Shown here piece by piece: positions 1-56,018 of a stretch of 56,018 nt of DNA. The stretch comes from a virus: the IMG/VR virus record IMGVR_UViG_3300043409_000151, positions 1 to 56,018 of that record. One strand, 5' to 3'. Below the pieces are notes generated by a model, which was given only the letters and a program-made list of their open reading frames with translations, made no database searches and was not told the origin of the DNA. The position numbers were made by a program, and so were the translations under genes. Each line of letters starts with the position of its first letter. Within the stretch, counting starts at the first letter, position 1.

Positions 1-22
1 TGGGGCGGGCCCCGCCCCCCCC

Positions 23-135
23 ACATGGACTGGCGGAATCCGACCCCCCGCCATTTGTACCCAACCTCTTAAAGCAAGACCCAAAAAATAGAACGTGTAA
101 AGTTACACCACCCCTTGACATCCCCGTCACCTCCC
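23..135. repeat. Terminal direct repeat, left copy (113 bp)
   Basis: Bases 23-135 are identical to 55906-56018, the last 113 bases of the window. The 22 bases to the left (a GC-only near-palindrome, G4CG3 then C4GC4, running into a C run) do not match what precedes the right copy, which is a 12-base G run followed by T. The simplest reading is a circularly closed or circularly permuted genome whose homopolymer junction was assembled poorly. A true short terminal redundancy next to the terminase gene is the alternative. The repeat includes the -35 region of the terminase promoter. Confidence 0.95.
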
Positions 136-150
136 GTGCTATATTGCACG
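95..150 (+). promoter_or_regulatory. Late promoter with two inverted repeats, upstream of terminase
   Basis: A consensus -35 box TTGACA lies at 115-120 and a -10-like TATATT at 140-145 (19-bp spacer; reading CTATAT at 139-144 gives 18). A perfect inverted repeat GTGTAA-AG-TTACAC at 95-108 lies just upstream of the -35, and CGTGC/GCACG arms (135-139 and 146-150) flank the -10 exactly. The expected start of transcription falls at or beside the ATG at 152, so the first gene could be translated from a leaderless message. The inverted repeats look like operators. That is inference from symmetry and position. Confidence 0.65.
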
Positions 151-151
151 C

Positions 152-631
152 ATGGACAACCTCCCCCTCAATCACACCAAGTGGAATGACCGGCTGGCCT
201 TCGACGTGGCGCTCACCCTCGAAGGCAGTGGTGAGACGTTGCAGGAAGTCATCACACGCCACAACATCTCGGCCAACGACATCCTCACGTTCAACACCGA
301 CCCGGTGTTCTTGAAGAAGGTGGAGGGATACCGCACCGAGGTGCGCGAGAAAGGGTTGACGTTCAAGCTCAAGGCCCGCGCCCAAGCCGAAGAACTGCTC
401 ACCACCTCGTGGCTCTTGATCCATGACCCCGCAGTCTCCCCCGCCGTGAAGGCCGACCTGATCAAGTCCACCGTGAAGTGGGCCGGGTTGGAGCCGAAGA
501 ACGATGTGTCTGTGGAAAATGGCGGCGGTGGCGTGAAGATCACCATCAACCTCGGCCCAGACCCCCGCGACGCACGCACCATCGAAGCGACCACCACCGA
601 GATTGAAGATGCAACTCCCATCGAACATTGA
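152..631 (+). CDS. Putative terminase small subunit
   Basis: A 159-residue protein immediately upstream of the large terminase. That position, its size and its DNA-proximal location next to the genome junction are typical of small terminase subunits, which recognise the packaging site and stimulate the large subunit. The N-terminal half contains a helix-turn-helix-like stretch (residues about 25-55, with GSGETLQEVI followed by ISANDILTF). The middle is helical and charged, and the C-terminus ends in a Gly-rich segment and an acidic tail. No Shine-Dalgarno sequence precedes the ATG; the promoter -10 lies only six bases upstream. The function is inferred from context and fold impression, not from a diagnostic motif. 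Confidence 0.65.
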   Translation: MDNLPLNHTKWNDRLAFDVALTLEGSGETLQEVITRHNISANDILTFNTDPVFLKKVEGYRTEVREKGLTFKLKARAQAEELLTTSWLLIHDPAVSPAVKADLIKSTVKWAGLEPKNDVSVENGGGGVKITINLGPDPRDARTIEATTTEIEDATPIEH

Positions 632-818
632 AGACTTGTTTACCCAAAACTTCAACGGCTTTCGCTCAGTGAAGGTGCGCACCGCCACCGAGGCCGTGGC
701 CGTGGAGAACGAACTCAACCGCCAGAGCAAGTCGTTCCAGACCAAGATCACACGCAGCAAGAAGCACGGGCGCGAGTTCGTGATCCTGTTGGTCAGCGGA
801 GCCGCACATGCCGCTTGA
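609..818 (+). CDS. Small protein between terminase subunits, unknown function
   Basis: A 69-residue protein starting at ATG 609 (a TTG at 603 is the in-frame alternative). It overlaps the end of the preceding gene by 23 bp and the start of the large terminase by 11 bp, so it is translationally embedded in the terminase operon. It reads as a compact alpha/beta protein: a helical start, then VRTATEAVAVENELNR, a basic KITRSKKHGREF strand-turn and a hydrophobic end. I do not recognise the family. Its position suggests a packaging accessory or a second DNA-recognition subunit, which is only inference. Confidence 0.7.
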   Translation: MQLPSNIEDLFTQNFNGFRSVKVRTATEAVAVENELNRQSKSFQTKITRSKKHGREFVILLVSGAAHAA

Positions 819-2196
819 TATTTCATACACCCCGCCGCCCACGGGCAAGAAGTTCATGGCGTCCAACGCCAAGATGCGCACCCTGATGGGGCCGGTCGGC
901 TCGGGCAAGTCCGTCACCTGCTCGTTCGAGGTGGTGCGCCGTGCGTCCATGCAAGCGCCCAACGCGCAGGGCATACGCAAGTCCCGTGCGGCCATCGTCC
1001 GTGAAACCGTGCGCCAGTTGCAGGACACCACCATCAAGACCTTCCTCGACTGGTTCCCACCGGGCCAGTGCGGGGACTACATGCGCACCACCAAGACCTA
1101 CTTCTTCAAGGTGGGCGACGTGGAGTGCGAGATCATGTTCCGGGCGCTGGACGACGCCGACGACGTGGCGAACTTGAACTCGCTGGAATTGACCTTCGCA
1201 TGGTTCAACGAGTGCCGGGACATCCACCCCGACATCGTGGACGCCATGTCCAAACGTATTGGGCGGTTTCCTTCGGCCAAAGACGGTGGGCCGACGTGGC
1301 ATGGCATGTGGGCAGACACCAACCCGCCGACGATGGACACATGGTGGTACTACCAGATGGAGGGGCTTGACCCCAAGGATGGCGTGTCGCCCAACAACAA
1401 CGGCTGGGATGTGTTCAAGCAACCCTCCGGGCGCAGCGTCTACGCCGAGAACATCGAGAACTTGCCAGAGGGGTATTACGACACCCAAGGCCGCAGCGAA
1501 GAATACATCCGTGTCTACATCGACGGTGACTACGGGTTGTCCAGCGCCGGTATGCCGGTGTACAAATACTTCCGGCCTGACTACCACATGGCGAAGGAGC
1601 GCCTGCGGCCCATCGTCAACGGCGTGCGGCCCATCGTCATTGGTATGGACTTAGGGTTAACCCCAGCAGCCGTGATCGGGCAGCAAGACCCACGGGGCCG
1701 TGCCCTCGTCCTCGACGAGTGTGTGAGCTTCGACATGGGGGTGCAGCGGTTTGTGCGCACCATGCTCAAGCCCTTGCTGTACGAACGCTTCCCCGGCGCT
1801 CCGGTGCTCATCGTCGTTGACCCAGCGGGCACGCAGCGGGCGCAGACCGACGAACGCTCGGCGGTGGACATCATCAAAGCCGAGGGGATGAAAGTCATCC
1901 CGGCCAAGACCAACGCCGTCGCGGCCCGCATCAACGCCGTGGACGAGTACCTCATGCGACAGGTGGACGGCGACCCGGCGTTCCTTGTCGATCCGCGCTG
2001 CACGCAACTCAAAGCGGCCATGATGGGCGGCTACCGCTTCAAGCCCAAGGGCGATGGGGACATCGACAAGAACAAGCACTCGCACGTGGCCGAAGCCTTG
2101 CAGTACCTGATGTTGCACATTGGCAACGCCAGCGAGGGGCACACGCTCCAGCAGCGCAGGGAGATCAAACGGGTCGCGTCGGCGGGCTGGACGTGA
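808..2196 (+). CDS. terL: Terminase large subunit (ATPase-nuclease)
   Basis: The motor protein that pumps DNA into the prohead and cuts it. Of 462 residues, the N-terminal ATPase shows a Walker A GPVGSGKS at 28-35, a Walker B-like LTFAWFNE ending in Asn-Glu at 128-135, and a coupling motif around WADTNPP at 169-174. The C-terminal RNase H-fold nuclease shows GMDLGLTPAA (Asp281), VVDPAG (Asp338) and a final acidic motif DGDIDKNKHSH near 416-425. Length and order of motifs fit podovirus large terminases. The ATG at 808 lies inside the end of the previous gene. A strong intrinsic terminator follows at 2250-2285, isolating the terminase unit from the portal operon. Confidence 0.95.
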   Translation: MPLDISYTPPPTGKKFMASNAKMRTLMGPVGSGKSVTCSFEVVRRASMQAPNAQGIRKSRAAIVRETVRQLQDTTIKTFLDWFPPGQCGDYMRTTKTYFFKVGDVECEIMFRALDDADDVANLNSLELTFAWFNECRDIHPDIVDAMSKRIGRFPSAKDGGPTWHGMWADTNPPTMDTWWYYQMEGLDPKDGVSPNNNGWDVFKQPSGRSVYAENIENLPEGYYDTQGRSEEYIRVYIDGDYGLSSAGMPVYKYFRPDYHMAKERLRPIVNGVRPIVIGMDLGLTPAAVIGQQDPRGRALVLDECVSFDMGVQRFVRTMLKPLLYERFPGAPVLIVVDPAGTQRAQTDERSAVDIIKAEGMKVIPAKTNAVAARINAVDEYLMRQVDGDPAFLVDPRCTQLKAAMMGGYRFKPKGDGDIDKNKHSHVAEALQYLMLHIGNASEGHTLQQRREIKRVASAGWT

Positions 2197-2249
2197 TATG
2201 CTCACACCACTGCGCTCGCAGTTGTCACCTCCCCCTTCTCCGAGGGTTT

Positions 2250-2285
2250 CCCCCGGCTGCGAAAGCACCGGGGGTTTCTTTTTGG
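2250..2285 (+). terminator. Rho-independent terminator after terminase
   Basis: CCCCCGG (2250-2256) pairs with CCGGGGG (2268-2274). Inside, TGC-GAAA-GCA forms a second short stem capped by a GNRA tetraloop, and the stem is followed by TTTCTTTTT. It sits 53 bases after the terminase stop and directly before a new promoter. Confidence 0.9.
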
Positions 2286-2314
2286 TTGACAGCATGTATA
2301 CTTGTTGGTAGAAC
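2286..2314 (+). promoter_or_regulatory. Sigma70-type promoter for the portal/capsid operon
   Basis: TTGACA (2286-2291), then a 17-bp spacer and TAGAAC (2309-2314). It follows a strong terminator and precedes the gene at 2340, which has an AAGGAG ribosome site. The -35 is perfect and the -10 is moderate. Confidence 0.6.
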
Positions 2315-2339
2315 CCTGTCAAACAGGTAAGGAGCGACC

Positions 2340-2555
2340 ATGCAATGCAGCCAAGCGAAACCGTTCACGATGACATCCAACAACTCCAAGATGGGTGGCG
2401 CAGCCATCAAGTCCTACGAGAAGGGTGGCATGGTAACGAAGCCCAAAGAGAAGGGCATCTACACCGCTGAGATGGGTCAGCCCCCACAAGACATCGACGG
2501 TGGCTCGGCCCCCCGCAAGCCCGCAAAACCCGCACCAGCACCCAAAAAGAAGTAA
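2340..2555 (+). CDS. Small KGGMV-motif protein (71 aa)
   Basis: First gene of the portal operon, with an AAGGAG ribosome site five bases before its ATG. The 71-residue protein is basic and proline-rich, predicted mostly disordered, with a central SYEKGGMVTKPKEKG motif at about residues 24-38 and a Pro-Ala-Lys tail. The same Tyr-x-Lys-Gly-Gly-Met-Val core recurs in the next gene (2557-2958) and twice in the protein at 18288-18473. Function is unknown. Position suggests a head- or DNA-associated late protein. Comparable KGG peptides are common in environmental phage genomes but have no assigned role as far as I know. Confidence 0.75.
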   Translation: MQCSQAKPFTMTSNNSKMGGAAIKSYEKGGMVTKPKEKGIYTAEMGQPPQDIDGGSAPRKPAKPAPAPKKK

Positions 2556-2556
2556 C

Positions 2557-2958
2557 ATGAAACGCGCCGCGAACCCCACCAAGACATCGCAGCCGTACAT
2601 CCGCTCTTACGAAAAGGGCGGCATGGTTGTCGATCCAGAGCGTTTGCAGATTGCTGGTGGGGGTAGCACCATCAACGAGGCAAATGTTAAAGGTGCCGCT
2701 GGTGGAGGCCGTGTGGGATATAGGTTTGCCGCTGGCCCAAACGCAGATGTTACCGCAGGTGTGTCCGGGTCTATGTCGCGGGTAAAGGTCAATACACCTG
2801 AAGGGGTGCGGCACTACGCCGATAAGCGGCTCACTGGGGTTGATTTGACATATCGTAAAGGCAATACCAGCGTTGGTGTTGGTGTTAGCAAAGGCCCGAC
2901 TCCTGATACGCCGCAGGGCGAAAAACGCTTGTCGTTGACATATCGGAAGGAATTTTGA
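2557..2958 (+). CDS. KGGMV-motif protein with beta-strand-rich C-terminal half
   Basis: A 133-residue protein with ATG at 2557, one base after the previous stop. The first 30 residues carry RSYEKGGMVVDPERL, shared in its core with the upstream gene. From about residue 50 the sequence shows amphipathic strands (RVGYRFAAG, DVTAGVSGSMSRVKV, GVDLTYRKG, TSVGVGVSKG) and ends LSLTYRKEF. The alternating pattern and terminal Phe resemble outer-membrane beta-barrel strands, but there is no signal peptide and only about five strands. A structural or host-envelope-interacting role is possible, but I do not recognise a family. The gene is somewhat less GC-rich than its neighbours, which may mean separate origin. 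Confidence 0.75.
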   Translation: MKRAANPTKTSQPYIRSYEKGGMVVDPERLQIAGGGSTINEANVKGAAGGGRVGYRFAAGPNADVTAGVSGSMSRVKVNTPEGVRHYADKRLTGVDLTYRKGNTSVGVGVSKGPTPDTPQGEKRLSLTYRKEF

Positions 2959-5015
2959 TGGCCGGACTGCAATTCCTGCGAGTCGTCAGCAACTCCGAGC
3001 TTGCCAAGCAGGAGCAGGAGGCGACGAACCGTGCGCTCTCTGAGCGCCAGAACCAGCCCGTGATCCTTGGCCTTGCCGGGTATCTGCGGCAGTGCTGGGA
3101 TGTGGCCCGCCTTGCCAAGCGCCCCATCGAGTACAAGATGCTGTCCGCGATGCGCCAGCGCAACGGCGAGTACGAAGCAGACAAGCTGCAACAAATTCGT
3201 GGACAGGGCGGCTCCGAGATTTACATGATGATCACCGAAGTCAAGTGCCGCGCTGCGGAGTCTTGGCTCAGGGACATCTTGCTCGACAACGGCTCACCCC
3301 CTTGGGACTTGAGCGCCTCGCCCATCCCCGACCTCGCGCCCGCGCAGACGAAAGAAGTGCAGGCCATGTTTGCAGAGCGTGTGCTCAAGATGGTCGAGGA
3401 GTACGGTAAAGCGCCCAGCGCCGAGGAGATGCGCGAGATCAAGGAGATGGTGTCGCAGGACTACCGCTTCGCCATTTTGCAAGAAGCCCAGATTCGCGCC
3501 GACCGGATGAAGGTCAAGATTCAAGACCAGTTCGCGCAAGGCGGCTGGGAAGCGTCGTTCAACGACTTCATTACCGATCTCGTCACCTTCCCCGCAGCCT
3601 TCATCAAAGGGCCGGTGGTGCGCCGCCAGCGCACGCTGGGCTGGAAGACAGACGCCTCGGGCCGCACCATCGTGGAACCCATCGAGCGCCTTGGGCCGGA
3701 GTACGAGCGGGTCGATCCGTTTCGCATCTACCCCGAGCCGGGGATCAGCAATATCAGCGAGGGGTACATCTTCGAGTTGCACCGCATGACCCGCATGGAA
3801 CTGTCCGACCTGATCGGCGTTCCGGGGTATGACGAAGACGCAGTTCGCAAGGTGCTCGACGAGGGCAATGGCACCTCGTGGATCAACGAAGACGTGGAAC
3901 TCCAGAAGGACGAGGAGGAGCGCAAGTACTACGCCTACATGCGCCCAACCACCGAGTACGACGCGCTGGAGTTCTGGGGCAAGGTCAGCGGCAAGATGCT
4001 CGTCGAGTGGGGTCTGACCGCAGATGAAGTGCCTGACGAAGCCCGCGAGTACGACGCCAACGTCTGGATGGTGGGCAACTACGTCATCAAGGCGGTGCTC
4101 AACTATGACCCGCTGGGCGAGAAGCCCTACGCCAAGACCTCGTTCATCAAGTGCCCCGGCGCGTTCTGGGGTAAGGGTATACCCGAGATCATCGAAGACT
4201 TGCAGGGTGTGTGCAACGCCGCTGCCCGTGCGCTGGTCAACAACATGGGCATCTCGTCTGGCCCACAGGTCGAGGTCAACGTCGAGCGCCTGCCGCCCAA
4301 CGAGGACATCACCACACTGACGCCTTGGAAAATCTGGCAGACCATCAACGACCCGGTGGGTTCGAGCGCACCGGCCATCCGGTTCACGCAGCCCGACTCA
4401 CGGGCCACCGAGTTGGTGGGTGTGTACGAGAAGTTCAGCCGTCTGGCCGACGACCACTCGGGCATCCCGGCCTACGTCTACGGCGACTTGAACGTGCAGG
4501 GTGCTGGCCGCACGTCGTCTGGCCTGTCCATGCTCATGGGCGCGGCAGGCAAGGGCATTCGCCAAGTCGTGATGCACATCGACAGCGATGTGGTCAAACC
4601 CATTGTGCTTCGTCAGTTCGTGTACAACATGCGCTACGACGAAGACGAGGCCATCAAGGGCGATGTTGTGGTGATCGCCAAAGGCGCGATCAACCTCGCA
4701 GTCAAGGAGACTGTCAACATTCGCCGAATCGAGTTCCTCAATGCAACCGCCAACCCCGTGGATATGGAAATCATGGGCAAGGAAGGACGCGCCACCATCT
4801 TGCGAGAAGTGGCGAAAGGGTTGCAGATGTCTGCGGAGGATGTCATTCCCTCTCGGGAGAAGTCAGGTTATCAGGGTCGGATTCAGTCTAGGGCGATGGC
4901 TGCTCAAGCACAGCAGCAAGCCCCAGTACCCGGCGCGGAAAACCCTGATGGTTCGCCCAAAGGCGGGATGGAAGCCAACACAGTACAAAGCCGAGCAAGT
5001 GGGAGAGCAGCGTGA
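2958..5015 (+). CDS. Portal protein
   Basis: A 685-residue protein forming the dodecameric ring at the head vertex through which DNA is packaged and ejected. Start chosen at ATG 2958, which overlaps the previous stop (TGATG); a TTG lies one codon upstream. Position after terminase and before scaffold and coat fits, as do the size and the phrases GDLNVQGAGRTSSGLSML and FVYNMRYDED, which resemble podovirus portals. The N-terminal third is helical and charged, the central part mixed alpha/beta (EYERVDPFRIYPEPG), and the C-terminus has a Gln/Ala-rich tail (AAQAQQQAPVPG). It is longer than T7 gp8 (about 536 residues). Confidence 0.88.
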   Translation: MAGLQFLRVVSNSELAKQEQEATNRALSERQNQPVILGLAGYLRQCWDVARLAKRPIEYKMLSAMRQRNGEYEADKLQQIRGQGGSEIYMMITEVKCRAAESWLRDILLDNGSPPWDLSASPIPDLAPAQTKEVQAMFAERVLKMVEEYGKAPSAEEMREIKEMVSQDYRFAILQEAQIRADRMKVKIQDQFAQGGWEASFNDFITDLVTFPAAFIKGPVVRRQRTLGWKTDASGRTIVEPIERLGPEYERVDPFRIYPEPGISNISEGYIFELHRMTRMELSDLIGVPGYDEDAVRKVLDEGNGTSWINEDVELQKDEEERKYYAYMRPTTEYDALEFWGKVSGKMLVEWGLTADEVPDEAREYDANVWMVGNYVIKAVLNYDPLGEKPYAKTSFIKCPGAFWGKGIPEIIEDLQGVCNAAARALVNNMGISSGPQVEVNVERLPPNEDITTLTPWKIWQTINDPVGSSAPAIRFTQPDSRATELVGVYEKFSRLADDHSGIPAYVYGDLNVQGAGRTSSGLSMLMGAAGKGIRQVVMHIDSDVVKPIVLRQFVYNMRYDEDEAIKGDVVVIAKGAINLAVKETVNIRRIEFLNATANPVDMEIMGKEGRATILREVAKGLQMSAEDVIPSREKSGYQGRIQSRAMAAQAQQQAPVPGAENPDGSPKGGMEANTVQSRASGRAA

Positions 5016-5227
5016 TCAAGCCCGCACCGCAAGTCATCAAAGGATTGGCGATGGCCGTCCGGCAACACCCAGAACTTCTGGCGTGGATGGAAGGCGTGTA
5101 CGCGCATGAGATGAAGCGACTCCCGTTTGCGATTGACAATCCAGCAGTGTTTCAGGGGCGCTGCCAGATGATGGGTGAACTCATTGAGTTCGCCAAAGAA
5201 TCCCCTGCGATAGCGGCAAAGTTATGA
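5012..5227 (+). CDS. Small hypothetical protein after portal
   Basis: A 71-residue protein starting at GTG 5012; the GTGA overlap with the portal stop indicates translational coupling. It is all-helical by appearance (AMAVRQHPELLAWMEGVYAHEMKRL, split by FAIDNPAVFQGRCQMMGELIEF), with no cysteines beyond one and no membrane segment. The family is not recognised. Placement between portal and scaffold suggests a minor head-assembly factor. That is context only. Confidence 0.7.
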   Translation: MIKPAPQVIKGLAMAVRQHPELLAWMEGVYAHEMKRLPFAIDNPAVFQGRCQMMGELIEFAKESPAIAAKL

Positions 5228-5273
5228 TGCAACTCGCCGTCTTTATTCACGCACACCGATAGGAGCGTTCAAC

Positions 5274-6311
5274 ATGGCAATTCCAGAGCAAATTCGCAAA
5301 CAGACCGAGGCCGTACAGCAGTTGTATGCGCAACTCAACCCGGACGACAACACAGGCGGAGCATCCTCCGCCAATGGCACCGTCACGCCCGTTGAGAACA
5401 CCAACAACATGCAGACCGCCGACGAGAACGCTGCGTCGAATAATGCTTCTCCGTCACCCGTAGATGAGCAGAAAACGGGTGCTGACAACGCACCGGAAGA
5501 AACCGTCGTCCAGAAGTACAAAACACTTCAGGGCATGTACAACGCTGAAGTCCCGCGCCTGCACCAGCAGAACCGCGAGATGACCCAGCGCGTGCAGCAG
5601 ATGGAACAGTTGCTTGCCTCGCTGTCTGCACAGCAAGCGAGCGCCCAGCCCCAACAACAAGTCGCCGAGAAGATCGTCACCGACAAAGATGTTGAGGAAT
5701 ACGGCGAGTCGCTTGATGTGATGCGCAAGGTGTCCCGCGAGGAGTTATCTCCCGTGGCACAGCGCCTTGCCAAGATCGAGGGGATGCTTCAGCAGATGCA
5801 GATGAACGTGGTGCCACAGGTGCAAGCCGTGGCGCATCGTCAGCAGATGTCCGCCGAGCAACAGTTCTGGGCTGAATTGACGACCACTGTCCCCAACTTC
5901 CGTCAGGTGAACGACAACGCCGACTTCCAGTCGTGGTTGTTGCAAGCTGACCCGTTGACGGGCATCACACGTCAAACATACCTTGACGACGCACAACGCA
6001 ACCTCGATGCAAATCGAGTTGGCAATTTCTTCCGTGCTTGGCTAGAGTCCACTGGACAAGTTGCAGTTGCTCAATCCACTGGTCGCGCTGCCAGTTCTGA
6101 GTTGGAAAAGCAGGTCGCCCCCGGTCGCTCAAGAGGTGCCGGTTCCCCTGCAAACCCCAGCCAAGGCAAGACATACTCGCCCACGGACATCACGAAATTT
6201 TTCACCGATGTCCGCACCGGCAAGTACAAAGGCCGAGAGCAGGAGCGTGACCGAATCGAACGCGATATTTTCGCTGCCCAGCGAGAAAACCGCATTACCG
6301 CAAATGCCTGA
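5274..6311 (+). CDS. Capsid assembly scaffolding protein
   Basis: A 345-residue protein directly before the coat gene, with an AGGAG site ahead of ATG 5274. It has the usual scaffold signature: a low-complexity acidic and polar N-terminus (residues about 20-75, Asn/Asp/Thr-rich), a long Gln-rich coiled-coil segment (VQKYKTLQGMYNAEVPRL through MTQRVQQMEQLLASLSAQQ, about 80-125), more helices, and a basic C-terminal tail (GKYKGREQERDRIERDI) that would bind coat protein. It would guide prohead assembly and then leave. No catalytic protease motif is visible. Confidence 0.85.
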   Translation: MAIPEQIRKQTEAVQQLYAQLNPDDNTGGASSANGTVTPVENTNNMQTADENAASNNASPSPVDEQKTGADNAPEETVVQKYKTLQGMYNAEVPRLHQQNREMTQRVQQMEQLLASLSAQQASAQPQQQVAEKIVTDKDVEEYGESLDVMRKVSREELSPVAQRLAKIEGMLQQMQMNVVPQVQAVAHRQQMSAEQQFWAELTTTVPNFRQVNDNADFQSWLLQADPLTGITRQTYLDDAQRNLDANRVGNFFRAWLESTGQVAVAQSTGRAASSELEKQVAPGRSRGAGSPANPSQGKTYSPTDITKFFTDVRTGKYKGREQERDRIERDIFAAQRENRITANA

Positions 6312-6327
6312 TTAAAGGAGTTACATC

Positions 6328-7251
6328 ATGTCTTATCCCGTTTCCCCCGGTCGTCCCAATTACAGCGGCAACTTCATTCCCGAAATCTGGTCGGGCAAAC
6401 TGATCGAGAACTTCTACGACGCCACCGTGCTCGCAGCGATCTCGAACACCGACTACGAAGGTGAAATCCGCCAGTACGGCGACGCCGTGAACATCCGCAC
6501 CACGCCGGAAATCACCATCCGCGACTACGTGAAGGGCCAAACCCTGACCGTGGAAAATCCTGACAAGCCAAAAATCCAACTGTTGATCGACAAGGGCGAG
6601 TACTTTGCCTGCGTTGAGGACGATGTGGACAAGGTTCAGTCGGACATCAACCTGATGGACACTTGGACGAAAGACGCTTCCGAGCGTATGAAGATCAAGA
6701 TCGACCAGCGCGTGTTGACCGACATCCTGCCCGGTATCGCCTCTACCAACAAGGGTGCTACCGCTGGTGAGCAGTCTGCCTCGTTCAACCTCGGCACGAC
6801 CGGCGCTCCGCTGACCGTGACCAAGGACGGCGCATCGAGCACCACTTCCGTTGTTGACCTGTTGGTTGACCTCGGCACCGTGCTGGACGAAGCCAACGCC
6901 CCCGAAGGCGACCGCTTTGTGGTCATCCCCGCCAAGATGGCTGGTCTGATCAAGAAGTCCGAACTGAAGGACGCTTCGCTCACCGGCGACAGCATGTCCA
7001 TCGTTCGCAACGGTCGTCTCGGTATGATTGACCGCTTCACCGTCTACGTCAGTCACAACCTTGCTGTGTCTTCTGGCAAGTACAACATCATCGCCGGTCA
7101 CAAGATGGGCTTCACGTTTGCGTCGCAGATGACGAACATGGAAACCATCCGTTCCGAGTCCACCTTCGGCAACATCGTCCGTGGCCTTCAGGTCTACGGT
7201 TACAAGGTTGTCAAAGGCGAAGCTCTGTCCACCGCCGTCGTGCAATTCTGA
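6328..7251 (+). CDS. Major capsid (coat) protein
   Basis: A 307-residue protein following the scaffold, with TTAAAGGAG before ATG 6328. Sequence features match HK97-fold coats of podoviruses: an N-terminal arm (SYPVSPGRPNYSGNFIPEIW), a PEI(T)IRDYVKGQ strand, a long central helix region (DINLMDTWTKDASERMKIKIDQ), and a C-terminal beta segment ending FGNIVRGLQVYGYKVV. Codon use looks highly optimised, as expected for the most abundant virion protein. A GC hairpin with a UUCG loop follows the stop. Confidence 0.9.
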   Translation: MSYPVSPGRPNYSGNFIPEIWSGKLIENFYDATVLAAISNTDYEGEIRQYGDAVNIRTTPEITIRDYVKGQTLTVENPDKPKIQLLIDKGEYFACVEDDVDKVQSDINLMDTWTKDASERMKIKIDQRVLTDILPGIASTNKGATAGEQSASFNLGTTGAPLTVTKDGASSTTSVVDLLVDLGTVLDEANAPEGDRFVVIPAKMAGLIKKSELKDASLTGDSMSIVRNGRLGMIDRFTVYVSHNLAVSSGKYNIIAGHKMGFTFASQMTNMETIRSESTFGNIVRGLQVYGYKVVKGEALSTAVVQF

Positions 7252-7256
7252 TGACT

Positions 7257-7272
7257 GGGGGCTTCGGCCCCC
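7257..7272 (+). other. Intercistronic hairpin 1 (UUCG loop)
   Basis: GGGGGC-TTCG-GCCCCC, a perfect six-pair stem with a very stable UUCG tetraloop, five bases after the coat stop codon. No T tract follows, so it looks more like an mRNA-stabilising, processing or attenuation element than a full intrinsic terminator. Two similar hairpins follow the next two genes. Confidence 0.85.
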
Positions 7273-7303
7273 GTCTTCGTCCAAACACTGAAAGGAAATT
7301 AAA

Positions 7304-7771
7304 ATGACTGCATTTACCGACTCTTTGGGGTTCAACAAAGGCACCGCTGCCTTCCCCGCCAATGTGACCGAAGTCTCTAAGTTTGAGGTTAAGCTCGACT
7401 TTGCTGCAATCGTCGCTGCCCGTTCCGCTGCTGGTGCTACCGCACTGGCTGCTACCGACACACTGCAAGTAATCAGCCTCCCGGCTGGTTCCGTGGTGCT
7501 GTCTGCGGGTGTGCAAGTGACTAAGGTCGAGTCTACGAATACCACGGCGACTTTTGATCTTGGCTTCACTGGGGGTTCTCCGGCTGCTGCGAATGCTTAT
7601 GCAAACGACGCAGCCTCAAACGCTTTGGGTTACACCATCGCGTCTTTGGCGAACCCGACCGCAGTGACCGCTGCGGATACCATTGATGTCCTGATCAATA
7701 CGGCTGCGCCGACTGATTGCGTGGTCAGTGTGTTTGCCATCGTGGCTAACGTAGCTGCAAGCTACGCCTAA
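7304..7771 (+). CDS. Putative head decoration / structural protein
   Basis: A 155-residue Ala/Thr/Val-rich, beta-strand-dominated protein downstream of the coat gene, with a GAAAGGAAATTAAAATG start. It has alternating hydrophobic strands (LQVISLPAGSVVLSAGVQV, ATFDLGFTGG, DTIDVLINTA, VVSVFAIVANV) and no membrane or catalytic signature. Small beta-rich proteins in this position usually decorate the capsid or form the head-completion layer. The exact role is inferred. A GC hairpin follows, as it does after the coat gene. Confidence 0.75.
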   Translation: MTAFTDSLGFNKGTAAFPANVTEVSKFEVKLDFAAIVAARSAAGATALAATDTLQVISLPAGSVVLSAGVQVTKVESTNTTATFDLGFTGGSPAAANAYANDAASNALGYTIASLANPTAVTAADTIDVLINTAAPTDCVVSVFAIVANVAASYA

Positions 7772-7779
7772 ACCCTGTG

Positions 7780-7793
7780 GGGGCTTCGGCCCC
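7780..7793 (+). other. Intercistronic hairpin 2 (UUCG loop)
   Basis: GGGGC-TTCG-GCCCC, nine bases after the stop at 7771. It repeats the layout and loop of the hairpin at 7257-7272 and again lacks a clear U tract (the following bases are TACTCTTAAAAGGAG). Confidence 0.8.
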
Positions 7794-7814
7794 TACTCTT
7801 AAAAGGAGAACATC

Positions 7815-8150
7815 ATGGGTGTTTATACGGGTATTGCACAAGACAATGTAACCATCAACAGCGGCAAAGCAGTTTTGCAGACGCTGACTGTGACTGGTGC
7901 ATTGACTGCTTCCGGTGGCGTTGCTGGTACTCTCACCGGCGACGTAGACGCGACGGCTGGGTACATTCAGCTTCGCACCGCAACTGCTACACAGATCGGC
8001 GCTATCGGCGATGCTGTCAATACGGCGGGTAAAGCTGCTGGGACTATCGTGTTTGACACGACCAACAGCCGACTGATGGTTGCGACAGGTGCCAACGCTA
8101 ACTCGACTTGGGTTCGAGCCGATGGTACCAACGCAGTCACTCCGGCGTGA
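7815..8150 (+). CDS. Structural protein, fibre-like repeat composition
   Basis: A 111-residue protein with AAAAGGAG before ATG 7815. It is Ala/Thr/Gly-rich with short strands (TVTGALTASGGVAGTLTGDVDA, AGYIQLRTATATQ, GTIVFDTTNSRLMVATG) that look like the shaft or knob segments of phage fibres. The TTNSRLMVAT phrase is commonly seen in fibre tip modules. It could be a capsid fibre or a short tail component. A hairpin (8161-8181) follows. Function is not otherwise determinable. Confidence 0.7.
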   Translation: MGVYTGIAQDNVTINSGKAVLQTLTVTGALTASGGVAGTLTGDVDATAGYIQLRTATATQIGAIGDAVNTAGKAAGTIVFDTTNSRLMVATGANANSTWVRADGTNAVTPA

Positions 8151-8160
8151 TGTAAACTGG

Positions 8161-8181
8161 CAGGGGGCTTCATGCCCCCTG
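8161..8181 (+). other. Intercistronic hairpin 3
   Basis: CAGGGGGC-TTCAT-GCCCCCTG, an eight-pair perfect stem with a five-base loop, ten bases after the stop at 8150. It is third in a series after consecutive structural genes. No T tract follows (GTTCGTATAGG), so full termination is doubtful. Confidence 0.8.
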
Positions 8182-8199
8182 TTCGTATAGGAGATTAGG

Positions 8200-8547
8200 A
8201 TGACAGCCAAGCGTATTCCGGCACTGACCGTATTGACCGGCGCACAGTCTGCGACGGACGATAAGCTCGTCATCTTCGACGCGACCGCCAACGAGACGAA
8301 GGCGATTACCCTTCAGCAACTGACCATTGCACAGGCAGCGTACCAACGAGTCCAGAATTTTACCGGCAACGGAAGCACAGTTGCTTTCACGCTGACCTAC
8401 GATCCCGGCAATGAGAACAACACGCAGGTGTTCGTCAACGGGGTCTACCAGCAAAAGAATACCTACGGTGTGAGCGGCACGACACTGACGTTCTCGCAAG
8501 CTCCGCCGTTGACTTCGACCATCGAAGTAATGATCCAGAGGGCTTGA
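8200..8547 (+). CDS. Small fibre-domain protein
   Basis: A 115-residue protein with ATAGGAG before ATG 8200. The C-terminal 65 residues match a beta-sandwich type common in phage fibre proteins: GNGSTVAFTLTYDP, NTQVFVNGVYQQK, YGVSGTTLTFSQAPP, STIEVMIQRA. The N-terminal part (IPALTVLTGAQSATDDKLVI) resembles the short adaptor found at the start of fibre proteins; a related start occurs in the protein at 15283. Likely a virion appendage component, possibly acting with the next gene. Confidence 0.72.
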   Translation: MTAKRIPALTVLTGAQSATDDKLVIFDATANETKAITLQQLTIAQAAYQRVQNFTGNGSTVAFTLTYDPGNENNTQVFVNGVYQQKNTYGVSGTTLTFSQAPPLTSTIEVMIQRA

Positions 8548-8548
8548 C

Positions 8549-9496
8549 ATGCCAACCAACCTTACCGGCTCCACCATTGCCTCCACCTTCGATCAACTGC
8601 TGCATGTTGACGATGGCCCGACCGCGACTGAGAAGACGGTCTACAGCGGCACAGGTGTCGCTACAGCCATGAAGGTTGGCACCACGTCGGCCTCGGTCGG
8701 CAACGTGCAGTTGACCGGCAACACGGTGCAGGCCACCACCGGCAATCTCACGCTGGGTTCCAACATCGCGTTTGGCAGTGCCAGTAACGCCCGCACGGCG
8801 CTGGGCCTCGGCACGATGGCGACCCAGAACTCTGGGGCCGTAGCTATCACAGGCGGCACCTTGTCGGGCGTAACAATCACTGGCTCGTTCTCGGGCCTCA
8901 CCCTCGTGGAGTCTACGACGCTGGCAACCAGCGCGGCTGCGGCGGGTGTGAACCTGAACGGCAACACGTTGGCAGCAGACGGTACTGACACCAACATCGA
9001 CATCAACATCACGCCCAAGGGTACAGGTGAGGTGAACATCCCCAAGGTGGACATCGACGGCGGCGCGGTTGACGGGACTACGGTCGGCGCGACAACTCCG
9101 GCGTCTGTCAAGGGTACGACCGTTGAGGCCACCACTTCAATCGGGTACCCGGTCGGTACGGGTGGAACAGTCACGCAGGGCACAAGCCGCACTACAGGGG
9201 TCACGCTCGACAAGATCACCGGGGAGATTGTTCTGTTCGCAGGCTCACTTGGCGGACATGACGCAGACGAGTTTACGTTGACCAACAGCACTATCGCAGC
9301 AAACGATGTCTTCGTGTTGAGTATTAAATCTGGTGCGGCTGCTGCCACGCGCAAGTATTATCAGGTTCACGTTGTCTCCGTCTCCGCAGGATCGTGTGTC
9401 ATTTCGGTGGGCAACATCGACAACGCAACAATTCCGTCAGCGGGCACCGAGAGTCCTGTGGTTCAGTTTCTTGTACTGAAAGGAGCGGTGGCGTAA
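8549..9496 (+). CDS. Putative fibre protein (head or tail)
   Basis: A 315-residue Thr/Gly/Ala-rich protein. It shows fibre-shaft features: ARTALGLGTMATQNSGAVAITGG (split here as ARTALGLGTMA and ITGGTLSGVTI), which is a very common repeat in trimeric tail fibres, plus IDINITPKGTGEVNIPKVDIDGG. The C-terminal third (about 210-315) is a compact beta domain, perhaps the tip. It starts one base after the previous stop. The gene lies with capsid genes rather than with the 12-17 kb tailspike block, so it may be a head fibre or a second adsorption device. Confidence 0.72.
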   Translation: MPTNLTGSTIASTFDQLLHVDDGPTATEKTVYSGTGVATAMKVGTTSASVGNVQLTGNTVQATTGNLTLGSNIAFGSASNARTALGLGTMATQNSGAVAITGGTLSGVTITGSFSGLTLVESTTLATSAAAAGVNLNGNTLAADGTDTNIDINITPKGTGEVNIPKVDIDGGAVDGTTVGATTPASVKGTTVEATTSIGYPVGTGGTVTQGTSRTTGVTLDKITGEIVLFAGSLGGHDADEFTLTNSTIAANDVFVLSIKSGAAAATRKYYQVHVVSVSAGSCVISVGNIDNATIPSAGTESPVVQFLVLKGAVA

Positions 9497-9756
9497 TGGC
9501 AAAGACACCAGCATGGACTCGCAAGGAAGGCAAAGACCCCAAAGGCGGCTTGAACGCCAAGGGGCGTGCGTCCTACAACAAGGCCAATCCGGGTAAACCC
9601 GGACTGAAGCCGCCAGCGCCGAACCCCAAGACCAAAGAGGACGCAGGCCGCAAGGCCAGTTTCTGCGCCCGGATGTCTGGGATGCCGGGGCCAATGAAGG
9701 ATGATAAGGGTAAACCCACCCGCAAGGCTCTCTCCCTCAAAGCATGGAACTGCTGA
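9496..9756 (+). CDS. Small basic KGGLNAKGRASYN protein
   Basis: An 86-residue Lys/Pro/Gly-rich protein with a TAATG junction to the previous gene. The core DPKGGLNAKGRASYNKANPG, followed by KASFCARMSGMPGPM, is a conserved small phage protein pattern widespread in environmental phages (I believe annotated as DUF6321-like). Its strong positive charge suggests nucleic acid binding or packaging into the head with DNA, but no function is established to my knowledge. It begins a run of three similar tiny basic genes. Confidence 0.75.
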   Translation: MAKTPAWTRKEGKDPKGGLNAKGRASYNKANPGKPGLKPPAPNPKTKEDAGRKASFCARMSGMPGPMKDDKGKPTRKALSLKAWNC

Positions 9757-9757
9757 C

Positions 9758-9952
9758 ATGGCAACCAAACCCAAAGCCAAATCCACGGTCAACGCCGCTG
9801 GCAACTACACCAAGCCCGAACTGCGCAAGCGGATCGTGTCGCAGGTGAAGTCTGCTGCGGTGCAGGGCACTGCTGCTGGGCAATGGAGCGCACGCAAAGC
9901 ACAACTTGTTGCCAAGAAGTACAAGGCCGCTGGCGGCGGGTACAGGGACTGA
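9758..9952 (+). CDS. Small basic protein (64 aa)
   Basis: A 64-residue protein, ATG at 9758, one base after the previous stop. It is helical and Lys/Arg-rich: NYTKPELRKRIVSQVKSA, then GQWSARKAQLVAKKYKAAGGGYRD. The QWSARKAQLVAK...GGGYR pattern recurs in small phage and prophage proteins of unknown role. It is probably expressed with its two basic neighbours as a set. DNA binding is an inference from charge only. Confidence 0.75.
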   Translation: MATKPKAKSTVNAAGNYTKPELRKRIVSQVKSAAVQGTAAGQWSARKAQLVAKKYKAAGGGYRD

Positions 9953-9953
9953 C

Positions 9954-10187
9954 ATGAAAGCCCCACAGAAAAGCCTCAAGGACTGGGGCGATCAAAAATG
10001 GAGAACCAAAAGTGGTAAAAAATCTTCTGACACGGGTGAACGATACCTTCCTGAAGCTGCAATTAAGAGTCTTAGCCCTGCTGAGTACGCTGCAACAACA
10101 CGTGCAAAACGCATGGGCAAAGCTGCGGGGAAACAATTCGTAGCCCAGCCGAAATCTGTCGCAAAGAAAACTGCGCAGTACCGATAG
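9954..10187 (+). CDS. Small basic protein, DUF5872-like
   Basis: A 77-residue protein, ATG 9954. The phrases KSLKDWGDQKWRTKSGK and RYLPEAAIKSLSPAEYAATTRAKR, with FVAQPKSVAKKTAQYR at the end, fit a conserved family (DUF5872, from memory) found in phages and some bacteria. It is visibly more AT-rich than the two genes before it. Function is unknown. The WR..SG and LPxxAxxxLSPAEYA motifs are the conserved core. Confidence 0.75.
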   Translation: MKAPQKSLKDWGDQKWRTKSGKKSSDTGERYLPEAAIKSLSPAEYAATTRAKRMGKAAGKQFVAQPKSVAKKTAQYR

Positions 10188-10210
10188 TCAACCACCAAAA
10201 GGAAATCCGA

Positions 10211-10489
10211 ATGAGCAAAATGTACATCCGAGTCAAGAGCGATGGCTTCATCTATGACTTCAACCCCATTCTGGCGAAGAACCCCGAGTGCGAAGTCGTG
10301 CCCGAGGAGATCGCCTACCCTGAGCGGTTCATCCCTCCGGCTGCTGCACAACGTGTTGCAGAGGCTGTGAAGGCAACTGGACGCAAGAAGAAGGGTGCGC
10401 TTGACTTGTCAACTGATGACATTCCAGAGGCTCCGCCGTATACTCCTGCTGAACTGGCCGAGGAAGCCTCACGAGGATTGCCTGCATGA
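10211..10489 (+). CDS. Hypothetical protein before head-tail adaptor
   Basis: A 92-residue protein with AAAAGGAAAT before ATG 10211. The N-terminus is strand-rich (MYIRVKSDGFIYDFNPILAKN). The middle has an Ala-rich helix followed by basic RKKKG, and the C-terminus is acidic and proline-rich. Its end overlaps the next gene by ATGA. I do not recognise the family. The position suggests a head-completion or adaptor accessory. Confidence 0.7.
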   Translation: MSKMYIRVKSDGFIYDFNPILAKNPECEVVPEEIAYPERFIPPAAAQRVAEAVKATGRKKKGALDLSTDDIPEAPPYTPAELAEEASRGLPA

Positions 10490-11130
10490 CACCCAACGAA
10501 GTCATCACCGAAGTGCGTCGTTTGATACAAGACACCAAGGCACCGTTTCGCTACAGCGATACGGTGATGCTCGGCTTCGTCAATCAGACGCTCAAGCGCA
10601 TGGTGATGCTTCGCCCCGACCTGTTCGCAGTGATCGGGGATATTCCAACGACTCCGGCCACCGTGTTGCAAAGCTGCCCTGCGGACTCGACACGGCTGAT
10701 CGAAATCTTCCAAGTCAAGAACGGCGATGCCGTCACGGAAGTCAACCGCGAGACGCTGGATCGCACAGCCCCCGGATGGCTGCGCGAGGCTCCCGGCCAG
10801 CCCGTGAACTTCATGCGTCACGTGCGCAACCCCAACAGGTTCTTCGTGGCACCCGCTCCTGCGGTGGGTGTCGTGCTTGTCGGGGAGTACGCTCAGACGC
10901 CGCCCGACTACACGCTCAACCAAGAGATCACGTTTCCCACGGATGCGTACTTCCCCACCGTCGTGGACGGTACTGTGTTCTTGGCCGAGTCAATCGACAA
11001 CGAGCACGTGAACTCGGGCCGAGCCAAACTGTTCCAAGATTCGTTTGTTCAGGGACTCGGTGTGTCGTTGCAGTCGCGCACGATCACGGATACCGAAGCA
11101 GGCGGGCAAGACCCGAGACAGGTGATCTGA
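10486..11130 (+). CDS. Head-tail adaptor protein (first)
   Basis: A 214-residue protein coupled to the previous gene by an ATGA overlap. The N-terminus TPNEVITEVRRLIQDTKAPFRYSDTVMLGFVNQTLKRM resembles adaptor and tail-tube proteins that sit under the portal (helical start, then YSD and a helix; written here in part as RRLIQDTKAPFRYSD). It is followed by a beta-rich domain and a C-terminal helix-loop. Pairing with the next gene recalls the paired adaptor/tail tubular proteins of short-tailed phages. Confidence 0.72.
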   Translation: MTPNEVITEVRRLIQDTKAPFRYSDTVMLGFVNQTLKRMVMLRPDLFAVIGDIPTTPATVLQSCPADSTRLIEIFQVKNGDAVTEVNRETLDRTAPGWLREAPGQPVNFMRHVRNPNRFFVAPAPAVGVVLVGEYAQTPPDYTLNQEITFPTDAYFPTVVDGTVFLAESIDNEHVNSGRAKLFQDSFVQGLGVSLQSRTITDTEAGGQDPRQVI

Positions 11131-11131
11131 C

Positions 11132-11905
11132 ATGGCCGACCGCACCTTTGCATCCCTCGTCCCCCGTGTGCAGGCTTCTGTGCCGGGGTGCCCCAACGCC
11201 ACCATCGTGCAGTACATCCGCGACTCGGCCATCCGCACGTGCGAGCGCACGCTGTACTATCGGTACCAAGTGCCGCTGTTCAACTTGTTGCCCGGTGTCA
11301 GCGAGTACGCCTACAACAAGCCGGTGACTACCGATGTGCATGTGATGTTCGAGGCGGTGGTCAATGACCGCCCCTTGGAGCGCCTGACGATGGAGAAAGC
11401 CATCGAGTTGTATCCCAAGTGGGCCGACCTCTACAGCGGGCAAGACCCGGCTGTGGCGTGGAGCCTGACGCCTCCAAATGTCTTCAACAGTTTTGAGTAC
11501 AACGAGGCTTTGTTCAACGAGAACTCGCCCTACGTGCTGCCTCCTGAAATCGTAGCGGACGGCTCAACCCCGCAGTCAATCTGCCAAGTCAACCCGGACA
11601 AGTACATCATTCTGCCGCTGCCTGATGGGCAGGCGACGTATCGGTGCCGCATGTTCTTGGCGCTCAAACCCAAGCGCAACGCCACGGCGATGGACGAGTT
11701 CATCATGGATGAACTGGAAGAAGTTATCATGCACGGGGCGCTGCAACATCTTCTGGTGTTGCCGAACCAAGCATGGTCTGATCGTGAGCTTGCTGCGTAT
11801 CACGCCAAGCAGTACGTGTACCAGACTTCTGAGCGTCGTGCTCGGGCCAACCTCGGCAATGTGCGCGGCACCATGCGCGTGCGGATGCAACCTTTTGGAG
11901 CCTGA
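11132..11905 (+). CDS. Head-tail adaptor / tail tubular A-like protein
   Basis: A 257-residue protein beginning one base after the previous stop. It has an N-terminal helical bundle (ATIVQYIRDSAIRTCERTLYYRYQ) and a central beta domain. It ends in a long helix (LEEVIMHGALQHLLVLP, then WSDRELAAYHAKQYVYQ) followed by a basic RVRMQPFGA tail. This resembles the gatekeeper/tail tubular A class that links portal and nozzle in podoviruses. The nozzle protein itself is further downstream at 20542, beyond the fibre and lysis genes. Confidence 0.72.
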   Translation: MADRTFASLVPRVQASVPGCPNATIVQYIRDSAIRTCERTLYYRYQVPLFNLLPGVSEYAYNKPVTTDVHVMFEAVVNDRPLERLTMEKAIELYPKWADLYSGQDPAVAWSLTPPNVFNSFEYNEALFNENSPYVLPPEIVADGSTPQSICQVNPDKYIILPLPDGQATYRCRMFLALKPKRNATAMDEFIMDELEEVIMHGALQHLLVLPNQAWSDRELAAYHAKQYVYQTSERRARANLGNVRGTMRVRMQPFGA

Positions 11906-11906
11906 C

Positions 11907-12236
11907 ATGGGAATTCAACTTTCCAACAATGCTGTTGCCTTCGTACCTAGTGCGGTGTCCAGCACGCAGACATCGCTCACCGTCACGGCAGGCAAGGGGG
12001 CGCTGTTCCCGATCCTCGGCGCGACCGATTACTTCTATGCCACCTTGAGCGACGTGAACAACAACTTCGAGATCGTGAAGGTCACGGCTCGCACAGACGA
12101 CGTGATGACGATGGTTCGGGCACAGGAGAGCACACTGGCGATCCCGTTCCCGGCCAACAGCCGCTTCGAGCACCGGATCACGGCGGCAACCATCCGGGCA
12201 ATCATCGACGATGCTGACGACTATCTGCTTCTCTGA
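11907..12236 (+). CDS. Short virion protein, paralogue of tailspike N-terminal domain
   Basis: A 109-residue protein, ATG 11907. It is clearly homologous to the first 105 or so residues of the tailspike at 12734. Both start MGIQL.NNA and share FP.LGATDYFYATL, F.(I/V)IKVTAR, a VVRAQE-type segment and a final helix. In the tailspike this domain is the presumed virion anchor. Here it stands alone, so it may be the receptor-side socket, a cap, or a fibre that lost its distal part. Tandem duplication of the anchor is the simplest origin. Confidence 0.8.
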   Translation: MGIQLSNNAVAFVPSAVSSTQTSLTVTAGKGALFPILGATDYFYATLSDVNNNFEIVKVTARTDDVMTMVRAQESTLAIPFPANSRFEHRITAATIRAIIDDADDYLLL

Positions 12237-12247
12237 AAGGACACAAC

Positions 12248-12601
12248 ATGGCTATCGTAACTCCCGCATTTGATTTCGTCGCTACCCAGTCGGGTAAAAC
12301 GCCCCGTGTGACGTGGGCAGACATCGTGACTGGTGACACCCTCACGGCCTTCCCCGTCGCCGCTCAGGCTGCTGTAGCGGGCGCTGTGCAGTTCGGCGGC
12401 ACCTTCGGTGGTGCGACCATCGGGCTGCAAGTTTCCAACGACGGCACGACCTACTTCGACATGAAGGACTTGGGTGGCACCGTGATCAGCGCCACAGCGG
12501 CTGCGCTGTTCGAGTTCACAACGGCTGCGATGTATATCCGCCCGGTGATTGCGAGCGGCTCGGCCAACGCCGTTGACGTGACCGTGGTGCTGCGAGGCTG
12601 A
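12248..12601 (+). CDS. Small beta-rich virion protein
   Basis: A 117-residue protein with AAAGGACACAAC before ATG 12248. It is strand-rich (GAVQFGGTFGGATIGLQVSND, TTYFDMKDLGG, MYIRPVIASGSA, VDVTVVLRG). The GATIGLQVSNDGTTY...IRPVI pattern is a compact jelly-roll-like module often found among phage virion proteins. It lies between the two copies of the anchor domain. Probably a tail or baseplate component. No enzymatic motif is visible. Confidence 0.72.
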   Translation: MAIVTPAFDFVATQSGKTPRVTWADIVTGDTLTAFPVAAQAAVAGAVQFGGTFGGATIGLQVSNDGTTYFDMKDLGGTVISATAAALFEFTTAAMYIRPVIASGSANAVDVTVVLRG

Positions 12602-12602
12602 C

Positions 12603-12731
12603 ATGGCACTGAACATCGTCCTGATCATGCGGCGCATTCGGAGGCAGACCTCTGCGCTCCTCAACAACCTGCTGCTCGAAGACGGCGATGATATGCTGCA
12701 AGAAGACGGCTCGTACATCCTGCTGGAGTAG
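12603..12731 (+). CDS. Mini-protein (42 aa) with repeated LLxEDGxxxLxED motif
   Basis: A 42-codon gene between 12601 and 12734 with an ATG one base after the previous stop and a TAG two bases before the next ATG. The translation starts MALNIVLIMRRIRRQ and ends LLLEDGDDMLQEDGSYILLE. The tandem LEDG/QEDG pattern is typical of C-terminal segments of phage tail proteins, where it forms short strands. Tight packing and absence of any gap support it being real. It may be a detached module of the neighbouring virion protein. Confidence 0.65.
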   Translation: MALNIVLIMRRIRRQTSALLNNLLLEDGDDMLQEDGSYILLE

Positions 12732-12733
12732 AT

Positions 12734-15004
12734 ATGGGAATCCAACTGAAGAACAACGCCTCCGGCACACTGGCAACTGCGATTAACGCCTCGGACACGG
12801 GCATCGTCCTGACGACGGGCAACGGAGCCAGCTTCCCTGCGCTCGGCGCGACCGACTACTTCTACGCCACGCTGGAGAGCACAGGCGGCACGTTTGAGGT
12901 GATCAAGGTCACAGCGCGGTCGGGCGACTCCATGACCGTGGTGCGGGCACAGGAAGGCTCTACGGCCAACTCTTTTGCTGCGGGTTCCCGCATTGAGTTG
13001 CGCGTCACTGCGCAGTCTGTGTTGGATGCAGTTGATCAGGCGACAGCAGCGCAGGTCGGAGTGACGCCATATGGTTGGATCGCGGCTACCGATGTGCAAG
13101 ACGCATTTGAGGAAGTCGTAGATGATCTCGGCGCTTCATCCGGCTCTTCGCTCGTCGGGTTCCTTCAGTCCGGTACTGGCGCTGTAACTAGAACAGCGCA
13201 AGCAAAAATGCGTGAGCGCATCAGCGTCCAAGATTACGGCGCTGTTGGTGACGGTGTGACTGATGACGCAGCCGCAATTCTTAAAACGTTTAATTATTCA
13301 CGAACTATCGGTGGGTGTGATGTTGATTTCCCAAAGGCTAATTATTTGATTAGCCACGGCTTCAACGTCCCAACAAACACAACTGTTCACTTAAATGGTT
13401 CAACCATTAAAGCAACAACTACTTTCTCGCAAGGCACAATTCCAACTTACGGTGCGATCTCTATGTTTGAGGTCAGCAACCGTGTTCCTTTTGCTGGCGC
13501 ACCCGCAATCGAAAACATTTCCTTTATTGGTGACGGCGCAATTTTGGACGGTCGCCGTGATGAACAAACTGGGTCGCCTGCTGGTTATGACGGCATCCTG
13601 TTTGAGACAAGCGACACGCCTCAACAAGCTGACTTTGGCAAGATCAGAAACATCTTGGTGAGCGACATCACAATTGACCGTGCCGGTTATGACGGCTTTT
13701 ATGTTGCTGGCGTTGACGACATGGAAGTTCGCAACGTCAAAACTTTCTTCTCACCTCGCATCGGCATCGTGGTCGTGGCTGGTTTAAATATTCGATTCAT
13801 TGACTGCGAATCCAGCTACACCATTGGTGACAACCCCGGATCGCCTACACCCGGCCCCGGCAACAGTGGTGATGGTTATTGGAACGAACCAAACTTTGCT
13901 TGGCAGACTATTGATGTCAAGTATTTGAATTGCTACGCATCCAAAAACTACCAGTCCGGCTTCAAGCCATTCAACGCTGGTGCAGATGCGTCCTTCTTCA
14001 TTGAGTTGGTTGCCTGTAAAGGTTTTGACAATTGCTGGGACGAAGTGACAGGTACTCGATTGTCGTCACCAGCCGAAGCCAACTTTCGTGTCAGCCTGAA
14101 TGACACCGCAAGCGCGTCGGCGTACCTGCTGTTCAAGGACTGCGTATCGCAAACATCCGAGCGTAGTGGTTTTAGCCTTCAGCGTGGTGCAGCAAGTGGC
14201 GCAGGCTACGTGCAACGCATCATTGTTGACAACCTTACAGTAATGGATTGCAATCGCAGCAACACTGACGGGTTAAATCGTAGCCCCATTCAAGTTGCAT
14301 CAACCGCTGCATCAACATATCCACTTATTGTGTTTAACGCGCCCGTTGTTGTGTCCACATACAACAACACCTTGGGTTATGGCATTGCTGTTGACGATCC
14401 AACTGGTGTGTTCATCAACAATCCAATTTTTGCGGGGGTGTTTAGCGAGCAATTGTTCATCACTGGCACTCTGCCCGGATCGCGCACAACATCAAACATC
14501 CCAAACTTTTTTCTTGATCCTAACGCTGATCAGTCTCCTACTGGCATTGCTGGTGATGTGACCAAGTTTTACAAGCCAGTGCGTTTGGCTTCTTTTGATC
14601 AAACAGCACAGCCTTCCACTGGCGATATGTTTGCCAATGAGTTAACCGTTTGGCAGAAAGACGACAATCAGTTTGTCGGAATGTTTAAGCGTGACGACTC
14701 GGCATCCTTGCAGTATTTGGATTTCAGAAATGAACGCAGAATCCGTGCTGTTTTGAATCTTTCGGCATCTTCTGCGAACATATCTGCACAAAGTGTCGAA
14801 ACTCACACTTTGACGGTTACTGGTGCTGTTGTTGGCGCTTACGTTGAGGTGTCTATGAACGTGGCGCTTAACAACGCTTTGATTCTTCAAGCGCAAGTGT
14901 CAGCCGCCAACACTGTGACCATCAACATCCACAACCCATCCAGCGGGACTATCAGCCGTGCTGCTGGTTTCGTCACTGTTAATGTATTGTCGTCTGACGT
15001 TTGA
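12734..15004 (+). CDS. Tailspike with pectate-lyase-type beta-helix (putative depolymerase)
   Basis: A 756-residue protein. Residues 1-105 are the virion-anchor domain shared with the gene at 11907. At residues 163-182 sits SVQDYGAVGDGVTDDAAA, the hallmark entry strand of the pectate_lyase_3 right-handed beta-helix, followed by several hundred residues of short strands with Asn/Asp turns. The C-terminal part (about 640-756) is a beta-sandwich tip. Such spikes bind and usually cleave host surface polysaccharide. DNA becomes noticeably AT-richer from about 13.18 kb, so an exchangeable distal domain appears to have been joined to a conserved anchor. Confidence 0.88.
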   Translation: MGIQLKNNASGTLATAINASDTGIVLTTGNGASFPALGATDYFYATLESTGGTFEVIKVTARSGDSMTVVRAQEGSTANSFAAGSRIELRVTAQSVLDAVDQATAAQVGVTPYGWIAATDVQDAFEEVVDDLGASSGSSLVGFLQSGTGAVTRTAQAKMRERISVQDYGAVGDGVTDDAAAILKTFNYSRTIGGCDVDFPKANYLISHGFNVPTNTTVHLNGSTIKATTTFSQGTIPTYGAISMFEVSNRVPFAGAPAIENISFIGDGAILDGRRDEQTGSPAGYDGILFETSDTPQQADFGKIRNILVSDITIDRAGYDGFYVAGVDDMEVRNVKTFFSPRIGIVVVAGLNIRFIDCESSYTIGDNPGSPTPGPGNSGDGYWNEPNFAWQTIDVKYLNCYASKNYQSGFKPFNAGADASFFIELVACKGFDNCWDEVTGTRLSSPAEANFRVSLNDTASASAYLLFKDCVSQTSERSGFSLQRGAASGAGYVQRIIVDNLTVMDCNRSNTDGLNRSPIQVASTAASTYPLIVFNAPVVVSTYNNTLGYGIAVDDPTGVFINNPIFAGVFSEQLFITGTLPGSRTTSNIPNFFLDPNADQSPTGIAGDVTKFYKPVRLASFDQTAQPSTGDMFANELTVWQKDDNQFVGMFKRDDSASLQYLDFRNERRIRAVLNLSASSANISAQSVETHTLTVTGAVVGAYVEVSMNVALNNALILQAQVSAANTVTINIHNPSSGTISRAAGFVTVNVLSSDV

Positions 15005-15019
15005 ACAAGGAGCATTGAA

Positions 15020-15280
15020 ATGGCACTCACCAAAGACATAAAGTTCAAAGGAATCACCATTCCTCTTGCCTACATCAGGGTCAACAATTTTTCTGGAAGC
15101 AAAGACAATATTGCGTTCAATGTTGGCTTTTATGGAAATGCAGACGAGAACGGCGAACGCGAGATGTTTGACCAAAAAGCATATCAGTGCGCGTACAACC
15201 TCAACGGTCTAAACGCAGTAGCACAGGCTTACGAGCATCTTAAAACCTTGCCTGAGTTCGCAGGCGCACTGGAGTCCTAA
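15020..15280 (+). CDS. Small protein between tailspike genes
   Basis: An 86-residue protein with CAAGGAG before ATG 15020. It is alpha/beta: TKDIKFKGITIPLAYIRVNN, a glycine turn, NIAFNVGFYGN, then a C-terminal helix (AVAQAYEHLKTLPEF). It belongs to the AT-rich fibre block. Proteins of this type (a strand pair, then a short helix) often follow fibre genes and may be assembly helpers. I do not recognise the family. Confidence 0.7.
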   Translation: MALTKDIKFKGITIPLAYIRVNNFSGSKDNIAFNVGFYGNADENGEREMFDQKAYQCAYNLNGLNAVAQAYEHLKTLPEFAGALES

Positions 15281-15282
15281 TC

Positions 15283-16095
15283 ATGGCAGATACAAAAATC
15301 TCTGCGCTGACCAGCGCAACAGTGCCACTGGCAGGTACGGAAGTATTGCCAATTGTTCAAGGTGGGCAAACACGCAAAGTACCTGTTTCTGACTTAACCG
15401 CAGGCCGTGCAATTGCTGCTTCAGCCGCAACAATTACTGGCGCAACTACCGCAGTTTCGTTGACGTTGGCAAACAGTGGTGGTGGAACAAACGCCACTTT
15501 TGCGGTTACTGAAAACACGGGTGTTACGCTTAACTTGAACGAAGGTGCAACTGCCCGTCAGTTGATTATTCAACAAGGCGGCGTTGAAACTTGGCGTTTT
15601 AATGCTTCTGGTAATTTTGCGGCAGCAGATGGCAAAGGCATCGACTTTTCTGCCACATCGGGCACAGGCACAAGCGAGTTGCTGGATGACTATGAAGAAG
15701 GTACTTGGACAGTTTCGTTTTTTGATGCTGCTAGTGGTGGCAATGCATCGGCAACCACCACAACTGGTTATTACACCAAAGTTGGCAACTGTGTGACCGC
15801 AGTATTTAGCGTATCAAATATTAGCACCGCTGGAATGACTGGTGGAAATGCGTTTTATTTTACGCTTCCATTTACGTCTGCTACCACAATAGGTATTGGA
15901 ACGGGTGCTTCCGTTTTAGAGCAGTTTACATTTCCAGCATTAAGAACTATGGTTGCTCCTTATATATCTGATAATAGTGCAAGAGGATTTTTTAGAGCAT
16001 CTGGAAGTGCTGTTGATACTTCAAGCATTTTGGTAAGCGAACTGTCAACTGGAGTGTCAGACATTGAAAGATGCGCTGTCACATATTTTGCATAA
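15283..16095 (+). CDS. Fibre protein with N-terminal adaptor and LDDYEEGTW motif
   Basis: A 270-residue protein starting three bases after the previous stop. The N-terminus (DTKISALTSATVPLAGTEVL, then VVQGG-type QGGQTRKVPVSDL) is a common short anchor of phage fibres. A Thr/Ala shaft follows and, near residue 130, LLDDYEEGTWTVSF precedes a compact C-terminal beta domain (TTTGYYTKVGNCVTA). The DDYEEGTW motif is well known at the start of fibre tip domains. A third receptor-binding device in this locus. Confidence 0.8.
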   Translation: MADTKISALTSATVPLAGTEVLPIVQGGQTRKVPVSDLTAGRAIAASAATITGATTAVSLTLANSGGGTNATFAVTENTGVTLNLNEGATARQLIIQQGGVETWRFNASGNFAAADGKGIDFSATSGTGTSELLDDYEEGTWTVSFFDAASGGNASATTTTGYYTKVGNCVTAVFSVSNISTAGMTGGNAFYFTLPFTSATTIGIGTGASVLEQFTFPALRTMVAPYISDNSARGFFRASGSAVDTSSILVSELSTGVSDIERCAVTYFA

Positions 16096-16106
16096 AGAGG
16101 TTTAAT

Positions 16107-17393
16107 ATGGCTTTAACAAAAGCAACGTATTCAATGATTAATGGCGCTGTTGCTAACGTATTTGATTACGGGGCAACAGGCAACGGCACTACAGATGACA
16201 CAGCAGCAATTCAAGCTGCTTTTAATTCTGGCGCATCGTGCATTTTTATTCCTGAAGGTGTTTACATTATTAGCGACACGCTTCAAGTGCCGACCAGAAC
16301 AACTGTTCGTGGTGCATCCGCAGCAGTCAATCAATACGGTACAGTACAACAAACTGGTGCGATACTAAAAGCCGCTGCTGGCGCATTGTCGGGGTCTAAG
16401 GCCGTTATTCAAGCGGGTCAAGCATCCGAACTCGGAAACATTGAATTGCACGATTTAGTGGTTGACATTAAAGACGCGCATTCAACGGCAATTGGTGTCA
16501 AAAAAGAAACGTGCAACCACTTTGTAATGATAAACATTTACGTGGCGGCAAGTCTTGGCACAAGTACTCAAATTGCGTATTTCAACGGAAACGGCACACA
16601 TGGATATTTCCAAAACTTAAATTTGACTGGTGGTAAATATTCAATTTACATGGATAACACGCCGGGTCGTGAATGCCATGACAGCGTTTACAACAAAGTT
16701 TGGATGTATCCCGCAGAAATTACTGGCGCAGCTTGTATGTTTTTTCCTGTCAATGGTGGAAATGCCATTAGCACTTGGATTATGCCCTACATGGAAACCG
16801 GCTCAAGCGGGCTGGTGACTGGAATTTACACATCAAACCTTGCTGAAGTTGAAATGACAATGCTTTACCCAATGTGGGATGGAACATTTTTGTGGCTTTG
16901 GAACGCTCAATATCCATCAAGAACTAGATTTATTGGAAGTAATATATCAACTTTTGACCCATCAAATTTCAATGGGTCGTTTGGTCGCTGTTCAATTATT
17001 GGACGAGAGGGCAACCAGCTTGTCGAAAAGTTATATCTTTATGACGTTGGCAGTGAACTTCAATTTGGTGTTGATTCGTCAGGATTTAATTTTGGCCGTA
17101 TAAGTGCTGGCGCGGCAAAAATTAGTCGTATCCAAGGCGGCAAAAAGACAGAGGTTATCGGCACAGTCAACTCTGGAAGTGTTTTTACAGATACGATATC
17201 AGTCCCGAATGCGGACGTTGGAGACCCAGTTGTCATCGGCATGGACTGGAACGGTGCTGGTGCTTATACGCTAACTGCTCAAGTTGTGTCTAGTGCAACA
17301 GTTCGATACTGGCTTCAGAACAATTCTGGAGCACCAGTTGACTTTGGAACCAGAGTGTTGAAAGCTGTTGTGATCAATGGCACCATAACTTGA
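16107..17393 (+). CDS. Second tailspike with pectate-lyase-type beta-helix
   Basis: A 428-residue protein. ATG 16107 chosen because AAAGAGG lies just upstream. Near residues 17-38 it has VFDYGATGNGTTDDTAAIQ, the pectate_lyase_3 signature, then a beta-helix with Gly/Asn turns (FIPEGVYIISDTLQVP, TTVRGASA) and a C-terminal beta domain. It lacks the anchor domain of the 12734 protein, so it must attach through another subunit, perhaps the fibre just upstream. Likely recognises or degrades a different glycan. Base composition is the most AT-rich of the late arm. Confidence 0.85.
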   Translation: MALTKATYSMINGAVANVFDYGATGNGTTDDTAAIQAAFNSGASCIFIPEGVYIISDTLQVPTRTTVRGASAAVNQYGTVQQTGAILKAAAGALSGSKAVIQAGQASELGNIELHDLVVDIKDAHSTAIGVKKETCNHFVMINIYVAASLGTSTQIAYFNGNGTHGYFQNLNLTGGKYSIYMDNTPGRECHDSVYNKVWMYPAEITGAACMFFPVNGGNAISTWIMPYMETGSSGLVTGIYTSNLAEVEMTMLYPMWDGTFLWLWNAQYPSRTRFIGSNISTFDPSNFNGSFGRCSIIGREGNQLVEKLYLYDVGSELQFGVDSSGFNFGRISAGAAKISRIQGGKKTEVIGTVNSGSVFTDTISVPNADVGDPVVIGMDWNGAGAYTLTAQVVSSATVRYWLQNNSGAPVDFGTRVLKAVVINGTIT

Positions 17394-17403
17394 AAGGTCA
17401 GCC

Positions 17404-17685
17404 ATGAATAATTACAAAATAGTCAGTGTAGATTCTGACGCCGCCACCGGAGCAATTCATGCAGTGTGGTTGGAAATAACCAGACAGGTTGAAAGCCAGC
17501 AGCAAACTGCTGTTTTGGGGGTGTCGTTGGACTACAACACCAGCGGCCCAGAGTTTTTGCCGTATTCGTCAGTAACTGAAAGTGTTGCCCTCAAGTGGGC
17601 AAAAGACAAGATCAAAGAAAGTGAGATTGAGGCTCAGTTCAAACGGCTGTACCCTGCAAAACCAACCTCAGTTGTTCCTTGGTAA
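17404..17685 (+). CDS. Small fibre-associated protein
   Basis: A 93-residue protein, ATG 17404 with GAAAGGTC upstream. N-terminal strands (YKIVSVDSDAATGAIHAVW, LEITRQVE) are followed by QTAVLGVSLDYN and a C-terminal helix (ALKWAKDKIKESEIEAQF). It ends the AT-rich tailspike block. Perhaps a fibre assembly factor or small tip protein. The family is not recognised. Confidence 0.68.
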   Translation: MNNYKIVSVDSDAATGAIHAVWLEITRQVESQQQTAVLGVSLDYNTSGPEFLPYSSVTESVALKWAKDKIKESEIEAQFKRLYPAKPTSVVPW

Positions 17686-17732
17686 ACCGTACTGGCCCGA
17701 TGACCAGAAATTGATTTTGATTGGAGATCAAA

Positions 17733-17990
17733 ATGGCGCTTGAGAAAGTTCAGATTGTTGACCGCATCGAAGTGGTCGAATCGGGTGTTGTGCAAGTTCG
17801 CACCAAGACCGCCATCAAAGAAGATGGCGTTGAAATCAGCAGCAAGTTCCACCGCCATGTCGTTGCCCCCGGCGATGATTACAGCGCCGAGGACACCCGT
17901 GTGCAGGCCATCTGTGCGGCGACGCACACTGCTGAAGTTGTTGCTGCGTATCAAGCTGCCCAAGAAGCTGCACGTCTCCCGCAGGAGTAA
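17733..17990 (+). CDS. Small protein (85 aa) after tailspike block
   Basis: Start placed at ATG 17733, which has GGAG eight bases upstream; an in-frame ATG at 17721 lacks one. Sequence: LEKVQIVDRIEVVESGVVQVR, a beta-hairpin pair, then KFHRHVVAPGDDYS and an Ala-rich helix. The KFHRxVVxPGDD pattern is common in small proteins encoded after phage fibre genes, again of unknown role. GC content returns to the genome norm here. Confidence 0.7.
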   Translation: MALEKVQIVDRIEVVESGVVQVRTKTAIKEDGVEISSKFHRHVVAPGDDYSAEDTRVQAICAATHTAEVVAAYQAAQEAARLPQE

Positions 17991-17996
17991 AGCCCG

Positions 17997-18284
17997 ATGG
18001 ATCAGACGATTGTCAACTGGCTGTTTGCAGGACTAGGTGCCACCCTTGGGTGGGTGCTGAAGGTCGTCTGGGATGCCATCAAAGAATTGAAGGCCGATAT
18101 GAAGCAGATCGAACGTGACCTCCCTGAAGTCTACGTCCGCAGGGACGACTTCAAAGTTGCAATGACTGACATCAAGGACGACTTCAAGGAGTTGAAGCAC
18201 GACATGAAAGACGGCTTCAACAAGATCGACAGCACCCTCGGGCTGCTGTTCAAAAAGCTCGAAACCAAACTTACCAAGGAGTAA
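17997..18284 (+). CDS. Membrane-anchored coiled-coil protein, lysis cassette
   Basis: A 95-residue protein with AGGAG upstream of ATG 17997. One N-terminal membrane segment (LFAGLGATLGWVLKVVWDAI, about 9-28) is followed by a charged helical region (LKADMKQIERDLPEVYVRRDDF and KDDFKELKHDMKDGFNKID, 30-80). Proteins of this layout, with the LPxxYVRRDDF phrase, usually sit next to phage holins. It may be an accessory holin or an inner-membrane spanin-like component. It opens the segment leading to the holin and endolysin. Confidence 0.72.
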   Translation: MDQTIVNWLFAGLGATLGWVLKVVWDAIKELKADMKQIERDLPEVYVRRDDFKVAMTDIKDDFKELKHDMKDGFNKIDSTLGLLFKKLETKLTKE

Positions 18285-18287
18285 ATC

Positions 18288-18473
18288 ATGCCCGGAATGA
18301 TGATGAAAAAAGACAAGCCCGCCGCCATGCCTATGGCCTACAAAAAAGGCGGTATGGTTAAGAAGCCCATGTCCTATGAAAAGGGCGGCATGGTACCTAA
18401 AGCAATGCACAAAATGCCTGACGGCAAGATGATGCCCGGTACCAAGCACGGCTCCAAAACTAAGGCCAAGTAA
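18288..18473 (+). CDS. KGGMV-motif mini-protein (two copies of the motif)
   Basis: A 61-residue protein, Met- and Lys-rich, with CAAGGAG before ATG 18288. It contains YKKGGMVKKP and then SYEKGGMVPKA, two copies of the core found once each in the genes at 2340 and 2557, followed by KMPDGKMMPGTKHG. No hydrophobic segment; predicted disordered. Its location within the lysis/late region, far from the other copies, indicates the motif is spread across the virion/late genes rather than reflecting one tandem duplication. Confidence 0.75.
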   Translation: MPGMMMKKDKPAAMPMAYKKGGMVKKPMSYEKGGMVPKAMHKMPDGKMMPGTKHGSKTKAK

Positions 18474-18521
18474 CCCACGCGCTGCGGCGTTTGGGTCAAC
18501 CCGTTGGTTAAGTAGTACCAC

Positions 18522-18968
18522 ATGATTGCCGAAATTGCCGCAGCGAACGCTGCATTTAATGTCATCAAAGCAGCCCTTGCCAATGGCAAGGAGTTGTCTG
18601 CGCTCGGGTCAAGGGTCTTTGACTACTTTGACAACAAGGCGGTCATCCAAGAAAGAGCCACCAAGAAGGGCGGCGGCAGCGACATAGAAGAATTCATGGC
18701 GCTGGAGCAACTGAACGCTCAGGAGGTGGAGCTTCGTGAGCGCATGGTCTACGCTGGCCGTCCGGGGATGTGGAGTGATTGGCAGAAGTTCCAAGCCGCA
18801 GCGGCACGTAGACGCAGGGAAGCCAAAGAAGCAGCCGCCAGAGAAGCAAAGAGACGTCAGCGGCAGCTTGAGGACATGGCTGAGTACATAGCCATCGGAT
18901 TGGGAGTAATCGTCCTTGCTGGCCTTCTGGTCGGCGGCATCGTCCTTTACACGAAGCACTTGCGATGA
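18522..18968 (+). CDS. C-terminally membrane-anchored coiled-coil protein
   Basis: A 148-residue protein. The first 45 residues are Ala-rich and helical (ANAAFNVIKAALANGKEL). The middle is a highly charged Arg/Ala/Lys helix (RRREAKEAAAREAKRRQRQL, about 100-119), and the last 30 residues form one transmembrane segment (IAIGLGVIVLAGLLVGGIVLY) with a short basic tail. No clear ribosome site precedes the ATG. It overlaps the next gene by ATGA. It resembles small late membrane proteins next to holins, possibly a spanin-like or ejection-related component. Confidence 0.72.
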   Translation: MIAEIAAANAAFNVIKAALANGKELSALGSRVFDYFDNKAVIQERATKKGGGSDIEEFMALEQLNAQEVELRERMVYAGRPGMWSDWQKFQAAAARRRREAKEAAAREAKRRQRQLEDMAEYIAIGLGVIVLAGLLVGGIVLYTKHLR

Positions 18969-19582
18969 GCGACGAAAAGCTGAACGCCAACACAACACTC
19001 GACAAGGTGCTCGGGTATGTGGACTCGCCGTTCAAGCTGTTCGCCATCCTCATCATGGGCGTGGTGGCCTTTGCTGGGTACTTCCTTTGGCAGAACCAAA
19101 CCTTCATGCTGGACGCATACAAGGAGTCCAAGAAACTGCCGGAGATCAACACCAGCCGCGCTGACGATGCAAGCTCTATGCTGTTCAAGCAAACCGGGGC
19201 GGCGGTAGTAGCGATCTTCAGGGTCAACCCGCTGTTCAACAGCCGGGTGCTGTACCGGGCCTACACCAAGGACGGGCGCGACAAGACGATTGAAGACATC
19301 GACGTGGGTCTGTTCAGCCAGAACTCATCCAACAACTCGGATGTCGTCAAGCTGATGACAAACGAGATTCCTTGCGGCGAGTACCGATACGCTCAATCCG
19401 AGGTAGGCTTGTGGTATATCGAGAAGGGCGTAAAATTTACCTGCCGGGTAAGTGTGCCGCCTGACTCGCATCGGTTTGTTGGACAGATCACGGTAGGTTG
19501 GGCCGAACCTCCTGTGGATATAGAGCAGGTCAAATTCATGCTGGAGATTGCCAGCACGATACTAACTAAAAGGGGTAACTGA
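18965..19582 (+). CDS. Membrane protein of the lysis cassette (205 aa)
   Basis: A single transmembrane segment near residues 23-42 (FKLFAILIMGVVAFAGYFLW) is followed by a periplasmic-type soluble domain with predicted alpha/beta structure (AAVVAIFRVNPLFNSRVLY, CGEYRYAQSEVGLWYIEKG, FVGQITVGWAEPP). It contains two cysteines (in PCGEY and FTCRV) that could pair in the periplasm. Coupled to both neighbours. Probably acts in lysis with the holin and endolysin. I do not recognise the family with certainty. Confidence 0.72.
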   Translation: MSDEKLNANTTLDKVLGYVDSPFKLFAILIMGVVAFAGYFLWQNQTFMLDAYKESKKLPEINTSRADDASSMLFKQTGAAVVAIFRVNPLFNSRVLYRAYTKDGRDKTIEDIDVGLFSQNSSNNSDVVKLMTNEIPCGEYRYAQSEVGLWYIEKGVKFTCRVSVPPDSHRFVGQITVGWAEPPVDIEQVKFMLEIASTILTKRGN

Positions 19583-19583
19583 T

Positions 19584-20081
19584 ATGGATTGGCTCAAACA
19601 GATTGCACCGACTATCGCCACCGCAATGGGTGGCCCGCTTGCTGGTATGGCTGTGTCGGCCATCTCCAAAGCTATCGGGGTTGACCCGGACAAAGTTGGC
19701 GACATGATCTCCAACAACAAATTGTCAGCAGAGCAGATTGCACAGGTCAAGATTGCTGAGATCGAACTGCAAAAGCAGGCGCAAGAACTTGGCCTCAATT
19801 TTGAAAAGCTGGAGGTTGAAGACAGGAAGTCAGCACGGGAGATGCAGGCTACCACCCGCTCAATGATGCCGCCCATTCTGGCTGGCGCGGTCACGATAGG
19901 CTTCTTCGGCATCGTGACACTGATGTTTTTCAGCAAGATAGACGAAAACAATCCAGCCATCCTGATGATGCTTGGCTCACTCGGCACCGCATGGACGGGC
20001 ATCATCGCCTATTATTTTGGTAGCAGTGCTGGCTCACAAGCCAAGACCGACCTGCTCTCTAAATCGGGGCCAGCAAAATGA
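19584..20081 (+). CDS. Holin, three-TM gene-transfer-agent type
   Basis: A 165-residue protein matching the GTA_holin_3TM pattern (PF11351). An N-terminal amphipathic and hydrophobic part (PTIATAMGGPLAGMAVSAIS, then GVDPDKV) leads to a helical Gln/Glu segment (EIELQKQAQELGLNFEKLE) with DRKSAREMQ. Two strong membrane helices follow (MPPILAGAVTIGFFGIVTLM and LGSLGTAWTGIIAYYFGSS), then a short SAGSQAKTDLL tail. It permeabilises the inner membrane at lysis so the endolysin can reach the wall. The ATGA overlap with the endolysin gene gives coordinated synthesis. Confidence 0.85.
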   Translation: MDWLKQIAPTIATAMGGPLAGMAVSAISKAIGVDPDKVGDMISNNKLSAEQIAQVKIAEIELQKQAQELGLNFEKLEVEDRKSAREMQATTRSMMPPILAGAVTIGFFGIVTLMFFSKIDENNPAILMMLGSLGTAWTGIIAYYFGSSAGSQAKTDLLSKSGPAK

Positions 20082-20542
20082 ACCTGACTGAAAACTTCAC
20101 GCTGTCCGAGATGACCAAAAGCGAAACCGCTTTGCGCCACGACATGGACAACTCGCCCGACCAGACGGCGATCAGCAACTTGCAGGCGCTGGCTGTACAT
20201 GTACTCCAACCTGTGCGTGACCACTACGGCAAGGGCGTGAAAGTCAACTCGGGCTTCCGCCATCCTGATGTCAACGCCAAGGTGGGTGGCTCCAAAACGT
20301 CTGACCACTGCAAAGGCATGGCAGCGGACATCGAAATCCCCGGTGTACCCAACGCAGAACTGGCCGAGTGGGTTCGCGGCAATCTCCCATTTACTCAGGT
20401 GATCCTTGAGTTCTATACTCAGGGTGTGCCGGACAGCGGCTGGGTGCATGTGTCGTATGACCCCGCAAACCTGAAGAAGCAGGCGCTGACTGCCGTCAAG
20501 CAAGACGGCAAAACGGTTTACCTACAAGGATTGGTTGCGTAA
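20078..20542 (+). CDS. Endolysin, M15-type zinc peptidase
   Basis: A 154-residue peptidoglycan peptidase of the Peptidase_M15_3 type. Zinc ligands are visible: His77 and Asp84 in SDHCKGMAADIE, and His124 in SGWVHVSY; SGFRHPDVN lies upstream as usual. It would cleave the peptide stem or cross-link. No signal peptide, so release depends on the upstream holin. Overlaps the holin stop by ATGA and runs into the next gene by TAATG. Start and length are normal for the family. Confidence 0.92.
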   Translation: MNLTENFTLSEMTKSETALRHDMDNSPDQTAISNLQALAVHVLQPVRDHYGKGVKVNSGFRHPDVNAKVGGSKTSDHCKGMAADIEIPGVPNAELAEWVRGNLPFTQVILEFYTQGVPDSGWVHVSYDPANLKKQALTAVKQDGKTVYLQGLVA

Positions 20543-22977
20543 TGGCTGGGATCAAGATCACAAACTTCCTCGGCAAGGCTCCCAAGGTTAGCCCGGAGTT
20601 GCTGCCGAACACGGCTGCGCAGATCGCACAGAACTGCAAGCTGTACTCAGGTGATCTGATTCCCTACCCACAACCTGTTGTGGTTGACAACACTGAGCGC
20701 ACTGGCGTGATCAAGACGCTGTACGCGCTGCGCAACCCGGCCAACCCGAACGATCTGAAGTGGCTCTCGTGGAACACTGAGGTCAGCATCGCGGTGGCCT
20801 CGGCCAACTTGCAAGACGAGCAGCGGTTCTACTACTCCGGCGACGGCTCGCCCAAGATCAGCAACTACGATCTGGCGACATCGGGCGCTGCCCCGTATCC
20901 GGTCGGGTACTACGATCTCGGTCTGCCCATACCGCTCACTTCGCAGGTGTTGACCACGGTCGCTGCGACGTTCACAACCAAGACCACCGCCAGCTTTGCA
21001 CGAGATGCGGGCAATACCGCCACCATCATCACCGGCACAGCGCACGGCCTGCGCACGGGCAACAGCATTACCATCTCAGGCTTCACGTTCCGCACGGGAA
21101 CCTACAATCAACCCGGCACCACGACCATCACGGTCACGCTCAACGGCCACGGGCTGGCGAACGGCGCGTCTGTCACGCTGGACTACACCTCCGGTACGGC
21201 AGTCGATGGCACGTTCGACATCGCCAACGTCACGGTCAACACGTTCGACATCACAGTCGCCACTGCGGCCACGACCAGCGGTAACGTCAACCTCAACATC
21301 CGCAGCTTCAACGCGACCAACGTGGAATGCACCGTGGTCAACACTACCACGCTCACCTACTTCAGTCCCGGTGTACAGATCACAACAACCGCTTACACGG
21401 ATGGCAACGTCGATCTCGGCGGGCTGACGCAGGCCCGCTCTTACGTCTTCACATGGTTCACACCGTGGGACGAGGAGTCCATCGCCTCCAAGCCATCGGA
21501 CAACCTGTACATCAAAGAGGGCATTCAGGTCACGGTCAGCGCCATCCCCACGGTCAAGCCTTCGGGCGACAACTTTGTGCGTGGTGTACGCCTGTACCGC
21601 ACGCTGGCGGCAGCTTCCGGCACTGAGTACTTCCGCCTCGCCACGCTCTGGTTCCCCACCGGGCTGACGACTGTGCAGCGCACGGCCAACGTCTCGCGGG
21701 TCACGCTGTTGTTTCCTCACAACTTGTCGGAGGAAGACCGCTTCAAAATCAGCGGTTGCACCGTGGCATCGTTCGACATCACAGGCGGCATCGTCACTGA
21801 TGTGATCGACGACTACACCTTCGAGTACGCGCAGGCGGCGGGGGACGTGGCTTCTACCGCTGTGGGTGCAGGCACCATGTTCCATGATGTCTCCGAGAAC
21901 CCACCCACGACTGCGGCCCGGTACTGGGGCGACGGCGGCAACTTCGATTTCCTCGACGACTTCGATTCGCGCAACTTGCTCGACGTGCTTGCCAGCGATG
22001 AGTACGACTCGCCGCCCGAAGACTTGCAGGGGTTGGTCACTGTCCAGAACAGCATCCTCGTGGGCTTCGTGGGTAACACGTTGTACTTCTCCGAACCCGG
22101 CCAGCCCAGCGCGTGGCCCAGTCGGTACGCCACCCCGGTGGGGGAGCAGATCGTTGCACTCGGGGCGATAGCCGGTTCCCTGCTGGTGTTGACCAAGGGT
22201 TATCCCTACATCGTTGCTGTGCGCGACCCGGCAGCGGGTGTGTCCGTTGACCGCATCGACGTGCTGTATCCCTGCCTGAGCGCCCAGAGTGTGGTCACGA
22301 TGGGCTACGGCATCGTCTGGTCTACCAACGACGGGCTGGCCGTGTACTCGCCCACCAGCGGCGCGGCGCTTGTCACCAAGGCGTTGTACAACAACGACAC
22401 GTGGACGGTGGATGTCAACCCCAACACGGTCGTGGCTGAATACTACGGTGAGAACTACCTTGCCTCGCACTCCACCGGCTCGTTCGTGTTTGAGCAGGAC
22501 GCCAAGGTGGGCGGCTTCTTTGTGGACACTGACCCGGTGTTCACTGCCTCGTGGTACGACACACAGACTGGCAAGCTGTACTACGTCTCCGGCACGCTGG
22601 GCGATGTCTACGAGTGGGACGATCTGAGTCAGCCCGCCCTGACAATGGAGTGGAAGTCCAAGGTCATCATCACCAAGGACATGCTCAACCTCGGCGCAGC
22701 CCGAGTGATTGCCGACTACAGCACCGTGACCAACACATGGGACACTGAGACGGTGCTGTGGAACTCTGCGCTGACCAACTGGAACAACGCCGATGAGATC
22801 ACGTTCTACCTCTGGGTGAACAAGCAGTTGATTTTCACCACCACGGTCAACGACGTGGATGGGTTCCGCCTGCCCACTGGGTATCGCACCGATACCTTCG
22901 AGGTGGGTGTCGAGGGTAACGTCCGGGTGCGAGCGATTCACTTGGCCGAAACCATGTTCGGCCTGCGGGAGGTGTAA
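20542..22977 (+). CDS. Tail nozzle / tail tubular B-like protein
   Basis: An 811-residue protein. The body shows repeated beta-propeller-like blades typical of podovirus nozzles (LQGLVTVQNSILVGFVGN, YFSEPGQPSAWP, LVLTKGYPYIVAV, YGIVWSTNDGLAVYSP), with a C-terminal strand region. Between about residues 150 and 270, and again near 390, sit insert domains with HGL..G(N/A)S(I/V)T repeats (AHGLRTGNSITISG and GHGLANGASVTLDY), an Ig-like module seen in phage tail proteins. It would form the distal tube. It lies after the lysis genes, separated from the adaptors at 10.5-11.9 kb. Confidence 0.8.
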   Translation: MAGIKITNFLGKAPKVSPELLPNTAAQIAQNCKLYSGDLIPYPQPVVVDNTERTGVIKTLYALRNPANPNDLKWLSWNTEVSIAVASANLQDEQRFYYSGDGSPKISNYDLATSGAAPYPVGYYDLGLPIPLTSQVLTTVAATFTTKTTASFARDAGNTATIITGTAHGLRTGNSITISGFTFRTGTYNQPGTTTITVTLNGHGLANGASVTLDYTSGTAVDGTFDIANVTVNTFDITVATAATTSGNVNLNIRSFNATNVECTVVNTTTLTYFSPGVQITTTAYTDGNVDLGGLTQARSYVFTWFTPWDEESIASKPSDNLYIKEGIQVTVSAIPTVKPSGDNFVRGVRLYRTLAAASGTEYFRLATLWFPTGLTTVQRTANVSRVTLLFPHNLSEEDRFKISGCTVASFDITGGIVTDVIDDYTFEYAQAAGDVASTAVGAGTMFHDVSENPPTTAARYWGDGGNFDFLDDFDSRNLLDVLASDEYDSPPEDLQGLVTVQNSILVGFVGNTLYFSEPGQPSAWPSRYATPVGEQIVALGAIAGSLLVLTKGYPYIVAVRDPAAGVSVDRIDVLYPCLSAQSVVTMGYGIVWSTNDGLAVYSPTSGAALVTKALYNNDTWTVDVNPNTVVAEYYGENYLASHSTGSFVFEQDAKVGGFFVDTDPVFTASWYDTQTGKLYYVSGTLGDVYEWDDLSQPALTMEWKSKVIITKDMLNLGAARVIADYSTVTNTWDTETVLWNSALTNWNNADEITFYLWVNKQLIFTTTVNDVDGFRLPTGYRTDTFEVGVEGNVRVRAIHLAETMFGLREV

Positions 22978-23336
22978 TGGCTATCCGACCACCACGATTT
23001 ACGGCGATCCCCAGCATCCCCCAACAGGGGCTGACGGACTGGCAGTTCAGCACGCTCAACGCCATGAAGGAGAACATCGAACTCCTGACCGGGGCCAGAG
23101 GTGCAAACGCTGCCTCTGCAACGGCGCTGACCCGAGGCTCTGTGACGGTGGCAAACCCACCGGCTCAGACAATGACACAAGTGACGGCTGTAGGAGCGGG
23201 GTTTACAATCAGTGGAACGAATGTACCCAGCCTCGACGATTATGTAAAACTTGTCGGCAACGTACAACAACTTGCCAACGATGTAGCCACTTTGCGCAGC
23301 GTAGTCAACGCGCTGATCAACCAACTGAAAGGGTAA
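22977..23336 (+). CDS. Small virion-associated protein (119 aa)
   Basis: A 119-residue protein joined by TAATG to the nozzle gene, with GGAGGTG as ribosome site. N-terminal PPRFTAIPSIPQQGLTDWQF, then helices (TLNAMKENIELLTGARG), an Ala/Thr-rich strand region and a C-terminal coiled coil (DDYVKLVGNVQQLANDVATL). Looks like a short trimeric or tail-fitting protein between nozzle and internal virion proteins. Family unrecognised. Confidence 0.7.
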   Translation: MAIRPPRFTAIPSIPQQGLTDWQFSTLNAMKENIELLTGARGANAASATALTRGSVTVANPPAQTMTQVTAVGAGFTISGTNVPSLDDYVKLVGNVQQLANDVATLRSVVNALINQLKG

Positions 23337-23340
23337 CTCC

Positions 23341-24171
23341 ATGAACAACCCCGGCATGACAAACCTCGATCTGCCCCCGGCGCTCGCCAGCATCTTGAGC
23401 ATGGGCAGCAGCGCCGCGCCCAGCGCACCTATGGGCGGCAACGCCCGTGCAGGACTGGCTTCCGGCATGATGGGGCAGCAGTCGTTCATCCCATCGTACC
23501 AAGCAGGCGGCATGATCGGCGAGGGCGGTATGCCTGACCAAGCAGGTATGGGCATGGGTATGGGCGCAGCCCCGTCGGGCAATGTCGGCCTGACCCCGCA
23601 GGGCCAGCCACAAGGCGGCGCGATGTCGCCGCAAATGATGGAGATGCAGATCAACCAGTTTGCAACCCAGCGCCCGCAGGAGTTGGCTCAGATCAAACAG
23701 GCCATCATGCAGGTGATGCAGACCGGCGAGTTGACCCAGCAAGAACTCAACATGATTGTCCAGTTGGCGACCGTGGCCGCGCAGAACCCGGAGATGTACT
23801 CCTACGTGCGCAACTTTGCCATTCAGCAGGGTATCGCCACCGAGCAAGACTTGCCCCCGGAGTACGACCAAGGGCTGGTTTTTGTGCTGCTCCTCGCCGC
23901 TCGTGCGATCCAAGCGGATGTGGGTGGGCAGAACATGATGCAAGGCGGTAGTCCTGCAATGGCCGGTGGCCCGGAGATCGCCGCATCCCAAGTGACCAGT
24001 GGTGCGATCCCCTCAATGGCCCGTGGTGGTATGACCCCTGACTCCAAAAAGGCTGACGGGTCTGTACTGATCAACGCACATGAAGGAGAATACGTCATCC
24101 CTAAGCGCGTGGTCGAAATGAAGGGCAAGGAGTTCTTCGACAGCTTGGTTGAGAAGTACAAGGACGCATGA
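23341..24171 (+). CDS. Internal virion / tape-like protein with AHEGEYVIP motif
   Basis: A 276-residue Gly/Met/Gln-rich protein. The N-terminal region contains PSYQAGGMIGEGGMPDQ (51-67), a weak relative of the KGGMV motif, followed by a low-complexity GMGMGMGAA tract. The centre is helical (INQFATQRPQELAQIKQAIM). The C-terminus is VLINAHEGEYVIPKRVVEMKG, a motif often seen at the end of phage tail tape and internal virion proteins. ATGA overlap with the next gene. Probably an ejected or tail-lumen protein. Confidence 0.75.
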   Translation: MNNPGMTNLDLPPALASILSMGSSAAPSAPMGGNARAGLASGMMGQQSFIPSYQAGGMIGEGGMPDQAGMGMGMGAAPSGNVGLTPQGQPQGGAMSPQMMEMQINQFATQRPQELAQIKQAIMQVMQTGELTQQELNMIVQLATVAAQNPEMYSYVRNFAIQQGIATEQDLPPEYDQGLVFVLLLAARAIQADVGGQNMMQGGSPAMAGGPEIAASQVTSGAIPSMARGGMTPDSKKADGSVLINAHEGEYVIPKRVVEMKGKEFFDSLVEKYKDA

Positions 24172-24602
24172 TGCCAGCAATGACCATCGAGATGCTAACC
24201 CCGGAGCGTGTCACTGAATTGTGGCCCGTGCTGGAGCCGTATTTCGATGATGCCTGCAAGGGCAACGAGATCGCCAAGGATGAACTGGATGCCAAGGATA
24301 TTTATGTCCTCGCTGTCACCGGACTGGTGGCAGTCTTCGTCGGGTTCGAGGATGGTGAACCAGCATGTGTCATGGGTATCCAGTTCAACACCACCAACGG
24401 TAGGAAGGGCGCGGATGTGATGGCGCTTGCTGGTCGTGGTCTGATGCGGTTCAAAGCGGCGTACTGGCGCACAATTTTGGAATGGCTCAGGGCCAACGGG
24501 GTGCAGTTCCTCGATGCGTATGCACCCGAGCGTCTTGCAAAAATCTACATGAACCGCTTCGGGTTCAACAAATCATGTTCATACGTCCGTATGACGCTAT
24601 AG
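24168..24602 (+). CDS. GNAT-like protein, T7 gp13-type internal virion protein
   Basis: A 144-residue protein with two adjacent ATGs (24168 and 24171). It follows the N-acetyltransferase fold order: N-terminal helix pair (LTPERVTELWPVLEPYFDDA), strand YVLAVTGLVAVFVGF, a GEPACVMGIQFN strand, a helix (LMRFKAAYWRTILEWLRANG), strand VQFLDAYAPE, and a final helix-loop RLAKIYMNRFGFNKSCSYV. The classical Q/RxxGxG/A CoA loop is not evident, so it may be catalytically inactive. T7 gp13, at the same relative position, has a similar acetyltransferase-like fold, so a structural role is likely. Confidence 0.75.
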   Translation: MMPAMTIEMLTPERVTELWPVLEPYFDDACKGNEIAKDELDAKDIYVLAVTGLVAVFVGFEDGEPACVMGIQFNTTNGRKGADVMALAGRGLMRFKAAYWRTILEWLRANGVQFLDAYAPERLAKIYMNRFGFNKSCSYVRMTL

Positions 24603-24612
24603 GAGATCGAAA

Positions 24613-25776
24613 ATGAGTAAAGGTTTGAAGACAATTGTCAGTGTCGCTGCAATGATTGCCATCCCGTATTTCGCGCCGATGATTGCCGGTTCGGCTGCAC
24701 TCGCGGGTGTCAGTGCGACCATCGGTACGACGGCTACCTCTGCGCTTGTGGGCGCTGGACTGGGTGCAGCCAAGGGTGCCGTGCTCGGGGAGGACATCGG
24801 GCAGAGTGCGCTTATGGGCGGCATCGGCGGTGGCATCGGTGGATACACGGCGGCTCCTACCGCCGCAGGCACACCAGCACCAGTGTACGACGTTAACGCC
24901 GCAGGGCAAGTAGTCCCTGCCCCCGGATATGGTAGTCCTAGCCTTGGTACCACGGGTGCGGCTGGGGCTGGGGAACTGAGTATGACGGGTACTCCGGTGC
25001 GACCGTTTACAGAGTATTTTGGTGACGCCGCTGCTCCCGGCGCGGCTCCTGCTGCGGGACTGGATACCTCTGGTCTGTCTGGCGCGATGCCGGTGCCCGC
25101 AGCACAACTCCCCGCCGCTGGTACAACCGCAGCCGCAGGTACAACCGCAGCCGCTGGCACCGCTGGCGCTCCCCAGACTTACAGCGAAGCGCTCAGGGCC
25201 AAACTCACAAGCCCCGCCGGACGTGCCGATTTTACGCTCCGTGCTGCTGGTATGTTGGCTGGCTCCGCGCTGGCTGGCTCCGGTCTGTCGTCCGAGGAAG
25301 AAGCCCTGCTGTCGCAGCAGACCGAGGAGTTGCGTCAGTTGCAACAGACCAACCAAGCCCTGTTCAACCAACGGTTGGAGCAAGCGCAAAATCTCGCAGG
25401 TGAATCCAAGTATTTCGACCCCGAGTACTTCGGCCTGCAAAGCGCCCGCCGCGCCCAGACCCAAGGGGCCGTCGCAAAACGCGCTGGTCTGCGTGGTCTG
25501 ACAGGTGAGCGCCGCGAGTCCGAAGCCCGTCGGTTCGACATTGAGTCCGGTCGCCGCACAGGCACCGCATACGATACAGGCTTCCAGTCGGCGATCAGCC
25601 CGCGCCTCCAGACACAGCAGGCTGGACTCTCGCTAATGCCAACATCTGGCCCGTCGGTGAACTACAGTGGTTTGCAGAATGCGTACACCAGCGCCGCAAG
25701 ACGACAGCGCGAAACGCAGCAGGACATCGGCGACTTGTTCGGCACACTGACTTCTAACCCTCGCTCGCGTAACTGA
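24613..25776 (+). CDS. Internal virion protein B-like (T7 gp14-type)
   Basis: A 387-residue Ala/Gly-rich protein with ATAGGAG before ATG 24613. It begins with hydrophobic stretches (TIVSVAAMIAIPYFAPMIAG, then a Gly/Ala array GGIGGGIGGYTAAP near 75-90) suited to membrane insertion during DNA ejection. After low-complexity Ala/Pro/Thr repeats (AAGTTAAAGTTAAAG) comes a long helical Gln/Glu segment (TEELRQLQQTNQALFNQRL, about 237-255) and an Arg-rich tail. Position and composition match gp14-like ejection proteins. Sequence alone cannot prove homology. Confidence 0.75.
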   Translation: MSKGLKTIVSVAAMIAIPYFAPMIAGSAALAGVSATIGTTATSALVGAGLGAAKGAVLGEDIGQSALMGGIGGGIGGYTAAPTAAGTPAPVYDVNAAGQVVPAPGYGSPSLGTTGAAGAGELSMTGTPVRPFTEYFGDAAAPGAAPAAGLDTSGLSGAMPVPAAQLPAAGTTAAAGTTAAAGTAGAPQTYSEALRAKLTSPAGRADFTLRAAGMLAGSALAGSGLSSEEEALLSQQTEELRQLQQTNQALFNQRLEQAQNLAGESKYFDPEYFGLQSARRAQTQGAVAKRAGLRGLTGERRESEARRFDIESGRRTGTAYDTGFQSAISPRLQTQQAGLSLMPTSGPSVNYSGLQNAYTSAARRQRETQQDIGDLFGTLTSNPRSRN

Positions 25777-25788
25777 TCGGAGATCGAC

Positions 25789-27657
25789 ATGAACATTGGA
25801 CAACTTCTTGGCGGCGCAGGGGTGGTCGGGCGCAGTATGCGGACGGCTGAAGAAGCTGAACGTGTCGCCCAACAAAACCAGCTAAAGATTGAGGAGCAGA
25901 ACCGGCTTGACCAACTGCGCCAAGAGATGCTGCGTGCGCCTGCTCCCACCACGCAGGTGCCCCAGTTCACACCCGGTGGTCAGCTTCCGGTGATCGCTGG
26001 CCCAGCGCCCGTTGCACCTGCTGCACCTGCTGCACCTGCCGCGCCGGTTGCGCCTGCGGCTCCTGCACCTACTTCAGGTGGGGTTCGGCGTATGACTCCG
26101 GCAGAGGTTGCTCGGCTAAAACAAGACCCCTACGCAACGGGTCAGGTAGCACTCACCCCGGATCAAATCCGCCAAGGGTATAACCGTACCGCGCTGGCGA
26201 AAGCGCCTGCCGCCCTTGCTGACATTGCGCAACTCCCAGCCGCCGTGGGCTTAAACGTACTTGGTGCGGGTGCTCGCGGTATCAACTACCTGTTCGGTAC
26301 CGAGCTTCCGGAAAAATCGTTTTCGTTGACGCCGTTCTATGACCGGTACGTGCGCCAACCTGAACAGGAACTGGCGACTGGTGTTCGCAAGTTGCCACCC
26401 AAACCCACTGAGCCAACTGCACCATCCAAGCCGACCAAAGCTGCGCAATCCTACGACAACAAGGTCACGCCCTACGACGCCATCATCCAGCAGAGCGCGG
26501 TTCAGTACGGCATTGACCCCGTGGTCTTCAAGCGGCTCATCGGCACCGAGTCGTCGTTCAGCCCCACCGCTGTCTCGCCTCGCGGGGAAAAGTTTGGTCT
26601 GGGCATTGCGCAGATCGCCGCCGTCCACGGGCTGACCCGTGAGCAGATGCTCGACCCCAACACGGCCATCCCGTTTGCTGCGCAACTGTTCTCGCAGATG
26701 GTTCAGCAGTCTGGTGGTAACGTCGAAGAAGCCTTGATGCGCTACAAGGGCGCAACCTCGGCAGGGGGCCGGGCAGCTATGTCCAAACCCATCGGGGACA
26801 TCCTATCCGGGTTAACCCTTACTGCGACTCCGGCTGCTGCTGCTGCCCCCGGCGCTGCCCCTGCCCCTGCCGCCGCTGCTGCTCCTGCCGCTGCGGCACC
26901 TGTGCCTGTGCGCTCCGAGGCAGACTTCTACCTCGCCAATCCGCAGTCCATCCCGATGGACATGCAGCGGGCCATGCAGCAGCGTGGGGAAGTGGAACGT
27001 CTGGCTGGTATGTTCCAACGTGCTGGTATGGGTGCGCAGTTCATGGAGGCGCGTGCCAAGGTGCTGGAACTCGACAATGGTATGACCTACCTCCAAGGGA
27101 TGCAGGGTCTGCAAGAGTTCACGCTTGCCAACGATCCGCGCCGTCTCGCCGCTGTGTGGTCGCAGTACGCCGGGGTGCCCATTGGCATCCAGCCGCGCAC
27201 GGATGGCAAGTTCGACATCATCGTCAACGGTCGCAAGACCAAGGAAGGCCAGTCGGCATCGGAGATCGCTGACGCAGCCCGCTTGGGGTTTGATCAGACT
27301 TATCGCCAGCAAAAGTCCGCAGCTTCGGCTAAGGTCAACGAGGAAACCTTCAAGACCCAGTTGGAAATCCAGAAGGAAAACGGCAAGCAGTTGGCACAGA
27401 TGATCCGAGAGGTGGCCGTTCAGCGTGTGCAAGGCAACACACAACTTGCTGTGGAACAACTCAAGCAGTTCCGCTACGACGTGAAGCCCACCGGGGCAGG
27501 CGACGGTACTGTCGTCATCACGCCTCCGGGGTCTGGTACGCCGTACCTTTTTAACCCGTCCGGTCGCACAATCGAGGTTGATGGCGTTAAGATTACATCG
27601 AACTCCGCATATCCCATTGCAGGACTGCCGACTTATGGCGGCGTACAGACGAGGTAA
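25789..27657 (+). CDS. Internal virion protein with lytic transglycosylase domain
   Basis: A 622-residue protein with a soluble lytic transglycosylase (SLT) domain at about 225-335. The catalytic Glu254 lies in IGTESSFSPTAVSP, with GLGIAQIAAVHG and a final EEALMRYKG following. Two Ala/Pro linkers (APAAPAAPAAPVAPAAPAP around 80 and a similar one near 350) isolate the domain. The C-terminal half is helical with a long coiled segment (KVNEETFKTQLEIQKENG). In T7-like virions such a protein locally opens the peptidoglycan during DNA ejection; in T7 the activity is in gp16, here in the preceding, smaller protein. Confidence 0.9.
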   Translation: MNIGQLLGGAGVVGRSMRTAEEAERVAQQNQLKIEEQNRLDQLRQEMLRAPAPTTQVPQFTPGGQLPVIAGPAPVAPAAPAAPAAPVAPAAPAPTSGGVRRMTPAEVARLKQDPYATGQVALTPDQIRQGYNRTALAKAPAALADIAQLPAAVGLNVLGAGARGINYLFGTELPEKSFSLTPFYDRYVRQPEQELATGVRKLPPKPTEPTAPSKPTKAAQSYDNKVTPYDAIIQQSAVQYGIDPVVFKRLIGTESSFSPTAVSPRGEKFGLGIAQIAAVHGLTREQMLDPNTAIPFAAQLFSQMVQQSGGNVEEALMRYKGATSAGGRAAMSKPIGDILSGLTLTATPAAAAAPGAAPAPAAAAAPAAAAPVPVRSEADFYLANPQSIPMDMQRAMQQRGEVERLAGMFQRAGMGAQFMEARAKVLELDNGMTYLQGMQGLQEFTLANDPRRLAAVWSQYAGVPIGIQPRTDGKFDIIVNGRKTKEGQSASEIADAARLGFDQTYRQQKSAASAKVNEETFKTQLEIQKENGKQLAQMIREVAVQRVQGNTQLAVEQLKQFRYDVKPTGAGDGTVVITPPGSGTPYLFNPSGRTIEVDGVKITSNSAYPIAGLPTYGGVQTR

Positions 27658-27660
27658 TTT

Positions 27661-30600
27661 ATGGCAACAGCAGGACTCTCCTTCGCAAACCCGCTCCTGA
27701 GCAAAGTGAACGTGGGGGAGGAGCCAAACCCATACGCGCCGTTCAGCCCCACCTCCAGCATTGGCGGTGGCGGGCTTGGCCCGTCGGCTGCTGACATGGC
27801 TGTCATGGGGGAAACGCTCACCAAGCAAGGCCAGTTCACCATGCCGCAGATGCAAAAGCCTGCGGCCATTGCGTTCAGCCCCTCGCGCAAAGAGTTGTTC
27901 GTCAACGGCTTGACGTTCGCCGCCGACGACGCAGCCACAGCGTTGCAGTCTGAGTCCTACCTGCGCGGCCCCGGCACGGGTCTGCCCACCAGTGGCGACT
28001 GGATGCCGCTCGACGAGCAAGCCTACGGCCAGTACCTCCAGTCCATCCGGGAACCTAGCCTTGGCCGACTGGCGTCCAAATCCTTCGGGCGTGGCGTTGA
28101 CCAGTTGCAGATGCTGGCTGGGCGTGGCCTCCAACTGGCTGGCGCTGAGGAACTGGGTGGCCGCATTGTTGAGCAGCAAGGTGCAGACCTTGCCAAGACC
28201 TCGCCCTATGAGCGCCAGTTCACCGACATCGAGTCGGGCCGGGGTGCCGTCGAGTGGTTCGTAGCCAACTTCGCCCAGCAGGGGCCGAACATGATCGAGT
28301 CCATCGCCACGGCGGGACTGGGTTTCCTCGCGGGTACCGCTGCTGGTGGCCCGTTGGCTGGCGCTGGTGGTGCGATAGCTGGCCTCATGGGCAAAGCCGC
28401 ATTCAAGGAAGCCGTCATCGCTGCGGCCAAGAAGAAAGCCGCAGGCGAAGTAATCAACGCTGCTGAGAACAAGTTGCTGCGTGAAGCTGCCGGTCTGGCC
28501 GGTGCAGTTGCTGCGACCTACGGCCAGAATCTTGCCACGGGTGCGGCTGACATCTACGGCGAACTGCGCGAGCAGGGAGCCAATGCAGAAGACGTGGATG
28601 CCCGCATGAAGGCGCTGGCCGGGTCGATCCCCTACGCCGCGCTGGACACACTGCCTGAGTTCTTGCTGGCCTCCCGCCTGTTCGGCGGTGGCTTAGGCCG
28701 CGCTGCGTTGCCTGCCGGGGCTACTCGCACCCAGCAAGCTGGTGAACTGCTCAAGCGTGGCGCGATAGGTTTCGGTGTGGGCGGTACGCTCGAAGGCTCC
28801 ACAGAGTCTGGACAGGAAGCTCTGCTGCTGGGTATCTCCGGCCAAGACCTCTCCTCGCCCGAGGGTGTCAACCGCCTGATCAACTCGTTCGCCGCTGGCT
28901 TTGGTATCGGTGGCCCACTGGGTGGTGTTGCCAACCTGCGCAGCCGCCAACCTGAGAACCTGCTGAACCCGGCCCAACCCGCCGCAATCACTCCGGGGCG
29001 CGATCTTGTGCCCGTGGAAGGCACCGGTTTCACTGGATTCCCCCGTGGCGGCTACACGCCTGCCCCTCCCGGCACAGCGGTGGCTCCATACTTCACGCCT
29101 GTTACCCCAACGGGTGCAACCCCCGGCGCTCCGCTCCAACTGGGTGGCCCTGCCGCGCCCACTGCGCTGGGACTCCCCGCGCCTACCCAGCCGCTCACTC
29201 CAGTGGGTGGCCCAGTCATCATGGCTGGCATGGGGCCGGGTGCTGCGGATGTCACCCGCCAAGATGTTCTGCTGCGTCAGCAGGGCAACGTGCCGCCCGG
29301 TGTGGCCCCCGGCTCCCAAGGTGTGCTCGACATCTTTGGTGGCACGATCCCCGCTCAAGAACTGGCTGCACGGATGCAGCCGCAACCGCCCCTGCCCGGA
29401 CTGCCTGCGCCAGCGCCAGTCGTGACACCCGATCCCCGCCAAGGTGCGCTCCAGTTCGCTGGCCCAGCGCCCGTCGCACCTGTCAACACGCAGATGGGCA
29501 ACCAGTTGCAGGTCATCCAAGACCGCCTGCGTCGCCAGCAAGAGTTCGAGGCCGCGCAGGCCCAGCAAGCTGCGCTCATCCAGCAACAGACTGAGGCACT
29601 TGCGCAGCAGAGCGCGAACGCCCGTGACCTATATGACATGCAGCAGGCACAGCAAGCTGCTGCCGGACAGCAACCCATGCCCATGCGCCAAGCTGGCCCG
29701 ACCCAGCCTGTGCAGTTACCCCTGTTCGGTGGTGGCCTGCCGCGCCCAACTCGCGGTGAGCGCCTGCGTGCCGCTCAACCGCTGCCAACTACCACTGCGC
29801 TGCCTGAAGGCACGCTGTTGACACAGCCCGCGCAGCAAGAAGTGGCCGGGGAGACTCGCGCCGATCTGGAGCAAGAGCGCGATCAGCTTCAACGGATTGT
29901 GGCGGCGTACCAATCCAAGGGTACCAATCGCATCACTGCGCCCATCCGGGACAACGCGATCAAACGCTTGCGTGAGATCGAGAAAACGCTGGCAGCAATG
30001 CCCGCCGAAGACCGTGGTCTGCGCCAAGCCTCGACCCAGTTGCCCATGTTCACCCAAGAAGGTGAGCCGACACTGCCTGCGCTCCGTGCTGCTGGTGTCA
30101 AAACCAAGGTAGCCCCCACTCCGCCCAAGCCCCGCGCTACACAAACGCCCGGTGCCCGTGGCCTGCGCAGGGGTGCCAAGGTTGCAGAAGTCACTGTCAA
30201 GGAGACACCAAGTGCCGTTCCAAAGCCAAGCGCAAAGAAAGTACCTGCACGCCAACAACCCGAAGCTGGCAAAGGAGTGGGAGCAGAAGTACCCGCCAAA
30301 GGGAAAGCTGCCCCCAAAGGTGAAGCCCTCAAAGCCAAAACCGAAAAGCCAGCCGCCAAGAAGTCGCTGAAGAAGGAGGCACCCCAGCCCCCAAAAGCCG
30401 TGGCGGCACCAGCCGCCGCCCCCGCCGTAACAGAGACTCCGGCTGAAACATGGGACGCGATGGACACTGGCGTCGAGTGGACTGCACTCTCGCCCGAACA
30501 ACAGACTCGTTGGACTGACAGCGACCGTACCCAGAACACTGCGGACACCATCGCTGAGGATGTGCGCAATCCGCAAACACCTGAAGCGTTGTGGGAGGAC

Positions 30601-33600
30601 ATGAAGCCCGAGGGTGCGCCTGAGTATGGCGAACTGGACGCATCTGAGCGCACTCAGTGGCGCAAAGATGTTGCCGATGGCAAAGCCACAATCGAACGCG
30701 CTGCGGAACTGGCAGGTGCGAAAGAAACCCCACTGCAACTGGTCAACAGCGAGTTCGCTGCCGCCGAGGGGGCCACTGACATCCGTGACTTTGCTGATGC
30801 GATCAGCACCGTGGTGGAGTTTGCTTACACTGCCGGTGAGGATACCAATATTCTCGCTGCGGTTCTGCGTGCCCGTGAACTGATGGCAACCACCAGCTTT
30901 ACCGACGCCCAGCAAAATGCCATCGACACCGTGTTGATCGAACTGGTCAACACCAAGAAAGAAATCGAGGCGGTCTACAAGAGCGATGCGGCCAAGAGCG
31001 GTGCAGTCAAGGGCGACTCCAAGCCGTGGTTTGATTACGCTGTCCAGCGTGGGTTGCTGCCCCAAATCACCACCGTGGTCAAAGGTCTGTCGGTCGATGC
31101 CGCCACCAAGATGCTGGACTCCGGCCAACTGCGCGTCGCCAACCTGCCTGCCGATACGGTCAAGAAGTACAAGGCCAGTGTTGGCCCGGTCAGCGGCGTT
31201 ATCGGCAAGGCTGGTGCCAACCTGAAGAACGACACCCGCTCCAACGCCGCCACGGCGCTGTCGGACGAGATCAAGAAGATCAACACGTATACGGGTGTCC
31301 CCTACAACCCAACTACGCGCAAGAACGCCACCAAGAAGTTGCGTGATCTGTGGGCTGCTGCCCGCGCCGCAGGTATGGAGTTGTTTGTCGATCAGAACGG
31401 CAACATGCTGGCTGACTACTTCGATGAGGACGGCACTCCTTTCACTGGCACCATCAAGGGGCAGTTCCGTGTCGCCACTGAGGAGGTGACTGAGGACGTT
31501 CGCTCTAAGCGTGAACAGATCATTGACGAGGACAATATCGCGGCAGACGACGACTATGAAGCGCCGTTCTCGATGGACGACTGGAATGCCGGTGGCCCCG
31601 CCGACGATTGGAATGGCCGATACTTCCGCGACGACGGCACGCCAATCAACAACCCAATCCCGCTGGGACGTGTGAAGATGTTGGTCAGTGCGTTCCTGTC
31701 CAAGCTAGGCATCAAGCCGAAGGTGCAGGTCTACCGCAACCAAGCGGACTTCAAAGCCAAGAACCCCAAGCTGTACGCGCAGGCTGCGGCCTCGCGCCCG
31801 CAGGGTGACTTCGACACGGCCAGTGCCGTGGGCTTCTCGTTCGGTGACGGCAACGTCATCATCTTCGCTGACCGGGTTGCCACTGAGCAGCAACTGAAGT
31901 TTGTGCTGGCCCACGAAACGCTGGGCCACTTTGGTTTCCGTGGTCTGTTGACCGAGAAGGAACTGAACGCCGCCCTCGACGGGGTGTACAACTCCAGCCC
32001 CAAGGTCAAGGCGGCAGTGGACACTGCCATGAAGGCCCGCAAGATGTCGCGCCAAGAAGCCACTGAGGAATACCTCGCTGACTTCGCCGGGATGTTGGAC
32101 ACCAACATCATCGCCCGGTTCTGGAACGCCGTGAAGAACGCGCTGAACAAACTAGGTATGACGTTCGAGGACGACATGGCCCGCTATCTGGTCAGCCAGT
32201 CCCGCCGCTACGTGCGCAACGGCACCACCAGCGGCACCTTCATGGACTTCAAGGCGATGGCCCAGCGCATGAGCGCGATTGAGGGCATGGACGATCCCGA
32301 TGGCTCCGGTCGCTTCGCACTGGCCGGTGAGTACTACGACGAGATCAACCGGGTGGCGGCGTCCAACGCCTCCGGCCAGCGCAGCTTCAAGCTGTTCGAC
32401 ATCACCAGCCTGTTCCAAGACATGAAGGATCGTGGCATCAACATCGGCGACTACACCAACCGCTTGATCGGCGAACTGAAGTCGATGAACTATGCCTCGC
32501 GTGAGAACCAAGGCTACCGCCGCTTGTACGACATCTTCCGCGACACCAGCAAGACCGCAGCGCAACTGCGTGCGCAGTACAACAAGATGATGGATACCGT
32601 GCTGTCCCCCGCCGTAGAGGTGCTGGGTCGCGGGTTCACACAGGGCGCATCCGAGGCGCAGATCGCCAGCACATCGGCCATGCTCAACGTCACCAGCCGT
32701 GTAAAGCTGGGCGACCTGACTGAAGCTGAACTGCGCAAGATGGGTAGCCTGATCACCATCGAAGGTGGTGAAGTCCGCCTGAACCAAGAGGTCTACGACA
32801 TCCTCGCAGCCCGTGGCAAGTTTACGCTGGAGGATTTCAAGAAGGGCATCAAGTACACCATCGGTGTGCCCCGCCCCATGACCGAGGAACAACGTGCCGT
32901 CCTGCGGGCCGAGCGTGACGCTGAGTTGCGCAACGCCGCCTCCGACAAGGAGCGCAAGGCCATCGAGCGCGAGTACCAAAAGCGCATCGACGCTCCCAGC
33001 ACACTCGTCGAAGTGGAGCAGTCGTACCCGGCCATGCCTGATCTGACCGACCAGAGTCCGGAGTGGATCATGTACAACGAGGTGCGTGACACGATGAACA
33101 AGTCGGCCATCGACATGCTGCTGGCGAACTTCGCTGCGGCCAAGGGTGAGCGTGACAACGTGGAGCGTGTTGTGCAGCGGTTCCTCGACCGCGCCCTGAC
33201 CGAGAACGACAAGTCGTTCATCAAGAGGATCGAGGACAAGTACCTGTCCCTGCGGGCCGAAGGCTCCACCATCGACGCCAGTGGTGTCATGCTGACCAAG
33301 CGTGAGTCCGTGGCCGCTGCCAACGACTTCATCAAAAAGTTCAACGCCGCTGTGCTGGGCCGGGACACCGACCGCAATGCAGACGTGCAAGCGTTCTTCG
33401 ACAGCAAGCAGATGGATGACGTGGCCGCTGGCATCGAGGCGCTGAAGAAGGACTCGAACATCCCCCGCTCCGGCCCCGACCGCTTCGTCATGCAGCAGGC
33501 CATCCAGAATCTGGCCCTGTTCGAGTTGAGCAAGACCGACGCTGAACTGCTTGCCAAGCGATCCATCGCTGGTGGCTACGTGCCGTTTGGTCGTGAGGGT

Positions 33601-35985
33601 TCGTGGCAGGTTCGCATCCAAGCCGTTGACCCCAGCACTGGGCGCATCTTCAAGGTGTCGGATACCTACCGCCAGCAACTGCTGTTTGCACAAGTGGAGA
33701 ACCGCGCCGAGGCCGAGGCGATGGCCGAGCGTGTCCAAGGCATGTTCGACGACGTAAAGGATGGCTTCGAGATGGAGGTGCTGGACGGCACCGAGTTCGT
33801 GATCAAGAAAGTCAAACTTGTTGCACAGTCTGAGACGGCCCGTGAAACAGTCTCGACCACGGCGGAGGCCAACCTCAACGAGATCATCTCCGCGATCACC
33901 CGCTTCTCCATCAGCATCACACCAGAGGAGCGTGAGCGCCTGATCGTTGGTCTGACCCAGCAAAACGCCAAGGCCCGTACCCGCCTGAAGCGAGCAGGCA
34001 CACCGGGTGAAGACCCCAACACGATCAAGTACGTGTCGCAACATCTTGAGTCAACCGCATCGACTGTGGCTCGCAAGCAGAACCGTCACCGCCTTGACCG
34101 CCTGTTCGACGACAGCGACCCAGACTCCATCCGCCAGTGGTTCGGGGACAAGACCGAGTACGACAAGCGAAAGGCTGCATGGGAAGCCGCCGAGAAAGAC
34201 CCGGCCATGTCCGAGGCCAAGAAGCTCGCGGCCAAGCGGGAGTTCGACGACTACCACTACACGTTCGTGACCAAGGAATCGCCCGTCATGGGCAACCGCT
34301 TCAAGGATCGTGGCCGTCGGGCCGTGGCCTTCATGGAATCGCAAAGCAACGTGGACTACACGGACTTCGCATCCGGGGAAGCAGCATCTGCAATCCGCAC
34401 GGCAACAACTTTTGCGTTCATGGGCGCATCGTTTGCCACGGCCATCCTGAACTACCTCGCGCTGGCAACCAACGTGTTGCCGTCGTTCTCTGGGTACAAC
34501 CAGAAGAACGCCTTCGGTGGCGGCTTTGGCTGGGGTATGTCAGCGGTGGAGATCAGTCGCGCTACCAACGCCACGAAGGGCTTCGGCCAAAGCGAGATCA
34601 AGTTCTGGGACGACCTGCTGGCTGATCCGGCCAAGCTCAAAGCATCGGGATTCACCGAGGCAGAGGCCCGCTTCATGCTGAAGGAAGTCGGTGGCGGCAC
34701 CATGCAGGCCGCACTGACCAACTCGTTGCTGGGTTCTGCGCGGGGCAAGTTCCGCTCTGGTGCCACGAAGGCTGCGGCAGAAACATGGATGTCGCTGTTC
34801 AACTACACCGAGCAGCACAGCCGCCGTGCAACAGGTTTGGCTGCGTTCCGCATGGCCTACGCACGCGCACTGGTCGAAGGCAAGGACGCTGCAACAGCTT
34901 TTGAGTTGGCTGACAAGTTCGCCGTGGACATGATCGACAACACGCTGGGCGAGTACGCCATGTACAACCGGCCCGCCATGTTCCGTGGCGACGTGCGCCA
35001 GTTCCTGTTCATGTTCAAGATGTTCCCAGTCAACAGTGTCCAGATGCTGGCCGCGCTGCCGCGCAGAGAACAACTACTGGCGCTGGGCATCCTCGCCATG
35101 TTCGCTGGTCTGAAGGGACTGCCCTTCGCAGAAGACTTGATGGACTTGATCGACACCATCGCGCAGGCACTTGGGCTTGGCCCGAACAAGGTCTGGAAGG
35201 GCAGCGCCGAGAAGACGCTGGCCGAAGCACTAGACGCCATCGCACCCGGTATGTCGCCGCTCCTCATGCGCGGCGTAATCAACACATTCACACCTGCCAA
35301 CGTGGCCGACCGTGTGTCGCTGTCCAACATCATCCCCGGTACTGGCATCGCGCTGGCAGGGGCCGACGTGGGGCGTGAACTGATCGAGATCGCAGGGCCA
35401 GTGGCATCCTTCCTGCAAGGTGCTGTGGCAATGTCGGCAGACGTGGCCCGCTACGGACTGGAGACTGTCGGGGTTCTGGACGACAAGACTTCGCTCACCA
35501 AGATCGCCCGCGAGTCGCCAGTTGCCATGCTCCGCGCACTGGGTGATATGGCGGCATACAACAACGCAGGGGCCATCGTCAGCCAGAAGGGCTTCGTGGT
35601 CAGCAACGATCTGCATCTGGGCACCATGCTCACCCGCGCACTGGGCTTCTACCCTGCATCGGCAGTGGCCGAGAACGATGTGGTGCGTTTAGCCAAGCGG
35701 GTCGGCGATTACCAGAAGGATGTTGCTGCAACGTATCGTGGGTTGTACGTCAGCGCCAAGATTGCCAAGGACGAGGGACGTGCCCGCGAAGTGGTGGAGA
35801 TGGTCAAGGACTGGAACGAAGCGGCTGAAGGCACTGGCCTTGAGATTCGCAACTTCAATCAGTCGGCCAACCGCGCACTGCGCGAAGCACAGCGCACTGC
35901 CACGGAACGATTCCTTCGGACTCAGCCGAAGGCGATGCGTCCCGAGACTGAGCGTATCCTCGAACTGTACGGCGTTACGGAGTGA
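27661..35985 (+). CDS. Giant virion/ejection protein (2774 aa), polyvalent-type
   Basis: The largest gene, 8.3 kb. N-terminal region helical; Gly/Ala hydrophobic stretch at about 211-245 (ATAGLGFLAGTAAGGPLAGA); Pro/Gln-rich linkers about 450-720; Lys/Ala/Pro linker about 820-940; HETLGHFGFRG with His1418, Glu1419 and His1423, a HExxGH zincin-like motif; long helical middle; C-terminal part with membrane-prone segments (FAFMGASFATAILNYLALAT near 2252 and LLALGILAMFAGLKGLPFAE near 2472). Giant proteins of this design enter the host with the DNA and can carry protective or processing activities (polyvalent proteins, DarB-like), and they occupy the T7 gp16 position. Which activities it has is unknown beyond the peptidase-like motif. 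Confidence 0.85.
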   Translation: MATAGLSFANPLLSKVNVGEEPNPYAPFSPTSSIGGGGLGPSAADMAVMGETLTKQGQFTMPQMQKPAAIAFSPSRKELFVNGLTFAADDAATALQSESYLRGPGTGLPTSGDWMPLDEQAYGQYLQSIREPSLGRLASKSFGRGVDQLQMLAGRGLQLAGAEELGGRIVEQQGADLAKTSPYERQFTDIESGRGAVEWFVANFAQQGPNMIESIATAGLGFLAGTAAGGPLAGAGGAIAGLMGKAAFKEAVIAAAKKKAAGEVINAAENKLLREAAGLAGAVAATYGQNLATGAADIYGELREQGANAEDVDARMKALAGSIPYAALDTLPEFLLASRLFGGGLGRAALPAGATRTQQAGELLKRGAIGFGVGGTLEGSTESGQEALLLGISGQDLSSPEGVNRLINSFAAGFGIGGPLGGVANLRSRQPENLLNPAQPAAITPGRDLVPVEGTGFTGFPRGGYTPAPPGTAVAPYFTPVTPTGATPGAPLQLGGPAAPTALGLPAPTQPLTPVGGPVIMAGMGPGAADVTRQDVLLRQQGNVPPGVAPGSQGVLDIFGGTIPAQELAARMQPQPPLPGLPAPAPVVTPDPRQGALQFAGPAPVAPVNTQMGNQLQVIQDRLRRQQEFEAAQAQQAALIQQQTEALAQQSANARDLYDMQQAQQAAAGQQPMPMRQAGPTQPVQLPLFGGGLPRPTRGERLRAAQPLPTTTALPEGTLLTQPAQQEVAGETRADLEQERDQLQRIVAAYQSKGTNRITAPIRDNAIKRLREIEKTLAAMPAEDRGLRQASTQLPMFTQEGEPTLPALRAAGVKTKVAPTPPKPRATQTPGARGLRRGAKVAEVTVKETPSAVPKPSAKKVPARQQPEAGKGVGAEVPAKGKAAPKGEALKAKTEKPAAKKSLKKEAPQPPKAVAAPAAAPAVTETPAETWDAMDTGVEWTALSPEQQTRWTDSDRTQNTADTIAEDVRNPQTPEALWEDMKPEGAPEYGELDASERTQWRKDVADGKATIERAAELAGAKETPLQLVNSEFAAAEGATDIRDFADAISTVVEFAYTAGEDTNILAAVLRARELMATTSFTDAQQNAIDTVLIELVNTKKEIEAVYKSDAAKSGAVKGDSKPWFDYAVQRGLLPQITTVVKGLSVDAATKMLDSGQLRVANLPADTVKKYKASVGPVSGVIGKAGANLKNDTRSNAATALSDEIKKINTYTGVPYNPTTRKNATKKLRDLWAAARAAGMELFVDQNGNMLADYFDEDGTPFTGTIKGQFRVATEEVTEDVRSKREQIIDEDNIAADDDYEAPFSMDDWNAGGPADDWNGRYFRDDGTPINNPIPLGRVKMLVSAFLSKLGIKPKVQVYRNQADFKAKNPKLYAQAAASRPQGDFDTASAVGFSFGDGNVIIFADRVATEQQLKFVLAHETLGHFGFRGLLTEKELNAALDGVYNSSPKVKAAVDTAMKARKMSRQEATEEYLADFAGMLDTNIIARFWNAVKNALNKLGMTFEDDMARYLVSQSRRYVRNGTTSGTFMDFKAMAQRMSAIEGMDDPDGSGRFALAGEYYDEINRVAASNASGQRSFKLFDITSLFQDMKDRGINIGDYTNRLIGELKSMNYASRENQGYRRLYDIFRDTSKTAAQLRAQYNKMMDTVLSPAVEVLGRGFTQGASEAQIASTSAMLNVTSRVKLGDLTEAELRKMGSLITIEGGEVRLNQEVYDILAARGKFTLEDFKKGIKYTIGVPRPMTEEQRAVLRAERDAELRNAASDKERKAIEREYQKRIDAPSTLVEVEQSYPAMPDLTDQSPEWIMYNEVRDTMNKSAIDMLLANFAAAKGERDNVERVVQRFLDRALTENDKSFIKRIEDKYLSLRAEGSTIDASGVMLTKRESVAAANDFIKKFNAAVLGRDTDRNADVQAFFDSKQMDDVAAGIEALKKDSNIPRSGPDRFVMQQAIQNLALFELSKTDAELLAKRSIAGGYVPFGREGSWQVRIQAVDPSTGRIFKVSDTYRQQLLFAQVENRAEAEAMAERVQGMFDDVKDGFEMEVLDGTEFVIKKVKLVAQSETARETVSTTAEANLNEIISAITRFSISITPEERERLIVGLTQQNAKARTRLKRAGTPGEDPNTIKYVSQHLESTASTVARKQNRHRLDRLFDDSDPDSIRQWFGDKTEYDKRKAAWEAAEKDPAMSEAKKLAAKREFDDYHYTFVTKESPVMGNRFKDRGRRAVAFMESQSNVDYTDFASGEAASAIRTATTFAFMGASFATAILNYLALATNVLPSFSGYNQKNAFGGGFGWGMSAVEISRATNATKGFGQSEIKFWDDLLADPAKLKASGFTEAEARFMLKEVGGGTMQAALTNSLLGSARGKFRSGATKAAAETWMSLFNYTEQHSRRATGLAAFRMAYARALVEGKDAATAFELADKFAVDMIDNTLGEYAMYNRPAMFRGDVRQFLFMFKMFPVNSVQMLAALPRREQLLALGILAMFAGLKGLPFAEDLMDLIDTIAQALGLGPNKVWKGSAEKTLAEALDAIAPGMSPLLMRGVINTFTPANVADRVSLSNIIPGTGIALAGADVGRELIEIAGPVASFLQGAVAMSADVARYGLETVGVLDDKTSLTKIARESPVAMLRALGDMAAYNNAGAIVSQKGFVVSNDLHLGTMLTRALGFYPASAVAENDVVRLAKRVGDYQKDVAATYRGLYVSAKIAKDEGRAREVVEMVKDWNEAAEGTGLEIRNFNQSANRALREAQRTATERFLRTQPKAMRPETERILELYGVTE

Positions 35986-38824
35986 TCATCTTGAGTTGAC
36001 CGTAGGCCATGTTTTCGATGGCTTGGTCTGCGTCACTCAGGATACCCTGCAACCGTGGGTGCGTGAGGTTCACGCCAATCACATAGGACTGGCCCAGCTT
36101 GATCGGTGAGTCTTTGCCGAGGTACGCCTTGTTGGACTTCGGTGTGGCGATCACGCTCTCGTCCTGCATCTCACCCATGAACGTCTTGTAGTCTGCGCCG
36201 CGCTGCGCCAGCCAACGACGGAAGTGGGTGCGGTCAAGCATCACAGTGCCATGTGAGAACACGTCGCCGTTTGTCTTGCGGTACATCTCGAAGCGCACCC
36301 GCAGTTCACCACGAGGCACACGACTGAAGTCCACCATCGGCTTGTTGGTTCCCGTCTGGGTAACGGTCAGCGTGGCGTCAGAGTTCTCGTTGAGGTACTC
36401 GGTCAGCAGGTCGAACGCATCAATCTTGAAATCGGATACAGCGCGGCGAATGGCACCCACCTGCGCCAGCACCCACTCGATCCCATCCTTGTGGTCATAG
36501 GCAATCAAGCCCCACTCTTTCGCCAGCCGTGCAGCCAGATCAGCGAGGATGATGGACTGCTCCCAGAAGCGTTCCTCACCAGAGAACTGTGCCTTGTATT
36601 TGCCCCGGAAGTCCTCGGTGGCCTGCGCAATGGCAGCGCGGATGCCTGTCTCGCCCAACTCCAACAGCCGCTTGATGAACTCACGACCGACGTGGCCGTA
36701 GTTGGCGTTGATGAACTCGTAGATTTTCCGGCCAGCCGTGCTGTCCTTGGTGAACAGCTTGCTTGGTGGTACGCTGACTTCAAGGATACGGGCCAACTGC
36801 GCGTCGGTATCCAGCCCGCTGGCGATCAGCTTGGAGTTCATAGACTTGTTGGTGGATACGATGACTGGCAACGCCCACGTCTTGGCGTCACGTTCCTCAG
36901 CGTTGCGGTTCATGCGGGCCTTGTCCCGACCCTGACTCACCCAGTACGCAAAGTCGCCCACCTCCTTGTTGTCCATCATGGTCACTTCGTCGATGGTCAT
37001 GGGCATGTGGGAGTACAGACCCATGCGACCGAACAGTGAGTTCTGCGTGAACTTGGCTGCGAAGTGCAGCTTGTCGGGGTTGCCGTAGATGGACTGAATC
37101 CACATCTGGGCCAGTGACTTGCCGCCACCTGTCGGGCCGTAGAGCGAGACAGTCAAACCCTTGAGGCCAGTGAACGCATACAGCGGGCCAGAGAAACCTA
37201 CGGCCAGCGCAAACATGTGCGCTCGGAGGTCGGCCTTGTCGAGCAGCGCGGTGAAGTTCACCCATGCGTCCTTCGACCCAGCGGTGTGCCAGAGTTCATG
37301 GCCTAGCCGAGCAGAGCCGGAGGCCAGAGCGATTGATTCTTCACTGACGGAGCCATCAGTGTTGCGACGCAGAACCGTGTCCCCGATGACAAACTGGGAG
37401 AAGTTTTCCTTCCAACCCATCGTGGCGTACAGGTTTGTCATCGCACGTTTCTGCCGCAACTCGTCCATATATGAGCGCAGCATGATCTGGAAATATCCTG
37501 TTTGATTACGGTTGAGAAGAACGATGCCTTGGTCGGCAAGCACCGTGGCGAAATCGCGGTGGCCCTCGGTCAGCAGGGCTTGGCGCATCACAAGTTCTTG
37601 CCACCCAAGGTGCGGACGGTTCCAGTGGAAGCGCACCGTCTCGTAGCCGAGTGACTCGTCCTTGCCGTAGCCCACGGGGTAGATGTCAAACTTGCACACG
37701 TCGATGTCTGTCTCGTCCACGGTCATCTTGATGCCGTCAGCAGTGCGCTTGAACGGGCGGGGCAGTGGGACATCATGCGCTGTGGTGTCAGGGGCGGTGG
37801 TCGATGGCGCGACTTCGAGGTACTGGATACCGAGTCGGGCCGGGGTGCCCACCTTGTCTTTGAACTTGCAACCCTTGCAGCCAGCAGGCCGAAGCTCCTC
37901 AAACTTCTTGCAGGTTGACGGGCCTGTCGTTGCCGTTTTCCAATGTGATAGCTTGCGCAGCGTCTCGCTGGCGTTGTATCCGGGGTGCTGATCTGACCAC
38001 GATATGGCCGTGGCCTCTGGGTCTTGGCAGTGTGCAGCCACACCGATCATGGCGTACCAGAAGGGTTCCTCTACATCACCTTGGTTCTTCGCCGCCCAGC
38101 CGATCTGCTGGCACTTGGTGGCGATCACGGTTGCGTTGGCTGGAGGAAAGTCCTGCTGTACCTGCAACGCTTGTGCCAACGGACTGCTGGATGTTGAACG
38201 TGACTGGCTCATAGGATGAGCCACCATGTACGCCGACAGGCAAGCAGCCAACTGCTCGACTACCACAGGCTGGGCGTCAATGAGCATCCGCACCTGAGTG
38301 CCGCTCTTGGGGTTGGTGGTTCCTACGGGGCGCAGCACCCGCGCCGAGTCGGCGGGTACAGCCGGGTCAATCTCGAAGCCCTTGTCCTTGGCAGCAGCCT
38401 TCATGGCCTCAGCCAGCGGCTTCCACCGCAACGGTTCAAGCTCCTCGGTCAGCACCCAGTAAACGTGCAGTCCGTTGCCCGAGTGGATGATCAGCGGTTT
38501 GGGTAGCCCCATCTGCTGGATGAACCGACCTGTTGCAGCCAGTCCTTCCCTCCACGTGGGGTACGGTTTGCCGTCTCCGCAATCGACATCCAGTGCGATC
38601 ACCTTGGTCGCCCGGACGTTCTCCTGTTTTCTATTCCCCTTCTCGACGAATGCCGAGATGGCGAAGTATGTGTTGTTGCCGCGCTGGTCAAGACCAGTCA
38701 CTGCTTTTGCGAGTTCTTCTACTGTAGCAAAGAATCCTTGGCGTCTGCCATCTGGGTTGATGACTGTGGTGACATAGAAACCTGCCGACGGTAGAACCCG
38801 CTGAAGAAAATTCAACGTGTCCAT
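35975..38824 (-). CDS. Primase-helicase (AEP primase plus SF3/DUF927-like helicase)
   Basis: A 949-residue fusion that would prime and unwind the phage replication fork. Start at ATG 38824, preceded by AGGGG; a GTG lies 14 codons upstream. N-terminal archaeo-eukaryotic primase motifs: Asp79 and Asp81 in VIALDVDCGDG, SGNGLHVYW with His120, and DSARVLRPVGTTN at 159-171. A Cys cluster (305, 316, 319) suggests a zinc site. The helicase has Walker A GPTGGGKS (563-570), Walker B MTIDEV (609-614) and a sensor VSTNKS near 656-661. Its 3' end overlaps the end of the giant late gene by 11 bp, tail to tail. Confidence 0.9.
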   Translation of the reverse strand: MDTLNFLQRVLPSAGFYVTTVINPDGRRQGFFATVEELAKAVTGLDQRGNNTYFAISAFVEKGNRKQENVRATKVIALDVDCGDGKPYPTWREGLAATGRFIQQMGLPKPLIIHSGNGLHVYWVLTEELEPLRWKPLAEAMKAAAKDKGFEIDPAVPADSARVLRPVGTTNPKSGTQVRMLIDAQPVVVEQLAACLSAYMVAHPMSQSRSTSSSPLAQALQVQQDFPPANATVIATKCQQIGWAAKNQGDVEEPFWYAMIGVAAHCQDPEATAISWSDQHPGYNASETLRKLSHWKTATTGPSTCKKFEELRPAGCKGCKFKDKVGTPARLGIQYLEVAPSTTAPDTTAHDVPLPRPFKRTADGIKMTVDETDIDVCKFDIYPVGYGKDESLGYETVRFHWNRPHLGWQELVMRQALLTEGHRDFATVLADQGIVLLNRNQTGYFQIMLRSYMDELRQKRAMTNLYATMGWKENFSQFVIGDTVLRRNTDGSVSEESIALASGSARLGHELWHTAGSKDAWVNFTALLDKADLRAHMFALAVGFSGPLYAFTGLKGLTVSLYGPTGGGKSLAQMWIQSIYGNPDKLHFAAKFTQNSLFGRMGLYSHMPMTIDEVTMMDNKEVGDFAYWVSQGRDKARMNRNAEERDAKTWALPVIVSTNKSMNSKLIASGLDTDAQLARILEVSVPPSKLFTKDSTAGRKIYEFINANYGHVGREFIKRLLELGETGIRAAIAQATEDFRGKYKAQFSGEERFWEQSIILADLAARLAKEWGLIAYDHKDGIEWVLAQVGAIRRAVSDFKIDAFDLLTEYLNENSDATLTVTQTGTNKPMVDFSRVPRGELRVRFEMYRKTNGDVFSHGTVMLDRTHFRRWLAQRGADYKTFMGEMQDESVIATPKSNKAYLGKDSPIKLGQSYVIGVNLTHPRLQGILSDADQAIENMAYGQLKMITP

Positions 38825-38867
38825 ATTGCCCCTGCCTAAACAGGGAGGGTTGCCCCTCCCCGCCACC

Positions 38868-39155
38868 TTATTGATCTGAGTTCAGAATAACCATGAGGCG
38901 CTCTTTGCGCTGCTTCTGATCTGACGCAATCACTTCTGGGGTGGGCCAGTTGTGTTGCGTCATCACATCCAACAGCTTGCGCAGCATTGCTCGGACGGAC
39001 TCATCATTGGATTTGCGAAGTGGTTTGCCCTTCACCCATCCATAATAAGTCATCCGGGACACTCCCAACAACTCGGACATGTCCAAGGTTGTCAGGAGCA
39101 TATGCTTGCGCAACGCCTCGACTTTGGAAAAGTCAAGAGGCGGCTTAGGCGTCAT
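38868..39155 (-). CDS. Small helix-turn-helix regulator
   Basis: A 95-residue protein with GGGGAGG a few bases before ATG 39155. The central part LRKHMLLTTLDMSELLGVSR, followed by MTYYGWVKGKPLRK, is a classic XRE/Cro-type HTH (helix 2 TLDMSELLGVS, recognition helix MTYYGWVKG). The C-terminal helices could dimerise. It would bind operator DNA, perhaps to switch between early and late arms. Overlaps the upstream gene's stop by 11 bp and lies just before the primase-helicase. Confidence 0.8.
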   Translation of the reverse strand: MTPKPPLDFSKVEALRKHMLLTTLDMSELLGVSRMTYYGWVKGKPLRKSNDESVRAMLRKLLDVMTQHNWPTPEVIASDQKQRKERLMVILNSDQ

Positions 39156-40143
39156 CTGCGTTCACCTCCCCAACGAGAGCAGCGATCTCGTCGGCCAGTG
39201 AGGAGGCAGCATCCGCAGCAGGGGCAGCGGCAGCAGCTTTGGCAGCAGGCTTGGCAGCAGGGGCGGCAGCGGCAGGTGCAGCGACCGGTTTGGATGCGCC
39301 GAAACCACGCTTAGGTGCAGCAGCCTGTGTTGGTGCAGGGGCAGGTGCAGGTTCCTCAACGGGTGGTGCTGCTTTGACAGCGGGCTTCGGCGCAACTGGT
39401 GCAGCGGCACGTGCAATCTGGGGCACAGCCACTGGCGTTCTAAGGGTTTCCCCGGTGATCTCTTTGACCTGCTCGGAACCGAACAGACCGTCAACAACTT
39501 CTTGCATGTCGGCGTCAAGGAACCCACCGAAGGTGAACTTCAGCTTGGGGAACGACGCATCAGTGTCGAAGGATACACGAGTCTTGACGATCTCAGGCGG
39601 GATGCCACGCACGGACAGTTCCTTCTGGTACTGGTTCAAACCCTTGAGTGCAGCGGGTGTGACCGACAGCAGGTAGACCGGGCCAGATGGATCATCAGCC
39701 GAGACGACGGCCAGACGCTTGTTGTCCGAACACGCCTTAACTTGTTGTCCGGTGGGTGTCACCTTGGAACCCCACGCATTGTGCGGGCAGCTTGCGCACA
39801 GATCGTTCTGCGCATCCTCAGCTTCTGGGTCAGGCGAGACACCATCGAGCGAGTAGCAGTCAGGTGCAGCAGGCTCTGCGTCCTTGTCCCATGCCTTGGC
39901 ATACCAAGTCTTGGACAGTCGGGGGTTGGCACCGACGATCACCACGTCGAGGGCCGTGGACTCCAGCACAGTTTCAGTGTCGCCTTCCTTGATGCGGAAG
40001 CGGCTGGCCTTGATGGAAATCTTGGGGAACGACTGACCAGAGGACAGGCCACCAGTCAAGGCAGCGCCGAGGATAGAGGGAACACCCACACGACTTGCGA
40101 GGTGGGCGGGGACTTGGATATTCACGGGTACGATGTTGCTCAC
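39145..40143 (-). CDS. Candidate single-stranded DNA-binding protein with zinc site
   Basis: Start at GTG 40143, because AAGGAG lies seven bases upstream; a TTG 17 codons earlier has none. Of 332 residues, the first 230 form an alpha/beta domain with four cysteines (96, 116, 119, 138: CYSLD, DLCASCPHNAWGSK, KACSDNKR), likely binding zinc. From about 240 the protein is an Ala/Pro/Lys linker ending in an acidic helical tip (LADEIAALVGEVNADDA). A folded core plus long disordered linker plus acidic C-terminus is the layout of SSB proteins, and the neighbours are a primase-helicase and a helicase. SSB activity is inferred. Confidence 0.65.
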   Translation of the reverse strand: MSNIVPVNIQVPAHLASRVGVPSILGAALTGGLSSGQSFPKISIKASRFRIKEGDTETVLESTALDVVIVGANPRLSKTWYAKAWDKDAEPAAPDCYSLDGVSPDPEAEDAQNDLCASCPHNAWGSKVTPTGQQVKACSDNKRLAVVSADDPSGPVYLLSVTPAALKGLNQYQKELSVRGIPPEIVKTRVSFDTDASFPKLKFTFGGFLDADMQEVVDGLFGSEQVKEITGETLRTPVAVPQIARAAAPVAPKPAVKAAPPVEEPAPAPAPTQAAAPKRGFGASKPVAAPAAAAPAAKPAAKAAAAAPAADAASSLADEIAALVGEVNADDA

Positions 40144-40159
40144 TTTGAGACTCCTTGGG

Positions 40160-40546
40160 TTAGTGAGATGGGTTGGCTTGTTGGGTACCGACAAGACCAG
40201 CGGTTTTTGATTTAGGGACGATGTTCACTTGCTTGCGCTGTTCAGCAAACATGTCTTGCTGCACACCAAGGCGATCCTTCATCGCCGACGAAACGATGTG
40301 ATCAGCAATGGCTTGATGGTCGGCGCAGTACACGAAGCCGGGATAGCGGCCACCAATTCTGTCTTCGTTGTGGCGCAGGGTGCGCACCAAGAATCCGTTC
40401 TCAATCTGGAACGCCACGATAGAGGCACCAGATTCAGACAACATATCCTGCAATCTGTTGGTGGAGCGAATTGATTCCATCGGGCCATTTGCTTGTGCCC
40501 CCTCATAGGCTGCTTTCGCTAGCCACTTCTTAAATGCTTTGATCAT
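40160..40546 (-). CDS. Hypothetical protein (128 aa)
   Basis: A 128-residue protein upstream of the candidate SSB. N-terminal basic helix (MIKAFKKWLAKAAYEGAQA), then strands (ASIVAFQIENGFLVRTL, GFVYCADHQAIADHIV) and a Gln-rich tail. The FLVRTLRHNED...FVYCADHQ layout suggests a small alpha/beta protein. I do not recognise it. It lies in the replication block and ends three bases before... its start is shared with the following junction to the gene at 40549, so co-translation is likely. Confidence 0.68.
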   Translation of the reverse strand: MIKAFKKWLAKAAYEGAQANGPMESIRSTNRLQDMLSESGASIVAFQIENGFLVRTLRHNEDRIGGRYPGFVYCADHQAIADHIVSSAMKDRLGVQQDMFAEQRKQVNIVPKSKTAGLVGTQQANPSH

Positions 40547-40548
40547 TG

Positions 40549-40995
40549 TCAGTCCTCTGCCTTGGCACCGGGTTTGCGAATGTTCACCTCCAGCTTGGTG
40601 CCGTATGTAATGCCGGGGGGAACTGCTTTGTTTGCTTCGATGTATCCACGCACAGCGATCTTGCTCACACGCTTCTCCAGCATGTCGTAGGCATCGTTGT
40701 CGCGGATGAATGTCAGCACTGCATCCCAGTCGCCCACGTTTGCATAGTCCGTGGTGGTCAGGAAAGCGGTGCCGTAGTCCGACTTGAAACTGGTCAAGCC
40801 CTGCGCGTCCATCTGCGTCTTGAGGAACGCTTCGAGCTTCTCCAGCTTGGCCTTGATCGTGGACACTTCGTCCTTGACCCGAGCCTCGACGGCAGCTTTC
40901 TGATCGCGCAGCTTCATGTAGGTGCGGATCACATCACCTACGTTGGGCACGTTTATACGGAGTCGTGCGTCCGATGCTACTTCGTTGTCGCTCAT
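40549..40995 (-). CDS. Coiled-coil protein, Gam/Gp157-like layout
   Basis: A 148-residue protein. An N-terminal coiled coil (MKLRDQKAAVEARVKDEVST, then KAKLEKLEAFLKTQM, about 26-62) precedes a small beta-rich domain with KSDYGTAFLTTTDYANV and a C-terminal helix-strand. The order (long coiled coil, then a YGT-type strand) resembles the Gam host-nuclease-inhibitor or Gp157 groups of phages, which protect DNA ends or resist host defences. The similarity is only in layout, so the assignment is tentative. Confidence 0.6.
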   Translation of the reverse strand: MSDNEVASDARLRINVPNVGDVIRTYMKLRDQKAAVEARVKDEVSTIKAKLEKLEAFLKTQMDAQGLTSFKSDYGTAFLTTTDYANVGDWDAVLTFIRDNDAYDMLEKRVSKIAVRGYIEANKAVPPGITYGTKLEVNIRKPGAKAED

Positions 40996-40999
40996 GTCA

Positions 41000-42565
41000 T
41001 CACCTTTGTGTTTGTTGTTGGATCAAGTCCAGCAGTAAGCCTTGCAACTTCTGCTTGTTTCTCAGTCGCTCGTACATCTTGTGCTCAAGATCAGTGGCCG
41101 CGATATGGATCACGTTGGACACGTTGCGCTTGCCGATACGCTCGATGCGACCGTTTGCCTGCACGTATATCTCGTTGCTGTTGATCGGCCCGTACCAGAT
41201 GATGGTCGATGCAGAGGTCAGTGTCAGACCATGCGCCATCGTGCCGGGGTGGGCAATCAATACCCGAGGGTCGCTCTGCTTTTGGAAGTCGTCAAATATC
41301 TTGTTGCGCTTCCCAGCGGAAACCTCACCGTTGACCACGCCCACCGTCCAGTGCTTGCTCAGTTCTTTCTCCAGCATGTGCAGGGTTCCTGTCAGTGGCA
41401 CGAACAGGATCACCTTCTCGCCAGCTTCTTCAATCACCTCCTTGACTAAGTTGATACGTGGTGAGCAGTCGATCTCAATGTTCTGACCGTCATCGCCATA
41501 CGCCACGCCGCAAGCGATCTGCACAAGTTTCTGAATCTTCACTGCCTCGTTGACTGCCGTGATGGTTCCACCTATCACGCGCTCCGCTGCCATCTCAGTC
41601 ACGAAGTGGCGCAGCATCTGCGTGTAGTGCTTCTTCTGGTCGGCAGTCAGTTCCACCTGCCGGGTCTGGATGATTGTGTCGGGCAAGTCAAAGCACTCGT
41701 CCCGTGTGTAACGCACAGCAGGTTGCAGGATGTGCTTCACGATGTCCACTGACTCAGGGCGCGGCACGAACTTCCACTGGCCGATCTTCATCATCACCTG
41801 CTCACGGAACGCCGTGAACGTCTTGGTGCAGTAGGGTGAACCCACCAGCTTGGCAAGTGCCCACGCATCAGTCGGGTCGTTGGGCGTCGGTGTCCCGGTC
41901 ATCATCCACAAACGTGCTTGTGGGTTGTTGTCCATCCAGCGGCGGAAAATTTTGAACCGCTGTGTCGATGGGTTGCGCAGCACTGCCGCCTCGTCCACGA
42001 TCACCAGATCGAACATGCCGTGGCACTCCTCCTTGATGATGGCAAAGCCCTCGTGGTTGACGATGTAGAAGTCAGCCTCAGTCTTGAGCAGCTTCATGCG
42101 TTTCTCAGCGGTGCCATGCAGCACCACGAACTTTCTATGAACCAATCCGGTAAAGATTCCGTCGCCCCACACGCGCTCCAACGTACTGAGCGGTGACATG
42201 ATCAGCACCTTCGTGACCTTCTTGGTCTTGATCAAGTAGTCCGCTGCCCACAATGCGCTCTGGGTTTTGCCAGTGCCGATCTCGTTGAGCACCAAGCAGC
42301 GGTGGTTGAGCGTCAGGAACGCAGCAGTCTCGCGCTGGTGGTCGAATGGGGTGTACTGCCCCGGCCAGTTGTAGTAATGCAGGATGGGGCTGGGTGCCTT
42401 GATCCCGAGGTTGCGCAGAACCTTGACCTCATCCAGACGGTGCGGCGTGATCACGATCTGGGTGCCACGCACATCCATAGCCTTGGCCGTGGCGATTGCG
42501 TCCAGCACCCGGTTCGGGTTGTTCAGTTTGAGGGCCAGAGCCTTGGCCTTCTCGACTACGAGCAT
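41000..42565 (-). CDS. SNF2-family helicase
   Basis: A 521-residue superfamily 2 ATPase. Motif I NEIGTGKT (94-101), motif Ia LIMSPLSTLERVW, motif II DEAA (191-194), motif III MTGTPTPN near 219-226, motif V PGTMAHGLTLTSAS and motif VI QANGRIERIGK near the C-terminus. This compact form is the phage SNF2-type helicase often encoded near recombination nucleases. It probably remodels forks or displaces host proteins from phage DNA. Starts four bases after the VRR-NUC stop. Confidence 0.93.
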   Translation of the reverse strand: MLVVEKAKALALKLNNPNRVLDAIATAKAMDVRGTQIVITPHRLDEVKVLRNLGIKAPSPILHYYNWPGQYTPFDHQRETAAFLTLNHRCLVLNEIGTGKTQSALWAADYLIKTKKVTKVLIMSPLSTLERVWGDGIFTGLVHRKFVVLHGTAEKRMKLLKTEADFYIVNHEGFAIIKEECHGMFDLVIVDEAAVLRNPSTQRFKIFRRWMDNNPQARLWMMTGTPTPNDPTDAWALAKLVGSPYCTKTFTAFREQVMMKIGQWKFVPRPESVDIVKHILQPAVRYTRDECFDLPDTIIQTRQVELTADQKKHYTQMLRHFVTEMAAERVIGGTITAVNEAVKIQKLVQIACGVAYGDDGQNIEIDCSPRINLVKEVIEEAGEKVILFVPLTGTLHMLEKELSKHWTVGVVNGEVSAGKRNKIFDDFQKQSDPRVLIAHPGTMAHGLTLTSASTIIWYGPINSNEIYVQANGRIERIGKRNVSNVIHIAATDLEHKMYERLRNKQKLQGLLLDLIQQQTQR

Positions 42566-42569
42566 GTCA

Positions 42570-42875
42570 TCACCTGTCTTTTCTGTTTTCGATTACTGCG
42601 TCCAACACTTCAAGAGTCACGTCGTTCGATACCACCAACCACGTGCCCCCTGCTTCTTCTATCTGCCTACCGCAAATCTTCTGCAACTCAGTGGGCTTCC
42701 CCGTTGCAGACTTCACTTCGATCCCAACAAAATGCCCATCAACGATGGCAATGATGTCTGGTATGCCTGACTTACCGAACCCGTTGTTGGCGGGGAAGAA
42801 GTACCACACCTCATGCTTCTTCAGTACCTCAACGACCTTACGTTTGACCTTGCCTTCTGGTGTCAATGCACTCAT
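42570..42875 (-). CDS. VRR-NUC domain nuclease
   Basis: A 101-residue stand-alone VRR-NUC (PF08774) of the PD-(D/E)xK superfamily. The catalytic segments are visible: SGIPDIIAIVDGHFVGIEVKS (split as GIPDIIAI and FVGIEVKS) with Asp, Glu and Lys, then GKPTELQKICGRQIEEAGG. Such mini nucleases cut branched DNA and often work with SNF2 helicases. AAAGGGG lies upstream of ATG 42875, and a TTGACA/TAGAAT promoter overlaps the start. Confidence 0.92.
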   Translation of the reverse strand: MSALTPEGKVKRKVVEVLKKHEVWYFFPANNGFGKSGIPDIIAIVDGHFVGIEVKSATGKPTELQKICGRQIEEAGGTWLVVSNDVTLEVLDAVIENRKDR

Positions 42876-42901
42876 TCTATACCCCTTTACACGAGTGTCA
42901 A
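42874..42901 (-). promoter_or_regulatory. Internal early promoter overlapping VRR-NUC start
   Basis: On the minus strand TTGACA (42901-42896), a 16-bp spacer, then TAGAAT (42879-42874), five of six matches to consensus. The -35 lies in ACTTGACACTC, one base off the 11-mer ACTTGACACTT repeated in the control region. The expected start lies inside the VRR-NUC gene, so the helicase and downstream replication genes are the likely beneficiaries. Confidence 0.6.
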
Positions 42902-42917
42902 GTTTTATTTTGTAAGG

Positions 42918-43640
42918 TTAAACCCTAGCATAGTCACAGTCGTGACGGCAGGGGCAGAACCGGCACAGCCCAGAGGGGCGGGCAGGCCAGTTGGCGTGGT
43001 CATAGGCGTCGTGGATGCGCTGGATGCGCTTCATAATCTCAGCCCAGATCGCGTTCATATTCACACGGGTGTACTGCTCGGTGTCCATCTCCATTGTCTT
43101 GAGCCACACGAGTGAAGTCTTCACCCGCTGCACATCCGGGAAGTGCTTGAACACCTGCGCTGCAAACATCTGCATCTGGAACTGGTCAGCGTTGCGCTTG
43201 CCTGTCTTCCAGTCCATGACCACAGCATCGTTGCCGATGATCACGAGTACGTCAAGTTTGCTGCGCAGCCATGCGTCAGCATCCCACCAACCTGTTGGTG
43301 TAAGGTTCTCGGTGAGCACCAGTTCGTACTCGATGTGCAGGGTGCCCTGCCTTGCCAGCTTCTCCACCGAAGCACACAGGGGTTCGTACTGCGCCACCTC
43401 TGAGTTCAATCCCGACCCTTTTAGTCGGTTTTCAAGGAACGCATGAATACGTTCTCCGTGCTTGGACGCTTCGCCGCCCTCGTCAACGACTTCCTTCTTG
43501 ATCCGTTGGCGGTAGTACCGCAACGGGCAATTCTCGAACAGCTTGATCGACGAGTATGAGTGGCTTAGGCGCATGGCAGTGTGCCCCACAGGGACTACCT
43601 GCGAGGGAGATGTAATGTTGGAACCACCAGTGTACACCAC
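42918..43640 (-). CDS. RecB/Cas4-type nuclease with Fe-S cluster
   Basis: A 240-residue PD-(D/E)xK exonuclease. GTG 43640 chosen because AGGAG lies six bases before it; ATG 43574 is the alternative. Motifs: Cys38 in FENCPLRYY, GERIHAFLE (His66), LDVLVI (Asp130), MDWKTGK (Asp143, Lys145) and a C-terminal CRFCPCRHDC giving Cys226, 229 and 235. Together with Cys38 these are the four ligands of the 4Fe-4S cluster seen in AddB and Cas4. Likely processes DNA ends in recombination-dependent replication, with the SNF2 helicase and VRR-NUC downstream. Confidence 0.9.
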   Translation of the reverse strand: MVYTGGSNITSPSQVVPVGHTAMRLSHSYSSIKLFENCPLRYYRQRIKKEVVDEGGEASKHGERIHAFLENRLKGSGLNSEVAQYEPLCASVEKLARQGTLHIEYELVLTENLTPTGWWDADAWLRSKLDVLVIIGNDAVVMDWKTGKRNADQFQMQMFAAQVFKHFPDVQRVKTSLVWLKTMEMDTEQYTRVNMNAIWAEIMKRIQRIHDAYDHANWPARPSGLCRFCPCRHDCDYARV

Positions 43641-43652
43641 GGAGAACTCCTG

Positions 43653-43883
43653 TCAATCGGTCGTCATGCGGGTGATGCAGTCGTGCTTTGCCACCTCCAG
43701 CACAGCGATCAGCTTCATCATGTCGGCGATCCCCGTCGAGAATCGGTGGTAGTCCTTGCCGATCTTCACAAAGGCCAGCACCTCAGTGGCATCTTCACTC
43801 GCCTCAACCTGTTGCACGATGTGCTTCAGCAGGTCGATGGTGTCTTTGTTGCGCGGTTCGCGCTTGATTTCAGCGATGGTCAT
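43653..43883 (-). CDS. Small hypothetical protein (76 aa)
   Basis: A 76-residue, mostly helical protein (DTIDLLKHIVQQVEASEDAT, then DMMKLIAVLEVAKHDCITRM). The segment EVLAFVKIGKDYHRFSTGI forms a likely beta-hairpin. ATGA-type junction with the upstream gene and 12 bases to the next start. The pattern (short helical dimer with a YHRFSTG strand) recurs in phages next to polymerase genes, but no function is known to me. Confidence 0.7.
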   Translation of the reverse strand: MTIAEIKREPRNKDTIDLLKHIVQQVEASEDATEVLAFVKIGKDYHRFSTGIADMMKLIAVLEVAKHDCITRMTTD

Positions 43884-44065
43884 TTCTTTTCCTCGGGTGG
43901 ATCGAATCGGCAGGCGGTATGGACAACCTCACCCTGCCCGTAGTTGTAGAACTGCTGGCCTACCTCAAAGCGGCCATTGCAAATTGCGCAGCGGTGCGGG
44001 GCGAACGGCCCACCGGGTGGGAACAACTTGCTGTGCTCCCGTGGGTCTGGATGTATGGGCGTCAT
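43880..44065 (-). CDS. Zinc-finger mini-protein (61 aa)
   Basis: Start ATG 44065 overlaps the polymerase stop (TGATG). The protein is 61 residues with Cys26 and Cys29 (CAICNGRF), then His49 and Cys52 (VVHTAC), a zinc-binding treble-clef or ribbon arrangement, with a proline-rich start and charged end. Could bind DNA or a host protein. One of several zinc mini-proteins in the early arm. Confidence 0.72.
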   Translation of the reverse strand: MTPIHPDPREHSKLFPPGGPFAPHRCAICNGRFEVGQQFYNYGQGEVVHTACRFDPPEEKK

Positions 44066-45948
44066 CACGTGTCTCCATAGTTCGCAGCCATGCCAGATTC
44101 GCAGGCCACAGGTAAATCGGGTGCCCACTTGGGGGCGGTGGACATCAGGGCTTCGAGCTTGGCTTGGTCGGCCAGCGCGTTGTCCTCGGGCACAGCGACG
44201 ATGATCTCGTCGTGGACTTGGAAGGCCACCTTGAAGTGCAGTCCGGCAGCGGCCATCTGCTCACGGATCACCAATGCAGCAAGAGCTTGCACGATGTTCT
44301 CCGTCACCTTGCCACCATAGATGCGTGTCCATGCGATGTCGTCAGGGGGTGAGCCAGTGAGCACACGATCCTTGAGCGCCTTCTGATAGGTGCGGGCATC
44401 CGAGATGTACATGAAGCCGTTGGCCGTCTCGCGCAGCGCCGGGTACTGCACCCTGAACCCGTTGGGCAGGATGATGCCGCCCTTGTCGTAGCGCACCTTG
44501 GGGTGCAACTCGTTGCCACCACCGTACAACATGTCCTTGAGTGCTGCGCCGCACTTCTGCCAGAACTGCACGATCTTCCAGTTCTTCTGTCGGTACAGCC
44601 GGACGATCCGCTCTGCCTCATTGATGTCGATCACCACGTTGATGCCGCCTTGGCCGATCTCCAGTGTGCGTCTGAACTTCTCAGCGCCCATGCCGTAGCC
44701 CAGCCCAAGCACACAGGTCTTGCCGACGAACCGTTCGATCTTGTCAGCCTTGGTGATGGCACGACCGTAGACCTCAGTGGCGAACTCGGAGTACACATCC
44801 CGCTTGTCACGGAACGCCACCAGCAAGTCCTCTTGCCCAGCCAGCCATGCCACAGTACGTGCCTCGATCTGCGATGAGTCACATGAGATCAGCATCTGCC
44901 CCGGTGGTGCCTTCAGTGCCCTGCGGATGGTCGTGTTGCCACGACTTGGCAGGTTCTGGAGGTTGAGCTTGTCACCGCCACTGAAGCGCCCAGTGTGGGC
45001 ACCGTAGTAGTTGAGCATGATGGGCAGCTTGCCCCGTCCGGCCACACCGATCAGGTTCTCGGTGCGGGTTTCTTCGAGGGTGGACTTGACCCCGAGGCGA
45101 GCAGACACCGCTGCCTGCACACGTTCGTCAACATGTTCCAGCATGTCGGTCATGCCCTTGTCCGTCTTGGCGAAGGCCCATGACTCCTTGCCTGTCTTCA
45201 GACTGGTCTTGGTGGGCGGCTCCACACCCAACCGCTTGAGGTATTCAGCGAACTTGTCGTTGGACATGAGCATGTCCTGCACCGCCTGCGCCCCACCCAT
45301 GCCTTGGCCGAGGTCTTGGATCAAGGTGCGCTTGCGGGTGCGCACTTCCTCAAGATGCTTCTCCAGCAGTGGCACGTCAAGTTCAATCACTGGGTCGGTG
45401 TACATCCTCAGCGTCTGATCAATCACCAACAACTCGCTGGATGGGAAACCCACCTTGAGCTTGTCGAACAGTTGCTTGGTCATGTTCACATCGTTCTTGC
45501 AGTACTCGCCGTACTGCGCGAGGTCAGCCTCAGTGAAGTCAGCTTTGCGCTTGCCCAGTGCAGCCACCACCTCGTCGCCCTTCTTGCCCAGCCCGTAGTA
45601 CGCCGCCAGCTTGGCGAGTGAGCCACCCACCGTGACGTTGTGCAAGGGCCGCGCCATGCCCAGAGTGTCCAGCCACAGCCTTGGGTTGATGCCGAAATGC
45701 CACGACAGGATGGCCCCATCGAACGCTGTGTTGTGGCACAGGATGGCCCGCTTGCTGTAGTCCAGTGACTTGAGGAACTTGCCGGGGTTGTCGCCGCTGT
45801 ACCAGTCAGTGGGGTAGTCGTTGACCTTGACGCCCACTCCGATGACCTCGAACAAAGAACTGCGAACGTATTGCTCGGTGGTCATCTTCGACAGCGAGAA
45901 GTCCTTGTCGTAGTAGGTTTCAAAGTCGATGGTTACGATGTCCATCAT
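44065..45948 (-). CDS. Family A DNA polymerase with 3'-5' exonuclease
   Basis: The replicative polymerase, 627 residues. Exonuclease motifs: Asp8/Glu10 (IDFETY), Asn73/Asp77 (CHNTAFDGA), Tyr149-x3-Asp153. Polymerase motif A CDSSQIEAR with Asp357 and Glu362; motif B R406, K410, L414, Y418 (in the pattern RxxxKxxxLxxxYG); motif C VHDE at 578-581. There is no 5'-3' exonuclease domain. The residue matching E. coli Phe762 is Leu414. ATGA overlap with the gene upstream. Placed at the head of the recombination/replication block. Confidence 0.96.
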   Translation of the reverse strand: MMDIVTIDFETYYDKDFSLSKMTTEQYVRSSLFEVIGVGVKVNDYPTDWYSGDNPGKFLKSLDYSKRAILCHNTAFDGAILSWHFGINPRLWLDTLGMARPLHNVTVGGSLAKLAAYYGLGKKGDEVVAALGKRKADFTEADLAQYGEYCKNDVNMTKQLFDKLKVGFPSSELLVIDQTLRMYTDPVIELDVPLLEKHLEEVRTRKRTLIQDLGQGMGGAQAVQDMLMSNDKFAEYLKRLGVEPPTKTSLKTGKESWAFAKTDKGMTDMLEHVDERVQAAVSARLGVKSTLEETRTENLIGVAGRGKLPIMLNYYGAHTGRFSGGDKLNLQNLPSRGNTTIRRALKAPPGQMLISCDSSQIEARTVAWLAGQEDLLVAFRDKRDVYSEFATEVYGRAITKADKIERFVGKTCVLGLGYGMGAEKFRRTLEIGQGGINVVIDINEAERIVRLYRQKNWKIVQFWQKCGAALKDMLYGGGNELHPKVRYDKGGIILPNGFRVQYPALRETANGFMYISDARTYQKALKDRVLTGSPPDDIAWTRIYGGKVTENIVQALAALVIREQMAAAGLHFKVAFQVHDEIIVAVPEDNALADQAKLEALMSTAPKWAPDLPVACESGMAANYGDT

Positions 45949-46184
45949 ATCTTCTTCGCTCCAATCTTTTTCTTGGTGGCTTGCACCAGTTCATACTGCT
46001 CGATGATCTCGGGGTAGTTCACCTGAACAAAGGCCAGCACGTTGGGTTGTGCGTGTACATGCTTTTCCAACTGGCCGATGCGTTGGTGCAGTTCGTCGAA
46101 GCGGTGCATCACTTCTCGTGGGTCGATGCCACTGCGCATCATCCTATCCCGGTAGTGCGGGTCTTCGAATGGTGAGAAGCTCAT
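45945..46184 (-). CDS. Small hypothetical protein (79 aa)
   Basis: A 79-residue helical protein: SFSPFEDPHYRDRMMRSG, then HRFDELHQRIGQLEKHVHA (coiled coil) and NYPEIIEQYELVQATKKKIG. Overlaps the polymerase start by ATGA and the upstream gene's stop by four bases. Perhaps a polymerase-associated or small coiled-coil scaffold protein. Unrecognised. Confidence 0.7.
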   Translation of the reverse strand: MSFSPFEDPHYRDRMMRSGIDPREVMHRFDELHQRIGQLEKHVHAQPNVLAFVQVNYPEIIEQYELVQATKKKIGAKKI

Positions 46185-46447
46185 GTCAGTATCCTTTTCT
46201 TTGCCTTGATGGCGATCCAGATTGCTTTGGCTCGCTCGTCTTCCTGCACGAATCGCTCAACAAATTCCAGCATGGCGTCCATCTTGGCGAACTTATCCTC
46301 GGTCAGCGTGATGCTGCCCATCTGGATGGATGCGTTGGCGTTCAGCGTCATGGTGTTGCTGGCAATAGTGATAGCCTGAGCATTGGGGTCTGCGGGGCCA
46401 GTGATATGCACCCCAGTCAGCACAGCGGGAGGGTTACTCTTGCTCAT
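46181..46447 (-). CDS. Small hypothetical protein (88 aa)
   Basis: An 88-residue protein with an N-terminal beta region (VLTGVHITGPADPNAQAITI, then TMTLNANASIQMGSITL) and a C-terminal helix (KFAKMDAMLEFVERFVQEDE). It overlaps the upstream gene by 14 bp and the downstream by four. No recognised family. Tight coupling argues it is a genuine gene of the early operon. Confidence 0.7.
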   Translation of the reverse strand: MSKSNPPAVLTGVHITGPADPNAQAITIASNTMTLNANASIQMGSITLTEDKFAKMDAMLEFVERFVQEDERAKAIWIAIKAKKRILT

Positions 46448-46889
46448 TGAGAACCTCCAACAACTTCTGGATGTAGTGCTGGCCCTTCGACACCTCCAGT
46501 GGTGACTCGTCCTTGCTGCCCATGCGCATCAGATACTTCAGCGCACCGCCACGGTAGTAACCAATGCGTTGGTCACGGGGCCATGTGTCCACGACATCCC
46601 ACGGCTGCACCCCCATCTCCTTGTAGTGATCGCCCCCTACCTGCCTGTCCTTGGCACGGTGAGAATCAACCCAGCCTTTCTCTACAACAACTTGTGGCTC
46701 GTCGATCTGCGGGCCGAGTATCTCTGTAGCGTTGCGCTCTTGGTACTCGTGCATCGCTTGCTTGCGCAGTGTGTATACCGCAGGCAGTGCCATGCTGAAT
46801 TTCTCAGACACGACCTTGGGTGTAGCCAGTGGGTGCTTGAGAAACCAGTTGATGACTTGCTGCTTCTTGGTGGTCTTAGTCTTGCTCAT
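46434..46889 (-). CDS. HTH plus DUF3310 protein
   Basis: A 151-residue protein; ATG 46889 has TGGAG six bases before it. The first 60 residues look like an HTH (QQVINWFLKHPLATPKVVSE, KFSMALPAVYTLRKQ). The C-terminal domain has the DUF3310 signature: RQVGGDHYKEMGVQPWDVV, then RIGYYRGGALKYLMRMGSKD and YIQKLLEVL. DUF3310 proteins are common in lytic phages and are sometimes called nucleotide kinase-like, but the biochemical role is unproven. Fusion with an HTH would couple it to DNA. Confidence 0.88.
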   Translation of the reverse strand: MSKTKTTKKQQVINWFLKHPLATPKVVSEKFSMALPAVYTLRKQAMHEYQERNATEILGPQIDEPQVVVEKGWVDSHRAKDRQVGGDHYKEMGVQPWDVVDTWPRDQRIGYYRGGALKYLMRMGSKDESPLEVSKGQHYIQKLLEVLNEQE

Positions 46890-46905
46890 TTCTATCTCCA
46901 AAAGG

Positions 46906-46995
46906 TTATGTAAAAATGTTGAACACGAGCACAATCAGCGATGCCACAGCCACAAGGACTAGCAAAGCGTTTTGTACTCGTGCTCTCAGGTTCAT
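46906..46995 (-). CDS. 29-residue single-TM peptide
   Basis: A tiny gene: ATG at 46995 overlaps the TGA of the zinc-ribbon gene (ATGA), and the stop is TAA at 46906-46908. The product is a basic N-terminus (MNLRARVQNA) followed by an uninterrupted hydrophobic helix (LLVLVAVASLIVLVFNIF). No other gene occupies this stretch. A small inner-membrane peptide is plausible. Very short length keeps confidence moderate. Confidence 0.5.
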   Translation of the reverse strand: MNLRARVQNALLVLVAVASLIVLVFNIFT

Positions 46996-47150
46996 GGGTT
47001 CTTCTTCTTTGGTTCGATTACACGTGCAACTTGTTCCAGTGTGACAAAGCGATGCTCGTTGGCGCACTCATACCTGCGGTACGTTATGTTGTGCGGGCGG
47101 CTGCGGGTTTCCTTAACCTGCACCCATGTGTTGCATACTGGGCACTTCAT
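46992..47150 (-). CDS. NrdR-like zinc-ribbon mini-protein (52 aa)
   Basis: ATG 47150 lies inside the end of the upstream gene (overlap four bases) and the stop overlaps the next start. The 52 residues read as a zinc ribbon: Cys3, Cys6 (MKCPVCNTW), then Cys29 and His33 (YECANEHRF). The arrangement and the phrase VKETRSR...YRRYECxxxHRFVTLEQV closely resemble the N-terminal zinc ribbon of NrdR, with His in place of the last Cys and without the ATP-cone. It could mimic or interfere with host ribonucleotide reductase control, or simply bind DNA. Confidence 0.65.
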   Translation of the reverse strand: MKCPVCNTWVQVKETRSRPHNITYRRYECANEHRFVTLEQVARVIEPKKKNP

Positions 47151-47518
47151 AGGAACACACCGAACTTCTGTCGGAGTGCCTTACTCTGCTCACGACATAC
47201 CTCGTTCACGGCATACACTGTGCCGATCACCGTAGGTTGCTTGCGTGAATTGAGAAACGTAACCTCAGCGGTCTTCACAAATCCTTCGAGTAGTTCCGGT
47301 GGGAACTGGTTGTCTTTGATACAAGTGTACAGCAGTGTTACCCATCTGTCGTGATCCCATTGGGGTGCATCCCATCGTTGTTTACCCTTACGTTGTGCTG
47401 CAACTTGTTCGCAGATAGTCTGTAGTACTCCGAGCTTGGCCCGCACCCTGATACCGTACTTGAAACGGCGCAAGGCACGGAGCCACTCTCGACGTTTGTC
47501 ATCGTCGATACGGGGCAT
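47147..47518 (-). CDS. Hypothetical basic protein (123 aa)
   Basis: ATG 47518 chosen because AAGGAG lies about eight bases upstream; earlier Met codons lack it. Sequence starts PRIDDDKRREWLRALRRFKY and continues through GIRVRAKLGVLQTICEQ, a DHDRWVTLLYTCIKDN helix, then HTH-like KQPTVIGTVYAVNEVCREQS. Strongly basic. May bind nucleic acid. I do not recognise a family. Confidence 0.68.
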   Translation of the reverse strand: MPRIDDDKRREWLRALRRFKYGIRVRAKLGVLQTICEQVAAQRKGKQRWDAPQWDHDRWVTLLYTCIKDNQFPPELLEGFVKTAEVTFLNSRKQPTVIGTVYAVNEVCREQSKALRQKFGVFL

Positions 47519-47532
47519 GTGTGTCGCTCCTT

Positions 47533-47658
47533 TCATATACGAATTTGCCCGGTCTGAAGGCAATATCTCAGCCACGCCCAGTAGTGCTCGTCGTGACGGT
47601 ACCCGTTACAAGCATGTAGCGGAACACCGTGTTCGTTGAGTTGATTCAGATCGAGCAT
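47533..47658 (-). CDS. 41-residue mini-protein
   Basis: A short gene between its neighbours, ATG 47658 two bases after the upstream stop, TGA at 47533-47535. Product starts LDLNQLNEHGVPLHACNGYR and ends WAWLRYCLQTGQIRI, with His/Cys/Trp residues. It fills an otherwise empty 142-bp stretch in a packed operon. Ribosome site is supplied by the end of the upstream gene. Unknown function. Confidence 0.5.
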   Translation of the reverse strand: MLDLNQLNEHGVPLHACNGYRHDEHYWAWLRYCLQTGQIRI

Positions 47659-47660
47659 AG

Positions 47661-48290
47661 TCAGATACCAAACTTGGCAGCAGTACTCATGGCAGTAAGT
47701 TTGCCGATGTCAACATCGAGTACCACCTCGTTCTTGGTACGTTCCTTGATCTCACGGTGCTTGTCCTTGACATCATCAGGGATCAAGTCCCACAGGGGAG
47801 GCCATGCCTTGAGTGCCGGGGCCAGAGTAGAGTAGGCATCGCATATCTTCTTGACCATAGCCACGAACTCATCGCGGCGCTTGGCTGCTTCCTGAACACG
47901 TTGGTGGTAGGCAGTCACCTCTGCATGGAACTCGCCCCAGACAATGTTATCCCTGAGGTTGATGGAATCTCCATAGGTTGAATTCTTGCAGGCCAACCCA
48001 GTATCAGGGAACACATACGGCCACGGCTGCGGCGTAGCGAAATCGAAGGTCATATTGCAAACGGCATTGCCGACCCTGCCGATCTCAATATGCTTCATTG
48101 TCTTCAACCATCCAGCAGGAACTTGCGAGATGGTTGGCTTGGCTTCGAGGAACATGGTGTCGTAGATGCGCTGACCCCAGTTGGCGTCGAGCTTCTGCTC
48201 CTTGACCCGGTTCACTGCGGGTTCCATCTTGGCACGGGCCTGCTTCTCGATGCGGTCGATGAGTTCTTTGCTGAAACGTACTGTAGCCAT
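47661..48290 (-). CDS. Hypothetical protein (209 aa)
   Basis: ATG 48290 has AAGGAG six bases upstream. The 209-residue protein begins ATVRFSKELIDRIEKQARAK (amphipathic helix), has a mixed central region with Trp/Pro-rich ATPQPWPYVFPDTGLACKNS, then a long helix (VTAYHQRVQEAAKRRDEFVA) and a C-terminal charged segment. It looks like a soluble protein conserved among phages with this gene order, but I cannot name it. No catalytic motif seen. Confidence 0.72.
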   Translation of the reverse strand: MATVRFSKELIDRIEKQARAKMEPAVNRVKEQKLDANWGQRIYDTMFLEAKPTISQVPAGWLKTMKHIEIGRVGNAVCNMTFDFATPQPWPYVFPDTGLACKNSTYGDSINLRDNIVWGEFHAEVTAYHQRVQEAAKRRDEFVAMVKKICDAYSTLAPALKAWPPLWDLIPDDVKDKHREIKERTKNEVVLDVDIGKLTAMSTAAKFGI

Positions 48291-48300
48291 GTGATTCTCC

Positions 48301-48543
48301 TTATTGAATGGGGTGTGTTTGAACGGACATGCTTGACATGATGTGGTCAAGCTGCACTGCGACATGCAGGCAGTACTCCTGCTGGGTTAGCGTTGAGTCC
48401 TTGCCAGCCATTGCCAGCATGGTGATCAGAGCGTTGACTGTGACACTGAACTCGTCGTTACTGTCACGCATCATGTCGTTGATCTTCGTGACCACAGCCA
48501 TGACTCGGTTGTGGTACTGGTCTTCGTTGGTTACGGTGTCCAT
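48301..48543 (-). CDS. Small protein downstream of VWA gene
   Basis: An 80-residue helical protein (EDQYHNRVMAVVTKINDMMR, VNALITMLAMAGKDSTLTQ, QEYCLHVAVQLDHIMSSMS). Start ATG 48543 overlaps the upstream stop (TGATG). A hydrophobic, helical core without a clear membrane segment. It may be the last member of the AAA+/VWA module, given the coupling. Confidence 0.68.
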   Translation of the reverse strand: MDTVTNEDQYHNRVMAVVTKINDMMRDSNDEFSVTVNALITMLAMAGKDSTLTQQEYCLHVAVQLDHIMSSMSVQTHPIQ

Positions 48544-49682
48544 CAGTTCATCTCCACAACTTCACCGAAGGGTGCGGTGCCGGGATCAGTCGTGACCCAC
48601 AGCACTGGTGCATCGGGCTGATCACCGAAGCTGTTGCAGCACAGGTCAGTGAGGAACACGATGGCAACGGGGTTGATCCCGAGTTTAACAATCTTGTCGA
48701 AGACCGGAGCAAAGTCAGTGCCTCCACCGCCGTGAGGCTTGATGTCGAGGTCGTCGTGCTGCTCATAGGATTCCACATGGCTGACCTCACTGTCGAAGTA
48801 CAGCACATGGATACGCTCAGGCATCAGGTCTTCCTTGACCCGCTTGATCTCGGAAGCGAACTGGTTGACAGTCTTCTGGTCGATGGAGCCAGAGCAATCC
48901 ACAGCGAAGCACACCTCACCCATCTGCTCACCGCTGACACTGGGCAAGTACAGTCCTTGTGCAATGAAGCGACGATTAAACCGGGCAAAGGATCGCTGGT
49001 CTGTCCGTGCTTTCACGAGGAACTTCTGCATCACCTCACGCCAGTCCACCTTGGGTTGCAGCACCTCATCCACAAGACGTTGCATGTTGGCAGACATCTT
49101 GCCCATCATCTTCGCTGCTTGCGCAGCTTGGGCCACCTTCACCTTCCACTCAGCTTGCTGTTGCTGCTGCTCGGCAGGGCTACCGTCACCGTCCTCACAG
49201 TCATCCAGTGGGCCACCGGGTTCACCAGCACCGGAGCCACCGCTCTCATCCTGTTCAGGCAGGATGTTGTAGATGCCCTCACTGGTGCCGTGCCCAGCGT
49301 TGTAGATCGCATCGTTGTGCAGTCCGACCTTGGGCATCCGACCGATACTCTCATCGGTCAACAGCTTGTTAATCACGTAGTCAGCGGCCATGTTCCAGCG
49401 TCTGGATTGCCGCCCACCACGCCGGAAGTTGTGCTCCAACATGGGGTGGAAGCACTCGTGGGCAACGAGGAACTTGACCTCCTCATCGGTCAGTGAGTCC
49501 ACAAACTCGGGGTTGAACTTGATCCGCTTGCCGTTGGTGGCAGCGGTCTTGATGCTCTCATCGAACTCGAAGGGCATACTCAGGGCGATGGTGCCCACAA
49601 AGGGATGCTCCAAGATCAGAGCGGTCTTGGCCTTCGCCAGCTTGGTGGTCAGCTTCTTCATGTCAAGCGTTGCAGTTGTCAT
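48543..49682 (-). CDS. Metallopeptidase-like (HExxH) plus VWA protein
   Basis: A 379-residue protein, ATG 49682 with AAGGAGA upstream. N-terminal half resembles the DUF2201 putative metallopeptidase: HECFHPMLEH with His75, Glu76 and His79, then NMAADYVINKLL. A Gly/Ser/Glu/Gln-rich acidic linker (145-178) leads to a VWA-like domain with an intact metal site: VDCSGSID (Asp262, Ser264, Ser266), GGTDFAP (Thr322) and FLTDLCC (Asp346). In bacteria such proteins pair with MoxR AAA+ ATPases as metal-insertion or complex-remodelling chaperones; a MoxR-like gene lies three genes upstream. Target unknown. Confidence 0.85.
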   Translation of the reverse strand: MTTATLDMKKLTTKLAKAKTALILEHPFVGTIALSMPFEFDESIKTAATNGKRIKFNPEFVDSLTDEEVKFLVAHECFHPMLEHNFRRGGRQSRRWNMAADYVINKLLTDESIGRMPKVGLHNDAIYNAGHGTSEGIYNILPEQDESGGSGAGEPGGPLDDCEDGDGSPAEQQQQQAEWKVKVAQAAQAAKMMGKMSANMQRLVDEVLQPKVDWREVMQKFLVKARTDQRSFARFNRRFIAQGLYLPSVSGEQMGEVCFAVDCSGSIDQKTVNQFASEIKRVKEDLMPERIHVLYFDSEVSHVESYEQHDDLDIKPHGGGGTDFAPVFDKIVKLGINPVAIVFLTDLCCNSFGDQPDAPVLWVTTDPGTAPFGEVVEMN

Positions 49683-49873
49683 CAGTCTCTCCTTGGTTTG
49701 CGTTTCTTGGGTACGTTGCGCCATGAACTACCTAGTCGCTGCCGTAGCAGCAACAGGACAGGCCCAGCGATGTCATCGTATACACCGGGATCGGTCTTCA
49801 GGATCACTTGGATCAGGTCATACGCTGCTTGTATGGCAGTGCCGTCAGCGTCAAAGATGTCCTCCTTGTTCAT
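49682..49873 (-). CDS. Small protein in the AAA+/VWA cluster (63 aa)
   Basis: A 63-residue protein with an acidic start (NKEDIFDADGTAIQAAYDLI) and a basic end (RNVPKKRKPRRD). Overlaps the VWA gene start by one base and the upstream gene by four. Helical. It may be a connector or regulator of the module. Unrecognised. Confidence 0.65.
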   Translation of the reverse strand: MNKEDIFDADGTAIQAAYDLIQVILKTDPGVYDDIAGPVLLLLRQRLGSSWRNVPKKRKPRRD

Positions 49874-50157
49874 GTGTTTTTCTCCCTCAGTGCCATCATC
49901 GTGGCAATCACCACTTCATACACACCGTCTCGCAGTCTTGGGTCAGTGATGGCGATGTTGTTGTCGATGATTGCATCCATCTCGGCCATCTCTAGCTCAA
50001 TGAACTCCTTGGATGCAACAATCCCAAACACGTGCCCACACCCCACACACCGCAGTGTGGTGCGGTTGTTTAGCTTGCCGTGGCGATACCGCAGTACCTC
50101 AAACACAGTTCGCTCAGTGCATTGCGGACAGTGCATCTTCTCGATAGTGATCCGCAT
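49870..50157 (-). CDS. Zinc-ribbon protein (95 aa)
   Basis: ATG 50157 (TGATG overlap with the upstream stop). N-terminal zinc ribbon: Cys10/Cys13 (MHCPQCTERT) and Cys37/Cys40 (RCVGCGHVF), then an alpha-helical part (EFIELEMAEMDAIID, LRDGVYEVVIATMMALRE). Similar to small transcription-factor-like zinc ribbons. Could contact RNA polymerase or DNA. Sits between the coiled-coil protein and the VWA protein. Confidence 0.75.
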   Translation of the reverse strand: MRITIEKMHCPQCTERTVFEVLRYRHGKLNNRTTLRCVGCGHVFGIVASKEFIELEMAEMDAIIDNNIAITDPRLRDGVYEVVIATMMALREKNT

Positions 50158-51005
50158 CACAGTGCTCCCATGAATGCACCCATTGCATCCATGATTTTCT
50201 TGGCTTCCGCAGCAGTGTCTTGCCGCAGGTCAGGGTCGTTACGTAATGCCTCGGGGTGCTTGATCAGGGATGCCTCAACCTGTTGCCGCATGGCTTCCAA
50301 GTTGGGATCATCGGTGAAGTTCAAGCGGGGCAGCAAGGCACAGATTTCACGGGTGTTCTCCAGCATGGAGTCACGGAAGATCGCCTTGGGGTCAGCCAGC
50401 TTCTCAGCCATGTGCTTCACCCTGTCGTACAGCCGCTGCCACACGTCCTTCAGAGCCGCTTGCTCTGCCTCCTTCACACGTCTCTCAACGTCTTGCTGGA
50501 TGCGAGACAACTCCTCAGAGCCGATGGCAACCCGAAAGTCCGAGCTTGGTACTGGGAACACAACCATGTCCATGTGGAACTTGACACGCAGGTCAGCCTT
50601 ACTGGGGTAGTCAGCAGCGCTGTACAAGGAGCCAAGGATGCGCTGTGCATCCAGCATGTCCTGCTCGTAGTCGTCGTAGAACTCCTGCACCAGACCGTTC
50701 CACTCGCCTCGTTCCTTGCGGAACTCAGACATGAAGGACAGGTAGTTGGCAGTGGGCAGCATCATGGTGCCGTCCATGCCCCAAGGCAGGGTGTTGTCGT
50801 AGTACTTGGTGCGGATGTGGGTCGTCTTCTTGTGGATATTCTCCAGCTTGTCGTTCATGGGCAGCAAGGACTTGTTGAAGCGGCCAGCAGCAGAGCTTGC
50901 GCCATGTGCTGTCGTCACCTCCTTGGATGCTCGCTTGTCATACTTGCGGGCTGTCCACTGGGACACGTTCAGTTGCACCAATAGTGCGCGGTCATTGAGA
51001 TTCAT
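50157..51005 (-). CDS. Helical protein linking MoxR and VWA genes
   Basis: ATG 51005 has AGGAG eight bases upstream. 282 residues, N-terminal part with basic QLNVSQWTARKYDKRASKEV and SSAAGRFNKSLLP, then TYYDN-type YYDNTLPWGMDGTMMLP, a coiled coil (LSRIQQDVERRVKEAEQAAL), and a C-terminal helical region. Always positioned between the ATPase and the VWA protein in this cluster, it is a candidate client, adaptor or substrate of the AAA+ machine. I do not recognise a named family. Confidence 0.75.
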   Translation of the reverse strand: MNLNDRALLVQLNVSQWTARKYDKRASKEVTTAHGASSAAGRFNKSLLPMNDKLENIHKKTTHIRTKYYDNTLPWGMDGTMMLPTANYLSFMSEFRKERGEWNGLVQEFYDDYEQDMLDAQRILGSLYSAADYPSKADLRVKFHMDMVVFPVPSSDFRVAIGSEELSRIQQDVERRVKEAEQAALKDVWQRLYDRVKHMAEKLADPKAIFRDSMLENTREICALLPRLNFTDDPNLEAMRQQVEASLIKHPEALRNDPDLRQDTAAEAKKIMDAMGAFMGAL

Positions 51006-51028
51006 AGTGTTAACTCCTCTTTGGTTGA

Positions 51029-52015
51029 TTAAAACAATACGTCTTGGTGGTTGATAGACCACTTGGTGAAGGCTTGGGTGTTAGCCAAGTCAGGGTTGCG
51101 CCGTGCTGCATAGCTGATGGTCAGCACAGAGAACTCGGGAGGCATACGTTCAGAGTACTGGCAGACCCTCTCGAAGTTGGACTCGGTAGCACGTTGGGCC
51201 AAGGCACCAGACAGGGCATACAGGGTCGCTGGGTCTTTGGGAACGTCAGCAGTTTGAGGGTTGAGCAGGATAGCGTCAGGGTTGGGCAGCTTGCGGAAGA
51301 TACGTACAAACCCTACGAACTCGGCAGCAGCACCCTCACCGACAGCACCTTTGAAGCACTCGAACTCAGCCTCGGCAGGCACGGTGCCCAGCACATCGGA
51401 CACACCATCCACCCATGCTCTGGGAGTTGCGTTCTGGTCACGCTGTGGATCGAAGTCATGCAACAGACCGGGACGGAAGCGGATGAAGCTGATCACCTCG
51501 GGCTTGACACCGTGGTTGATGGCCCATGAAGTCCAGTCGTCGAGGTGGGTTTCCAACTCGATCACAGTCTCACGGTTACGGAGGTGACTCAGCACCCGGT
51601 TGGCACCAGCACGGTCAGACTGCCTGTTGCCAGTGGACACCACCATCCAGCCATCCGGCATCGGTACACCGTGCAGTGTCCGGGCTTGGCAGATGTTGGC
51701 AAGCACCTTCTGGAGATCAGGGCCAGCTTGGTTGCGGTCATCGAACAGCAGGATGCCAGCCTCGGGAGCTTTGCCCTTGACAGGGAACCAGTCAGGGAGG
51801 CGGTAGTTCAGCTTGTCGCTGCCGTCTGGGAACAGGATGCCGAAGTCCTCGACCAACATGGTTGGCATGTGACGCTCGATACAGGGGATGTCAAGTTCCT
51901 GTGCAACCTCGTGGACGATGGTCGTCTTGCCACCGCCGGGGCTACCCTCAATGGACAGGGTACGGGTGATGGGGAACAGAGACTTGATGGTTTCTTTCAG
52001 CAGAGTGGCTCGCAT
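51029..52015 (-). CDS. MoxR-like AAA+ ATPase
   Basis: A 328-residue AAA+ protein. Walker A GSPGGGKT (24-31), Walker B LLFDDRNQA (89-97; Asp92-Asp93 where most MoxR proteins have Asp-Glu), sensor 1 VSTGNR (126-131), and a basic stretch RVLSHLRNRE (140-149) in the arginine-finger region. C-terminal helical lid. MoxR ATPases work with VWA-domain partners as chaperones; here the VWA/HExxH protein is in the same operon. It overlaps the upstream gene by 19 bp. Ribosome site is weak and lies in the preceding gene. Confidence 0.9.
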   Translation of the reverse strand: MRATLLKETIKSLFPITRTLSIEGSPGGGKTTIVHEVAQELDIPCIERHMPTMLVEDFGILFPDGSDKLNYRLPDWFPVKGKAPEAGILLFDDRNQAGPDLQKVLANICQARTLHGVPMPDGWMVVSTGNRQSDRAGANRVLSHLRNRETVIELETHLDDWTSWAINHGVKPEVISFIRFRPGLLHDFDPQRDQNATPRAWVDGVSDVLGTVPAEAEFECFKGAVGEGAAAEFVGFVRIFRKLPNPDAILLNPQTADVPKDPATLYALSGALAQRATESNFERVCQYSERMPPEFSVLTISYAARRNPDLANTQAFTKWSINHQDVLF

Positions 52016-52239
52016 TTGATTTTCCTCTCGGATTTGGGTTGATGGTCAGGGCCGGTAGATACAACAAAAATGGGTGGGGTTGCCCCCGTGTTGAGTTCGT
52101 TTCTCTGTCGCTTTGCACTCTCCTTGTCGTTGAAATAGATGATCCGGCCAGTGGAGTCACGCACTGGTGCTCCACGTTTGCCGTACCGCAGCATGTAAAG
52201 CCGCAGGTTATCGGTTGATGAACAGGCATTCGTTGGCAT
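51997..52239 (-). CDS. Small hypothetical protein (80 aa)
   Basis: An 80-residue protein with a compact strand-helix motif: LYMLRYGKRGAPVRDSTGR, IIYFNDKESAKRQRNELN. The pattern (G..V.D..GRI.YF..K..AK..R) is typical of small phage proteins of the DUF type, maybe RNA- or protein-binding. Overlaps neighbours on both sides (19 and 32 bp). Function unknown. Confidence 0.65.
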   Translation of the reverse strand: MPTNACSSTDNLRLYMLRYGKRGAPVRDSTGRIIYFNDKESAKRQRNELNTGATPPIFVVSTGPDHQPKSERKIKCEPLC

Positions 52240-52435
52240 GTTGCACTCCTTTGGAATCGGTGTAGGTTTCCCCGCAACCAGCCATCCATTCGAGCAGAAA
52301 CACAGCCATCAGTACACCGATGACAGTCACCGAGATGACATAGGATAGCCACCGGGCAACACGTTTCCACAAAGGTTCGTTGATGGACACCCCCATTGGG
52401 GGGATGGGCTTGAGTTTGAACTTGTCTCTAAACAT
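52208..52435 (-). CDS. Small membrane protein (75 aa)
   Basis: 75 residues with a basic N-terminus (FRDKFKLKPIPPMGVSINEP), one transmembrane segment (WLSYVISVTVIGVLMAVFLL) and a Cys-containing tail (MAGCGETYTDSKGVQHANEC) outside. Two cysteines could pair in the periplasm. Likely an early host-envelope interacting peptide, e.g. superinfection exclusion, but only the topology is visible. Confidence 0.68.
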   Translation of the reverse strand: MFRDKFKLKPIPPMGVSINEPLWKRVARWLSYVISVTVIGVLMAVFLLEWMAGCGETYTDSKGVQHANECLFINR

Positions 52436-52629
52436 TACATTGTCCTCTTTGGGTTGAGTTGCTTGAGCAGTTCAGGGTCAGTGAACAGCATGTAGTTGCT
52501 TTTGTTCATCGGTGCCACGGTGTGGCGTACTTGACGTGCTGCCTTGTCACCACAGACAAGGCATGTCCTGTAGCCCAGTTCAGCACGTTTGGTAGGGACA
52601 TCATCCCCACAGCGGCAGATCACTCTCAT
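52435..52629 (-). CDS. Zinc-binding mini-protein (64 aa)
   Basis: ATG 52629 with GGAGG upstream; 64 residues. Cys5, Cys7 (ICRCGDD) and Cys23, Cys26 (TCLVCGDKAA) form a zinc ribbon with KRAELGYRT between them; the tail is polar (NKSNYMLFTDPELLKQL). The CxCGD...GYxTCLxCG pattern is seen in small phage proteins of unknown role. Confidence 0.72.
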   Translation of the reverse strand: MRVICRCGDDVPTKRAELGYRTCLVCGDKAARQVRHTVAPMNKSNYMLFTDPELLKQLNPKRTM

Positions 52630-52832
52630 GTTCCCTCCACTCGTTGATAGGCAGTCAGCCAGTGCTGACCGACGACATAGCCGATGTGTACAGAGCGGCC
52701 ATCCTTCTTGTCCACGTACATCTTGGACACACGGCTTCCCCCCATGCCAATCTGCTCTCGCAGTTCCTTGACAGTCTTGGCCCACCAGCGGCTCCCCCAC
52801 TGGTCGATGTAAAGCGTTGGCTTGCCTTTCAT
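52626..52832 (-). CDS. Small hypothetical protein (68 aa)
   Basis: 68 residues with several aromatic positions: PTLYIDQWGSRWWAKTVKEL, then QIGMGGSRVSKMYVDKKDGR and SVHIGYVVGQHWLTAY. A strand-helix-strand pattern rather than helical. Overlaps both neighbours by four bases. The phrase LYIDQWGxxWWA is common in small early phage proteins; function unknown. Confidence 0.68.
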   Translation of the reverse strand: MKGKPTLYIDQWGSRWWAKTVKELREQIGMGGSRVSKMYVDKKDGRSVHIGYVVGQHWLTAYQRVEGT

Positions 52833-53194
52833 ACCAGTTCCTCGGGTATCTCTACCTCATCGCCGAGCTTTGATGCAACGTAGCACCGCATGGCGGCGAT
52901 GAGTGGTGTGGGGCCGTACTGCACAATGTCTTGTGCATTCTTGGTGTATGCCGTGGCTTCCCACAACGCATCGGAGAAACGTTCGATCTTCGCTATCTCC
53001 CGCTCAATGATCGGCCCACCTTGTGACCAGTCGGTTGAATATGATGGCGTGAGTCCATCATCGCCTCGCAACACATATATTGCCGGGTGCCGATCTCGAT
53101 GGTTGATGCGGTAAAGGTGGCAAGGTTTGCCCGTGGCTTGTGCCACCGCCCAGTTGAGAGCAGCACCTGTCAGTTCACTTGTTTTGATTTTCAT
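52829..53194 (-). CDS. NinX/DUF2591-like protein
   Basis: ATG 53194 with AAGGA upstream; 121 residues. MKIKTSELTGAALNWAVAQA at the start is the DUF2591/NinX signature, followed by GKPCHLYRINHRDRH, a TDWSQGGPIIEREIAKIE segment and a C-terminal LIAAMRCYVASKLGDEVEIP. The order matches the family (ELtGaaLdwAV, then WxxGGpiIer, then aaMRcyVaskLGdeV). NinX was found in lambda-like phages; its role is unknown. Overlaps next gene by four bases. Confidence 0.88.
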   Translation of the reverse strand: MKIKTSELTGAALNWAVAQATGKPCHLYRINHRDRHPAIYVLRGDDGLTPSYSTDWSQGGPIIEREIAKIERFSDALWEATAYTKNAQDIVQYGPTPLIAAMRCYVASKLGDEVEIPEELV

Positions 53195-53541
53195 GCTGTC
53201 TGTCCTTGCAGGATGCGTTCTTTGGCAATGGCGGCATAACCCCCTTTGGCAAGGCGCAGCATCCACTTGGTGGACAACAGCACAGTGGGGCGGTGAGGAT
53301 GGGTCTGTGTCCTGTGCTTGCTGGTGGTCACAGAGTGCTTGTCCTCGTTCTCGAACCATGTGTCTCCAGCATGGATGAACAGCGGCCAGTGATCCCCGTA
53401 GCTGTAAACCACGTACCACATGTCGGGGCCATTGGTTTCATCGTCGTTGTTCTGGGTGTGAAACTGGGCATAGATGTTGTTCCCCTCGAAGGGGTGTTGT
53501 TTCTGCACGAACTGTCGTGCATCTCTGTTGGCAATCTTCAT
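53191..53541 (-). CDS. Hypothetical protein (116 aa)
   Basis: ATG 53541 has GGAG nine bases upstream and is preferred over ATG 53568. 116 residues: helical start (MKIANRDARQFVQKQHPFEG), a beta section (MWYVVYSYGDHWPLFIHAGD), then basic HRTQTHPHRPTVLLSTKWML. The YVVYSYGxHWPLFI pattern is typical of small phage proteins of the DUF type. No function assigned. Confidence 0.68.
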   Translation of the reverse strand: MKIANRDARQFVQKQHPFEGNNIYAQFHTQNNDDETNGPDMWYVVYSYGDHWPLFIHAGDTWFENEDKHSVTTSKHRTQTHPHRPTVLLSTKWMLRLAKGGYAAIAKERILQGQTA

Positions 53542-53610
53542 AGCGTTTGCTCCGATACAGTGCGACATTGCACCCCACAGCCCCCTGTCACAGGGCTGTA
53601 AGTTGACGTG

Positions 53611-53781
53611 TCAAACAATGCTGAATGCCGAGTCATCGGCATCGTAGAACCACTCTGTGTAAGAGTAGATGCTTCCCTCACTGCTGAGGTACTGCCCATG
53701 CACTGGCTCTGAGGAGTTATCCTCCTCGAAACCAGCGTCTTCCAGCGTAACGAAACGCTGTTCTGTCATTGCAACTTTCAT
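53611..53781 (-). CDS. Small acidic protein (56 aa)
   Basis: ATG 53781 (GGAG upstream). 56 residues, acidic: KVAMTEQRFVTLEDAGFEED, then SIYSYTEWFYDADDSAFSIV. Strand-rich and aromatic. Could be a protein mimic of DNA (net negative, small) or a simple early effector; only composition supports that. Confidence 0.6.
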   Translation of the reverse strand: MKVAMTEQRFVTLEDAGFEEDNSSEPVHGQYLSSEGSIYSYTEWFYDADDSAFSIV

Positions 53782-53836
53782 AGCCGAAGCTCCAGTAAAA
53801 ACGCAGTGTGAGACGGCACACTGCAAACCGCAATCT

Positions 53837-54037
53837 TCACTTCGATGCAGGGTGCATCAGTAAACGAGTCTCGTAACCAGCATCAACCATGCGCTGTTGA
53901 AAGGCACAGGCTGCACTGTCACGTTTAAACCATTGAAAGTACATCGTGTCTTCAACGATCCACTTGACAACGTAACGAACTGATTCCTTGCGTTGTTTGC
54001 GAGGGGCAATGTAAGGGAGGGTTTGAACAGTAGCCAT
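53837..54037 (-). CDS. Small hypothetical protein (66 aa)
   Basis: ATG 54037 with AAGGAG five bases upstream. 66 residues: a basic start ATVQTLPYIAPRKQRKESVR, then YVVKWIVEDTMYFQWFKRDS and FQQRMVDAGYETRLLMH. Looks like a small alpha/beta domain with a beta-hairpin. Second gene of the leftward early operon. Unrecognised. Confidence 0.68.
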   Translation of the reverse strand: MATVQTLPYIAPRKQRKESVRYVVKWIVEDTMYFQWFKRDSAACAFQQRMVDAGYETRLLMHPASK

Positions 54038-54049
54038 GATGTCTCCTTG

Positions 54050-54346
54050 TTAAGCGAGCTTTTGAACAGTGACCTTGACAGCACCCGGTGCCTTGCGTTC
54101 TGGCAACAGAGCAATGTAAGGCTTGCCCCAACGATCTGCCATCAGCAGTGGGGTGTCACAGTTTGTTTCATTCTCAGGCTTGAAAATACGAACATCCATC
54201 TTGTGTTTCTTGCCGAGTGTCAACATGGTGCTGTAAAGTTCAGCGACATTCTCATGGCTGAACTTGCCCTCAACATCGGGCTTGACCACCAACTGTTTGT
54301 TGGCGTTGCTGAACACTGATACTTTACCTTGGTAAATCTTAGCCAT
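54050..54346 (-). CDS. First gene of early operon, paralogue of 55349-55648
   Basis: 98 residues, ATG 54346 with TAAGGAG upstream. Clearly related to the protein at 55349: both have a G(K/S)VS(V/I) strand start, a D.(E/D)GKF...N strand-turn, MxxL.KK, and the end LMADRWGKPYIALLPERK (MLANRFGNPYIALLPKRG in the other), finishing in a V.KLA-type tail. Strand-rich and probably a small protein- or DNA-binding domain. The shared upstream promoter-like block (54403-54434) indicates that gene and control region were duplicated together. Likely expressed first after infection. Confidence 0.75.
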   Translation of the reverse strand: MAKIYQGKVSVFSNANKQLVVKPDVEGKFSHENVAELYSTMLTLGKKHKMDVRIFKPENETNCDTPLLMADRWGKPYIALLPERKAPGAVKVTVQKLA

Positions 54347-54402
54347 GATGGCTCCTTAAAGGTTGGTTTGAAAGAATGTTAAAGCGGCATCGCTGCCAAA
54401 AC

Positions 54403-54434
54403 CAGACTCGCCGCCGCCGCCGAAAATGTCAAGT
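54403..54434 (-). promoter_or_regulatory. Promoter-like element upstream of 54346 gene (copy A)
   Basis: On the minus strand ACTTGACATTTTCGGC...CGGCGAGTCTG, with 17 bases between TTGACA and GAGTCT. It matches 25 of 32 bases, with identical spacing, the element at 55783-55814 upstream of the paralogue. The -35 is perfect, but the -10 position reads GAGTCT, far from TATAAT, so it may need an activator or have another role. Confidence 0.55.
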
Positions 54435-54496
54435 CGTCCGCTGTTTTCCAAGAACATGTGTTGGGTAAAGTAACTTAAAGTGGGGTGTCGTGCGTG

Positions 54497-54894
54497 AACA
54501 ATCTACAAATTGATGTAAACAATCTACGAATAAGTGTCAAGTTAGATTGCTCGTAGATCGCAGAATTCCAATGAAATCAACGACTTAGGAGCAACGATCT
54601 AAACAATCTACGTTTTTGGAAGTAATGTCGCACTAAAAAGTTGGAAGATTTATGTCCCACATTATGAAACGAGGGAATTCTTTTTCTTGTGAAAGGGTAT
54701 ACGTTAAAAACCTATCTTTTCTATATCATCTATATCGTTCATAGACTCATGGCTCATGGTAAAAACCACGTAAGTGGTTGATTTCATTGGACTTTCCCAC
54801 TAACTTGACACTTAAAGTATGTAAAGTTTCTTGATGTAAAGTACTGATTTCGTGCTGAGTTAAAAATAGATTGTTGGATGTACAGTTAGATTGT
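54497..54894. repeat. Iteron-like repeats AACAATCTAC (three direct, three inverted)
   Basis: Direct copies AACAATCTAC at 54497-54506, 54518-54527 and 54602-54611. Inverted relatives TAGATTG(TT) at 54543-54549, 54867-54875 and 54887-54894. They lie only in the AT-rich region. The first two direct copies are 21 bp apart, about two helical turns, as for iterons bound by an initiator or a regulator. Confidence 0.7.
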
Positions 54895-55112
54895 GTCAGG
54901 TTAACCCCTTACTTGACACTTTACACGTAGTGTTACAGCGCAATGTAAACTAGCCTAGTCCCCCCGCTGTAAAAGTCGTTCAGTACCGCAGCGTTGGTGC
55001 TATAAACCCCCGACGTATGGTGTGTAACACACAAAAGAAAAGCGAGTTTCCCCGCAGTTCGTCAGCCTGTAAACCTGTGGCGGTCGCGTGCGCGATGCGC
55101 TGTGCGTAGGCC

Positions 55113-55137
55113 AAAGAAAAGCCCGCCGAAGCGGGCT
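55113..55137 (-). terminator. Leftward Rho-independent terminator
   Basis: On the minus strand AGCCCGC-TTCG-GCGGGCT followed by TTTCTTT (plus-strand 55137 to 55113). Perfect seven-pair stem with a UUCG loop and a T tract, directly after the gene ending at 55142. It isolates this unit from the AT-rich region. Confidence 0.92.
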
Positions 55138-55141
55138 GTGG

Positions 55142-55294
55142 TTAGAAGGACATCACTACAACCAGTAGGAAGTAGAAGATGGGTGCGAAGATGATCGCGC
55201 CAAGGATTGCTTTTGTGTCGTCGCTCATGTGGTTCTCTTTGTAGTGGTGTTCTGCGTGCTCACGTTGTGCGCGGCTTGCATAATCGTCGCTCAT
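55142..55294 (-). CDS. Small membrane peptide with two start sites (50 and 28 aa)
   Basis: ATG 55294 (ribosome site TGGAG) gives 50 residues; an internal in-frame ATG at 55228 with its own GAGAACCAC leader gives 28. Both begin MSDD. The long form adds a charged YASRAQREHAEHHYKENH extension; both share the C-terminal membrane helix ILGAIIFAPIFYFLLVVVMS. The two starts lie within a 20-bp exact repeat (55218-55237 and 55284-55303). Dual starts on a tiny membrane protein recall holin/antiholin pairs, but it is far from the lysis cassette. Role unknown. Confidence 0.65.
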   Translation of the reverse strand: MSDDYASRAQREHAEHHYKENHMSDDTKAILGAIIFAPIFYFLLVVVMSF

Positions 55295-55303
55295 GTGGTT
55301 CTC
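55218..55303 (-). repeat. 20-bp direct repeat duplicating a translation start
   Basis: TCGTCGCTCATGTGGTTCTC (plus strand) at 55218-55237 and again at 55284-55303, 66 bp (22 codons) apart, so the duplication keeps frame. Each copy contains a start codon and part of its ribosome site for the membrane peptide. Confidence 0.9.
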
Positions 55304-55310
55304 CAATTTG

Positions 55311-55342
55311 AAAAAAGACCCGGAGCCTGTCACGCTCCGGGT
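55311..55342 (-). terminator. Leftward Rho-independent terminator after 55349 gene
   Basis: On the minus strand ACCCGGAGC (55342-55334), loop GTGACAG, GCTCCGGGT (55326-55318), then C and six T (55316-55311). Perfect nine-pair stem directly after the gene ending at 55349. Transcription of the membrane peptide must read through or start again downstream. Confidence 0.93.
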
Positions 55343-55348
55343 TACTAC

Positions 55349-55648
55349 TTACGCCAGCTTGGTTACTGCGTTGCGCTTCACAGCGCCGTCACCACGCTTG
55401 GGGAGCAGTGCGATGTAGGGGTTGCCGAACCGGTTTGCCAACATCACTGCTTCGGTGCCACCGTCAGCGATAAACAAGGAATACTTGTTGATCGGAGCCT
55501 TGAGCTTCTTGGAAAGCTCGGTCATCTTTGCGTGGCATTCGCCAGCATTCTCAACCGTAAACTTACCGTCAGCGTCTTTCTTCAGAGCGATTTCGCCCTT
55601 GGTGTTCTTGACGATGGACACCGAACCCTCAAAAGTCTTTGCAGACAT
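55349..55648 (-). CDS. Paralogue of the 54050-54346 protein
   Basis: 99 residues, ATG 55648 with TTAGGAG upstream. Related along its length to the protein at 54050 (strongest at NRFGNPYIALLPKRGDGAVK). Starts SAKTFEGSVSIVKNTKGEIA, has DADGKFTVENAGECHAKM and an Ile/Phe strand SLFIADGG. The first leftward gene after the genome junction, with its own promoter-like block and its own strong terminator, suggesting separate, high expression. Possibly an early host-takeover or DNA-associated protein; unproven. Confidence 0.78.
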   Translation of the reverse strand: MSAKTFEGSVSIVKNTKGEIALKKDADGKFTVENAGECHAKMTELSKKLKAPINKYSLFIADGGTEAVMLANRFGNPYIALLPKRGDGAVKRNAVTKLA

Positions 55649-55905
55649 AGCTATCTCCTAAGTGATGACCCTCATCCGGTGGCGGAATGCAACCTTCTAA
55701 CGAAGGTCATCACGCAAGGAGACTGCTATGTGTTGTTAAAGAGCTTTGAATCTTTGCAGCGAGATCACTGCATCGACAAATTCAGACTCGCCGATCTTGC
55801 CAAAAGTGTCAAGTTGCCTCGCGCATAATGCGCGCATATGCGCATGATGCGCATGATGCGTGCGCGTGTGCATGATGCGCGTGCGCGTGCATGGGGGGGG
55901 GGGGT
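55649..55905. other. Noncoding region ending in alternating purine-pyrimidine tract and G run
   Basis: No credible gene. From 55821 to 55892 the sequence is dominated by alternating GC/AT steps (GCGCATAATGCGCGCATATG and a 9-bp tandem GCGCATGAT at 55840-55857, repeated in part at 55870), which favours left-handed or cruciform DNA. It ends in 12 G at 55893-55904 just before the terminal repeat. Possible packaging-site or end-processing element. The left window edge differs here, so assembly in the homopolymer is uncertain. Confidence 0.65.
55783..55814 (-). promoter_or_regulatory. Promoter-like element upstream of 55648 gene (copy B)
   Basis: Minus strand ACTTGACACTTTTGGC...CGGCGAGTCTG. TTGACA and GAGTCT are 17 bases apart, exactly as in copy A at 54403-54434. 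It contains one of the four exact ACTTGACACTT 11-mers (55804-55814). About 135 bases separate it from the ATG at 55648, a longer leader than for copy A (about 57). Confidence 0.55.
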
Positions 55906-56018
55906 ACATGGACTGGCGGAATCCGACCCCCCGCCATTTGTACCCAACCTCTTAAAGCAAGACCCAAAAAATAGAACGTGTAAAGTTACACCACCCCTTG
56001 ACATCCCCGTCACCTCCC
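55906..56018. repeat. Terminal direct repeat, right copy
   Basis: Exact copy of bases 23-135, ending at the last base of the window inside the spacer of the terminase promoter. Joining 55905 to 23 gives a continuous circle in which the control region lies between the leftward early arm and the rightward late arm. Confidence 0.95.

Follow-up and report, generated by a model that had tools for sequence, protein, structure and literature searches.

A MoxR/midasin-like ATPase, a DUF3150-like middle protein and a predicted metallopeptidase-VWA protein encoded together in phages and on plasmids

Genome setting and gene content of the locus

The sequence analyzed here, referred to as the window, is a 56,018-base IMG/VR virus record. 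Its plus strand encodes proteins with PHROG matches to terminase, head-tail adaptor, major head protein, internal virion protein, and tail proteins, and its minus strand encodes those with matches to primase/helicase, helicase, exonuclease, and DNA polymerase. No integrase was recognized among the window proteins scanned, and no nucleotide-level relatives of the window were found in phage records. The five leftward open reading frames (ORFs) which an earlier note had reported at 48543-52015 were all found at this place and on this strand. They belong to a single leftward gene run on the minus strand, upstream from the DNA polymerase gene (PHROG 17; 44065..45948, minus strand). Three gene joints in the five-gene run are TGATG or ATGA overlaps, which suggests that the translation of the overlapping genes is probably coupled.

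The most upstream gene (51029..52015, minus strand) encodes an AAA+ ATPase of 328 aa, which is MoxR/midasin-like and of the PHROG 1297/N4 gp24 type, based on motifs and on PHROG and profile matches (e-value 4e-70 for PHROG 1297). The MoxR-like motifs that had been noticed, Walker A GSPGGGKT and Walker B LLFDD with its Asp-Asp, are present; G24, P26-T31, D92, D93, and N130 are invariant in 44 relatives, and the core AAA+ motifs are all found. Walker B is Asp-Asp in the phage group of the window and in plasmids of Burkholderiales; in Rhodovastum, MinM2, and the two-gene systems, it is Asp-Glu. The scores against the Pfam MoxR-type models are just below the cut-offs of both AAA_5 (18.8 bits; cut-off 22) and AAA_3 (13.1; cut-off 27), and the nearest solved structure in the profile search is midasin (e-value 3e-5).

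The next gene (50157..51005, minus strand) starts at ATG 51005 behind AGAGGAG and encodes the unnamed, mostly helical protein of 282 aa that had been described from this locus; it is present and conserved between the ATPase and VWA genes, and is designated here as MID. MID showed no match to Pfam DUF3150 (PF11348) at e-value ≤1 and is not a member by the cut-off. When a profile of diverse MID proteins was compared with plasmid DUF3150 proteins by hhalign, the probability was 90 and the e-value 1.5e-6 over the N-terminal 142 columns; the score was 53.8, whereas 200 column-shuffled controls reached no more than 23.9 and the reversed control 24.9. The predicted fold of MID is moderately confident (pLDDT 76, pTM 0.50); the best hit of this fold is to a phage protein labeled DUF3150 (e-value 4.5e-16), and no solved fold was matched at e-value ≤0.001. 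Judged from profiles and the model, MID is a distant relative of DUF3150, not a member, and the likeness is seen in the N-terminal half alone.

Two small genes follow. One (49870..50157, minus strand) encodes a CPxCG-type zinc ribbon of 95 aa (PF19769, e-value 3e-7) carrying CPQC...CVGC, and it probably starts at ATG 50157, in a TGATG overlap with the MID stop codon, rather than at GTG 50160. The other (49682..49873, minus strand) is an ORF for a 63-aa protein, for which no family match was found in the Pfam and PHROG libraries.

The last of the five genes (48543..49682, minus strand) encodes a protein of the N4 gp25 type, which Pfam and its motifs indicate to be a fusion of a DUF2201_N zincin-type metallopeptidase and a DUF2201 VWA domain. 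Its true start is most likely ATG 49682, preceded by an AAGGAG site and sharing TGATG with the stop codon of the 63-aa gene, which gives 379 aa, not the 393-aa ORF. In databases, this protein is often labeled as an HNH endonuclease. The matches to DUF2201_N (PF13203; e-value 1e-47, 163 bits against the curated cut-off of 23.2) and DUF2201 (PF09967; 4e-29, 101.6 bits against 26.4) stand in the order expected for the DUF2201 metallopeptidase-VWA family and place the protein in it; it also matches PHROG 1314 (8e-105). The early reading as an HExxH domain joined to a VWA domain with a complete metal site is thus borne out: both domains exceed their cut-offs, and the residues of HExxH (HECFH; H75, E76, and H79) and of the full MIDAS (DCSGS...T...D; D262, S264, S266, T322, and D346) do not vary among 54 close relatives. 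The same residues, together with H84 and D101, are identical in 13 diverse phage and plasmid VWA proteins, and no change in the HExxH or the complete MIDAS is seen even at identities as low as ~27-37%. D101, in N-x3-D, is a candidate third zinc ligand; the pCAR1-type proteins described below likewise show N-x3-D after their HExxH. The AlphaFold model has the mean pLDDT of 80, and its best Foldseek PDB matches are VWA domains. The N-terminal part gave weak profile matches to MJ1213 and an M48 peptidase (e-values 0.0015 and 0.0037), as would be expected for a zincin. The protein is probably a zinc protease to which a binding domain is fused.

Conservation among phages and occurrence on plasmids

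Two viral scans yielded 154 loci, partly from the same contigs. Co-occurrence was counted only at loci with flanks long enough, and these IMG/VR loci, which come from the closest relatives, cannot be counted as independent. Co-occurrence in the same order, which the earlier note had suggested as a check, was observed for three genes: the VWA gene is downstream of MID in 76/76 loci, the ATPase gene is upstream of MID in 62/62, and all 50 evaluable VWA loci have both the ATPase and MID in the same order. The distance between MID and the VWA gene is <100 nt in 104 of 146 loci, which are partly duplicated. The median identities to the window are 83, 71, and 70% for the trio proteins, 75% for the DNA polymerase, and 42-49% for the immediate neighbors; the trio and the polymerase are thus conserved to about the same degree. 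In 29/29 evaluable loci, the DNA polymerase gene follows about 3.4 kb downstream with the same orientation, and terL, at the loci that show it, is encoded on the opposite strand from the trio. The proposed conserved ATPase/HExxH-VWA module in an early operon therefore stands with respect to the intact MIDAS and the replication-side position, while its extent of five genes does not.

The zinc ribbon gene and the 63-aa gene are each seen in 4/50 loci of the IMG/VR relatives, and the gap between MID and the VWA gene is usually too small for them. They are a lineage-specific insertion between MID and the VWA gene, outside the conserved core. A five-gene unit is thus ruled out: the coupled set is reduced to ATPase, MID, and VWA, and the zinc ribbon loses the role in the machine once suggested for it. 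The gene just downstream of the module (47661..48365, minus strand; 234 aa), with a weak match to Nmad5 (e-value 0.014), was considered as a fourth subunit and rejected. It follows the module in 140/140 related phage loci, went undetected in the phage and plasmid records used for comparison, and was not found beside the plasmid copies; it is a phage-side neighbor.

With tblastn, hits were obtained in 559 phage records with the VWA protein and in 715 with the ATPase, many of which are Schitoviridae or phages of similar genome size. For MID, the matches among phage records were limited to three, apparently all from a single phage of 65,014 bases with the gene order of AAA, a small gene, MID, three small genes, and VWA. 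The MID of this phage is matched by 42 plasmids. The same plasmid genera appeared in the VWA search, and VWA genes lie alongside MID where coordinates were compared. The five plasmid regions read fully, from Rhodovastum, Cupriavidus, B. cenocepacia, Robbsia, and Simplicispira, contain the three homologous proteins in the same order as in the window phage, AAA, MID, and VWA, with the ATPase farther upstream in Simplicispira; for the P. acidisoli plasmid, the ATPase is unlisted in the gene table, which is incomplete. Several plasmid trios have PRTRC and type IV secretion genes next to them. In the regions read, no virion genes were seen near the trios; the plasmid trios lack the genes for the zinc ribbon and the 63-aa protein. 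The idea of a dedicated phage machine finds no support, since the trio also sits on plasmids of Burkholderiales and Rhodovastum.

Relationship to known ATPase/VWA systems

The N4 proteins gp24 and gp25 (PHROG 1297 and 1314) are a homologous ATPase and a homologous HExxH/VWA protein, encoded adjacently on the replication side, and are among the proteins shared by N4-like viruses (PMC7650795). N4 gp25 has HELWH and DTSGS and is 26% identical to the window VWA protein (e-value 1e-35). The window likewise has a PHROG 1297 ATPase followed by a PHROG 1314 VWA protein on the same strand, and between them are MID and two more genes. N4 and the other pairs checked differ in having no MID between the two genes, and no match to MID was found in the two-gene systems compared (phiFa, a Thermus plasmid, phage G gp569, the intervening gene of XC38, and MinM2 gene 72). 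The ATPase tree, in which seven two-gene or unpaired relatives were the comparison set, placed ten trio members from phages and plasmids on one side of a branch with the support 97/96, separating them from the ATPases of N4-type pairs. In the VWA tree, a single origin of the trio was not rejected (p-AU 0.09-0.14). Gene 13 of Vibrio phage VBP47, once taken as the VWA protein of that phage, proved to be the wrong gene and was left out of the tree. A MoxR and metallopeptidase-vWA pair with the same two-protein architecture occurs in group 2.2 jumbo phages, and the available part of that report describes no third component (Iyer et al. 2021, PMC7824862).

DUF3150 is present on 1118 plasmids. In pCAR1, the order AAA, DUF3150, and HExxH/VWA recurs as ORF101-103, within the ORF100-109 operon which was linked to transfer by its authors (PMC2642839). 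The pCAR1 ATPase is of a different subfamily, with CbbQ_C, and the VWA protein is longer (604 aa) and not DUF2201; profile comparison detected no homology between the pCAR1-type and window VWA proteins outside the VWA domain. The pCAR1-type sets usually adjoin RecT/Bet and a lambda-type exonuclease, often in recombination operons, and in IncC and other conjugative plasmids, DUF3150-VWA comes after Bet/RecT and a lambda-type exonuclease. This plasmid set is parallel and analogous to the trio, and more distant. Operon neighborhood is weak evidence for function; dense early regions of plasmids and phages hold many unrelated genes.

RavA-ViaA, CbbQ-CbbO, and NorQ-NorD resemble the window proteins in working mode, as an AAA+ ring with a VWA/MIDAS cofactor. 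To our knowledge, none of them has a DUF2201 peptidase domain or MID. The Pfam models of CbbQ_C and CoxE/NorD matched neither the window ATPase nor its VWA partner, respectively, which by these models places them outside CbbQ-CbbO and NorQ-NorD; the suggested likeness to RavA-ViaA and CbbQ-CbbO would be one of mechanism. In MoxR-vWA ternary conflict systems, the linked third component is VMAP, iSTAND, or FtsH-type and effectors are present as well (Kaur et al. 2020, PMC7159879); in the window, the third component is the DUF3150-like MID. VMAP, iSTAND, and FtsH-type domains were unmatched in the neighbors scanned, in a scan without dedicated models for them. The comparison with known defense-system families gave nothing beyond P-loop-level matches.

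Possible function of the trio

The ATPase and peptidase-VWA pair is already known in phages, from N4 gp24/gp25 and from jumbo phages (PMC7824862), and no function for it was found in the literature searched; gene-fitness data for N4 gp24/gp25 were absent from the one paper examined for them. What is new is MID as a conserved, DUF3150-like third subunit and the same AAA-MID-VWA trio on plasmids, as far as the literature search reached, with subscription papers outside it. It is quite possible, and tentatively proposed here, that the trio is a three-subunit, ATP-driven machine that remodels and probably cuts proteins in the DNA phase of the element, in phages and large plasmids. We infer a complex, an adaptor role of MID, proteolysis, and a client as follows. 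The ATPase would form a MoxR/midasin-like ring, with the VWA protein as its cofactor bearing the zincin-type metallopeptidase on the N-terminal half. MID would be the third subunit, most likely a scaffold or an adaptor through which the client is delivered, because it is the sole family-specific part. By analogy with known MoxR/VWA systems such as NorQD, the ring may hold the VWA partner while the MIDAS binds the client; the ring could then pull the VWA partner or the MIDAS-held client, and the peptidase could clip the exposed client. The fusion of the peptidase to VWA suggests that the client may be cut as well as remodeled. The likeliest client would be a protein on or around the DNA of the element, such as a replication/recombination factor, encoded by the host or by the element itself, or a block bound to the DNA, and not a virion protein, because virion-less plasmids carry the same trio and the phage copies sit with replication genes.

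A bolder version, which is rather doubtful, is that phages and conjugative plasmids share a so far unrecognized three-subunit, ATP-driven metalloprotease with a DUF3150-type obligate adaptor, clearing or processing proteins on the DNA of the element in replication, recombination, or establishment, with the N4-type two-gene pairs as relatives.

The trio being common to phages and plasmids, its early-side position, and its wide but patchy distribution would also agree with counter-defense or host takeover, in which a defense or regulatory protein of the host would be the target that the machine removes or destroys, to the benefit of an incoming phage or plasmid. This is unlikely: all three proteins are strongly conserved, unlike fast-evolving anti-defense genes, and the P-loop similarity is the only likeness to known defense families, a comparison that does not extend to inhibitors. 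Slightly less likely still is virion assembly or maturation, with the ATPase-VWA pair as a chaperone and the peptidase processing structural proteins. It is the published proposal for the same architecture in jumbo phages (Iyer et al. 2021, PMC7824862), where Acidianus two-tailed virus served as the analogy, and the pair is among the genes common to N4-like phages; however, the plasmid regions read have the trio without virion genes, the phage trio is in the replication-side run by the DNA polymerase gene on the strand opposite to terL, and N4 gp24/gp25 are likewise on the replication side. Remodeling or cleavage in the DNA phase is favored over it on these grounds. Metal insertion or enzyme activation, in which torsion exerted by the ring on the VWA partner switches on a host or phage enzyme and HExxH binds metal or peptide without cutting, has an established precedent in NorQD (PMC13036017) and fits the VWA domain with full MIDAS, but it is improbable given the unmatched CbbQ_C and CoxE/NorD models and an invariant HExxH that predicts peptidase chemistry.

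The pair is common to N4-like phages and matched in over 500 phage records; the third subunit and the plasmid trio turn the guess of a chaperone for virions into a testable question, namely which process phages and plasmids share, and laboratory-friendly models are available in the N4 pair and in the plasmid copies. As for the host, the search for bacterial chromosomal copies of MID gave a single actinobacterial MAG contig, with 83% identity, which suggests that this contig is probably from the phage group of the window, binned with a host, and gives a weak hint of the host.

Metallopeptidase-VWA family and its labels

PHROG 1314, the metallopeptidase-VWA family to which N4 gp25 belongs (positions 1165-2307 of L180, the N4 stretch), goes by the name 'HNH endonuclease' in PHROGs, and numerous phage records use this label too. 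HExxH and VWA, rather than an HNH endonuclease, are seen in the sequence of this family. A two-gene pair of an ATPase and a metallopeptidase-VWA protein is carried by the Synechocystis 6803 plasmid pSYSA (L162, positions 7928-10206), and toxin-antitoxin genes lie close to this pair.

Other genes of the window

The 234-aa gene at 47661-48365 (-), with a weak match to Nmad5 (nucleotide-modification associated), comes after the metallopeptidase-VWA gene in all 140 of the 140 related phage loci, and none was found beside the plasmid copies of the trio. Within the replication operon lies a 148-aa gene (40549-40995, -) whose PHROG match carries the name 'minor head protein'. The 2774-aa protein is encoded on the virion-gene strand (27661-35985, +), and its matches are C-terminal only, to unnamed phage families.

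Records with related middle proteins

Three phage records, OQ594354, OL906435, and PP438419, are each exactly 65,014 bases long and encode an identical MID, the middle protein of the trio; their hosts are given as Synechococcus, Planktothrix, and Planktothricoides. They are possibly a single phage entered under three hosts. An 83% identical MID is encoded by the contig L159, binned in an uncultured actinobacterium MAG, which weakly hints at an actinobacterial host.
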